Source of the DNA: Halisarca cf. caerulea | Lineage: Eukaryota; Porifera; Demospongiae; Chondrillida; Halisarcidae | Assembly (NCBI GenBank): GCA_963170055.1 | Contig: CAUJGJ010000303.1 | Coordinates: forward strand, 96,201-160,200 | Direction: 5' to 3' | Length of the DNA: 64,000 bases | In this document: positions 1 through 64,000 of the stretch, piece after piece | How the letters are laid out: each line of letters begins with the position of its first letter | Position numbering within the stretch: position 1 is the stretch's first letter | Translations under genes and position numbers: made by a program | Notes under the pieces: model-generated | Seen by the model: the letters and a program-made list of their open reading frames with translations, nothing else | Databases searched by the model: none | What the model was told of the DNA's origin: nothing

Positions 1-236
1 TTGTGTTCCTCCCGTAGTCTCTGTAGCTTCGAGATGTGCATTTCTCGTGTTTTCAGATCGGTCTTCGTCCTCTGTGTTTCTATAAGGGTCATCGTCGTCC
101 TACAGTCCTCTTCGTTCATTCTTGGTTTAATTTCGTCCCTCATCGTCTTCGCTAGGTAGGATAGGTGTTTTCTTTTCGTTTTCGTATAGAGAATCCTTTC
201 CCTCACTATTGCGCTTTCTGTTCTCTGTTTGATGTT
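1..236 (-). CDS. Partial open frame at left edge, unknown charged protein
   Basis: On the minus strand, 78 codons without a stop run from 236 to the left edge, so any gene continues outside the window. The translation is rich in K, R, E and T, with methionines at 143 (context MRDEIKPRMNEED) and further in, and ends in the window with KLQRLREEH. This composition suggests a helical or coiled-coil protein. The frame opens directly after a CTAG on the minus strand, which could be a splice acceptor or simply a stop. I recognise no family. A chance open frame of this length is possible, so this is only a candidate exon. Confidence 0.3.
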
Positions 237-1297
237 CTAGCCCAACTTGGAGTCAATTGGCATCCGTATTCTCAGACCTTTAGGGATGAGCTTAATAATA
301 TACAACTAACATGTCTAACAACTTCTATGCGTTTGTATCAAGTGAAGAGGTTGTATCAAGTGAATTTATTGAGTTGAGTCTATATTATTTCTATATCTGT
401 ATCAAGAGTAAGCTCATTATAGATGCTATACTGTAACAATTGTTGTAAAGGCCAATGTTTGGTATTAATTAATTTGACCACCTTAAGTTTTCCCCTAGTT
501 TGTCACACGGGTGCAACTCTTATGCCAAGTGCATGTATAGAACATATCGAACATATTTCGCAGCATAATTGACGAATTTCGACGGGAAACTAGCATACTT
601 ACTACGGATATCATTGCGCATGAACATGGCTGTTGACATTCTTCTGCCATGGATGCCGCTTTAGTTTCCAATGCGGTATTTATTCCACCTTATAGATAAG
701 GACACTCTCAAAGTTTATTTTGGAAATTCGCTGTAGTCAGAAAGTACTCGCATCTTTTTCCCAGGAGGAGTTAGCGGACAACCATTTCGAAGGTAAAAGT
801 CGTATTCCTGTCAGGATTCGTCCATACAACAAACATGGCGGCTTGTAGGCTTGTACGGGATATTTTCGAAGTTTCATCATTTCACAAGTAAAAGTGAAGA
901 GGAGCCTTGCAGTCTCTTTACAGAGCCTACAGTTGACGATTGTGAACAGTCATCCGCAGTCAGTCGTAGCCCACGTCAATAAACTGCGAACAAAAAATCG
1001 GCCTACTTTTATTATAATATGATTACATGCTCAACTGTACATAGTCCTAAGTCAAGAACTGCACTCCACAAACTCTATGGTATGTACAAGAGCAATCTTT
1101 TAAGGGACCCGTGAATTATTCTTCTTATCAGAAGTTTTTCTTATCAGACTGCGTACTACAGCAAACCAAACAGGGCTAGGAAACTAGTTTGTGTTAAGCA
1201 GAACTTTGTCTTAATAATGTTCTTCTTAACCAGGTTATACTGTATATATCATTGACTATGTTATGTAGAGTATTCAGAGTGGGTATCTATGTGTAAA
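237..1297. other. Intergenic or intronic DNA, no supported gene
   Basis: No frame here has a recognisable protein. A short frame at 835-891 starts in a good initiation context (AACATGG) and reads MAACRLVRDIFEVSSFHK before a stop, with a possible GT donor near its end. It could be a first exon but nothing supports that. The stretch is probably upstream or intronic sequence of the sulfotransferase gene, since the 5' part of that gene must lie to the left. Confidence 0.4.
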
Positions 1298-1321
1298 CCT
1301 ACACTATTGTATGTTTTGTAG
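1298..1321 (+). promoter_or_regulatory. Probable splice acceptor of the sulfotransferase exon
   Basis: A T-rich stretch ends in TTTTGTAG at 1321. The sulfotransferase frame is open immediately after it (EYRKFTLMRDPLER), and the TAG itself would be an in-frame stop. Conservation of the family extends upstream of the first methionine (a KF[LT]xxRDP pattern). The acceptor therefore explains the exon start better than the ATG at 1343. Confidence 0.6.
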
Positions 1322-1969
1322 GAGTATAGAAAGTTTACTCTCATGCGAGACCCACTGGAACGCATTGTGTCAGGGTACAATAACAAGATTAACCATCCTC
1401 TAAGCAAGAACCAATCTGTATTTCCAGAGTTTGTAAAGTATGACATTCTGAAGAGATTTTCTCCTCAGTCTATTCAAGAGTATGAGGCTTCTAATAGAAG
1501 GGCTGAGGTGATTCCCACTTTTGAGGACTTCTTGCAATATCTTGCAGCTGCTGATCAGGACATGCTGAATGAACATTTCAAATCATTCATGAAGCTCTGT
1601 CATCCTTGCTATGTTGACTATCACTTTTATGGTAACTTTAAACTGTTACCAGATGAAGCATTCACAATGATGGACCATTTCAATATTCCTAGAGAGTATT
1701 ATCCTTTAGCTGTATCCCACCCTGGTCTTAGCACATCCAATCTCCTTCCTCTATACTACTCAAATATGACACCACAACAGAAAGTTGTATATGCAAGAGA
1801 GCTGGCAGCTTCTCACCATGCTTCCATGCCTCAATTCCCCCACAAAATCCTATCGGAGCAACTGTACAGTACTATCGTGTCTACTTTTTTGGATGATCTT
1901 GAATTGTACTATGCCCTTTATCCAGAAGAAAAGCGAAAGCATAATGAATATAGGGACAGTAGCTTATAG
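1322..1969 (+). CDS. Carbohydrate sulfotransferase (Sulfotransfer_2 / HNK-1ST family), 3' exon
   Basis: This is the C-terminal exon of a Golgi sulfotransferase that would transfer sulfate from PAPS to a glycan. The exon encodes about 215 residues. Near its start is RDPLERIVSGYNNK, which fits the 3'-phosphate-binding motif (RDPxERLVSxYxNK). Counting from the ATG at 1343, the block KLCHPCYVDYHFYGNF at about residues 84-99 matches the conserved CxPC-x-DYxFxGxxE region of chondroitin/dermatan/HNK-1-type sulfotransferases. The tail LYSTIVSTFLDDLELYYALY resembles the usual C-terminal helix. The 5'-phosphosulfate motif and the signal anchor are missing and must lie in upstream exons; I did not find them in this window. 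The frame ends at TAG 1967-1969 and no clear AATAAA follows within 200 bp. The family assignment is firm, but the glycan substrate cannot be told. Confidence 0.85.
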   Translation, partial: EYRKFTLMRDPLERIVSGYNNKINHPLSKNQSVFPEFVKYDILKRFSPQSIQEYEASNRRAEVIPTFEDFLQYLAAADQDMLNEHFKSFMKLCHPCYVDYHFYGNFKLLPDEAFTMMDHFNIPREYYPLAVSHPGLSTSNLLPLYYSNMTPQQKVVYARELAASHHASMPQFPHKILSEQLYSTIVSTFLDDLELYYALYPEEKRKHNEYRDSSL

Positions 1970-2171
1970 TATAATTATACAGGTGTATGTGTCTCTAGTA
2001 TTATGCCTTACAACTGTCTCAAGTGTTTATCGTAGCATTATGTTACTATGCTTTATGTGACAACAGTAATTTTTGTATAACGGAACTCCATGGACTGTGT
2101 ATAATGATTATTATTATTGTTGATCACTTATGAATATCATTATAATAATATGAAGAAACATTGTATACAAT

Positions 2172-2415
2172 GTAGCTAATTTATTTTCTCAGTTATTTGC
2201 AATTCTTGCAATTTCATGCTATTCTAGCATTCTTATGCATGTTTCATGTATTAACAAAGTCATTAAACTTATATCTGCGCTGCTTTCTCAAATACATGTT
2301 CTGTGCAAGAAATAAAAATTAGCTAATTTGTTTACTACGTTATTTGGAATTCTGGCAATTTCATGCTATTCTTGCATTCATATGCATGTTTCCTGCATTA
2401 ACGTCATTAAACTTT
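2172..2415 (-). repeat. Diverged 147-bp satellite monomers, outer edge
   Basis: About 1.6 monomers of the same 147-bp satellite that fills 22673-64000, in the opposite orientation. Diagnostic stretches are GCAATTCTTGCAATTTCATG, the dyad around ATGCATGTTTCATG, and CATTAACAAAGTCATTAAAC. The copies differ from the main array at many sites, as expected for the ageing edge of a satellite block. The second copy is cut at about 2415 by an insertion. Confidence 0.8.
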
Positions 2416-3466
2416 GCAGGTATAACGTGCCTTTTCAGGAAACAGAGGGGCATTGTGTGGTTTATAAAGTAATTTCATTTATTAATCACACGTTTTACTG
2501 ATATGCACGTGTTAGTCACGTGTATATTTGCATGAAGATAATATTATAGGCCTTCTTGTTCTCAAATAGAAGAATATTTGATCAAAAATTGTATTATTCT
2601 ACACAAAAAGTGTTTTTAAGACGTTCTTAAGGTTATTCGTTCTGTTTTCGATTTCACCGATTGTTACCGTTGGTTTTTGACGTCATTATTTCGTGTGATA
2701 ACCTTGTGACTAAAGGCGAGAGAAAGACTTCTTCACTGACTGAAATTCTTTCGAAAACCCGGATATCTAAACGGCTGTGTAGAGGAGCCATGTCACGGGA
2801 GTTAGATCACGATAGGTATATCTAAATTTTCACCGTTGGAGATTTTGATAGCTTGCTCCATTCCCGACATGTGCACAAGTTTGTGGTTGTGTCTTGGGTC
2901 AAAACCAACATTTCGATGGACATCTTAGGAACGAAGAGGAATGGTAAGTTCTCCAACAGTGAAAATTTAGATATTGTTGTTGGAAGGTTCTTAACAAAGT
3001 NNNNNNNNNNNNNNNNNNNNNNNNNNNNNNNNNNNNNNNNNNNNNNNNNNNNNNNNNNNNNNNNNNNNNNNNNNNNNNNNNNNNNNNNNNNNNNNNNNNN
3101 NNNNNNNNNNNNNNNNNNNNNNNNNNNNNNNNNNNNNNNNNNNNNNNNNNNNNNNNNNNNNNNNNNNNNNNNNNNNNNNNNNNNNNNNNNNNNNNNNNNN
3201 ATGGCTGTTCTAAACGATGGTTTATATAACCGGGTTTTGCACTAAACTCTTTTTCAAGGTCCGAATCTGTGGTAGTTTTTTCGGCATTGCAAAGCATTGA
3301 CAACAAAGTTAAGTGAACTGTTGTAACGTTAAATAGTTGAATTAATGTTTTATGTACTTGTTGTACTCCATATGCACACTGAACGAAAGTAAAGTGGGGG
3401 TTGATTTCTGCCGACTTTAGGGCAGCCATTTTGTCTACTGCTCACATGTGCACATGTTACACCTGC
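2416..3466. mobile_element. Putative DNA transposon inserted in a satellite monomer
   Basis: Satellite sequence stops at CATTAAACTT (about 2414) and resumes at TATGCGCTGCTTTCTC (3471). The intervening piece begins GCAGGTATAACGTG and ends CATGTTACACCTGC, so the two ends are imperfect inverted repeats. I could not define a clean target duplication. A 200-N gap hides the middle. A frame at 2853-3000 with ATG 2916 runs into a good splice donor (AATGGTAAGT near 2940-2949). On the other strand an ATG at 3429 (MAALKSAEINPHF) opens a frame to the gap. Neither protein is recognisable. Confidence 0.4.
3001..3200. other. Assembly gap of exactly 200 N
   Basis: Exactly 200 undetermined bases, the usual sign of a scaffold gap of nominal or estimated size. 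Frames that appear to cross it are not real. Confidence 0.99.
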
Positions 3467-3470
3467 GTTG

Positions 3471-3506
3471 TATGCGCTGCTTTCTCAAATATATGTTCTG
3501 TGCAAG
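3471..3506 (-). repeat. 147-bp satellite fragment
   Basis: GCGCTGCTTTCTCAAATA and TGTTCTGTGCAAG match the minus-oriented monomer. It is the left half of a monomer whose right half resumes at 6249 (AGAAATAAAAATT), with a 2742-bp element between. Confidence 0.8.
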
Positions 3507-3534
3507 CGCATGTGGGACATGTCCTGGAACCATA

Positions 3535-4465
3535 GATTATATAAAACGTTACGGGATTGGAAACTCCCGATTTCAATGATGACCTATGCGTGTTGCAAGT
3601 GCAAATTCGTTACGTCATTGACCAATCAAATTTTTGTGTCCTTATATGGTGTGAAAATGGCGTCGATTGATGAAATTTCCAGCGTTTCTTTCTTTTTGGA
3701 CAGTTTAGAGGCAGTTATTCACCATGAAATCTTTTCTATTGCTTCGAAATGTAACTTAAATATCGAAATGGGTAGATCGATTCTTCGTACAAAGATTTCG
3801 CCGAATGGTGACATCATCGCAAACAGACGGGCAAGAGCAAAAATATTAACGTACCCGTTACGAATGGCTCGGCTTCCGTGTTTGACAACGAATTGTGTAG
3901 GTTATTCCGTAAATCTAGATGATGTATACTGTGATTACATTGAACACGGACTTATACTGAAGCCACTGTCGTTCGAACGAAAATAATCGGAAGTCGTTTA
4001 CGGAAGAAATTGTGTACACAAGCAGAGCTGCGCAAAATGCTTTCTAACGTCAATATCACCCAGCCAAACTGTTCAAAGGCGACGGTAAGCGTGTAATCTC
4101 GTGCATTAAGTCGTGATCTACTTATTGAAGCCTTTTCTGGCTGTACTGGGTGTTCACTGTTTCCGAAACTGTGTACACAAAGTTCTAATGACAATTTTGC
4201 TATTAATGGCGGTTTCTTCTTATTCGGACAGATTTATAGTTTCTTGAATGGTCTGAAAGGATAGATATTATTAATATGCGCTACAGTATAACACATAGAA
4301 AACCAACAACACTCTAAAACGATAACGAATAGCAGAAAAGAACTTTCTTCACGCCCACGCAATTGCAACACGCACGGTTCTCGGTTAATCACAATTATTA
4401 TTGCTGATTACACGTTATAACACATAAATACTAGAGTTTCCAATCCCGTAACGTTTTATATAATC
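3535..4465. mobile_element. 931-bp element with perfect 32-bp inverted ends, TA target
   Basis: Positions 3535-3566 and 4434-4465 are perfect 32-bp inverted repeats starting GATTATATAAAACGTTACGG. TA flanks both ends (3533-3534 and 4466-4467), as in the Tc1/mariner superfamily. The insertion lies 28 bp inside the larger element's left end. The interior holds a 109-codon frame but no transposase domain, so the element is probably non-autonomous. Perfect ends suggest a fairly recent insertion compared with its host element. Confidence 0.75.
3657..3986 (+). CDS. 109-residue hypothetical frame inside the 931-bp element
   Basis: The ATG at 3657 has a good context (GAAAATGGCG) and starts MASIDEISSVSFFLDSLEAV. 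The frame is also open upstream, but that part lies across the inverted end and is unlikely to be coding. After the TAA at 3984-3986, the +1 frame stays open (KKLCTQAELRKMLSNVNITQ) up to a GACGGTAAGC donor-like site near 4082. The original coding part may therefore be longer and broken by a one-base shift. Cysteines are scattered without a clear zinc-finger spacing. I do not recognise the protein. It could be a captured host exon, the N-terminus of a lost transposase, or chance. Confidence 0.3.
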   Translation: MASIDEISSVSFFLDSLEAVIHHEIFSIASKCNLNIEMGRSILRTKISPNGDIIANRRARAKILTYPLRMARLPCLTTNCVGYSVNLDDVYCDYIEHGLILKPLSFERK

Positions 4466-4467
4466 TA

Positions 4468-5018
4468 TGCTGGAACTGATAGCGCTACCCAGGTTGCATA
4501 GCGATAAAATGTAATTTTTCGGCGCTTACAAGTTATTTTGTCACGCAGTTATCTCATGATTTGGACTAATATTCCGGCGTATACGAATGGCGAATCCATG
4601 TTTAGTGACGTTTTCTGTCGTCACGGTTGCTCTGTCACATGCTGGCTTGTGACCTAACTCACTGTTCTTCTGAATCATAGTTTTCGGCTGGGTGCTACGT
4701 GAGGGAACTAGCTGCACAGGGTGTTTATAACCGTCTGTTGCTTGTTCCAATTGTGGGCGGTGCTTGCTTTCAACGTCATCGATTAGCGGCTGTTTTTAAT
4801 GCGTCATTTAGCGTCTTTCAGGTGACGTACGGAATTTCGCATATCAACAGAATGGGGGAAGAAGGCGTCTTTTGTGACGCTATGCCTACGTATCCGTGAA
4901 ACGTCACGAAAATGGCAGTTTTGTTGAGGGCGAAGATAAAGTCGCTTGGTTAGACCTCAGATGCCTTCGAATCCCACCAAGTCCAACTTCGATGGAATCT
5001 TGGGATGTTTCAGTTTGT
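4468..5018. other. Interior of the 2742-bp element, no recognisable gene
   Basis: Mixed-composition sequence with several open frames on both strands, none of which resembles a known domain. TGACGTAC and CGTCAC-type CRE-like words recur between 4600 and 4910 and could be regulatory or incidental. Confidence 0.35.
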
Positions 5019-5170
5019 GAAAATCGTTCCGGGCATAGTGCTACAATCAAGCAGTTTCTCGCAATTGGACCATTTATGCTAATTTTTGGCCGTTTGGAGG
5101 GTGAAAAAACAGGTTTTTCGGTTATAAATTTCTTACAGAAGATTATAACCTATAGCCCGGAACGATTTTC
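5019..5170. repeat. 152-bp hairpin repeat (MITE-like)
   Basis: GAAAATCGTTCCGGGCATA at 5019-5037 pairs with TATAGCCCGGAACGATTTTC at 5151-5170. Inverted ends bound a short insert, as in a miniature inverted-repeat element. The 135-codon plus frame at 4896-5303 crosses this hairpin, which argues against that frame being a gene. Confidence 0.5.
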
Positions 5171-5316
5171 GGATAGTTCACCACTTGCTCTGTCTTTTCA
5201 TGTTGTTCAATATGAATTAAGAGGGATTAAAAGGTGTAACCAAGGCGAAGTTTGTCTGAAACTGCTATGCATTCCTAGCTCACTCTCTTTCTTCAGACAA
5301 TAGAAGCAATTGCAAT

Positions 5317-5581
5317 GGGGGGGTGCTGGTGGCTCAGTAGGTCAGCACTGGAAGTTAAGCTGTGAGGAGAGGACACCATCCCAGCTGTGTGTCATTTGGA
5401 GTTTTTTTCCCTGCACCCCCCTGCCACCAACTTGGGAATGAATGAGAAGATGACCAACTGCAGCCACCAAACTAACTTAGAATTTGATTTAATTTGATTG
5501 TGTGTGTGAGTGAGTGTGTGGGATACTGGGGGCCTTAGAAGTAGCCTCTGGCTAATGGCCCACCCAGTTTAAAGAAGAAAA

Positions 5582-5610
<29 letters not shown>
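5317..5610 (+). mobile_element. SINE-like retroelement with tRNA-type A box and ATT tail
   Basis: TGGCTCAGTAGG at 5330-5341 fits the RNA polymerase III A box (TRGCNNAGYNGG). GGACACCATCCC at 5371-5382 sits about where a B box should be but matches it poorly. The unit continues through a GT/GA-rich stretch (about 5498-5520) to GCCCACCCAGTTTAAAGAAG and ends in (ATT)n at 5582-5610. A short AATTGC occurs just before the G run (5308-5313) and just after the tail (5610-5615) and may be the target duplication. Head, body and simple tail together suggest a tRNA-derived SINE rather than a tRNA gene. Confidence 0.55.
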
Positions 5611-5612
<2 letters not shown>

Positions 5613-5820
5613 TGCTAGTTAAGTACCAACATGCGCGGAATATATACAACTTTCGTCCAGTAAGAAGAACTGGGCGAAAATCTTGTCAACTAAGCAGAAA
5701 CGATCGATAATTCGTGCTGCTATTTCGAGACGGCCATTTTTGCATTTTATTCCTGGACGGTTATAAATACCCTGTGTGGAGACAGTTTCTTGGTGTCAAC
5801 TTCGAGCTATCGGAAATATA

Positions 5821-5957
5821 CAACTTTTCCATGCGGGTGAGAGAGAGCTTTTGTTCCTGTCCCAAGTTACAGGATCTTGAATGTTGGCTTTTGAGGACCA
5901 ATTGATCAGATCTCGGCTTTGGAAAGGAATGGTCAACTCACCCGCATGGAAAAGTTA
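5821..5957. repeat. 137-bp hairpin repeat
   Basis: CAACTTTTCCATGCGGGTGA (from 5821) and CTCACCCGCATGGAAAAGTT (from 5937) are nearly perfect inverted repeats of about 20 bp around a 95-bp interior. It is either a miniature inverted-repeat element or a hairpin within the larger element. Confidence 0.5.
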
Positions 5958-6248
5958 GTAAATGTTTTGTTATAGCAATTTATGTTAAAAAATAGTCTTG
6001 GAAGCGTTCCGCCAGGTAGCACCCAGAGCGTTTCACTTTTCAATAGGGGTTAGGAAAACCTCCGTAGCTTCTTAGCGATAAAAGCAAGCCTTCCAAAAAG
6101 ATAATGGTACGAAAGTCTTCGTGACTGCCTGCATCTTAATATAATCCCTTGTTAGACTCTCTGCATCTACTACAAGTTGAAAACAGAAGCTGTAAAGAAG
6201 ACCGAAATTTTCACACCTCCGAATTAGCGCGGACATGTCCCACATGCG

Positions 6249-6752
6249 AGAAATAAAAATTTAGTTACTTTCTTTTCTAAGTTATATGCAATTCTTGCAA
6301 TTTCATGCTATTCTTGCATTCTTATGCATGTTTCATGCATTAACGTCATTATAATTAAACTTATATCTGCGCTGCTTTCGCAAATAAATGTTCTCTTTAA
6401 GTAATAAAAATTAGCTAATTTGTTTTCTCAGTTATTTACAATTCTTGCAATTTCATGCTGTTCTTGCATTCTTATGCATGATTCATGCGTTAACAAAGTC
6501 ATTAATCTTATAGCTGCTCTGCTTTCTCAAATAAATGTTCTGTGACAGAAATAAAGTTGGCTAATTTCTTTTCTAAGTTATATGCAATTCTTGCATTTTC
6601 ATGCTATTCTTGCATTCTTATGCATGTTTCATGCATTAATAAAGTCATTAAACTTAAATCTGCGCTGCCTACTCAAATAACTGTTCCGTGTAAGAAGTAA
6701 AAATTAACTAATTCTTTTCTAAGTTATATGCAATTCTTGCAATTTCATCCTA
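6249..6752 (-). repeat. 147-bp satellite, about 3.4 diverged monomers
   Basis: Tandem copies in minus orientation, for example GCAATTCTTGCAATTTCATG at about 6290, 6440 and 6730. They lie between the 2742-bp element and the Tigger-like element. The dyad is in the altered form ATGCATGTTTCATGCAT in several copies. The last monomer is interrupted at its TA (6751-6752). Confidence 0.85.
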
Positions 6753-6840
6753 CCGTACGCGTACAAACTTTCGCGGGACTAAACTTTCGCGGTTGCCGGA
6801 TTTTGACGATTTTCACGGGACTAAATTTTCGCGGATGCTA
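6753..6840 (+). repeat. Left inverted end with iterated TTTCGCGG motifs
   Basis: The first 40 bp (6753-6792, starting CCGTACGCGTACAAACTTTC) match the right end inverted. Copies of AAACTTTCGCGG or the variant AAATTTTCGCGG recur at about 6764, 6781 and 6823. Iterated subterminal motifs of this kind are often transposase-binding sites; that role is inferred. Confidence 0.75.
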
Positions 6841-7151
6841 TGCTAGAAGTAATTAATTAACTTTTCACATTTACTATTTCCGAATTATAATGACCGTCGT
6901 AGTGCAAGTCGCTCTCGTCTTGTCTATGTGGCAAAGCCTTCCCTGTTGTTTTAGCTACTGTTCTGCCACAACTTTATGTTTAAGGATGCACGTTAGCTAC
7001 AATACTTGTGATTGAGTTGGAGAAAGCTGTTGCTTGAACCAGCGGTGCAAGACGACAACTTCGAAGGGGCTAATGAACGTCTTGACATTAAAGTGAGACC
7101 AGCAGAAAGTGTGAAGTTTATTGCTAGCCTTTTCGAAGTATTGTAGTAAAA

Positions 7152-8333
7152 ATGTTTGAGATTGAAAGTTGTGTTTGTGGATTTCATGTTTATGGAGCAT
7201 CCTGGAGTCCATATGTAGGAGAGATTCTCTACTGCATACGTGAATTTGGAAACAGAGAAGACCCGTATGCTGTTGCTGTTCAATCCTCTTCGAATAGCAC
7301 TGTGGGCCATGTTCCACGGAAGATTTCTTGCGTCTGCTCGCTATTTTTACGTCGTGGTGGAAGAATCACCTGCTCTGTCACTGGTTAAAGGAGAAGGAGT
7401 GAGGATTTACCCCAGGGTGGACTATAAATCCCATGTTCACTGGTATTTGAAGGCTCTGGTGATTTGGAGGAAAAGGCAAGGCATCGTATTAAGGAAATCA
7501 TGCAATGCATATTACTAAAGAAGTTGTTGCCCGAGAAGCGTTCAGCAGGCATTTCTAGAGACACCGCTGAGTCTGAAGAACCTGCAGCGGCGAAACCTAC
7601 AGAGATATTCCCGAGGAACCTGTAGCAAAACCTACAGAGGACCTTCCTCAGGAGCCTGCAACAGAACCTACAGAGGACCTTTCCCAGGAACCTGTAGCAA
7701 AACCTATGAAGGAACTTTCCCAGAGGCATCAGCCAAATGTGCTATCGGACCTGCCTAGTACTAAATTGGGGGAACAGACAGCTCAACAGCCTCAGCCTTC
7801 TGATCAATATATATATGGTTACGCTGTCAAGACATAGTTTTGACATTAGGGATCGTCATATACTCACAGATGGTGAGTTGCTTGAAGACCAGCACTTAAA
7901 CTTCGCACAGCGCCTTATCAAGATTCAGTTTCCACTCATAAACGGTTTGCGATTGACAGTGTTGCAAAATCAAGCGCATAGTCGCCCAACATCAGGTGCT
8001 TTACAGATAATGCACATTAAAGGAAATCACTGGATTGTGGCAGCTAGTGAATCTAATGGAAAAACTGTGTGTGTATATGACAGTTTGTACTCTTCCCTTA
8101 ATAGTGAAGATGCTAGCATTGTCCAAACGAACTTCCGATGCAGATTGGAGGCAATTCAACATGCAAGATGCCAGAGGCAGAAAGGTGGGAGTGACTGTGG
8201 CCCCTTTGCCATAGCTATGGCTACATCCCTTGCTTTTGGGGAAAACTCCAGCAGCAGAGAGTATTTACAGGAAGAGATGCGCTCTCACATTGTAAAGTGC
8301 TTTGAGAACTGTAGTTTGGAGTTGTTTTCATAG
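7152..8333 (+). pseudogene. HIRAN domain - repeat linker - Ulp1/C48 protease, decayed
   Basis: The ATG at 7152 opens a HIRAN-like domain (GFHVYGASWSPYVGEILYC, then NREDPYAVAV and VGHVPRKIS), a fold that binds DNA 3' ends in HLTF/Rad5 proteins. Two in-frame TAA stops (7386, 7425) interrupt it; after them the same frame resumes with DLPQGGL and IPCSLVFEG. A one-base loss near 7605 shifts into a linker of repeated EPxxxPTEDL units. A second shift near the AT run at 7807-7816 leads into the protease domain. Numbered from the ATG at 7737, its catalytic residues are all present: His98 (GNHWIVA), Asp115 (VYDSLY), Gln148 and Cys154 (GGSDCGPFA). It ends at TAG 8331-8333. Such proteases remove SUMO or ubiquitin-like tags. 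The protease part alone is still open for about 170 codons. The position inside the transposon suggests cargo. Confidence 0.8.
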
Positions 8334-8364
8334 ATGTTAGACTTTAAGTTAGATTTATTAAAAC

Positions 8365-8420
8365 AAGTAATTCGAGTTAAAAACTCGTGGGGGCTGCCGC
8401 CCCACGCACTCGAATCACTT
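8365..8420. terminator. Compound hairpin just after the protease gene
   Basis: The outer arms AAGTAATTCGAGT (8365-8377) and ACTCGAATCACTT (8408-8420) pair with one mismatch. Two inner stems lie within: CGAGTT/AACTCG (8373-8387), which competes with the outer arm, and GTGGGG/CCCCAC (8387-8405). It begins 31 bp past the protease stop, between convergent genes. A role in transcript ending is inferred. Confidence 0.45.
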
Positions 8421-8593
8421 GCAAAGCATTGGAGTGTAAGTGCACAGCTGAACATTCATTGAACATACTGTTTATTGTAACTGCATGGACGGTTGTTTTG
8501 AAAACAATTCCTGTAACACATTCCTGTATAAATTCATGCTTCTCTATTACTATTATATAAATTCTCTATTATAAGACTTCTTCAAATCCATAT

Positions 8594-8614
8594 TATATAT
8601 ATATATATATATAT
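8594..8614. repeat. (AT)n microsatellite
   Basis: Ten uninterrupted AT units between the two hairpins. Confidence 0.95.
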
Positions 8615-8655
8615 CGGACGAGCGTTACACACCGGAAGTCCAAATGAAAACAATA

Positions 8656-8680
8656 TAGGGGCTGCCTGTGGCAGCCCCTA
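8656..8680. repeat. Perfect 11-bp stem hairpin
   Basis: TAGGGGCTGCC, a TGT loop, then GGCAGCCCCTA: a perfect 11-bp stem with a 3-base loop. It shares GGGGCTGCC with the hairpin at 8365-8420, so the two may be related. Confidence 0.85.
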
Positions 8681-8956
8681 AAAATTCAAGATTGAAGAGT
8701 TTACTTGTTAAATTGATGATTTGTGTTCTTACATGCAATGATATTGAGCAAAATTTGAGAGTAACACAAAAAATCACTGACAGAATCATGATCGCATGCA
8801 TAAAGCATATACCATGTAATAATACAGTATATACCAGACAACACCTAGTATGTATTACGGTAACCATAATATGTACTATTAGAAGTTTAAATAAATTAAA
8901 ACAATTTGAAAATAAATGTACTATATACTGTAGCTATAGGTTAGGAGCTATATAGG

Positions 8957-10395
8957 TCATGCAGGCAGAACATCTGCAACTGCATCATAAATGCCTGCAC
9001 TGCGGAAGCCATTAATAGCTCTTTACGGCTTTCAATTTCAGTTACTGTTTCTATCAGCCACCTTGCTCCCAACGGCTTCATCACCGAGAGTCAAAGGTCA
9101 ACAGGCTTTACTTAAGATGACACTTTCAGCTGTCAGGTGATTTGGTCTGCATACCAAGACTGAAACTTTGATCTTAAAATATCCTTCACAGGTTTGTTTA
9201 TGCTAAGGTCAAGTGGTTGTAGACGACCAGTACAGTGTGGTGGCACTTTAGCAACCACAATGTTGTTAGATTCTAGAACTTGCAAAAACGTATCTGTCAA
9301 CTGCCCCTTGAATTGATCAAAAATCACCAATGCTGGGTGAGTTGATGGCAGTCCATACTCCTGTCTCGTCTTGTGAAGATATGGAATCAGTATGGTGTGT
9401 ATGTACTTGAGCATGGTGCTCTCATTGGCCCAGTGATTAGGGGTGTACATGACGTACCAGTCCACCGGGAATTTTACGGTCTTTGGAAGGCATGCAGGTG
9501 TTTTCCCAGCATAAATCAACTGTGGAGGTAAAAAGTCTCCACGCACAGAACAAGTAAAAACCGCTGTAATTTGCCGTTTGTCGTCAATAGCAGCAATCGG
9601 CACTTTTGTGGCTCCTTTCGTTTCCAGTGTCTATGAAGACGTGGGCACATAATTTAGGCCTGTATGGTCCCAGTTCAAGATGAGGGCTGGTGGAATGTTG
9701 TCAAAATGAACAATGGTCCTTATGTCGGATAAAAACTGATCCCTAAGTTGAGAGAAATCTTCCGGTGTCAGCTTGGCTTTGGTTGATCCCCTTCTCTTTA
9801 CAAAGTTCAGCCTGCCCAGGAGTCTTCTTGCAATTGGCTTATCAATTCGTAGAGGACCACCATTTTCGACAAGGAGATTGCTATCACTATCCCTGATTAT
9901 CCCCTTGATCATTCCAATAACAACTGAGTTATTGATGACTCCTCCACTATCCCTAATATTCAGGATTACCGCTTTAGCTTTCTCTTCCACTTCTTGACCT
10001 AGCAGCAGTGGACGACCTGAAGCCTGTTTAATTGGTTCTTTCACGTCAGGTACCCTGCCATCTTGACTTCTACTGATTCTGGCAATGGTTAAACAGTGGT
10101 CTTTCTTCCACCCTCGGACCGTGCTCTCCTTCAGGTACAAGCCTTCTTCTACTTCGTAATGGCGAATAGCTGCCGCAATGCCATTCTCGGCCGCATATTT
10201 GGCTATTTTGGCTCTAGTTTCAGCAGAGAGCTTGCCATAAGCTCCTCGCTTCTTTGATGATGACGCCTTTTCAATCTCTTTGTAAACAGCTTGCGCGGTA
10301 GAAACTGGAAGAACCTCTTCCAGGTTATCTGTTGGCTCAGACCTCTTCGCGGGGGTGAAGTAAGACTTGATCGACATCCTGACGGAACACGGCAA
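8957..10395 (-). pseudogene. pogo/Tigger-like DDD transposase, decayed
   Basis: The frame starts at 10395 (MPCSVRMSIKSYF). An N-terminal helix-turn-helix region (KRGAYGKLSAETRAKIAKYA to STVRGWKK) resembles Psq/Tigger DNA-binding domains. The catalytic core shows three aspartates in the usual contexts: LILNWDHTGLNY, ALVIFDQFKGQ and LQPLDLSINKPVKD. TAG at 9631-9633 replaces a tryptophan expected after VPTSS (the TGG to TAG change is inferred); the same frame continues TLETKGATKVPIAAIDDKRQ. After WYADQIT come three more in-frame stops (9133, 9112, 9091), then LSVMKPLGARWLIETVTEIE. A shift near 9018 leads to the family's C-terminal motif INGFRSAGIYDAV and a stop at 8957. One gene, clearly inactive in this copy, with the catalytic residues kept. 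Confidence 0.85.
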
Positions 10396-10538
10396 CTGAA
10401 TACCCTTCCACGGACTATAAACTCTTGCGCTGTGGCATTCTTTTGTTTACTCCCTTGTTGTGCATTGTCTTCTGTTCCAACGGTCCTTTATTGCGATCCC
10501 GGCGTTTTTTTATTATTGCTATATATGTATATCAATAT

Positions 10539-10622
10539 TCGCGGTACTAAATTTTCGCGGAAGCTGAGTTCAACCGCGAAAACCGCGAAAGTTTAGTCCA
10601 GCGAAAGTTTGTACACGTACGG
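10539..10622 (-). repeat. Right inverted end with iterated TTTCGCGG motifs
   Basis: 10583-10622 is the inverted match of 6753-6792 and ends in CACGTACGG. AAATTTTCGCGG in direct orientation near 10550 and CCGCGAAA copies near 10574 and 10583 add subterminal repeats in both orientations, which could form hairpins. Confidence 0.8.
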
Positions 10623-11127
10623 TATTCTTGCATTCTTATGCATGTTTCATGCATTAACAACATCATTAAACTTAAATCTGCGCTGCTTTCTCTAATAAAT
10701 GTTCTGAGCAAGAAACAAAATTAGCTAATTTCTTTTCTAAGTTATTTGCAATTCTTGCAATTTCATGCTATTCTTGCATTCTTATGCATGTTTAACGCAT
10801 TAACAAAGTCATTAAACTTATAGCTGCGGTGATTTGTCAAATAAATTGTTCGTGTCAGAAATAAAAAAAATCGCAAATTTCTTTTCTAAGTTATTTGCAA
10901 TTCTTGCAATTTCATGCTATTCTTGACTTCTTATGCATGATTCATGCATTAACAAAGTCATAAGACTTATATATAGCTGCGGTGATTTGTCAAATAAATT
11001 GTTCATGTCAGAAATAAAAAATCGCACATTTCTTTTCTGAGTTATTTGCAATTCTTGCAATTTCATGCTATTCTTGACTTCTTATGCATGATTCATGCAT
11101 TAACAAAGTCATCAAACTTATATATAT
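10623..11127 (-). repeat. 147-bp satellite, about 3.4 monomers, minus orientation
   Basis: Continues the monomer cut at 6752. From about 10740 the copies carry the same variants as the main right-hand array (TGACTTCTTATGCATGATTC, GATTTGTCAAATAAATTGTT), whereas the copies left of 10740 are of the diverged edge type. The array stops at CAAACTTATATATA, where 104-bp repeats begin. Confidence 0.85.
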
Positions 11128-12049
11128 CTGTGTAACATTGGTTTGCTTGTGTTAATACAAATATTTGGCACTAGCACCACGCACATTCCCAGTGGACACA
11201 CATGAAGTTTCTGAAGTGCTGTTGGCGTATCTGTGTAGTTTTCGATATGCTGGTGCTAATACCAATATTTGGCACTAGCACCACGCACATTCCCAGTGCA
11301 CACACATAAAGTTTTTTAAGTACTCTGGGCGTATTTGTGTAGTTTTGGATATGCTATGCTAATATCAATATTTGGCACTAGCACCACGCACATTCCCAGT
11401 GGACACTCATAAAGTTTCTGAAGTGTTGTGGGCATATCTGTGTAATGTTAAATATGCTGGTGTTAAGACCAATATTTCGCACTAGGACCACGCACATACC
11501 AAGTGGACAAACATGAAGTTTTTGAAGTGCTGTGGGCGTATTTGTGTAGGGTTGGATACGCTGGTGCTAATTCCAATATTTGGCACTAGCACCACGCATA
11601 TTCCCAGTAGACACGCATAAAGTTTCAGAAGTACTGTGGGCGTATTTTTGTACTGTTGGATATGGTGGTTCTAAAACCAATATTTGGTACTAACACCACG
11701 CACATTCCCAAACATGAAGTTTCTGAAGTGTTGCGGGCATATCTGTGTAGTGTTAAATATGCTGGTGTTAAGACCAATATTTGGCATTAGCACCATGCAC
11801 ATTCCCAGTGGAAGCACATTAAGTTTCTGTAGTGCTGTGGGCATATTTATGTAGTGTTGGATATGGTGGATCTAAGACCAATAATTGGCACTAAAACCAC
11901 GCACATTCCCAGTGGACACACATGAAGTTTCTGAAGTGCTGTGAGCATATTTGTGTAGTGTTGGATATGGTGGTTCTAAGACCAATATTTGGCACTATCA
12001 CCACGCACATTGTCAGTGGACACACATGAAGTTTCTGAACTGCTGTGGG

Positions 12050-13140
12050 CGCATTTATGTAGTTTTGGATATGGTGGTTCTAAGACCAATATTTGGAGTA
12101 GCACCACACACATTCCCAGTGGACACACATGAAGTTTCTGGAGTGCCGTTGGTGTATCTGTGTAGCATTGGATATGCTTGTGTTAATACAAATATTTGGC
12201 ACTAGCACCACGTACATTCCCAGTGGACACACATGAGGTTCCTGAAGTGCTGTGGGCGTATCTGTGTAGTGTTGGATACGCTGGTGCTAATACCAATATT
12301 TGGTACTAACACCACGCACATTCCCAGTGGACACACATAAAGTTTCTGAAGTACTGTGGGCGTATTTGTCTAGTGTTGGATATGTTGGTTCTAAGACTAA
12401 TATTTGGCACTAGCGCCACGCACATTTCCAGTGGACACGCATTAAGTTTCTGAAGTACTGTGGGCGTATTTGTGTACTGTTGGATATGGTGGTTCTAAGA
12501 CCAATATTTGGTACTAGCACCACGCACATTCCCACACATGAAGTTTCTGAATTATTGCGGGCATATCTGCGTAGTGTTAAATATGCTGGTGTTAAGACCA
12601 ATATTTGGCATTAGCACCACGCACATTCCCAGTGGAAGCACATTAAGTTTCTGTAGTGCTGTGGTCATATTTGTGTAGTGTTGGATATGGTGGTTCTAAG
12701 ACTAATATTTGGCACTAAAGCCACGCACATTCCCAGTGGACACACATGAAGTTTCTGAAGTGCTGTGGGCATATTTGTGTAGTGTTGGATATGGTGGTTC
12801 TAAGACCAATATTTGGCACTAGCACCATGCACATTGCCAGTGGACACACATGAGGTTTCTGAACTGCTGTGGGCGCATTTATGTAGTTTTGGATATGGTG
12901 GTTCTAAGACCAATATTTGGAGTAGCACCACCCACATTCCCAGTGGACACACATGAAGTTTCTGAAGTGCCGTTGGTGTATCTGTGTAGCATTGGATATG
13001 CTTGTGTTAATACAAATATTTGGCACTAGCACCACGTACATTCCCAGTGGACACACATGAGGTTCCTGAAGTGCTGTGGGCGTATCTGTGTAGTGTTGGA
13101 TACGCTGGTGCTAATACCAATATTTGGTACTAACACCACG
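12050..13140 (+). repeat. 824-bp duplication within the 104-bp array
   Basis: The marker TGCCGTTGGTGTATCTGTG recurs at about 12142 and 12966 with matching neighbours. The interval of about 824 bp equals eight monomers with one 96-bp variant. The limits given are approximate. Confidence 0.6.
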
Positions 13141-16100
13141 CACATTCCCAGTGGACACACATAAAGTTTCTGAAGTACTGTGGGCGTATTTGTCTAGTGT
13201 TGGATATGGTTATTCTAAGCCCAATATTGGGTACTAGCACCACGCACATTGTCAGTGGAAACATATGAAACTTCTGAAGTGCTGTGGGCGTATTTCTGTA
13301 GTGTTGAAAATGCTGGTGATTAGACCAATATTTATCACTAGCACGACACACATTCCCAGTGGACACACATGAAGTTTCTGAAGTGTTGTGGGCGTATCTG
13401 TGTAGTTTTAAATATGCTAGTGTTAAGACCAATATTTGGCACTAGCACCACGCACATTCCTAGTGGACACACATGAAATTTCTGAAGTACTGTGGGCATA
13501 TTTGTGTAGAGTTGGATATTCTGTTTCTAAAACCAATATTTGGAACTAGCACCACACACATTGTCAGTGGATACACATGACGTTTCTGAACTGCTGTGGG
13601 AGTATTTGTGTACTATTGGATATGCTGGTGCTAATACAAATATTTGGCACTAGCACCACGCACATTAAAAGTGGACACACATGAAGTTTCTGAAGTGCTG
13701 TGGGCGTATTTCTGTAGTGTTGAATATGCTGGTGATTAGACCAATATTTATCACTAGCACGACACACATTCCCAGTGGACACACATGAAGTTTCTGAAGT
13801 GTTGTGGGCGTATCTGTGTAGTTCTAAATATGCTAGTGTTAAGACCAATATTTGGCACTAGCACCACGCACATTCCTAGTGGACACACATGAAATTTCTG
13901 AAGTACTGTGGGCATATTTGTGTAGAGTTGGATATTCTGTTTCTAAGACCAATATTTGGAACTAGCACCACACACATTGTCAGTGGATACACATGACGTT
14001 TCTGAACTGCTGTGGGAGTATTTGTGTACTATTGGATATGCTGGTGCTAATACAAATATTTGGCACTAGCACCACGCACATTAAAAGTGGACACACATGA
14101 AGTTTCTGAAGTGTTGTGGGCGTATCTGTGTAGTGTATAATATGCTGGTGCTAATACCAATACTTTGTACTAGCACCACGCACATTCCCAGTGGACACAC
14201 ATGAAGTTTCTGAATTGCTGTGGGGGTATTTGTGTACTATTGGATATGCTGGGGGTAACACAAGTATTTGGCACTAGCACCACGCACGTTCAATGTGGAC
14301 ACACATGAAGTTTCTGAAGTGCTGATGGCGTATTTGTGTAGCGTTGGATACGCTGGTGCTAATACCAATATTTGGCACTAGCACCACGCACATTCCCAAT
14401 GGACACACATGAGGTTTTTGAAGAGCTGTGGGCGTATTTGTGTAGTGTTGGATATGGTTGTTCTAAGACCAAAATTTGGCACTAGCACCATGCACATTCC
14501 CAGTGGACACGCATGAAGTTTCTTAAGTGCTGTGGGCGTATTTGTGTACTATTGGATATGCTGGTCCTAATACCAATATTTGGCACTAGCACCATGCACA
14601 TTCCCAGTGGACACACATGAGGTTTCTGACGAGCTGTGGGCGTATTTGTGTAGTGTTGGATATGGTTGTTCTAATACCAATATTTGGTACTAGCACCACG
14701 CACATTGTCAGTGGATACACATGAAGTTTCTGAAGTGCTGTGAGCGTATTTGTGTAGTGATGAGTATGGTGGTTCTAGACCAAAATATGGCACTAGCACC
14801 ATGCACATTCGCAGTGGACGCGCATGAAGTTTCTTAAGTGCTGTGGGCGTATTTGTGTACTATTGGATGTGCTGGTGATTAGACCAATACTTGGCACTAG
14901 CACCACGCACATTGCCAGTGGACACACATGAAGTTTCTGAAGTGTTGTGGGCGTATCTGTGTAGTGTTAAATATGCTGGTGTTAATACAAATATGTCGCA
15001 CTAGCAACACGCACATTCCCAGTGGATACACATGAAGTTTCTGAAGTGCTGTGGGCATATTTGTGTACTGTTGGATATGGTGGTTCTAAGACTAATATTT
15101 GGTACTAGCACCACGCACATTCCCACACATGAAGTTTGTGAAGTGTTGTGGGCATATCTCTGTAGTGTTAAATATGCTGGTGTTAATACCAATATTTGGC
15201 ATTAGCACCACGCACATTCCCAGTGGAAGCATATCAAGTTTCTGTAGTGTTGTGGGCATATTTGTTTAGTGTTAGATATGGTGGTTCTAAGACCAATATT
15301 TGGCACTAAAACCACGCACATTCCCAGTGGATAAACATGAAGTTTCTGAAGTGCTGTGAACATATTTGTGTAGTGTTTTATATGCTGGTGCTAATGCCAG
15401 TATTTAACACTAGCACCACGCACATTGCCAGTGGACACAAATGAGGTTTGTGAAGAGCTGTGGGCGTATTTGTGTAGTGTTGGATATGGTTGTTCTAAGA
15501 CCAATATTTGGTACTAGCACCGCGCACATTGTCAGTGGATACACATGAAGTTTCTGAAGTGCTGTGGGCGTAATTGTGTACTATTGGATATGCTGGTGCT
15601 AATACAAATATTTGGCACTAGTACCACGCACATTCATTGTGGACACACATGAAGTTTTTGAAGTGTTGTGGGCGTATCTGTGTAGTGTATAATATGCTGG
15701 TGCTAATGCAAATACTTGGCACTAGCACCACACACATTCCCAGTGGATACACATGAAGCTTCTGAAGTGCTGTGGGTATATTTGAGTAGTGTTGGATATG
15801 TTGGTTCTAAAATCAATATTTGGCACTAGCACCACGCACATTCCCAGTGGACACACATGAAGTTTCTGAAGAGCTGAGGGCATATTTATGTAGTGTTGGA
15901 TATGGTGGTTCTAAGACCAATATTTGGAACTAGCACCATGCACATTGTCAGTGGATACACATGAATTTTCTGAAGTGCTGTGGGCGTAATTGTGTACTAT
16001 TGGATATGCTGGTGCTAATACAAATATTTGGCACTAGTACCATGCACATTCATTGTGGACACACATGAAGTTTTTGAAGTGTTGTGGGCGTATCTGTGTA

Positions 16101-16330
16101 GTGTATAATATGCTGGTGCTAATGCAAATACTTGGCACTAGCACCACGCACATTCCCAGTGGATACACATGAAGCTTCTGAAGTGCTGTGGGTATATTTG
16201 AGTAGTGTTGGATATGTTGGTTCTAAAATCAATATTTGGCACTAGCACCACGCACATTCCCAGTGGACACACATGAAGTTTCTGAAGAGCTGAGGGCATA
16301 TTTATGTAGTTTTGGATATGGTGGTTCTAA

Positions 16331-19300
16331 GACCAATATTTGGAACTAGCACCATGCACATTGTCAGTGGATACACATGAAGTTTCTGAAGAGCTGTGGG
16401 CATATTTATGTAGTTTTGGATATGGTGGTTCTAAGACCAATATTTGGCACTAAAACCATGCACATTCCCAGTGGACACACATGAAGTTTCTGAACTGCTG
16501 TGGGCGTATTTGTGTAGTGTTTTATATGCTGGTGCTAATGCCAATATTTAACACTAGCACCACGCACATTGCCAGTGGACACAAATGAGGTTTCTGAAGA
16601 GCTGTGGGCGTATTTGTGTAGTGTTGGATATGGTTGTTCTAAGACCAATATTTGGTACTAGCACCGTGCACATTGTCAGTGGATACACATGAAGTTTCTG
16701 AAGTGCTGTGGGCGTATTTGTGTACTATTGGATATGCTGGTGCTAATACAAATATTTGGCACTAGTACCACGCACATTCAATGTGGACACGCATGAAGTT
16801 TTTGAAGTTTTGTGGGCGTATCTGTGTAGTGTATAATATGCTGGTGATAATGCAAATACTTGGCACTAGCACCACGCACATTCCCAGTGGACACACATGA
16901 AGTTTCTGAAGTGTTTTGGGCATATATCTGTAGTGTTAAATATGCTGGTGTTAAGACGAATATTTCGCAATAGCACCACGCACATTCCCAGTGGATACAC
17001 ATGAAGCTTCTGAAGCGCTGTGGGTATATTTGAGTAGTGTTGGATATGGTAGTTCTAAAATCAATATTTGGCACTAGCACCACGCACATTCCCAGTGGAC
17101 ACACATGAAGTTTCTGAAGAGCTGTGGGCATATTTATGTAGTGTTGGATATGGTGGTTCTAAGACCAATATTTGGAACTAGTACCATGCACATTGTCAGT
17201 GTATACACATGAAGTTTCTGAAGAGCTGTGGGCATATTTATGTAGTTTTGGATATGGTGGTTGTAAGACCAAAATTTGGCACTAGCACCATGCACATTCG
17301 CAGTGGACACGCATGAAGTTTCTGAAGTACTGTGGGCGTATTTGTGTACTATTGGATATGCTGGTGCTAATACAAATATTTGGCAATAGCACCGCTCACA
17401 TTCAAAGTGGAGACACGTGAAGTTTCTGAAGTGATTTGGGTGTATTTGTGTACTAATGGATATGCTGGTGCTAATACAAATATTTGGCACTAGCACCAGG
17501 TGCATTCAAAGTGGACTCACATGAAGTTTCTGAAGTACTGTGGGCGTATTTGTGTAGTGTTGGATACGCTGGTGCTAATACCAATATTTGGTACTAGCAC
17601 CACGCACATTCCCAGTGGACACGCATGAAGTTTCTGAAGTGCTGTGGGCGTTTTTGTGTACCATTAGATATTCTGGTGCTAATACAAATATTTGGCACTA
17701 GCACCATGCACATTCCCAGTGGACAAGCATGAAGTTTCTGAAGTGCTGTTGGCGTATTTGTGTACCATTGGATATGCTGGTGCTAATACAAATATTTGGC
17801 GCTAGCACCACGCACATTCAAAGTTGGCACACATGAAGATTCTGAAGTGCTGTGGGCGTATTTGTGTAGTGTTGGATACGCCGGTGCTAATACCAATGTT
17901 TGGCACTAGCACCACGCACATTCCCAGTAGACATGCATGAAGTTTCTGAAGTACTGTGGGCGTATTTGTGTACTTTTGGATATGGTGGTTCTAAGACTAA
18001 TATTTGGTACTAGCACCACGCACATTCCCACACATGAAGTTTGTGAAGTGTTGCGGGCATATCTGTGTAGTGTTAAACATGCTGGTGTTAAGACCAATAT
18101 TTGGCATTAATTAGCACCACGCACATTCCCAGTGGAAGCACATTAAGTTTCTGTAGTGCTGTGGTCATATTTATGTAATGTTGGATATGGTGGTTCTAAG
18201 ACCAATATTTGGAACTAGCACCATGCACATTGTCAGTGGATACACATGAAGTTTCTGAAGAGCTGTGGGCATATTTATGTAGTGTTGGATATGGTGGTTC
18301 TAAGACCAATATTTGGCACTAAAACCATGCACATTCCCAGTGGACACACATGAAGTTTCTGAACTGCTGTGGGCGTATTTGTGTAGTGTTTTATATGCTG
18401 GTGCTAATGCCAATATTTAACACTAGCACCACGCACATTGCCAGTGGACACAAATGAGGTTTCTGAAGAGCTGTGGGCGTATTTGTGTAGTGTTGGATAT
18501 GGTTGTTCTAAGACCAATATTTGGTACTAGCACCGTGCACATTGTCAGTGGATACACATGAAGTTTCTGAAGTGCTGTGGGCGTATTTGTGTACTATTGG
18601 ATATGCTGGTGCTAATACAAATATTTGGCACTAGTACCACGCACATTCAATGTGGACACGCATGAAGTTTTTGAAGTTTTGTGGGCGTATCTGTGTAGTG
18701 TATAATATGCTGGTGATAATGCAAATACTTGGCACTAGCACCACGCACATTCCCAGTGGACACACATGAAGTTTCTGAAGTGTTTTGGGCATATATCTGT
18801 AGTGTTAAATATGCTGGTGTTAAGACGAATATTTCGCAATAGCACCACGCACATTCCCAGTGGATACACATGAAGCTTCTGAAGCGCTGTGGGTATATTT
18901 GAGTAGTGTTGGATATGGTAGTTCTAAAATCAATATTTGGCACTAGCACCACGCACATTCCCAGTGGACACACATGAAGTTTCTGAAGAGCTGTGGGCAT
19001 ATTTATGTAGTGTTGGATATGGTGGTTCTAAGACCAATATTTGGAACTAGTACCATGCACATTGTCAGTGTATACACATGAAGTTTCTGAAGAGCTGTGG
19101 GCATATTTATGTAGTTTTGGATATGGTGGTTGTAAGACCAAAATTTGGCACTAGCACCATGCACATTCGCAGTGGACACGCATGAAGTTTCTGAAGTACT
19201 GTGGGCGTATTTGTGTACTATTGGATATGCTGGTGCTAATACAAATATTTGGCAATAGCACCGCTCACATTCAAAGTGGACACACATGAAGTTTCTGAAG

Positions 19301-20068
19301 TGATTTGGGTGTATTTGTGTACTAATGGATATGCTGGTGCTAATACAAATATTTGGCACTAGCACCAGGTGCATTCAAAGTGGACTCACATGAAGTTTCT
19401 GAAGTACTGTGGGCGTATTTGTGTAGTGTTGGATACGCTGGTGCTAATACCAATATTTGGTACTAGCACCACGCACATTCCCAGTGGACACGCATGAAGT
19501 TTCTGAAGTGCTGTGGGCGTTTTTGTGTACCATTAGATATTCTGGTGCTAATACAAATATTTGGCACTAGCACCATGCACATTCCCAGTGGACAAGCATG
19601 AAGTTTCTGAAGTGCTGTTGGCGTATTTGTGTACCATTGGATATGCTGGTGCTAATACAAATATTTGGCGCTAGCACCACGCACATTCAAAGTTGGCACA
19701 CATGAAGATTCTGAAGTGCTGTGGGCGTATTTGTGTAGTGTTGGATACGCCGGTGCTAATACCAATGTTTGGCACTAGCACCACGCACATTCCCAGTAGA
19801 CATGCATGAAGTTTCTGAAGTACTGTGGGCGTATTTGTGTACTTTTGGATATGGTGGTTCTAAGACTAATATTTGGTACTAGCACCACGCACATTCCCAC
19901 ACATGAAGTTTGTGAAGTGTTGCGGGCATATCTGTGTAGTGTTAAACATGCTGGTGTTAAGACCAATATTTGGCATTAATTAGCACCACGCACATTCCCA
20001 GTGGAAGCACATTAAGTTTCTGTAGTGCTGTGGTCATATTTATGTAATGTTGGATATGGTGGTTCTAA
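16331..20068 (+). repeat. Tandem 1869-bp duplication in the 104-bp array
   Basis: 16331-18199 is repeated as 18200-20068. Shared rare variants sit exactly 1869 bp apart (the GGCATTAATTAG insertion, CACCAGGTGCATTC, GCCGGTGCTAATACC). Only a few differences are visible, such as GAGACACGTG near 17410 against GACACACATG near 19279. It equals 18 monomers with small indels. The near identity points to a recent event or an assembly duplication. Confidence 0.85.
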
Positions 20069-21289
20069 GACCAATATTTGCCACTAAAACCACGCACATT
20101 CCCAGTGGACACAAATGAGGTTTCTTAAGAGCTGTGGGCGTATTTGTGTAGTGTCGGATATGGTGGTTCTAAGACCAATATTTGGCACTAGCACCACGCA
20201 CATTGTCAGTGGATACACATGAAGTTTCTGAAGTGCTGTGGGCGTATTTGTGTACTATTGGATATGCTGGTGCTAATAAAAATATTTGGAACTAGCACCA
20301 CGCACATTCAAAGTTGACACACATGAAGTTTTTGAAGTGTTGGGGGTGTATCTGTGTAGTGTATAATGTGCTGGTGCTAATACAAATACTTGTCACTAGC
20401 ACCACGCACATTCCCAGTGGACACACATGAAGTTTCTGAAGTGTTTTGGGCATATCTCTGTAGTTTTAAATATGCTGGCTTTAAGATTTCGCAATAGCGC
20501 TACGCACATTCCCAGTGGATACACATGAAGCTTCTGAAGCGCTGTGGGTATGTTTGTGTAGTGTTGGATGTGGTGGCTCTAAAACCAATATTTGGCACTA
20601 GCACCACGTACATTCCCAGTGGACACACATCAAGTTTTTCTGAAGAGCTGTGGGCATATTTATGTAGTGTTGGATATGGTGGTTCTAAGACCAATATTTG
20701 GAACTAGCACCATGCACATTGTCAGTGGATACACATGAAGTTTCTGAAGTGTTGTGGGCGTATTTGTGTACTATTGGATATGCTGGTGCTAATACCAATA
20801 TTTGGCAATAGCACTACGCACATTCAAAGTGGACATACATGAAGTTTCTGAAATACTGTGGGCGTATTTGTGTACTGTTGGATATGGTAGTTCTAAGACT
20901 AATATTTGGTACTAGCACCACGCACATTCCCACACATGAAGTTTCTGAAGTATTGCGGGCATATCTGTGTAGTGTTAAATATGCTGGTGTTAAGACCAAT
21001 ATTTGGCATTAGCACCACGCACATGCGCAGTGGAAGCACATTAAGTTTCTGTTGTGCTGTGGGCATATTTGTGTAGTGTTGGATATGGTGGTTCTAAGAC
21101 AAATATTTACCACTAAAACCACGCACATTCCCAGTGGATAAACATGAAGTTTCTGAAGTGCTGTGAGCATATTTGTGTAGTGTTTAATATGGTGGTTCTA
21201 ACACCAATATTTGGAACTAGCACTATGCACATTGTCAGTGGATACACATGAAGTTTCTGAAGTGCTGTGAGCATATTTGTGTTGTGTTG

Positions 21290-22672
21290 GGTATGGTGGT
21301 TCTAATGCCAATATTTGGTACTAGCACCATGCACATTCCCAGTGGATACACATGAGGTTTGTGAAGAGCTGTGGACGTATTTGTGTAGTGTTGGATATGG
21401 TTGTTCTAAGACCAATAATTGTTACTAGCACCACGCACATTGTCAGTGGATACACATAACGTTTCTGAAGTGCTGTGGGCGTATTTGTGTAGTGTTGGAT
21501 ATGGTGGTTCTAAGACAAAAATTTGGCACTAACACCACGCACATTCTCAGTAGACTCGCATGAAGTTTCTGAAGTGCTGTGGGCGTATTTGTGTAATGTT
21601 GGATTTGGTGGTTCTAAGACTAATATTTGGCACTAGCACCACGCACATTCCCACACATGAAGTTTCTGAAGTATTGCGGGCATATCTGTGTAGTGTGAAA
21701 TATGCTGGTGTTAAGACTAATATTTGGCATTAGCACCACGCACATTCCCAGTGGAAGCACATTAAGTTTCTGTAGTGCTGTGGGCATATTTGTGTAGTGT
21801 TGGATATGGTGGTTCTAAGACAAATATTTACCACTAAAACCACGCACATTCCCAGTGGATAAACATGAAGTTTCTGAAGTGCTGTGAGCATATTTGTGTA
21901 GGGTTGGATATGGTGGTTCCAATGCCAATATTTGGCACTAGCACCATGCACATTCCCAGTGGACACACATGAGGTTTGTGAAGAGCTGTGGACGTATTGT
22001 GTAGTGTTGGATATGGTTGTTCTAAGACCAATAATTGTTACTAGCACCACGCACATTGTCAGTGGATACACATAGCGTTTCTGAAGTGCTGTGGGCGTAT
22101 TTGTGTAGTGTTGGATATGGTGGTTCTAAGACCAAAATTTGGCACTAACACCACGCACATTCTCAGTAGACTCGCATGAAGTTTCTGAAGTGCTGTGGGC
22201 GTATTTGTGTAATGTTGGATTTGGTGGTTCTAAGACTAATATTTGGCACTAGCACCACGCACATTCCCACACATGAAGTTTCTGAAGTATTGCGGGCATA
22301 TCTGTGTAGTGTGAAATATGCTGGTGTTAAGACTAATATTTGGCATTAGCACCACGCACATTCCCAGTGGAAGCACATTAAGTTTCTGTAGTGCTGTGGG
22401 CATATTTGTGTAGTGTTGGATATGGTGGTTCTAAGACAAATATTTACCACTAAAACCACGCACATTCCCAGTGGATAAACATGAAGTTTCTGAAGTGCTG
22501 TGAGCATATTTGTGTAGGGTTGGATATGGTGGTTCCAATGCCAATATTTGGCACTAGCACCATGCACATTCCCAGTGGACACACATGAGGTTTGTGAAGA
22601 GCTGTGGACGTATTTGTGTAGTGTTGGATATGGTTGTTCTAAGACCAATAATTGTTACTAGCACCACGCACA
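21290..22672 (+). repeat. 616-bp duplication at the right end of the 104-bp array
   Basis: Two successive blocks of about 616 bp and a partial third. The marker GTGGAAGCACATTAAG recurs at about 21750 and 22366, and CTCAGTAGACTCGCATG at about 21543 and 22161. 616 bp is six monomers, one of them the 96-bp variant. The left limit is approximate. Confidence 0.7.
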
Positions 22673-24009
22673 TAAGTTTTATGACTTTGTTAATATGCAT
22701 GAATCATGCATAAAAAGTCAAGAATAGCATGAAATTGCAAGAATTGCAAATAACTTAGAAAAGAAATTTGCGATTTTTTATTTCTTACCAGGATAATTTA
22801 TTTGACAAATCACCGCAGGTATAAGTTTTATGACTTTGTTAATGCATGAATCATGCATAAGAAGTCAACAATAGCATGAAATTGCAAGAATTGCAAATAA
22901 TTTAGAAAAGAAATTTGTAATTTTCTATTTCTGACACAAACAATTTATTTGACAAATGACCGCAGCTATAAGTTTTATGACTTTGTTGATGCGTGAATCA
23001 TGAATAAGAAGTCAAGAATAGCATGAAATTGCAAGAATTGCAAGTAACTTAGAAAAGAAATTTGCCATTTTTTATTTCTTACTAGGACAATTTATTTGAC
23101 AAATCACCGCAACTATAAGTTTTATGATTTTGTTAATGCATGAATCATGCATAAGAAGTCAAGAATAGCATGAAAATGCAAGAATTGCAAATAACTTAGA
23201 AAAGAAATTTGCGAGTTTTATTTCTGACCAGGACAATTTTTTTGACATATGACCGCAGCTATAAGTTTTATGACTTTGTTAATGCATGAATCATGCATAA
23301 GAAGTGAAGAATAGCATGAAATTGCAAGAATTGCAAATAACTTAGAAAAGAAATTTGCGATTTTTCATTTCTTACCAGGATAATTTGTTTGACAAATCAC
23401 CGCAGCTATAAGTTTTATGACTTTGTTAATGCATGAATCATGCATAAGAAGTAAAGAATAGCATGAAATTGCAAGAATTGCAAATAACTTAGAAAAGAAA
23501 TTTGCCATTTTTTATTTCCTACTAGGACAATTTATTTGACAAATCACGGCAGCTATAAGTTTTATGACTTTGTTAATGCATGAATCATGCATAAGAAGTC
23601 AAGAATAGCATGAAATTGAAGAATTACAAATAACTTAGAAAAGAAATTTGCGATTTTTTATTTCTGACACCAACAATTTATTTGACAAATCACCGCAGCT
23701 ATAAGTTTTATGACTTTGTTAATGCATGAATCATGCATAAGAAGACAAGAATACCATGAAATTGTAAGAATTGCATATAACTTAGAAAAGAAATTTGCGA
23801 TTTTCATTTCTGACACGAACAATTTATTTGACAAATCACCTCAGCTATGAGTTTTATGACTTTGTTAATGCATGAATCATGCATAAAAAGTCAAGAATAG
23901 CATGAAATTGCATGAATTGAAAATAACTTAGAAAAGAAATTTGCGATTTTTTATTTCTTACCAGGAGAATTTGTTTGACAAATGACCGCAGCTATAAGTT
24001 TTATGACTT

Positions 24010-27000
24010 TGTTAATGCATGAATCATGCATAAGAAGTCAAGAATAGCATGAAATTGGAAGAATTGCAAATAACTTAGAAAAGAAATTTGCGATTTTTTA
24101 TTTCTGACACCAACAATTTATTTGACAAATGACCGCAGCTATAAGTTTTATGACTTTGTTAATGCATGAATCATGCATAAGAAGTCAAGAATAGCATGAA
24201 ATTGTAAGAATTGCAAATAACTTAGAAAAGAAATTTGTGATTTTCTATTTGTGACACAAATAATTTATTTGACAAATCACCGCAGGTATAAGTTTTATGA
24301 TATTGTTAACGCATGAATCATGCATAAGAAGTCAAGAATAGCATGAAATTGCAAGAATTGCAAATAATTTAGAAAAGAAATTTGTAATTTTCTATTTCTG
24401 ACACAAACAATTTATTTGACAAATGACCGCAGCTATAAGTTTTATGACTTTGTTGATGCGTGAATCATGAATAAGAAGTCAAGAATAGCATGAAATTGCA
24501 AGAATTGCAAGTAACTTAGAAAAGAAATTTGCCATTTTTTATTTCTTACTAGGACAATTTATTTGACAAATCACCGCAACTATAAGTTTTATGATTTTGT
24601 TAATGCATGAATCATGCATAAGAAGTCAAGAATAGCATGAAAATGCAAGAATTGCAAATAACTTAGAAAAGAAATTTGCGAGTTTTATTTCTGACCAGGA
24701 CAATTTTTTTGACATATGACCGCAGCTATAAGTTTTATGACTTTGTTAATGCATGAATCATGCATAAGAAGTGAAGAATAGCATGAAATTGCAAGAATTG
24801 CAAATAACTTAGAAAAGAAATTTGCGATTTTTCATTTCTTACCAGGATAATTTGTTTGACAAATCACCGCAGCTATAAGTTTTATGACTTTGTTAATGCA
24901 TGAATCATGCATAAGAAGTAAAGAATAGCATGAAATTGCAAGAATTGCAAATAACTTAGAAAAAAATTTGCGATTTTTTATTTCTTACCAGGATAATTTG
25001 TTTGACAAATGACCGCAGCTATAAGTTTTATGACTTTGTTAATGCATGAATCATGCATAAAAAGTCAAGAATAGCATGAAATTGCAAGAATTGCAAATAA
25101 CTAAGAAAAGAAATTTGCGATTATTTATTTCTTGCCAGGATATTTTGTTTGACAAATTACCGCAGCTATAAGTTTTATGACTTTGTTAATGCATGAATCA
25201 TGCATAAGAAGACAAGAATACCATGAAATTGTAAGAATTGCATATAACTTAGAAAACAAAATTTGCGATTTTCATTTCTGACACGAACAATTTATTTGAC
25301 AAATCACCTCAGCTATGAGTTTTATGACTTTGTTAATGCATGAATCATGCATAAAAAGTCAAGAATAGCATGAAATTGCATGAATTGAAAATAACTTAGA
25401 AAAGAAATTTGCGATTTTTAATTTCTTACCAGGATAATTTGTTTGACAAATGACCGCAGCTATAAGTTTTATGACTTTGTTAATGCATGAATCATGCATA
25501 AGAAGTCAAGAATAGCATGAAATTGGAAGAATTGCAAATAACTTAGAAAAGAAATTTGTGATTTTCTATTTGTGACACAAATAATTTATTTGACAAATCA
25601 CCGCAGGTATAAGTTTTATGATATTGTTAACGCATGAATCATGCATAAGAAGTCAAGAATAGCATGAAATTGGAAGAATTGCAAATAACTTAGAAAAGAA
25701 ATTTGCGATTTTTTATTTCTGACACCAACAATTTATTTGACCAATGACCGCAGCTATAAGTTTTATGAGTTTGTTAATGCATGAATCATGCATAAGAAGT
25801 CAAGAATAGCATGAAATTGTAAGAATTGCAAATAACTTAGAAAAGAAATTTGTGATTTTCTATTTGTGACACAAATAATTTATTTGACAAATCACCGCAG
25901 GTATAAGTTTTATGATATTGTTAACGCATGAATCATGCATAAGAAGTCAAGAATAGCATGAAATTGCAAGAATTGCAAATAATTTAGAAAAGAAATTTGT
26001 AATTTTCTATTTCTGACACAAACAATTTATTTGACAAATGACCGCAGCTATAAGTTTTATGACTTTGTTGATGCGTGAATCATGAATAAGAAGTCAAGAA
26101 TAGCATGAAATTGCAAGAATTGCAAGTAACTTAGAAAAGAAATTTGCCATTTTTTATTTCTTACTAGGACAATTTATTTGACAAATCACCGCAACTATAA
26201 GTTTTATGATTTTGTTAATGCATGAATCATGCATAAGAAGTCAAGAATAGCATGAAAATGCAAGAATTGCAAATAACTTAGAAAAGAAATTTGCGAGTTT
26301 TATTTCTGACCAGGACAATTTTTTTGACATATGACCGCAGCTATAAGTTTTATGACTTTGTTAATGCATGAATCATGCATAAGAAGTGAAGAATAGCATG
26401 AAATTGCAAGAATTGCAAATAACTTAGAAAAGAAATTTGCGATTTTTCATTTCTTACCAGGATAATTTGTTTGACAAATCACCGCAGCTATAAGTTTTAT
26501 GACTTTGTTAATGCATGAATCATGCATAAGAAGTAAAGAATAGCATGAAATTGCAAGAATTGCAAATAACTTAGAAAAAAATTTGCGATTTTTTATTTCT
26601 TACCAGGATAATTTGTTTGACAAATGACCGCAGCTATAAGTTTTATGACTTTGTTAATGCATGAATCATGCATAAAAAGTCAAGAATAGCATGAAATTGC
26701 AAGAATTGCAAATAACTAAGAAAAGAAATTTGCGATTATTTATTTCTTGCCAGGATATTTTGTTTGACAAATTACCGCAGCTATAAGTTTTATGACTTTG
26801 TTAATGCATGAATCATGCATAAGAAGACAAGAATACCATGAAATTGTAAGAATTGCATATAACTTAGAAAAGAAATTTGCGATTTTCATTTCTGACACGA
26901 ACAATTTATTTGACAAATCACCTCAGCTATGAGTTTTATGACTTTGTTAATGCATGAATCATGCATAAAAAGTCAAGAATAGCATGAAATTGCATGAATT

Positions 27001-27560
27001 GAAAATAACTTAGAAAAGAAATTTGCGATTTTTAATTTCTTACCAGGATAATTTGTTTGACAAATGACCGCAGCTATAAGTTTTATGACTTTGTTAATGC
27101 ATGAATCATGCATAAGAAGTCAAGAATAGCATGAAATTGGAAGAATTGCAAATAACTTAGAAAAGAAATTTGTGATTTTCTATTTGTGACACAAATAATT
27201 TATTTGACAAATCACCGCAGGTATAAGTTTTATGATATTGTTAACGCATGAATCATGCATAAGAAGTCAAGAATAGCATGAAATTGGAAGAATTGCAAAT
27301 AACTTAGAAAAGAAATTTGCGATTTTTTATTTCTGACACCAACAATTTATTTGACCAATGACCGCAGCTATAAGTTTTATGAGTTTGTTAATGCATGAAT
27401 CATGCATAAGAAGTCAAGAATAGCATGAAATTGTAAGAATTGCAAATAACTTAGAAAAGAAATTTGTGATTTTCTATTTGTGACACAAATAATTTATTTG
27501 ACAAATCACCGCAGGTATAAGTTTTATGATATTGTTAACGCATGAATCATGCATAAGAAG
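24010..27560 (+). repeat. Higher-order repeat of about 1614 bp (11 monomers)
   Basis: Two full copies and a partial third. The marker ATATTGTTAACGCATG lies at 24300, 25915 and 27529, and a second series at 25621 and 27235. GCGTGAATCATGAATAAG lies at 24458 and 26073. One copy has a one-base gain near 25258. Confidence 0.8.
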
Positions 27561-30500
27561 TCAAGAATAGCATGAAATTGCAAGAATTGCAAATAACTTA
27601 GAAAAGAAATTTGCGATTTTCTATTTCTGACACTAATAATTTATTTGACAAATCACCGCACCTATAAGTTTTATGACTTTGTTAATGCATGAATCAGGCA
27701 TAAGAAGTCAAGAATAGCATGAAATTGCAAGAATTGCAAATGATTTAAAAAAGAAATTTGTAATTTTCTATTTCTTACACAAACAATTTATTTGACACAT
27801 GACCGCAGCTCTAAGTTTTATGAGTTTGTTGATGCATGAATCATGCATAAGAAGTCCAGAATAGCATTAATTTGCAAGAATTGCAAATAACTTAGAAAAG
27901 AAAATTGCGATTTTCTATTTCTTACAAGGACATTTTATTTGACAAATCACCGCAGCTATAAGTTTGATGACTTTGTTAATGCATGAATCATGCATAAGAA
28001 GTCAAGAATAGCATGAAATTGTAAGAATTGCAAATAACTTAGAAAAGAAATTTGTGATTTTCTATTTCTGACACAAATAATTTATTTGACAAATCACCGC
28101 AGGTATAAGTTTTATGACTTTGTTAATGCATGAATCATGCATAAGAAGTCAAGAATAGCATGAAATTTCAAGAATTGCAAATAACTTAGAAAAGAAATGT
28201 GCGAGTTTTCATTTCTTACCAGGACTATTTTTTTGAGAAATCACCGCAGCTATAAGTTTTATGACTTTGTTAATGCATGAATCATGCATAAGAAGTCAAG
28301 AATAGCATGAAATTGGAAAAATTGCAAATAACTTAGAAAAGAAATTGGCGATTTTCTATTTCTGACACAAATAATTTATTTGACAAATCACCGCAGGTAT
28401 AAGTTTTATGACTTTGTTAATGCATGAATCATGCATAAAAAGTCAAGAATAGCATGAAATTGCAAGAATTGCAAATAATTTAGAAAAGAAATTGGCGATT
28501 TTTTATTTCTTACTAGGACAATTTATTTGACAAATGACCGCAGCTATAAGTTTTATGACTTTTTTAATGCATGAATCATGCATAAGAAGTCAAGAATAGC
28601 ATGAAATTGCAAGAATTGCAAATAACTTAGAAAAAAATTTGCGATTTTTTATTTCTAACCAGGATAATTTGTTTGACAAATGACCGCAGCTATAAGTTTT
28701 ATGACTTTGTTAATGCATGAATCATGCATAAGAAGTCAAGAATAGCATGAAATTGCAAGAATTGCAAATAACTAAGAAAATAAATTTGCGATTATTTATT
28801 TCTTGCCAGGATATTTTGTTTCACAAATCACCGCAGCTATAAGTTTTATGACTTTGTTAATGCATGAATCATGCATAAGAAGTCAAGAATAGCATGAAAT
28901 TTCAAGAATTGCAAATAACTTAGAAAAGAAATGTGCGAGTTTTCATTTCTTACCAGGACTATTTTTTTGAGAAATCTCCGCAGCTATAAGTTTTATGACT
29001 TTGTTAATGCATGAATCATGCATAAGAAGTCAAGAATAGCATGAAATTGGAAAAATTGCAAATAACTTAGAAAAGAAATTGGCGATTTTCTATTTCTGAC
29101 ACAAATAATTTATTTGACAAATCACCGCAGGTATAAGTTTTATGACTTTGTTAATGCATGAATCATGCATAAAAAGTCAAGAATAGCATGAAATTGCAAG
29201 AATTGCAAATAACTTAGAAAAGAAATTGGCGATTTTTTATTTCTTACTAGGACAATTTATTTGACAAATGACCGCAGCTATAAGTTTTATGACTTTTTTA
29301 ATGCATGAATCATGCATAAGAAGTCAAGAATAGCATGAAATTGCAAGAATTGCAAATAACTTAGAAAAGAAATTTGCGATTTTTTATTTCTAACCAGGAT
29401 AATTTGTTTGACAAATGACCGCAGCTATAAGTTTTATGACTTTGTTAATGCATGAATCATGCATAAGAAGTCAAGAATAGCATGAAATTGCAAGAATTGC
29501 AAATAACTAAGAAAAGAAATTTGCGATTATTTATTTCTTGCCAGGATATTTTGTTTCACAAATCACCGCAGCTATAAGTTTTATGACTTTATTAATGCAT
29601 TAATCATGCATAAGAAGTCAAGAATAGCATGAAATTTCAAGAATTGCAAATAACTTAGAAAAGAAATTTGTGATTTTCTATTTCTTGCCAGGATATTTTG
29701 TTTGACAAATCACCGCAGCTATAAGTTTTATGACTTTGTTAATGCATGAATCATGCATAAGAAGTCAAGAATAGCATGAAATTGGAAAAATTGCAAATAA
29801 CTTAGAAAAGAAATTTGCGATTTTCTATTCCTGACACAAATAATTTATTTGACAAATCACCGCAGGTATAAGTTTTATGACTTTGTTAATGCATGAATCA
29901 TGCATAAGAAGTCAAGAATAGCATGAAATTGCAAGAATTGCAAATAACTTGGAAAAGAAATTGGCGATGTTTTATTTCTTGCCAGGATATTTTGTTTCAC
30001 AAATCACCGCAGCTATAAGTTTTATGACTTTATTAATGCATTAATCATGCATAAGAAGTCAAGAATAGCATGAAATTTCAAGAATTGCAAATAACTTAGA
30101 AAAGAAATTTGTGATTTTCTATTTCTTGCCAGGATATTTTGTTTGACAAATCACCGCAGCTATAAGTTTTATGACTTTGTTAATGCATGAATCATGCATA
30201 AGAAGTCAAGAATAGCATGAAATTGAAGAATTGCAAATAACTTAGAAAAGAAATTGGCGATTTTCTATTTCTGACACAAATAATTTATTTGACAAATCAC
30301 CGCAGGTATAAGTTTTATGACTTTGTTAATGCATGAATCATGCATAAAAAGTCAAGAATAGCATGAAATTGCAAGAATTGCAAATAACTTAGAAAAGAAA
30401 TTGGAGATTTTTTATTTCTTACTAGGACAATTTATTTGACAAATGACCGCAGCTATAAGTTTTATGACTTTTTTAATGCATGAATCATGCATAAGAAGTC

Positions 30501-33500
30501 AAGAATAGCATGAAATTGCAAGAATTGCAAATAACTTAGAAAAAAATTTGCGATTTTTTATTTCTAACCAGGATAATTTGTTTGACAAATGACCGCAGCT
30601 ATAAGTTTTATGACTTTGTTAATGCATGAATCATGCATAAGAAGTCAAGAATAGCATGAAATTGCAAGAATTGCAAATAACTAAGAAAAGAAATTTGCGA
30701 TTATTTATTTCTTGCCAGGATATTTTGTTTCACAAATCACCGCAGCTATAATTTTTATGACTTTATTAATGCATTAATCATGCATAAGAAGTCAAGAATA
30801 GCATGAAATTTCAAGAATTGCAAATAACTTAGAAAAGAAATTTGTGATTTTCTATTTCTTGCCAGGATATTTTGTTTGACAAATCACCGCAGCTATAAGT
30901 TTTATGACTTTGTTAATGCATGAATCATGCATAAGAAGTCAAGAATAGCATGAAATTGGAAAAATTGCAAATAACTTAGAAAAGAAATTTGCGATTTTCT
31001 ATTCCTGACACAAATAATTTATTTGACAAATCACCGCAGGTATAAGTTTTATGACTTTGTTAATGCATGAATCATGCATAAGAAGTCAAGAATAGCATGA
31101 AATTGCAAGAATTGCAAATAACTTGGAAAAGAAATTGGCGATGTTTTATTTCTTACTAGGACAATTTATTTGACAAATCACCGCAGCTATAAGTTTTATG
31201 ACTTTGTTAATGCATGAATCATGCATAATAAATCAAGAATAGCATGAAATTGCAAGAATTGCAAATAACTTAGAAAAGAAATTTGTGATTTTTTATTTCT
31301 TACCAGGATAATTTGTTTGACAAATGACCGCAGCTATAAGTTTTATGACTTTGTTAATGCATGAATCATGCATAATAAATCAAGAATAGCATGAAATTGC
31401 AAGAATTGCAAATAACTTAGAACAGAAATTTGCGATTTTTATTTCTTACCAGGACAATTTTTTTGACATATGACCGCAGCTATAAGTTCTATGACTTTGT
31501 TAATGCATGAATCATGCATAAGAAGTCAAGAATAGCATGAAATTGCAAGAATTGCAAATAACTTAGAAAAGAAATTTGCGATTTTTTATTTCTTACCAGG
31601 ATATTTTGTTTGACAAATCACCGCAGCTATAAGTTTTATGACTTTGTTAATGCATGAATCATGCATAAGAAGTCAAGAATAGCATGAAATTGGAAAAATT
31701 GCAAATAACTTAGAAAAGAAATTTGCGATTTTCTATTCCTGACACAAATAATTTATTTGACAAATCACCGCAGGTATAAGTTTTATGACTTTGTTAATGC
31801 ATGAATCATGCATAAGAAGTCAAGAATAGCATGAAATAGCAAGAATTGCAAATAACTTGGAAAAGAAATTGGCGATGTTTTATTTCTTACTAGGACAATT
31901 TATTTGACAAATCACCGCAGCTATAAGTTTTATGACTTTGTTAATGCATGAATCATGCATAATAAATCAAGAATAGCATGAAATTGCAAGAATTGCAAAT
32001 AACTTAGAAAAGAAATTTGCGATTTTTTATTTCTTACCAGGATAATTTGTTTGACAAATGACCGCAGCTATAAGTTTTATGACTTTGTTAATGCATGAAT
32101 CATGCATAATAAATCAAGAATAGCATGAAATTGCAAGAATTGCAAATAACTTAGAACAGAAATTTGCGATTTTTATTTCTTACCAGGACAATTTTTTTGA
32201 CATATGACCGCAGCTATAAGTTCTATGACTTTGTTAATGCATGAATCATGCATAAGAAGTCAAGAATAGCATGAATTGCAAGAATTGCAAATAACTTAGA
32301 AAAGAAATTTGCGATTTTTTATTTCTTACCAGGACAATTTTTTTGACAAATGACCGCAGATATAAGTTTTATGACTTTGTTAATGCATGAATCCTGCATA
32401 AGAAGTCAAGAATAGCATGAAATTGCAAGAATTGCAAATAACTTAGAAAAGAAATTTGCGATTTCCTATTTCTGACACAAACAATTTATTTGACAAATCA
32501 CCGCAGCTATATGTTTTATGACTTTGTTAATGCATGAATCATGCATAAGAAGTCAAGAATAGCATGAAATTGCAAGAATTGCAAATAACTTAGAAAAGAA
32601 ATTTGCGATTTTTTATTTCTTACCAGGATAATTTGTTTGACAAATCACCGCAGCTATAAGTTTTATCACTTTGTTAATGCATGAATCATGCATAATAAAT
32701 CAAGAATAGCATGAAATTGCAAGAATTGCAAATAACTTAGAACAGAAATTTGCGATTTTTATTTCTTACCAAGACAATTTTTTTGACATATGACCGCAGC
32801 TATAAGTTTTATGACTTTGTTAATGCATGAATCATGCATAATAAATCAAGAATAGCATGAAATTTCAAGAATTGCAAATAACTTAGAAAAGAAATTTGCG
32901 ATTTTTTATTTCTTACCAGGATAATTTGTTTGACAAATCACCGCAGCTATAAGTTTTATGACTTTGTTAATGCATGAATCATGCATAATAAATCAAGAAT
33001 AGCATGAAATTGCAAGAATTGCAAATAACTTAGAACAGAAATTTGCGATTTTTATTTCTTACCAGGACAATTTTTTTGACATATGACCGCAGCTATAAGT
33101 TTTATGACTTTGTTAATGCATGAATCATGCATAAGAAGTCAAGAATAGTATGAAATTGCAAAAATTTCTAATAACTTAGAAAAGAAATTTGCGATTTTCT
33201 GTTTCTTACTAGGACAATTCATTTGACAAATCACCGCAGCTATAAGTTTTATGAGTTTGTTAATGCATGAATCACGCATAAGAAATAGACGATAGCATGA
33301 AATTGCAAGTATTGCAAATAACTTAGAAAATAAATTTGCGATTTTCTATTTCTTACTAGGACAATTTATTTGACAATTCACCGCAGCTATAAGTTTTATG
33401 ACTTTGTTAATGCATGAATCATGCATAAGAAGTCAAGAATAGCATGAAATTGCAAGAATTGCAAATAATTTAGAAAAGAAATTTGCGATTTTTCATTTTT

Positions 33501-36500
33501 TACTAAGACAATTTATTTGACAAATCACCGCAGTTATATGTTTTATGACTTTGTTAATGCATGAATCACGCATAAGAAGTGAAGAATAGCATAAAATTGC
33601 AAGAATTGCAAATAACTTAGAAAAGAAATTTGCGATTTTCTGTTTCTTACTAGGACAATTTATTTGACAAATCACCGCAGCTTTAAGTTTTATGACTTTG
33701 TTAATGCATGAATCATGCATAAGAAGTCAAGAATAGCATGAAATTGCAAAAAATTCTAAGAACTTAGAAAAGAAATTTGCGATTTTCTGTTTCGTACTAG
33801 GACAATTCATTTGACAAATCACTGCAGCTATAAGTTTTATGACTTTGGTAATGCATGAATCATGCATAAGAAATCAACAATAGCATGAAATTGCAAGAAT
33901 TGCAAATAACTTAGAAAAGAAATTTGAGATTTTTTATTTCTTATCAGGACAATTTATTTGACAAATCACCGCAGCTATAAGTTTTATGAGTTTGTTAATG
34001 CATGAATCATGCATAAGAAGTCAAGAATAGCATGAAATTGTAAGAATTGCAAATAACTTAGAAAAGAGTTTGGCGATTTTCTATTTGTGACACAAATAAT
34101 TTATTTGACAAATCACCGCAGGTATAAGTTTTATGATATTGTTAACGCATGAATCATGCATAAGAAGTCAAGAATAGCATGAAATTGCAAGAATTGCAAA
34201 TAACTTAGAAAAGAAATTTGCGATTTTCTATTTCTGACACTAATAATTTATTTGACAAATCACCGCAGCTATAAGTTTTATGACTTTGTTAATGCATGAA
34301 TAAGGCATAAGAAGTCAAGAATAGCATGAAATTGCAAGAATTGCAAATGATTTAAAAAAGAAATTTGTAATTTTCTATTTCTTACACAAACAATTTATTT
34401 GACACATTACCGCAGTTCTAAGTTTTATGAGTTTGTTGATGCGTAAATCATGCATAAGAAGTCAAGAATAGCATTAATTTGCAAGAATTGCAAATAGCTT
34501 AGAAAAGAAATTTGCGATTTTCTATTTCTTACAAGGACATTTTATTTGACAAATCACCGCAGCTATAAGTTTGATGACTTTGTTAATGCATGAATCATGC
34601 ATAAGAAGTCAAGAATAGCATGAAATTGTAAGAATTGCAAATAACTTAGAAAAGAAATTTGTGATTTTCTATTTCTGACACAAATAATTTATTTGACAAA
34701 TCACCGCAGCTATAAGTTTTATGACTTTGTTAATGCATGAATCATGCATAAGAAGTCAAGAATAGCATGAAATTGCAAAAAATTCTAAGAACTTAGAAAA
34801 GAAATTTGCGATTTTCTGTTTCGTACTAGGACAATTCATTTGACAAATCACTGCAGCTATAAGTTTTATGACTTTGGTAATGCATGAATCATGCATAAGA
34901 ATTCAACAATAGCATGAAATTGCAAGAATTGCAAATAACTTAGAAAAGAAATTTGAGATTTTTTATTTCTTATCAGGACAATTTATTTGACAAATCATCG
35001 CAGCTATAAGTTTTATGAGTTTGTTAATGCATGAATCATGCATAAGAAGTCAAGAATAGCATGAAATTGTAAGAATTGCAAATAACTTAGAAAAGAAATT
35101 TGTGATTTTCTATTTCTTACACAAACAATTTATTTGACACATTACCGCAGCTCTAAGTTTTATGAGTTTGTTGATGCGTGAATCATGCATAAGAAGTCAA
35201 GAATAGCATTTATTTGCAAGAATTGCAAATAACTTAGAAAAGAAATTTGCGATTTTCTATTTCTTACAAGGACATTTTATTTGACAAATCACCGCAGCTA
35301 TAAGTTTGATGACTTTGTTAATGCATGAATCATGCATAAGAAGTCAAGAATAGCATGAAATTGTAAGAATTGCAAATAACTCAGAAAAGAAATTTGTGAT
35401 TTTCTATTTCTGACACAAATAATTTATTTGACAAATCACCGCAGGTATAAGTTTTATGACTTTGTTAATGCATGAATCATGCATAAGAAGTCAAGAATAG
35501 CATGAAATTTCAAGAATTGCAAATAACTTAGAAAAGAAATGTGCGAGTTTTCATTTCTTACCAGGACTATTTTTTTGAGAAATCACCGCAGCTATAAGTT
35601 TTATGACTTAATTAATGCATGAATCATGCATAAGAAGTCAAGAATAGCATGAAATTGGAAAAATTGCTAATAACTTAGAAAAGAAATTGGCGATTTTCTA
35701 TTTCTGACACTAATAATTTATTTGACAAATCACCGCAGGTATAAGTTTTATGACTTTGTTAATGCATGAATCATGCATAAAAAGTCAAGAATAGCATGAA
35801 ATTGCAAGAATTGCAAATAACTTAGAAAAGAAATTGGCGATTTTTTATTTCTTACTAGGACAATTTATTTGACAAATGACCGCAGCTATAAGTTTTATGA
35901 CTTTTTTAATGCATGAATCATGCATAAGAAGTCAAGAATAGCATGAAATTGCAAGAATTGCAAATAACTTAGAAAAAAATTTGCGATTTTTTATTTCTTA
36001 CCAGGATAATTTGTTTGACAAATGACCGCAGCTATAAGTTTTATGACTTTGTTAATGCATGAATCATGCATAAGAAGTCAAGAATAGCATGAAATTGCAA
36101 GAATTGCAAATAACTAAGAAAAGAAATTTGCGATTATTTATTTCTTGCCAGGATATTTTGTTTGACAAATCACCGCAGCTATAAGTTTTATGACTTTATT
36201 AATGCATTAATCATGCATAAGAAGTCAAGAATAGCATGAAATTTCAAGAATTGCAAATAACTTAGAAAAGAAATTTGTGATTTTCTATTTCTTGCCAGGA
36301 TATTTTGTTTGACAAATCACCGCAGCTATAAGTTTTATGACTTTGTTAATGCATGAATCATGCATAAGAAGTCAAGAATAGCATGAAATTGGAAAAATTG
36401 CAAATAACTTAGAAAAGAAATTTCCGATTTTCTATTCCTGACACAAATAATTTATTTGACAAGTCACCGCAGGTATAAGTTTTATGACTTTGTTAATGCA

Positions 36501-37799
36501 TGAATCATGCATAAGAAGTCAAGAATAGCATGAAATTGCAAGAATTGCAAATAACTTGGAAAAGAAATTGGCGATGTTTTATTTCTTACTAGGATAATTT
36601 GTTTGACAAATCACCGCAGCTATAAGTTTTATGACTTTGTTAATGCATGAATCATGCATAATAAATCAAGAATAGCATGAAATTGCAAGAATTGCAAATA
36701 ACTTAGAACAGAAATTTGCGATTTTTATTTCTTACCAGGACAATTTTTTTGACATATGACCGCAGCTATAAGTTTTATGACTTTGTTAATGCATGAATCA
36801 TGCATAATAAATCAAGAATAGCATGAAATTTCAAGAATTGCAAATAACTTAGAAAAGAAATTTGCGATTTTTTATTTCTTACCAGGATAATTTGTTTGAC
36901 AAATCACCGCAGCTATAAGTTTTATGACTTTGTTAATGCATGAATCATGCATAATAAATCAAGAATAGCATGAAATTGCAAGAATTGCAAATAACTTAGA
37001 ACAGATATTTGCGATTTTTATTTCTTACCAGGACAATTTTTTTGACATATGACCGCAGCTATAAGTTTTATGACTTTGTTAATGCATGAATCATGCATAA
37101 GAAGTCAAGAATAGTATGAAATTGCAAAAATTTCTAATAACTTAGAAAAGAAATTTGCGATTTTCTGTTTCTTACTAGGACAATTCATTTGACAAATCAC
37201 CGCAGCTATAAGTTTTATGACTTTGTTAATGCATGAATCACGCATAAGAAATAAACGATAGCATGAAATTGCAAGTATTGCAAATAACTTAGAAAATAAA
37301 TTTGCGATTTTCTATTTCTTACTAGGACAATTTATTTGACAATTCACCGCAGCTATAAGTTTTATGACTTTGTTAATGCATGAATCATGCATAAGAAGTC
37401 AAGAATAGCATGATATTGCAAAAATTGCAAATAACTTAGAAAAGAAATTTGCGATTTTCTATTTCTTACTACGACAATTTATTTGACAAATCACCGCAGC
37501 TATAAGTTTTATAACTATGTTAATGCATGAATCATGCATAAGAAGTGAAGAATAGCATGAAATTGCAAGAATTGCAAATAACTTAGAAAAGAAATTTGCG
37601 ATTTTTTGTTTCTTACCAGGACAATTTTTTTGACAAATGACCGCAGATATAAGTTTTATGACTTTGTTAATGCATGAATCCTGCATAAGAAGTCAAGAAT
37701 AGCATGAAATTGCAAGAATTGCAAATAACTTAGAAAAGAAATTTGCGATTTCCTATTTCTGACACAAACAATTTATTTGACAAATCACCGCAGCTATAT

Positions 37800-40700
37800 G
37801 TTTTATGACTTTGTTAATGCATGAATCATGCATAAGAAGTCAAGAATAGCATGAAATTGCAAGAATTGCAAATAACTTAGAAAAGAAATTTGCGATTTTT
37901 TATTTCTTACCAGGATAATTTGTTTGACAAATCACCGCAGCTATAAGTTTTATCACTTTGTTAATGCATGAATCATGCATAATAAATCAAGAATAGCATG
38001 AAATTGCAAGAATTGCAAATAACTTAGAACAGAAATTTGCGATTTATATTTCTTACCAAGACAATTTTTTTGACATATGACCGCAGCTATAAGTTTTATG
38101 ACTTTGTTAATGCATGAATCATGCATAATAAGTCAAGAATAGCATGAAATTTCAAGAATTGCAAATAACTTAGAAAAGAAATTTGCGATTTTTTATTTCT
38201 TACCAGGATAATTTGTTTGACAAATCACCGCAGCTATAAGTTTTATGACTTTGTTAATGCATGAATCATGCATAATAAATCAAGAATAGCATGAAATTGC
38301 AAGAATTGCAAATAACTTAGAACAGAAATTTGCGATGTTTATTTCTTACCAGGACAATTTTTTTGACATATGACCGCAGCTATAAGTTTTATGACTTTGT
38401 TAATGCATGAATCATGCATAAGAAGTCAAGAATAGTATGAAATTGCAAAAATTTCTAATAACTTAGAAAAGAAATTTGCGATTTTCTGTTTCTTACTAGG
38501 ACAATTCATTTGACAAATCACCGCAGCTATAAGTTTTATGAGTTTGTTAATGCATGAATCACGCATAAGAAATAAACGATAGCATGAAATTGCAAGTATT
38601 GCAAATAACTTAGAAAATAAATTTGCGATTTTCTATTTCTTACTAGGACAATTTATTTGACAATTCACCGCAGCTATAAGTTTTATGACTTTGTTAATGC
38701 ATGAATCATGCATAAGAAGTCAAGAATAGCATGAAATTGCAAGAATTGCAAATAATTTAGAAAAGAAATTTGCGATTTTTCATTTTTTACTAAGACAATT
38801 TATTTGACAAATCACCGCAGTTATATGTTTTATGACTTTGTTAATGCATGAATCACGCATAAGAAGTGAAGAATAGCATAAAATTGCAAGAATTGCAAAT
38901 AACTTAGAAAAGAAATTTGCGATTTTCTGTTTCTTACTAGGACAATTTATTTGACAAATCACCGCAGCTATAAGTTTTATGACTTTGTTAATGCATGAAT
39001 CATGCATAAGAAGTCAAGAATAGCATGAAATTGCAAAAAATTCTAAGAACTTAGAAAAGAAATTTGCGATTTTCTGTTTCGTACTAGGACAATTCATTTG
39101 ACAAATCACTGCAGCTATAAGTTTTATGACTTTGGTAATGCATGAATCATGCATAAGAAATCAACAATAGCATGAAATTGCAAGAATTGCAAATAACTTA
39201 GAAAAGAAATTTGAGATTTTTTATTTCTTATCAGGACAATTTATTTGACAAATCACCGCAGCTATAAGTTTTATGAGTTTGTTAATGCATGAATCATGCA
39301 TAAGAAGTCAAGAATAGCATGAAATTGTAAGAATTGCAAATAACTTAGAAAAGAAATTGGCGATTTTCTATTTGTGACACAAATAATTTATTTGACAAAT
39401 CACCGCAGGTATAAGTTTTATGATATTGTTAACGCATGAATCATGCATAAGAAGTCAAGAATAGCATGAAATTGCAAGAATTGCAAATAACTTAGAAAAG
39501 AAATTTGCGATTTTCTATTTCTGACACTAATAATTTATTTGACAAATCACCGCAGCTATAAGTTTTATGACTTTGTTAATGCATGAATCAGGCATAAGAA
39601 GTCAAGAATAGCATGAAATTGCAAGAATTGCAAATGATTTAAAAAAGAAATTTGTAATTTTCTATTTCTTACACAAACAATTTATTTGACACATTACCGC
39701 AGTTCTAAGTTTTATGAGTTTGTTGATGCGTAAATCATGCATAAGAAGTCAAGAATAGCATTAATTTGCAAGAATTGCAAATAACTTAGAAAAGAAATTT
39801 GCGATTTTCTATTTCTTACAAGGACATTTTATTTGACAAATCACCGCAGCTATAAGTTTGATGACTTTGTTAATGCATGAATCATGCATAAGAAGTCAAG
39901 AATAGCATGAAATTGTAAGAATTGCAAATAACTTAGAAAAGAAATTTGTGATTTTCTATTTCTGACACAAATAATTTATTTCACAAATCACCGCAGCTAT
40001 AAGTTTTATGACTTTGTTAATGCATGAATCATGCATAAGAAGTCAAGAATAGCATGAAATTGCAAAAAATTCTAAGAACTTAGAAAAGAAATTTGCGATT
40101 TTCTGTTTCGTACTAGGACAATTCATTTGACAAATCACTGCAGCTATAAGTTTTATGACTTTGGTAATGCATGAATCATGCATAAGAATTCAACAATAGC
40201 ATGAAATTGCAAGAATTGCAAATAACTTAGAAAAGAAATTTGAGATTTTTTATTTCTTATCAGGACAATTTATTTGACAAATCACCGCAGCTATAAGTTT
40301 TATGAGTTTGTTAATGCATGAATCATGCATAAGAAGTCAAGAATAGCATGAAATTGTAAGAATTGCAAATAACTTAGAAAAGAAATTTGTGATTTTCTAT
40401 TTCTTACACAAACAATTTATTTGACACATTACCGCAGCTCTAAGTTTTATGAGTTTGTTGATGCGTGAATCATGCATAAGAAGTGAAGAATAGCATGATT
40501 GACAAATCACCATCATAAGTGTTATAACTATGTTAATGCATGAATCATGCATAAGAAGTCAAGAATAGCATGAAATTGCAAGAATTGCAAATAATTTAGA
40601 AAAGAAATTTGCGATTGTTCATTTTTTACTAAGACAATTTATTTGACAAATCACCGCAGTTATATGTTTTATGACTTTGTTAATGCATGAATCACGCATA

Positions 40701-43556
40701 AGAAGTCAAGAATAGCATGAAATTGCAAGAATTGCAAATAACTTAGAAAAGAAATTTGCGATTTTTTATTTCTTACCAGGATAATTTGTTTGACAAATCA
40801 CCGCAGCTATAAGTTTTATCACTTTGTTAATGCATGAATCATGCATAATAAATCAAGAATAGCATGAAATTGCAAGAATTGCAAATAACTTAGAACAGAA
40901 ATTTGCGATTTATATTTCTTACCAAGACAATTTTTTTGACATATGACCGCAGCTATAAGTTTTATGACTTTGTTAATGCATGAATCATGCATAATAAATC
41001 AAGAATAGCATGAAATTTCAAGAATTGCAAATAACTTAGAAAAGAAATTTGCGATTTTTTATTTCTTACCAGGATAATTTGTTTGACAAATCACCGCAGC
41101 TATAAGTTTTATGACTTTGTTAATGCATGAATCATGCATAATAAATCAAGAATAGCATGAAATTGCAAGAATTGCAAATAACTTAGAACAGAAATTTGCG
41201 ATGTTTATTTCTTACCAGGACAATTTTTTTGACATATGACCGCAGCTATAAGTTTTATGACTTTGTTAATGCATGAATCATGCATAAGAAGTCAAGAATA
41301 GTATGAAATTGCAAAAATTTCTAATAACTTAGAAAAGAAATTTGCGATTTTCTGTTTCTTACTAGGACAATTCATTTGACAAATCACCGCAGCTATAAGT
41401 TTTATGAGTTTGTTAATGCATGAATCACGCATAAGAAATAAACGATAGCATGAAATTGCAAGTATTGCAAATAACTTAGAAAATAAATTTGCGATTTTCT
41501 ATTTCTTACTAGGACAATTTATTTGACAATTCACCGCAGCTATAAGTTTTATGACTTTGTTAATGCATGAATCATGCATAAGAAGTCAAGAATAGCATGA
41601 AATTGCAAGAATTGCAAATAATTTAGAAAAGAAATTTGCGATTTTTCATTTTTTACTAAGACAATTTATTTGACAAATCACCGCAGTTATATGTTTTATG
41701 ACTTTGTTAATGCATGAATCACGCATAAGAAGTGAAGAATAGCATAAAATTGCAAGAATTGCAAATAACTTAGAAAAGAAATTTGCGATTTTCTGTTTCT
41801 TACTAGGACAATTTATTTGACAAATCACCGCAGCTATAAGTTTTATGACTTTGTTAATGCATGAATCATGCATAAGAAGTCAAGAATAGCATGAAATTGC
41901 AAAAAATTCTAAGAACTTAGAAAAGAAATTTGCGATTTTCTGTTTCGTACTAGGACAATTCATTTGACAAATCACTGCAGCTATAAGTTTTATGACTTTG
42001 GTAATGCATGAATCATGCATAAGAAATCAACAATAGCATGAAATTGCAAGAATTGCAAATAACTTAGAAAAGAAATTTGAGATTTTTTATTTCTTATCAG
42101 GACAATTTATTTGACAAATCACCGCAGCTATAAGTTTTATGAGTTTGTTAATGCATGAATCATGCATAAGAAGTCAAGAATAGCATGAAATTGTAAGAAT
42201 TGCAAATAACTTAGAAAAGAAATTGGCGATTTTCTATTTGTGACACAAATAATTTATTTGACAAATCACCGCAGGTATAAGTTTTATGATATTGTTAACG
42301 CATGAATCATGCATAAGAAGTCAAGAATAGCATGAAATTGCAAGAATTGCAAATACCTTAGAAAAGAAATTTGCGATTTTCTATTTCTGACACTAATAAT
42401 TTATTTGACAAATCACCGCAGCTATAAGTTTTATGACTTTGTTAATGCATGAATCAGGCATAAGAAGTCAAGAATAGCATGAAATTGCAAGAATTGCAAA
42501 TGATTTAAAAAAGAAATTTGTAATTTTCTATTTCTTACACAAACAATTTATTTGACACATTACCGCAGTTCTAAGTTTTATGAGTTTGTTGATGCGTAAA
42601 TCATGCATAAGAAGTCAAGAATAGCATTAATTTGCAAGAATTGCAAATAACTTAGAAAAGAAATTTGCGATTTTCTATTTCTTACAAGGACATTTTATTT
42701 GACAAATCACCGCAGCTATAAGTTTGATGACTTTGTTAATGCATGAATCATGCATAAGAAGTCAAGAATAGCATGAAATTGTAAGAATTGCAAATAACTT
42801 AGAAAAGAAATTTGTGATTTTCTATTTCTGACACAAATAATTTATTTCACAAATCACCGCAGCTATAAGTTTTATGACTTTGTTAATGCATGAATCATGC
42901 ATAAGAAGTCAAGAATAGCATGAAATTGCAAAAAATTCTAAGAACTTAGAAAAGAAATTTGCGATTTTCTGTTTCGTACTAGGACAATTCATTTGACAAA
43001 TCACTGCAGCTATAAGTTTTATGACTTTGGTAATGCATGAATCATGCATAAGAATTCAACAATAGCATGAAATTGCAAGAATTGCAAATAACTTAGAAAA
43101 GAAATTTGAGATTTTTTATTTCTTATCAGGACAATTTATTTGACAAATCACCGCAGCTATAAGTTTTATGAGTTTGTTAATGCATGAATCATGCATAAGA
43201 AGTCAAGAATAGCATGAAATTGTAAGAATTGCAAATAACTTAGAAAAGAAATTTGTGATTTTCTATTTCTTACACAAACAATTTATTTGACACATTACCG
43301 CAGCTCTAAGTTTTATGAGTTTGTTGATGCGTGAATCATGCATAAGAAGTGAAGAATAGCATGATATTGCAAAAATTGCAAATAACTTAGAAAAGAAATT
43401 TGCGATTTTCTATTTCTTACTACGACAATTTATTTGACAAATCACCGCAGCTATAAGTGTTATAACTATGTTAATGCATGAATCATGCATAAGAAGTCAA
43501 GAATAGCATGAAATTGCAAGAATTGCAAATAATTTAGAAAAGAAATTTGCGATTGT
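37800..43556 (+). repeat. Higher-order repeat of 2866 bp with a 73-bp deletion
   Basis: Markers such as TTTTATCACTTTG (near 37949 and 40815) lie 2866 bp apart. In the first copy a junction at about 40494 (GCATGATTGACAAATCACC) has lost 73 bp, half a monomer, which the second copy keeps near 43360. Right of the junction the offset becomes 2939, or 20 monomers minus one base. Confidence 0.75.
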
Positions 43557-46500
43557 TCATTTTTTACTAAGACAATTTATTTGACAAATCACCGCAGTTA
43601 TATGTTTTATGACTTTGTTAATGCATGAATCACGCATAAGAAGTGAAGAATAGCATAAAATTGCAAGAATTGCAAATAACTTAGAAAAGAAATTTGCGAT
43701 TTTCTGTTTCTTACTAGGACAATTTATTTGACAAATCACCGCAGCTATAAGTTTTATGACTTTGTTAATGCATGAATCATGCATAAGAAGTCAAGAATAG
43801 CATGAAATTGCAAAAAATTCTAAGAACTTAGAAAAGAAATTTGCGATTTTCTGTTTCGTACTAGGACAATTCATTTGACAAATCACTGCAGCTATAAGTT
43901 TTATGACTTTGGTAATGCATGAATCATGCATAAGAAATCAACAATAGCATGAAATTGCAAGAATTGCAAATAACTTAGAAAAGAAATTTGAGATTTTTTA
44001 TTTCTTATCAGGACAATTTATTTGACAAATCACCGCAGCTATAAGTTTTATGACTTTGTTAATGCATGAATCATGCATAAGAAGTCAAGAATAGCATGAA
44101 ATTGTAAGAATTGCAAATAACTTAGAAAAGAAATTTGCGATTCTTTATTTCTTACTAAGACAATTTATTTGACAAATCACGGCAGCTATAAGTTTTATGA
44201 CTTTGTTAATGCATGAATCATGCATAAGAAGTCAAGAATAGCATGAAATTGCAAGAATTGCAAATAACTTAGAAAAGAAATTTGCGATTTTCTATTTATT
44301 ACTCGGACAATTTATTTGACAAATCCCCGCAGCTATAAGTTTTATGACTTTATTAATGCATGAATCATGCATAAGAAGTAAAGAATAGCATGAAATTACA
44401 AGAATTGCAAATAACTTAAAAAAGAAATTTACGTTTTTCTATTTCTTACTAGGACAATTTATTTGACAAATCACGGCAGCTATAAGTTTTATGACTTTGT
44501 TAATGCATGAATCATGCATAAGAAATCAAGAATAGCATGAAATTGCAAGAATTGCAAATAACTTAGAAAAGAAATTTGCGATTTTCTGTTTCTTACTACG
44601 ACAATTTATTTGACAAATCACCGCAGCTATAAGTTTTATGACTTTGTTAATGCATGAATCATGCATAAGAAGTCAAGAATAGCATGAAATTGCAAAAAAT
44701 TCTAAGAACTTAGAAAAGAAATTTGCGACTTTCTGTTTCGTACTAGGACAATTCATTTGACAAATCACCGCAGCTATAAGTTTTATGACTTTGGTAATGC
44801 ATGAATCATGCATAAGAAATCAACAATAGCATGAAATTGCAAGAATTGCAAATAACTTAGAAAAGAAATTTGCGATTTTCTATTTCTTACTACGACAATT
44901 TATTTGACAAATCACCGCAGCTATAAGTTTTATGACTTTGTTAATGCATGAATCATGCATAAGAAGTAAAGAATAGCATGAAATTGCAAGAATTGCAAAT
45001 AACTTAAAAAAGAAATTTGCGATTTTCTATTTCTTACTAGGACAATTCATTTGACAAATCACCGCAGCTATATGATTTATGACTTTGTTAATGCATGAAT
45101 CATGCATAAGAAGTGAAGAATAGCATGAAATTGCAAGAATTGCAAATAACTTAGAAAAGAAATTTGCGATTTTCTGTTTCTTACTAGGACAATTTATTCG
45201 ACAAATCACCGCAGCTATAAGTTTTATGACTTTGTTAATGCATGAATCATGCATAAGAAGTCAAGAATAGTATGAAATTGCAAAAATTTCTAATAACTTA
45301 GAAAAGAAATTTGCGATTTTCTGTTTCTTACTAGGACAATTCATTTGACAAATCACCGCAGCTATAAGTTTTATGACTTTGTTAATGCATGAATCACGCA
45401 TAAGAAATAAACGATAGCATGAAATTGCAAGTATTGCAAATAACTTAGAAAATAATTTTGCGATTTTCTATTTCTTACTAGGACAATTTATTTGACAATT
45501 CACCGCAGCTATAAGTTTTATGACTTTGTTAATGCATGAATCATGCATAAGAAGTGAAGAATAGCATGATATTGCAAAAATTGCAAATAACTTAGAAAAG
45601 AAATTTGCGATTTTCTATTTCTTACTACGACAATTTATTTGACAAATCACCGCAGCTATAAGTTTTATAACTATGTTAATGCATGAATCATGCATAAGAA
45701 GTCAAGAATAGCATGAAATTGCAAGAATTGCTAATAATTTAGAAAAGAAATTTACGATTTTTCATTTTTTACTAAGACAATTTATTTGACAAATCACCGC
45801 AGTTATATGTTTTATGACTTTGTTAATGCATGAATCACGCATAAGAAGTGAAGAATAGCATAAAATTGCAAGAATTGCAAATAACTTAGAAAAGAAATTT
45901 GCGATTTTCTGTTTCTTACTAGGACAATTTATTTGACAAATCACCGCAGCTATAAGTTTTATGACTTTGTTAATGCATGAATCATGCATAAGAAGTCAAG
46001 AATAGCATGAAATTGCAAAAAATTCTAAGAACTTAGAAAAGAAATTTGCGATTTTCTGTTTCGTACTAGGACAATTCATTTGACAAATCACTGCAGCTAT
46101 AAGTTTTATGACTTTGGTAATGCATGAATCATGCATAAGAAATCAACAATAGCATGAAATTGCAAGAATTGCAAATAACTTAGAAAAGAAATTTGAGATT
46201 TTTTATTTCTTATCAGGACAATTTATTTGACAAATCACCGCAGCTATAAGTTTTATGAGTTTGTTAATGCATGAATCATGCATAAGAAGTCAAGAATAGC
46301 ATGAAATTGTAAGAATTGCAAATAACTTAGAAAAGAAATTGGCGATTTTCTATTTGTGACACAAATAATTTATTTGACAAATCACCGCAGGTATAAGTTT
46401 TATGATATTGTTAACGCATGAATCATGCATAAGAAGTCAAGAATAGCATGAAATTGCAAGAATTGCAAATAACTTAGAAAAGAAATTTGCGATTTTCTAT

Positions 46501-49500
46501 TTCTGACACTAATAATTTATTTGACAAATCACCGCAGCTATAAGTTTTATGACTTTGTTAATGCATGAATCAGGCATAAGAAGTCAAGAATAGCATGAAA
46601 TTGCAAGAATTGCAAATGATTTAAAAAAGAAATTTGTAATTTTCTATTTCTTACACAAACAATTTATTTGACACATTACCGCAGTTCTAAGTTTTATGAG
46701 TTTGTTGATGCGTAAATCATGCATAAGAAGTCAAGAATAGCATTAATTTGCAAGAATTGCAAATAACTTAGAAAAGAAATTTGCGATTTTCTATTTCTTA
46801 CAAGGACATTTTATTTGACAAATCACCGCAGCTATAAGTTTGATGACTTTGTTAATGCATGAATCATGCATAAGAAGTCAAGAATAGCATGAAATTGTAA
46901 GAATTGCAAATAACTTAGAAAAGAAATTTGTGATTTTCTATTTCTGACACAAATAATTTATTTCACAAATCACCGCAGCTATAAGTTTTATGACTTTGTT
47001 AATGCATGAATCATGCATAAGAAGTCAAGAATAGCATGAAATTGCAAAAAATTCTAAGAACTTAGAAAAGAAATTTGCGATTTTCTGTTTCGTACTAGGA
47101 CAATTCATTTGACAAATCACTGCAGCTATAAGTTTTATGACTTTGGTAATGCATGAATCATGCATAAGAATTCAACAATAGCATGAAATTGCAAGAATTG
47201 CAAATAACTTAGAAAAGAAATTTGAGATTTTTTATTTCTTATCAGGACAATTTATTTGACAAATCACCGCAGCTATAAGTTTTATGAGTTTGTTAATGCA
47301 TGAATCATGCATAAGAAGTCAAGAATAGCATGAAATTGTAAGAATTGCAAATAACTTAGAAAAGAAATTTGTGATTTTCTATTTCTTACACAAACAATTT
47401 ATTTGACACATTACCGCAGCTCTAAGTTTTATGAGTTTGTTGATGCGTGAATCATGCATAAGAAGTGAAGAATAGCATGATATTGCAAAAATTGCAAATA
47501 ACTTAGAAAAGAAATTTGCGATTTTCTATTTCTTACTACGACAATTTATTTGACAAATCACCGCAGCTATAAGTGTTATAACTATGTTAATGCATGAATC
47601 ATGCATAAGAAGTCAAGAATAGCATGAAATTGCAAGAATTGCAAATAATTTAGAAAAGAAATTTGCGATTGTTCATTTTTTACTAAGACAATTTATTTGA
47701 CAAATCACCGCAGTTATATGTTTTATGACTTTGTTAATGCATGAATCACGCATAAGAAGTGAAGAATAGCATAAAATTGCAAGAATTGCAAATAACTTAG
47801 AAAAGAAATTTGCGATTTTCTGTTTCTTACTAGGACAATTTATTTGACAAATCACCGCAGCTATAAGTTTTATGACTTTGTTAATGCATGAATCATGCAT
47901 AAGAAGTCAAGAATAGCATGAAATTGCAAAAAATTCTAAGAACTTAGAAAAGAAATTTGTGATTTTCTGTTTCGTACTAGGACAATTCATTTGACAAATC
48001 ACTGCAGCTATAAGTTTTATGACTTTGGTAATGCATGAATCATGCATAAGAAATCAACAATAGCATGAAATTGCAAGAATTGCAAATAACTTAGAAAAGA
48101 AATTTGAGATTTTTTATTTCTTATCAGGACAATTTATTTGACAAATCACCGCAGCTATAAGTTTTATGACTTTGTTAATGCATGAATCATGCATAAGAAG
48201 TCAAGAATAGCATGAAATTGTAAGAATTGCAAATAACTTAGAAAAGAAATTTGCGATTCTTTATTTCTTACTAAGACAATTTATTTGACAAATCACGGCA
48301 GCTATAAGTTTTATGACTTTGTTAATGCATGAATCATGCATAAGAAGTCAAGAATAGCATGAAATTGCAAGAATTGCAAATAACTTAGAAAAGAAATTTG
48401 CGATTTTCTATTTATTACTCGGACAATTTATTTGACAAATCCCCGCAGCTATAAGTTTTATGACTTTATTAATGCATGAATCATGCATAAGAAGTAAAGA
48501 ATAGCATGAAATTACAAGAATTGCAAATAACTTAAAAAAGAAATTTACGTTTTTCTATTTCTTACTAGGACAATTTATTTGACAAATCACGGCAGCTATA
48601 AGTTTTATGACTTTGTTAATGCATGAATCATGCATAAGAAATCAAGAATAGCATGAAATTGCAAGAATTGCAAATAACTTAGAAAAGAAATTTGCGATTT
48701 TCTGTTTCTTACTACGACAATTTATTTGACAAATCACCGCAGCTATAAGTTTTATGACTTTGTTAATGCATGAATCATGCATAAGAAGTCAAGAATAGCA
48801 TGAAATTGCAAAAAATTCTAAGAACTTAGAAAAGAAATTTGCGACTTTCTGTTTCGTACTAGGACAATTCATTTGACAAATCACCGCAGCTATAAGTTTT
48901 ATGACTTTGGTAATGCATGAATCATGCATAAGAAATCAACAATAGCATGAAATTGCAAGAATTGCAAATAACTTAGAAAAGAAATTTGCGATTTTCTATT
49001 TCTTACTACGACAATTTATTTGACAAATCACCGCAGCTATAAGTTTTATGACTTTGTTAATGCATGAATCATGCATAAGAAGTAAAGAATAGCATGAAAT
49101 TGCAAGAATTGCAAATAACTTAAAAAAGAAATTTGCGATTTTCTATTTCTTACTAGGACAATTCATTTGACAAATCACCGCAGCTATATGATTTATGACT
49201 TTGTTAATGCATGAATCATGCATAAGAAGTGAAGAATAGCATGAAATTGCAAGAATTGCAAATAACTTAGAAAAGAAATTTGCGATTTTCTGTTTCTTAC
49301 TAGGACAATTTATTCGACAAATCACCGCAGCTATAAGTTTTATGACTTTGTTAATGCATGAATCATGCATAAGAAGTCAAGAATAGTATGAAATTGCAAA
49401 AATTTCTAATAACTTAGAAAAGAAATTTGCGATTTTCTGTTTCTTACTAGGACAATTCATTTGACAAATCACCGCAGCTATAAGTTTTATGACTTTGTTA

Positions 49501-50360
49501 ATGCATGAATCACGCATAAGAAATAAACGATAGCATGAAATTGCAAGTATTGCAAATAACTTAGAAAATAATTTTGCGATTTTCTATTTCTTACTAGGAC
49601 AATTTATTTGACAATTCACCGCAGCTATAAGTTTTATGACTTTGTTAATGCATGAATCATGCATAAGAAGTGAAGAATAGCATGATATTGCAAAAATTGC
49701 AAATAACTTAGAAAAGAAATTTGCGATTTTCTATTTCTTACTACGACAATTTATTTGACAAATCACCGCAGCTATAAGTTTTATAACTATGTTAATGCAT
49801 GAATCATGCATAAGAAGTCAAGAATAGCATGAAATTGCAAGAATTGCTAATAATTTAGAAAAGAAATTTACGATTTTTCATTTTTTACTAAGACAATTTA
49901 TTTGACAAATCACCGCAGTTATATGTTTTATGACTTTGTTAATGCATGAATCACGCATAAGAAGTGAAGAATAGCATAAAATTGCAAGAATTGCAAATAA
50001 CTTAGAAAAGAAATTTGCGATTTTCTGTTTCTTACTAGGACAATTTATTTGACAAATCACCGCAGCTATAAGTTTTATGACTTTGTTAATGCATGAATCA
50101 TGCATAAGAAGTCAAGAATAGCATGAAATTGCAAAAAATTCTAAGAACTTAGAAAAGAAATTTGCGATTTTCTGTTTCGTACTAGGACAATTCATTTGAC
50201 AAATCACTGCAGCTATAAGTTTTATGACTTTGGTAATGCATGAATCATGCATAAGAAATCAACAATAGCATGAAATTGCAAGAATTGCAAATAACTTAGA
50301 AAATAAATTTGAGATTTTTTATTTCTTATCAGGACAATTTATTTGACAAATCACCGCAGC
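41590..50360 (+). repeat. Higher-order repeat of 4116 bp (28 monomers), 2.1 copies
   Basis: Equivalent positions recur at exactly 4116 bp: 41646/45762/49878, 43557/47673 and 45027/49143. The copies run about 41590-45705 and 45706-49821, with a partial third to about 50360, where the sequence switches to a different register. Few differences are seen (for example TTTGTGATT near 47960 for TTTGCGATT near 43844). This is the longest unit in the array. Confidence 0.85.
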
Positions 50361-53300
50361 TATAAGTTTTATGACTTTGTTAATGCATGAATCATGCATA
50401 AGAAGTCAAGAATAGCAAGAAATTGTAAGAATTGCAAATAACTTAGAAAAGAAATTTGCGATTCTTTATTTCTTACTAAGACAATTTATTTGACAAATCA
50501 CGGCAGCTATAAGTTTTATGACTTTGTTAATGCATGAATCATGCATAAGAAGTCAAGAATAGCATGAAATTGCAAAAAATTCTAAGAACTTAGAAAAGAA
50601 ATTTGCGATTTTCTGTTTCGTACTAGGACAATTCATTTGACAAATATCCGCAGCTATAAGTTTTATGACTTTGTTAATGCATGAATCATGCATAAGAAGT
50701 AAAGAATAGCATGAAATTGCAAGAATTGCAAATAACTTAAAAAAGAAATTTGCGATTTTCTATTTCTTACTAGGACAATTCATTTGACAAATCACCGCAG
50801 CTATATGATTTATGACTTTGTTAATGCATGAATCATGCATAAGAAGTGAAGAATAGCATGAAATTGCAAGAATTGCAAATAACTTAGAAAAGAAATTTGC
50901 GATTTTCTGTTTCTTACTAGGACAATTTATTTGACAAATCACCGCAGCTATAAGTTTTATGACTTTGTTAATGCATGAATCATGCATAAGAAGTCAAGAA
51001 TAGCATGAAATTGCAAGAATTGCAAATAACTTAGAAAAGAAATTTGCGATTTTCTATTTCTTACTCGGACAATTTATTTGACAAATCCCCGCAGCTATAA
51101 GTTTTATGACTTTATTAATGCATGAATCATGCATAAGAAGTAAAGAATAGCATGAAATTACAAGAATTGCAAATAACTTAAAAAAGAAATTTACGTTTTT
51201 CTATTTCTTACTAGGACAATTTATTTGACAAATCACGGCAGCTATAAGTTTTATGACTTTGTTAATGCATGAATCATGCATAAGAAATCAAGAATAGCAT
51301 AAAATTGCAAGAATTGCAAATAACTTAGAAAAGAAATTTGCGATTTTCTGTTTCTTACTAGGACAATTTATTTGACAAATCACCGCAGCTATAAGTTTTA
51401 TGACTTTGTTAATGCAAGAATCATGCATAAGAAGTCAAGAATAGCATGAAATTGCAAAAAATTCTAAGAACTTAGAAAAGAAATTTGCGATTTTCTGTTT
51501 CGTACTAGGACAATTCATTTGACAAATCACTGCAGCTATAAGTTTTATGACTTTGGTAATGCATGAATCATGCATAAGAAATCAACAATAGCATGAAATT
51601 GCAAGAATTGCAAATAACTTAGAAAAGAAATTTGAGATTTTTTATTTCTTATCAGGACAATTTATTTGACAAATCACCGCAGCTATAAGTTTTATGACTT
51701 TGGTAATGCATGAATCATGCATAAGAAGTCAAGAATAGCAAGAAATTGTAAGAATTGAAAATAACTTAGAAAAGAAATTTGCGATTCTTTATTTCTTACT
51801 AAGACAATTTATTTGACAAATCACGGCAGCTATAAGTTTTTTGACTTTGTTAATGCATGAATCATGCATAAGAAATCAAGAATAGCATGAAATTGCAAGA
51901 ATTGCAAATAACTTAGAAAAGAAATTTGCGATTTTCTATTTCTTACTACGACAATTTATTTGACAAATCACCGCAGCTATAAGTTTTATGACTTTGTTAA
52001 TGCATGAATCATGCATAAGAAGTCAAGAATAGCATGAAATTGCAAAAAATTCTAAGAACTTAGAAAAGAAATTTGCGATTTTCTGTTTCGTACTAGGACA
52101 ATTCATTTGACAAATCACCGCAGCTATAAGTTTTATGACTTTGGTAATGCATGAATCATGCATAAGAAATCAACAATAGCATGAAATTGCAAGAATTGCA
52201 AATAACTTAGAAAAGAAATTTGCGATTTTCTATTTCTTACTACGACAATTTATTTGACAAATCACCGCAGCTATAAGTTTTATGACTTTGGTAATGCATG
52301 AATCATGCATAAGAAATCAACAATAGCATGAAATTGCAAGAATTGCAAATAACTTAGAAAAGAAATTTGCGATTTTCTATTTCTTACTAGGACAATTCAT
52401 TTGACAAATCACCGCAGCTATATGATTTATGACTTTGTTAATGCATGAATCATGCATAAGAAGTGAAGAATAGCATGAAATTGCAAGAATTGCAAATAAC
52501 TTAGAAAAGAAATTTGCGATTTTCTGTTTCTTACTAGGACAATTTATTCGACAAATCACCGCAGCTATAAGTTTTATGACTTTGTTAATGCATGAATCAT
52601 GCATAAGAAGTCAAGAATAGTATGAAATTGCAAAAATTTCTAATAACTTAGAAAAGAAATTTGCGATTTTCTGTTTCTTACCAGGACAATTCATTTGACA
52701 AATCACCGCAGCTATAAGTTTTATGACTTTGTTAATGCATGAATCACGCATAAGAAATAAACGATAGCATGAAATTGCAAGTATTGCAAATAACTTAGAA
52801 AATAAATTTGCGATTTTCTATTTCTTACTACGACAATTTATTTGACAAATCACCGCAGCTATAAGTTTTATAACTATGTTAATGCATGAATCATGCATAA
52901 GAAGTCAAGAATAGCATGAAATTGCAAGAATTGCAAATAATTTAGAAAAGAAATTTGCGATTTTTCATTTTTTACTAAGACAATTTATTAGACAAATCAC
53001 CGCAGTTATATGTTTTATGACTTTGTTAATGCATGAATCACGCATAAGAAGTGAAGAATAGCATAAAATTGCAAGAATTGCAAATAACTTAGAAAAGAAA
53101 TTTGCGATTTTCTGTTTCTTACTAGGACAATTTATTTGACAAATCACCGCAGCTATAAGTTTTATGACTTTGTTAATGCATGAATCATGCATAAGAAGTC
53201 AAGAATAGCATGAAATTGCAAAAAATTCTAAGAACTTAGAAAAGAAATTTGCGATTTTCTGTTTCGTACTAGGACAATTCATTTGACAAATCACTGCAGC

Positions 53301-56300
53301 TATAAGTTTTATGACTTTGGTAATGCATGAATCATGCATAAGAATTCAACAATAGCATGAAATTGCAAGAATTGCAAATAACTTAGAAAAGAAATTTGAG
53401 ATTTTTTATTTTTTATCAGGACAATTTATTTGACAAATCACCGCAGCTATAAGTTTTATGACTTTGTTAATGCATGAATCATGCATAAGAAGTCAAGAAT
53501 AGCATTTATTTGCAAGAATTGCAAATAACTTAGAAAAGAAATTTGCGATTTTCTATTTCTTACTCGGACAATTTATTTGACAAATCCCCGCAGCTATAAG
53601 TTTTATGACTTTATTAATGCATGAATCATGCATAAGAAGTAAAGAATAGCATGAAATTACAAGAATTGCAAATAACTTAAAAAAGAAATTTACGTTTTTC
53701 TATTTCTTACTAGGACAATTTATTTGACAAATCACGGCAGCTATAAGTTTTATGACTTTGTTAATGCATGAATCATGCATAAGAAATCAAGAATAGCATG
53801 AATTTGCAAGAATTGCAAATAACTTAGAAAAGAAATTTGCGATTTTCTATTTCTTACTACGACAATTTATTTGACAAATCACCGCAGCTATAAGTTTTAT
53901 GACTTTGTTAATGCATGAATCATGCATAAGAAGTCAAGAATAGCATGAAATTGCAAGAATTGCAAATAATTTAGAAAAGAAATTTGCGATTTTTCATTTT
54001 TTACTAAGACAATTTATTAGACAAATCACCGCAGTTATATGTTTTATGACTTTGTTAATGCATGAATCACGCATAAGAAGTGAAGAATAGCATAAAATTG
54101 CAAGAATTGCAAATAACTTAGAAAAGAAATTTGCGATTTTCTTTTTCTTACTAGGACAATTTATTTGACAAATCACCGCAGCTATAAGTTTTATGACTTT
54201 GTTAATGCATGAATCATGCATAAGAAGTCAAGAATAGCATGAAATTGCAAAAAATTCTAAGAACTTAGAAAAGAAATTTGCGATTTTCTGTTTCGTACTA
54301 GGACAATTCATTTGACAAATCACTGCAGCTATAAGTTTTATGACTTTGGTAATGCATGAATCATGCATAAGAATTCAACAATAGCATGAAATTGCAAGAA
54401 TTGCAAATAACTTAGAAAAGAAATTTGAGATTTTTTATTTCTTATCAGGACAATTTATTTGACAAATCACCGCAGCTATAAGTTTTATGACTTTGTTAAT
54501 GCATGAATCATACATAAGAAGTCAAGAATAGCATTTATTTGCAAGAATTGCAAATAACTTAGAAAAGAAATTTGCGATTTTCTATTTCTTACTCGGACAA
54601 TTTATTTGACAAATCCCCGCAGCTATAAGTTTTATGACTTTATTAATGCATGAATCATGCATAAGAAGTAAAGAATAGCATGAAATTACAAGAATTGCAA
54701 ATAACTTAAAAAAGAAATTTACGTTTTTCTATTTCTTACTAGGACAATTTATTTGACAAATCACGGCAGCTATAAGTTTTATGACTTTGTTAATGCATGA
54801 ATCATGCATAAGAAGTCAAGAATAGTATGAAATTGCAAAAATTTCTAATAACTTAGAAAAGAAATTTGCGATTTTCTGTTTCTTACTAGGACAATTCATT
54901 TGACAAATCACCGCAGCTATAAGTTTTATGACTTTGTTAATGCATGAATCACGCATAAGAAATAAACGATAGCATGAAATTGCAAGTATTGCAAATAACT
55001 TAGAAAAGAAATTTGCGATTTTCTATTTCTTACTACGACAATTTATTTGACAAATCACCGCAGCTATAAGTTTTATAACTATGTTAATGCATGAATCATG
55101 CATAAGAAGTCAAGAATAGCATGAAATTGCAAGAATTGCAAATAATTTAGAAAAGAAATTTGCGATTTTTCATCTTTTACTAAGACAATTTATTAGACAA
55201 ATCACCGCAGTTATATGTTTTATGACTTTGTTAATGCATGAATCACGCATAAGAAGTGAAGAATAGCATAAAATTGCAAGAATTGCAAATAACTTAGAAA
55301 AGAAATTTGCGATTTTCTGTTTCTTACTAGGACAATTTATTTGACAAATCACCGCAGCTATAAGTTTTATGACTTTGTTAATGCATGAATCATGCATAAG
55401 AAGTCAAGAATAGCATGAAATTGCAAAAAATTCTAAGAACTTAGAAAAGAAATTTGCGATTTTCTGTTTCGTACTAGGACAATTCATTTGACAAATCACT
55501 GCAGCTATAAGTTTTATGACTTTGGTAATGCATGAATCATGCATAAGAATTCAACAATAGCATGAACTTGCAAGAATTGCAAATAACTTAGAAAAGAAAT
55601 TTGAGATTTTTTATTTCTTATCAGGACAATTTATTTGACAAATCACCGCAGCTATAAGTTTTATGACTTTGTTAATGCATGAATCATGCATAAGAAGTCA
55701 AGAATAGCATTTATTTGCAAGAATTGGAAATAACTTAGAAAAGAAATTTGCGATTTTCTATTTCTTACTCGGACAATTTATTTGACAAATCCCCGCAGCT
55801 ATAAGTTTTATGACTTTATTAATGCATGAATCATGCATAAGAAGTAAAGAATAGCATGAAATTACAAGAATTGCAAATAACTTAAAAAAGAAATTTACGT
55901 TTTTCTATTTCTTACTAGGACAATTTATTTGACAAATCACGGCAGCTATAAGTTTTATGACTTTGTTAATGCATGAATCATGCATAAGAAATCAAGAATA
56001 GCATGAATTTGCAAGAATTGCAAATAACTTAGAAAAGAAATTTGCGATTTTCTATTTCTTACTACGACAATTTATTTGACAAATCACCGCAGCTATAAGT
56101 TTTATGACTTTGTTAATGCATGAATCATGCATAAGAAGTCAAGAATAGTATGAAATTGCAAAAATTTCTAATAACTTAGAAAAGAAATTTGCGATTTTCT
56201 GTTTCTTACTAGGACAATTCATTTGACAAATCACCGCAGCTATAAGTTTTATGACTTTGTTAATGCATGAATCACGCATAAGAAATAAACGATAGCATGA

Positions 56301-59300
56301 AATTGGAAGTATTGCAAATAACTTAGAAAATAAATTTGCGATTTTCTATTTCTTACTAGGACAATTTATTTGACAATTCACCGCAGCTATAAGTTTTATG
56401 ACTTTGTTAATGCATGAATCATGCATAAGAAGTGAAGAATAGCATGATATTGCAAAAATTGCAAATAACTTAGAAAAGAAATTTGCGATTTTCTATTTCT
56501 TACTACGACAATTTATTTGACAAATCACCGCAGCTATAAGTTTTATAACTATGTTAATGCATGAATCATGCATAAGAAGTCAAGAATAGTATGAAATTGC
56601 AAAAATTTCTAATAACTTAGAAAAGAAATTTGCGATTTTCTGTTTCTTACTAGGACAATTCATTTGACAAATCACCGCAGCTATAAGTTTTATGACTTTG
56701 TTAATGCATGAATCACGCATAAGAAATAAACGATAGCATGAAATTGCAAGTATTGCAAATAACTTAGAAAATAAATTTGCGATTTTCTATTTCTTACTAG
56801 GACAATTTATTTGACAATTCACCGCAGCTATAAGTTTTATGACTTTGTTAATGCATGAATCATGCATAAGAAGTGAAGAATAGCATGATATTGCAAAAAT
56901 TGCAAATAACTTAGAAAAGAAATTTGCGATTTTCTATTTCTTACTACGACAATTTATTTGACAAATCACCGCAGCTATAAGTTTTATAACTATGTTAATG
57001 CATGAATCATGCATAAGAAGTCAAGAATAGCATGAAATTGTAAGAATTGCAAATAATTTAGAAAAGAAATTTGCGATTTTTCATTTTTTACTAAGACAAT
57101 TTATTAGACAAATCACCGCAGTTATATGTTTTATGACTTTGTTAATGCATGAATCACGCATAAGAAGTGAAGAATAGCATAAAATTGCAAGAATTGCAAA
57201 TAACTTAGAAAAGAAATTTGCGATTTTCTGTTTCTTACTAGGACAATTTATTTGACAAATCACCGCAGCTATAAGTTTTATGACTTTGTTAATGCATGAA
57301 TCATGCATAAGAAGTCAAGAATAGCATGAAATTGCAAAAAATTCTAAGAACTTAGAAAAGAAATTTGCGATTTTCTGTTTCGTACTAGGACAATTCATTT
57401 GACAAATCACTGCAGCTATAAGTTTTATGACTTTGGTAATGCATGAATCATGCATAAGAAATCAACAATAGCATGAAATTGCAAGAATTGCAAATAACTT
57501 AGAAAAGAAATTTGAGATTTTTCATTTCTTATCAGGACAATTTATTTGACAAATCACCGCAGCTATAAGTTTTATGACTTTGTTAATGCATGAATCATGC
57601 ATAAGAAGTCAAGAATAGCAAGAAATTGTAAGAATTGGAAATAACTTAGAAAAGAAATTTGCGATTTTCTATTTCTTACTCGGACAATTTATTTGACAAA
57701 TCCCCGCAGCTATAAGTTTTATGACTTTATTAATGCATGAATCATGCATAAGAAGTAAAGAATAGCATGAAATTACAAGAATTGCAAATAACTTAAAAAA
57801 GAAATTTACGTTTTTCTATTTCTTACTAGGACAATTTATTTGACAAATCACGGCAGCTATAAGTTTTATGACTTTGTTAATGCATGAATCATGCATAAGA
57901 AATCAAGAATAGCATGAAATTGCAAGAATTGCAAATAACTTAGAAAAGAAATTTGCGATTTTCTATTTCTTACTACGACAATTTATTTGACAAATCACCG
58001 CAGCTATAAGTTTTATGACTTTGTTAATGCATGAATCATGCATAAGAAGTCAAGAATAGCATGAAATTGCAAAAAATTCTAAGAACTTAGAAAAGAAATT
58101 TGCGATTTTCTGTTTCGTACTAGGACAATTCATTTGACAAATCACCGCAGCTATAAGTTTTATGACTTTGGTAATGCATGAATCATGCATAAGAAATCAA
58201 CAATAGCATGAAATTGCAAGAATTGCAAATAACTTAGAAAAGAAATTTGCGATTTTCTATTTCTTACTACGACAATTTATTTGACAAATCACCGCAGCTA
58301 TAAGTTTTATGACTTTGTTAATGCATGAATCATGCATAAGAAGTAAAGAATAGCATGAAATTGCAAGAATTGCAAATAACTTAAAAAAGAAATTTGCGAT
58401 TTTCTATTTCTTACTAGGACAATTCATTTGACAAATCACCGCAGCTATATGATTTATGACTTTTTTAATGCATGAATCATGCATAAGAAGTGAAGAATAG
58501 CATGAAATTGCAAGAATTGCAAATAACTTAGAAAAGAAATTTGCGATTTTCTGTTTCTTACTAGGACAATTCATTTGACAAATCACCGCAGCTATAAGTT
58601 TTATGACTTTGTTAATGCATGAATCATGCATAAGAAATCAACAATAGCATGAAATTGCAAGAATTGCAAATAACTTAGAAAAGAAATGTGCGATTTTCTA
58701 TTTCTTACTAGGACAATTTATTTGACAAATCACAGCAGCTATAAGTTTTATGACTTTGTTAATGCATGAATCACGCATAAGAAGTCAAGAATAGCATGAA
58801 ATTTCAAAAATTTCTAATAACTTAGAAAAGAAATTTGAGATTTTCTATTTCTTACTCGGACAATTTATTTGACAAATCCCCGCAGCTATAAGTTTTATGA
58901 CTTTATTAATGCATGAATCATGCATAAGAAGTAAAGAATAGCATGAAATTACAAGAATTGCAAATAACTTAAAAAAGAAATTTACGTTTTTCTATTTCTT
59001 ACTAGGACAATTTATTTGACAAATCACGGCAGCTATAAGTTTTATGACTTTGTTAATGCATGAATCATGCATAAGAAATCAAGAATAGCATGAAATTGCA
59101 AGAATTGCAAATAACTTAGAAAAGAAATTTGCGATTTTCTATTTCTTACTACGACAATTTATTTGACAAATCACCGCAGCTATAAGTTTTATGACTTTGT
59201 TAATGCATGAATCATGCATAAGAAGTCAAGAATAGCATGAAATTGCAAAAAATTCTAAGAACTTAGAAAAGAAATTTGCGATTTTCTGTTTCGTACTAGG

Positions 59301-62300
59301 ACAATTCATTTGACAAATCACCGCAGCTATAAGTTTTATGACTTTGGTAATGCATGAATCATGCATAAGAAATCAACAATAGCATGAAATTGCAAGAATT
59401 GCAAATAACTTAGAAAAGAAATTTGCGATTTTCTATTTCTTACTACGACAATTTATTTGACAAATCACCGCAGCTATAAGTTTTATGACTTTGTTAATGC
59501 ATGAATCATGCATAAGAAGTAAAGAATAGCATGAAATTGCAAGAATTGCAAATAACTTAAAAAAGAAATTTGCGATTTTCTATTTCTTACTAGGACAATT
59601 CATTTGACAAATCACCGCAGCTATATGATTTATGACTTTTTTAATGCATGAATCATGCATAAGAAGTGAAGAATAGCATGAAATTGCAAGAATTGCAAAT
59701 AACTTAGAAAAGAAATTTGCGATTTTCTGTTTCTTACTAGGACAATTCATTTGACAAATCACCGCAGCTATAAGTTTTATGACTTTGTTAATGCATGAAT
59801 CATGCATAAGAAATCAACAATAGCATGAAATTGCAAGAATTGCAAATAACTTAGAAAAGAAATGTGCGATTTTCTATTTCTTACTAGGACAATTTATTTG
59901 ACAAATCACAGCAGCTATAAGTTTTATGACTTTGTTAATGCATGAATCACGCATAAGAAGTCAAGAATAGCATGAAATTTCAAAAATTTCTAATAACTTA
60001 GAAAAGAAATTTGAGATTTTTTATTTCTTACCAGGACAATTTATTTGACAAATCACCGCAGGTATAATTTTTATGACTTTGTTATTGCATGAATCATGCA
60101 TAAGAAGTCAAGAATAGCATGAAATTGCAAGAATTGCAAATAACTTAGAAAAGAAATTTGCGATTTTTTATTTCTTACTAAGACAATTTATTTGACAAAT
60201 CACCGCAGCTATAAGTTTTATGACTTTGTTAATGCATGAATCATGCATAAGAAGTCAAGAATAGCATGAAATTGCAAAAAATTCTAAGAACTTAGAAAAG
60301 AAATTTGCGATTTTCTGTTTCGTACTAGGACAATTCATTTGACAAATCACCGCAGCTATAAGTTTTATGACTTTGGTAATGCATGAATCATGCATAAGAA
60401 ATCAACAATAGCATGAAATTGCAAGAATTGCAAATAACTTAGAAAAGAAATTTGCGATTTTCTATTTCTTACTACGACAATTTATTTGACAAATCACCGC
60501 AGCTATAAGTTTTATGACTTTGTTAATGCATGAATCATGCATAAGAAGTAAAGAATAGCATGAAATTGCAAGAATTGCAAATAACTTAAAAAAGAAATTT
60601 GCGATTTTCTATTTCTTACTAGGACAATTCATTTGACAAATCACCGCAGCTATATGATTTATGACTTTTTTAATGCATGAATCATGCATAAGAAGTGAAG
60701 AATAGCATGAAATTGCAAGAATTGCAAATAACTGAGAAAAGAAATTTGCGATTTTCTGTTTCTTACTAGGACAATTCATTTGACAAATCACCGCAGCTAT
60801 AAGTTTTATGACTTTGTTAATGCATGAATCATGCATAAGAAATCAACAATAGCATGAAATTGCAAGAATTGCAAATAACTTAGAAAAGAAATGTGCGATT
60901 TTCTATTTCTTACTAGGACAATTTATTTGACAAATCACAGCAGCTATAAGTTTTATGACTTTGTTAATGCATGAATCACGCGTAAGAAGTCAAGAATAGC
61001 ATGAAATTTCAAAAATTTCTAATAACTTAGAAAAGAAATTTGAGATTTTTTATTTCTTACCAGGACAATTTATTTGACAAATCACCGCAGGTATAATTTT
61101 TATGACTTTGTTATTGCATGAATCATGCATAAGAAGTCAAGAATAGCATGAAATTGCAAGAATTGCAAATAACTTAGAAAAGAAATTTGCGATTTTTTAT
61201 TTCTTACTAAGACAATTTATTTGACAAATCACCGCAGCTATAAGTTTTATGACTTTGTTAATGCATGAATCATGCATAAGAAGTCAAGAATAGCATGAAA
61301 TTGCAAGAATTGCACATAACTTAGAAAAGAAATTTGCGATTTTCTATTTCTTACTAGGACAATTTATTTGACAAATCACTGCAGCTATAAGTTTTATGAC
61401 TTTGTTAATGCATGAATCATGCATAAGAAGTAAAGAATAGCATGAAATTGCAAAAATTGCAAATAACTTAGAAAAGAAATTTACGTTTTTCTATTTCTTA
61501 CTAGGACAATTTATTTGACAAATCACGGCAGCTATAAGTTTTATGACTTTGTTAATGCATGAATCACGCATAAGATGTGAAGAATAGCATGAAATTGCAA
61601 GAATTGCAAATAACTTAGAAAAGAAATTTGAGATTTTTTATTTCTTACCAGGACAATTTATTTGACAAATCACCGCAGCTATAAGTTTTATGACTTTGTT
61701 AATGCATGAATCATGCATAAGAAGTCAAGAATAGCATGAAATTGCAAGAATTGTAAATAACTTAGAAAAGAAATTTGCGATTTTCTATTTCTTACTCGGA
61801 CAATTTATTTGACAAATCCCCGCAGCTATAAGTTTTATGACTTTATTAATGCATGAATCATGCATAAGAAGTAAAGAATAGCATGAAATTACAAGAATTG
61901 CAAATAACTTAAAAAAGAAATTTACGTTTTTCTATTTCTTACTAGGACAATTTATTTGACAAATCCCCGCAGCTATAAGTTTTATGACTTTGTTAATGCA
62001 TGAATCATGCATAAGAAATCAAGAATAGCATGAAATTGCAAGAATTGCAAATAACTTAGAAAAGAAATTTGCGATTTTCTATTTCTTACTACGACAATTT
62101 ATTTGACAAATCACCGCAGCTATAAGTTTTATGACTTTGTTAATGCATGAATCATGCATAAGAAGTCAAGAATAGCATGAAATTGCAAAAAATTCTAAGA
62201 ACTTAGAAAAGAAATTTGCGATTTTCTGTTTCGTACTAGGACAATTCATTTGACAAATCACCGCAGCTATAAGTTTTATGATTTTGGTAATGCATGAATC

Positions 62301-64000
62301 ATGCATAAGAAATCAACAATAGCATGAAATTGCAAGAATTGCAAATAACTTAGAAAAGAAATTTGCGATTTTCTATTTCTTACTACGACAATTTATTTGA
62401 CAAATCACCGCAGCTATAAGTTTTATGACTTTGTTAATGCATGAATCATGCATAAGAAGTCAAGAATAGCATGAAATTGCAAAAAATTCTAAGAACTTAG
62501 AAAAGAAATTTGCGATTTTCTGTTTCGTACTAGGACAATTCATTTGACAAATCACCGCAGCTATAAGTTTTATGACTTTGGTAATGCATGAATCATGCAT
62601 AAGAAATCAACAATAGCATGAAATTGCAAGAATTGCAAATAACTTAGAAAAGAAATTTGCGATTTTCTATTTCTTACTACGACAATTTATTTGACAAATC
62701 ACCGCAGCTATAAGTTTTATGACTTTGTTAATGCATGAATCATGCATAAGAAGTAAAGAATAGCATGAAATTGCAAGAATTGCAAATAACTTAAAAAAAG
62801 AAATTTGCGATTTTCTATTTCTTACTAGGACAATTCATTTGACAAATCACCGCAGCTATATGATTTATGACTTTGTTAATGCATGAATCATGCATAAGAA
62901 GTGAAGAATAGCATGAAATTGCAAGAATTGCAAATAACTTAGAAAAGAAATTTGCGATTTTCTGTTTCTTACTAGGACAATTCATTTGACAAATCACCGC
63001 AGCTATAAGTTTTATGACTTTGTTAATGCATGAATCATGCATAAGAAATCAACAATAGCATGAAATTGCAAGAATTGCAAATAACTTAGAAAAGAAATTT
63101 GCGATTTTCTATTTCTTACTACGACAATTTATTTGACAAATCACCGCAGCTATAAGTTTTATGACTTTGTTAATGCATGAATCATGCATAAGAAGTAAAG
63201 AATAGCATGATATTGCAAGAATTGCAAATAACTTAGAAAAGAAATTTGCGATTTTCTATTTCTTACTAGGACAATTTATTTGACAAATCACAGCAGCTAT
63301 AAGTTTTATGACTTTGTTAATGCATGAATCATGCATAAGAAGTCAAGAATAGCATGAAATTTCAAAAATTTCTAATAACTTAGAAATAAAATTATCGATT
63401 TTCTGTTTCTTACGAGGACAATTCATTTGACAAATCACCACAGCTATAAGTGTTATGACTTTGTTAATGCATGAATCACGCATAAGAAGTGAAGAATAGC
63501 ATGAAATTGCAAGAATTGCAAATAACTTAGAAAAGAAATTTGAGATTTTTTATTTCTTACCAGGACAATTTATTTGACAAATCACCGCAGGTATAATTTT
63601 TATGACTTTGTTATTGCATGAATCATGCATAAGAAGTCAAGAATAGCATGAAATTGCAAGAATTGCAAATAACTTAGAAAAGAAATTTGCGATTTTTTAT
63701 TTCTTACTAAGACAATTTATTTGACAAATCACCGCAGCTATAAGTTTTATGACTTTGGTAATGCATGAATCATGCATAAGAAGTCAAGAATAGCATGAAA
63801 TTGCAAGAATTGCAAATAACTTAGAAAAGAAATTTGTGATTTTCTATTTCTTACTAGGACAATTTATTTGACAAATCCCCGCAGCTATAAGTTTTATGAC
63901 TTTGTTAATGCATGAATCATGCATAAGAAGTAAAGAATAGCATGAAATTGCAAGAATTGCAAATAACTTAGAAAAGAAATTTACGTTTTTCTATTTCTTA
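50361..64000 (+). repeat. Mosaic of 7-, 8-, 9- and 13-monomer blocks
   Basis: Recurrent variant combinations recur at 1029 bp (52965/53994, 59580/60609), 1176 bp (53994/55170, 58404/59580), 1323 bp and 1911 bp. All are whole multiples of 147. The blocks share members with the 4116-bp repeat but are reshuffled, as expected from repeated unequal exchange. An extra base near 62798 shifts the register by one. Confidence 0.7.

Follow-up and report, generated by a model that had tools for sequence, protein, structure and literature searches.

The window analysed here is a stretch of 64,000 nucleotides from Halisarca cf. caerulea (C280:96201-160200, in a genome of 194 Mb and 454 contigs), and positions 6753-10622 within it hold a degraded copy of a pogo-like cut-and-paste transposon with two genes. 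Its features are as follows.

6751..6752, no strand: left TA target-site copy, from inverted-repeat and flank alignment.
6753..6794, plus strand: left terminal inverted repeat, beginning CCGTACG, with TTTCGCGG subterminal repeats; the type common to 16 of 18 spanning loci.
7152..7385, plus strand: HIRAN domain (Pfam, 24.3 bits, E 2.8e-5), narrowly missing the curated cut-off of 24.7.
7152..8333, plus strand: HIRAN-Ulp1 gene remnant with several frame breaks, from open reading frames and protein matches.
7593..7723, plus strand: 36-bp tandem repeat encoding the variable HIRAN-Ulp1 linker, from a repeat search.
7833..8330, plus strand: Ulp1 (C48 peptidase) with His-Trp, Asp, Gln and Asp-Cys-Gly (Peptidase_C48, 34.9 bits, cut-off 20.7).
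8364..8679, no strand: later 316-bp insertion, outside the two-gene system, from DNA comparison with other copies.
9133..10377, minus strand: transposase gene, as an N-terminal piece (9631-10377) running to a stop and then a DDE_1 piece (9133-9630), from open reading frames and profile.
10581..10622, minus strand: right terminal inverted repeat, from an inverted-repeat search.
10623..10624, no strand: right TA target-site copy, from inverted-repeat and flank alignment.

The element proper has inverted ends of 42 bp with TA on each side. The inverted arms at 6751-6794 and 10581-10624 measure 44 nt with TA counted and are 95% complementary; because they contain the TA copies, the element without TA runs from 6753 to 10622. 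The surrounding DNA is a local satellite with a period of 146-151 bp, and the flanks, when fused through a single TA (an empty-site check made on the window copy only), align unbroken to neighbouring monomers (88% over 162 bp at 6526-6686, with further matches). The complementary arms and the unbroken satellite join bear out the boundaries given in a preliminary description of this DNA, which had been drawn from the inverted ends, TA copies and restored satellite site, and the Pfam matches to HIRAN, Peptidase_C48 and DDE_1 agree with the transposase and decayed HIRAN-C48 gene that it placed inside. The 316-bp insertion is missing at the same point in three other copies (C308, C290, and C369:7592944), and stretches similar to it occur elsewhere on C290 and C40.

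The HIRAN-Ulp1 gene (plus strand) is convergent with the pogo-like DDE transposase gene (minus strand), and both are broken in the window copy. The former is scattered over several frames. The latter has an in-frame stop at 9631-9633, from which the frame is open to 9133, with a DDE_1 match in 9133-9630 on the minus strand (48.7 bits, cut-off 22, E 8.6e-13), and the C-terminal NGF..AGI motif, present in the consensus, can be traced by eye to approximately 8980. Four copies of the same family (C308, C290, C369:3811447, and C369:7592944) have main protein matches that are 93-96% identical to the window copy and main DNA blocks that are 94.4-97.7% identical to it; C369:7592944 also has two short side matches at the protein level (79-80%). 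The HIRAN-Ulp1 gene of the C308 copy is a single open frame of 391 aa.

Several features of the predicted transposase support a pogo-type element, the class to which it had previously been assigned. DDE_1 is found in all 37 members of transposase set A2, and the triad has DD35D spacing, with D239 and D391 invariant and D355 present in at least 90% of these sequences (P0001 numbering); all three are present in each of nine in-genome transposase genes. The target is TA, and HTH_Tnp_Tc5 is matched in 7 of the 37 transposases, with no match in the window copy. A PDB search with the transposase profile returned no match.

The product of the second gene is probably an active Ubl deconjugase. Across 56 sequences, the Ulp1 catalytic set occurs in the correct order, with H238, D255, and C295 invariant and Q289 present in at least 90%, and departures from it are rare among the in-genome genes. 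The HIRAN profile is matched by 54 of the 56 at E ≤ 0.01, the window copy and P0121 lying a little under the curated cut-off, and the Asn/Asp at the positions of HLTF N91/D94 is nearly always kept. Structure models match the SENP/Ulp1 and HLTF HIRAN folds (the HIRAN fold comparison was made with the relative P0121), while a PDB search with one HIRAN sequence gave four chance-level matches, HLTF not among them.

The preliminary description regarded the HIRAN-Ulp1 gene as cargo and asked whether other copies keep it, whether it sits inside the ends, whether intact copies exist and whether the two genes co-evolve. The genome was searched with three protein pieces, giving 150 scored rows from 217 candidates for Ulp1, 114 rows for the transposase and 150 rows from 350 candidates for HIRAN; when merged, these represented 96 transposase loci and 140 Ulp1 loci among the matches listed. 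The gene is indeed kept elsewhere: among the matches listed, a convergent Ulp1 lies within 3.5 kb of 48 of the 96 transposase loci, and chance would place Ulp1 near a transposase, in either orientation, at approximately 0.0066 per locus, or approximately 0.6 in total. Because the full counts take in fragments, the 44 strongest transposase loci (≥140 bits) were also considered. A convergent Ulp1 lies within 3.5 kb in 33 of these and within 12 kb in 38 (among the matches listed), and at least one of the five extra loci at 3.5-12 kb, C369:3811447, has an insertion. A convergent Ulp1 within 12 kb or a convergent HIRAN within 4.5 kb accompanies 41 of the 44. Counting against a constant pairing, six of the 44 loci gave no detected convergent Ulp1 within 12 kb; three of these keep HIRAN and three have neither. 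Wherever HIRAN and Ulp1 occur together among the HIRAN rows listed, HIRAN is upstream (55 of 55).

A multicopy host HIRAN-Ulp1 gene family, beside which transposons land by accident, would fit the many HIRAN and Ulp1 matches in the genome that have no detected partner (of the 150 HIRAN rows listed, 45 have both partners, 10 have Ulp1 only, 7 have the transposase only, and 88 have neither). However, Ulp1 is nearby in another orientation at only 1 of the 96 transposase loci, and the two genes share one pair of ends. Both genes occur together in 33 stretches, of which 18 span enough DNA on both sides to be assessed (the other 15 are too short), and in 16 of the 18 both genes are enclosed by an inverted pair starting TACCG, TACTG, or TACCA; a pair of this type was not found at C308 and C40:807269. 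We therefore consider accidental landing beside host genes to be very improbable. The bounded elements are 2.7-3.9 kb long, apart from one of 7.3 kb that holds an insertion, and fall into eight families when grouped by protein similarity. The pair is thus enclosed by TA-flanked, TACCGTA-type inverted repeats and is kept across many families. Some families are young, as shown by the transposase genes of C79, C114, C281, and C105, which differ pairwise by 1-4 changes per 481 codons, and intact copies do exist, both frames being open, for example, on C79 (HIRAN-Ulp1/transposase, 339/481 aa), C2 (341/485 aa), and C369 (336/471 aa).

The two genes also share a history. Open-frame pieces of both were available from 25 loci, from which nine near-identical copies were removed to leave 16, two of which (C369:3523486 and C369:14152811) still belong to one family. 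The protein distances of the two genes are correlated (112 pairs; Mantel r of 0.51, with 0 of 5,000 permutations as high), and both trees of the 16 loci contain the same 7|9 split and the same four-member groups around the window family and around C369:3178958. Tree support is mixed, with starred inner branches numbering 3 of 13 for HIRAN-Ulp1 and 4 of 13 for the transposase; the 7|9 split has support of 89/87 in the HIRAN-Ulp1 tree. Among 10 HIRAN-Ulp1 genes, the fraction of comparisons showing a difference is 0.47, 0.39, and 0.66 at codon positions 1, 2, and 3; the corresponding values for nine transposases are 0.42, 0.30, and 0.65. Pairwise dN/dS values are mostly approximately 0.3 to 0.7, with two above 1, several being drawn from a small number of changes or from decayed, interrupted frames, and between recent copies they are too noisy to stand alone as strong evidence. 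The gene pair shows signs of selection.

Decay of the window copy might be expected if HIRAN-Ulp1 were a chance nested insertion or a passenger gene acquired by one copy. Nevertheless, the pairing is recurrent, constant in order and orientation, enclosed within ends and co-evolving, and on these grounds such an origin is rejected as extremely improbable. HIRAN-Ulp1 is almost certainly a stable functional component of these transposons. Co-inheritance of the pair across related transposons implies a probable role in their moving or escaping silencing, and the pair is therefore likely to be a working part of transposition or of silencing avoidance.

The term cargo understates the standing of HIRAN-Ulp1 as a regular second gene. 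A HIRAN gene lacking Ulp1 is, moreover, paired with the transposase in a distant pogo-like lineage, represented by one locus (L075).

C3:2018500-2022000: HIRAN-only gene of 126 aa at 731-1111 (plus strand), convergent with a transposase gene of 562 aa at 1278-2966 (minus strand).

The L075 transposase exceeds the profile cut-offs for DDE_1 and HTH_Tnp_Tc5, has a CENP-B_N match below the cut-off, and is only approximately 25% identical to the window transposase. The two genes are separated by 166 bp, which leaves no room there for Ulp1. Among the eight transposase rows with ≤30% identity, all weak matches, HIRAN is convergent in five and Ulp1 in none, the HIRAN table leaning towards the L075 lineage because it includes a search with the L075 HIRAN itself. 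A search for inverted ends at L075 gave three weak pairs, none of them convincing. The existence of this lineage suggests that the HIRAN partner may be older than the Ulp1 fusion or that Ulp1 has since been lost there.

HIRAN-Ulp1 could act as follows. The second gene would make a SUMO-type (Ulp1/SENP) deconjugase, which HIRAN would bring to 3′-OH DNA ends; the likeliest of these are the ends that transposase action exposes on the transposon and at the donor site. Removal there of SUMO or a related modifier, whether from the transpososome, from repair factors or from chromatin, would then let the complex escape dismantling or silencing, allowing transposition to succeed. The HIRAN of HLTF binds 3′-OH ends (PMC11237066), while another group reports a preference for fork-like junctions (PMC4666394), and a host factor of Sleeping Beauty, a Tc1/mariner transposon, is regulated by SUMOylation (PMC10138897). 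A HIRAN-tethered, SUMO-type deconjugase acting at DNA ends on the transposition complex or on silencing factors is the mechanism that we consider probable; that recruitment to the ends formed in transposition is its main role is plausible, although we stop just short of favoring it.

There are two serious rivals to an end-tethered deconjugase. First, the main targets of the protease may be factors on element chromatin that take part in SUMO-dependent heterochromatin or in small-RNA silencing, and HIRAN would then serve only as a DNA tether. The SUMO-protease fold of the modelled protein is consistent with this, and other DNA transposons bear enzymes of epigenetic marks, e.g., TET/JBP in fungal transposons, for which an escape from silencing has been proposed (PMC12730594). 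Against this, what HLTF HIRAN recognizes is not intact chromatin but DNA ends or fork-like junctions (PMC11237066; PMC4666394), and escape through deSUMOylation leaves unexplained why HIRAN without Ulp1 also partners transposases; we judge it unlikely. Second, HIRAN may cap the freed 3′ ends and prevent HLTF/Rad5-type translocases from stripping off the transposase, with Ulp1 as an added guard against SUMO-driven removal. In isolation, the HIRAN of HLTF hinders HLTF from removing Cas9 from cut DNA ends (PMC11237066), a HIRAN-only gene adjoins the distant pogo-like transposase, and three loci keep HIRAN without a detected Ulp1 among the matches listed. However, end binding by the present HIRAN is itself predicted, and within the window transposase lineage HIRAN occurs more often fused to Ulp1 than by itself, so that end capping, too, is a rather doubtful candidate.

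Returning to the end-tethered deconjugase, a broader proposal, which we make tentatively and think less likely than not to hold in full, is that there is an animal pogo-like class of two-gene transposons built on HIRAN. HIRAN alone would be the older or simpler state, with one large lineage having gained the SUMO protease (or others having lost it), and HIRAN-Ulp1 would be an end-guided deSUMOylase guarding the transposition complex from removal by the host. We know of no cut-and-paste transposon with a counter-defense based on a DNA-end-guided deSUMOylase. The HIRAN-only partner of the second lineage provides a natural control for separating DNA-end binding from protease action.

The pogo superfamily of IS630-Tc1-mariner comprises Tigger, Passer, Fot, pogoR, Lemi, and Mover; published DDD spacings include DD35D for Passer and Fot, and the DNA-binding domains are CENP-B_N, HTH_Tnp_Tc5, psq, or Brk, with none detectable in Mover (PMC7386202). 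The present elements share with this superfamily the TA target, short inverted ends, DDE_1, DD35D spacing and, in some members, HTH_Tnp_Tc5. In contrast to the elements described in that survey, which have one or two open reading frames encoding transposases (PMC7386202), a separate HIRAN-Ulp1 gene is common here. The word “ulp1” does not occur in the text of this survey (PMC7386202), nor does “protease” in that of a survey of pogo-like elements (PMC7325037).

Ulp1-type proteases have been described in DNA transposons of several unrelated kinds, where their roles are proposals (PMC2836005, PMC3212892), and the earlier statement that they are known in other transposon groups is confirmed by Ginger1 and Mutator (PMC2836005) and by Cryptons (PMC3212892). 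Ginger1 is an animal DNA transposon with an Ulp1 (or OTU) protease, proposed to aid transposition, but the protease is the C-terminal part of the integrase-like transposase (PMC2836005), whereas here it is fused to HIRAN in a separate, convergent gene; membership of Ginger1 is rejected because the protease gene lies on the opposite strand. In CryptonF and CryptonS a C48 peptidase lies beside the transposition enzyme, as an additional protein in some CryptonS, but these are tyrosine-recombinase elements, the peptidases named are from oomycetes, and HIRAN is not mentioned in the portions of that source available (PMC3212892). Mutator elements likewise carry an Ulp1 domain but have a Mutator-type transposase (cited in PMC2836005). 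The HIRAN of HLTF/Rad5 resembles the present domain in fold and in the Asn/Asp at the N91/D94 positions, but its partner in HLTF is an SWI/SNF translocase and ubiquitin ligase instead of a protease.

Among the literature matches listed, drawn from a collection without subscription journals and presumably without Repbase Reports, no HIRAN-Ulp1 transposon was found by title or start of abstract. Viral contigs (scanned with A1 and A2) and prokaryote genomes (scanned with A1) yielded no relatives; these collections are, by description, not animal genomes, and the result therefore shows only that the fusion is not common there. Protease-bearing DNA transposons are thus already known, and the fusion of HIRAN to Ulp1 in pogo-like elements appears to be new among the literature matches listed. 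Because the protease is joined here to a domain whose DNA ligand is known, and is inherited along with compact elements that in some cases keep both reading frames open, the question of why transposons carry SUMO/ubiquitin proteases becomes directly testable. The test system is compact (two small proteins in an element of roughly 3 kb), and its functional handle appears sharper than that of the protease-bearing transposons described earlier.

Match positions place HIRAN, with Ulp1 undetected, at three loci of the window's transposase lineage on other contigs of the genome:

C64:158460-159853, HIRAN present, Ulp1 undetected
C452:470921-472952, HIRAN present, Ulp1 undetected
C369:7180119-7182303, HIRAN present, Ulp1 undetected

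None of these loci had an Ulp1 among the matches listed (the best 150 of 217 candidates), and the positions suggest a putative loss or absence of the protease at each. Ulp1 domains also occur within open frames of 292 to 613 amino acids at C2:2971931, C3:1337542, C182:1690615, and C346:35997, all with equal score and equal identity in the Ulp1 search of the genome. No HIRAN lay nearby among the matches listed (the best 150 of 350 candidates), and these frames probably represent another mobile family bearing Ulp1.

The left end of the window element has many weaker matches across the genome (about 79 to 85% over 73 to 86 bp), which, from their sequence, are probably ends of related repeats, perhaps nonautonomous ones. 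On contig C5, two such sequences face each other across a gap of about 40 bp:

C5:1047112-1047184, (-), weaker left-end match
C5:1047223-1047306, (+), weaker left-end match

Other features were delimited in the window, the satellite arrays by TRF up to position 25000 and by BLAST matches past it:

8364-8679, 316-bp insertion within the element, with G+C-rich hairpin ends
11144-22673, large satellite array, 104-bp unit, 111 copies
22672-64000, large satellite array, 147-bp unit

Stretches resembling the insertion are present on contigs C290 and C40. The 147-bp unit is related to the satellite that received the element and lies in opposite orientation.

At locus L075 (C3:2018500-2022000), a gene with HIRAN only is convergent with a distant pogo-like transposase (the pair covering 731-2966 within the locus), an arrangement found at four further loci. 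The first catalytic position of the L075 transposase reads NMEET, whereas NMDET is the usual motif.
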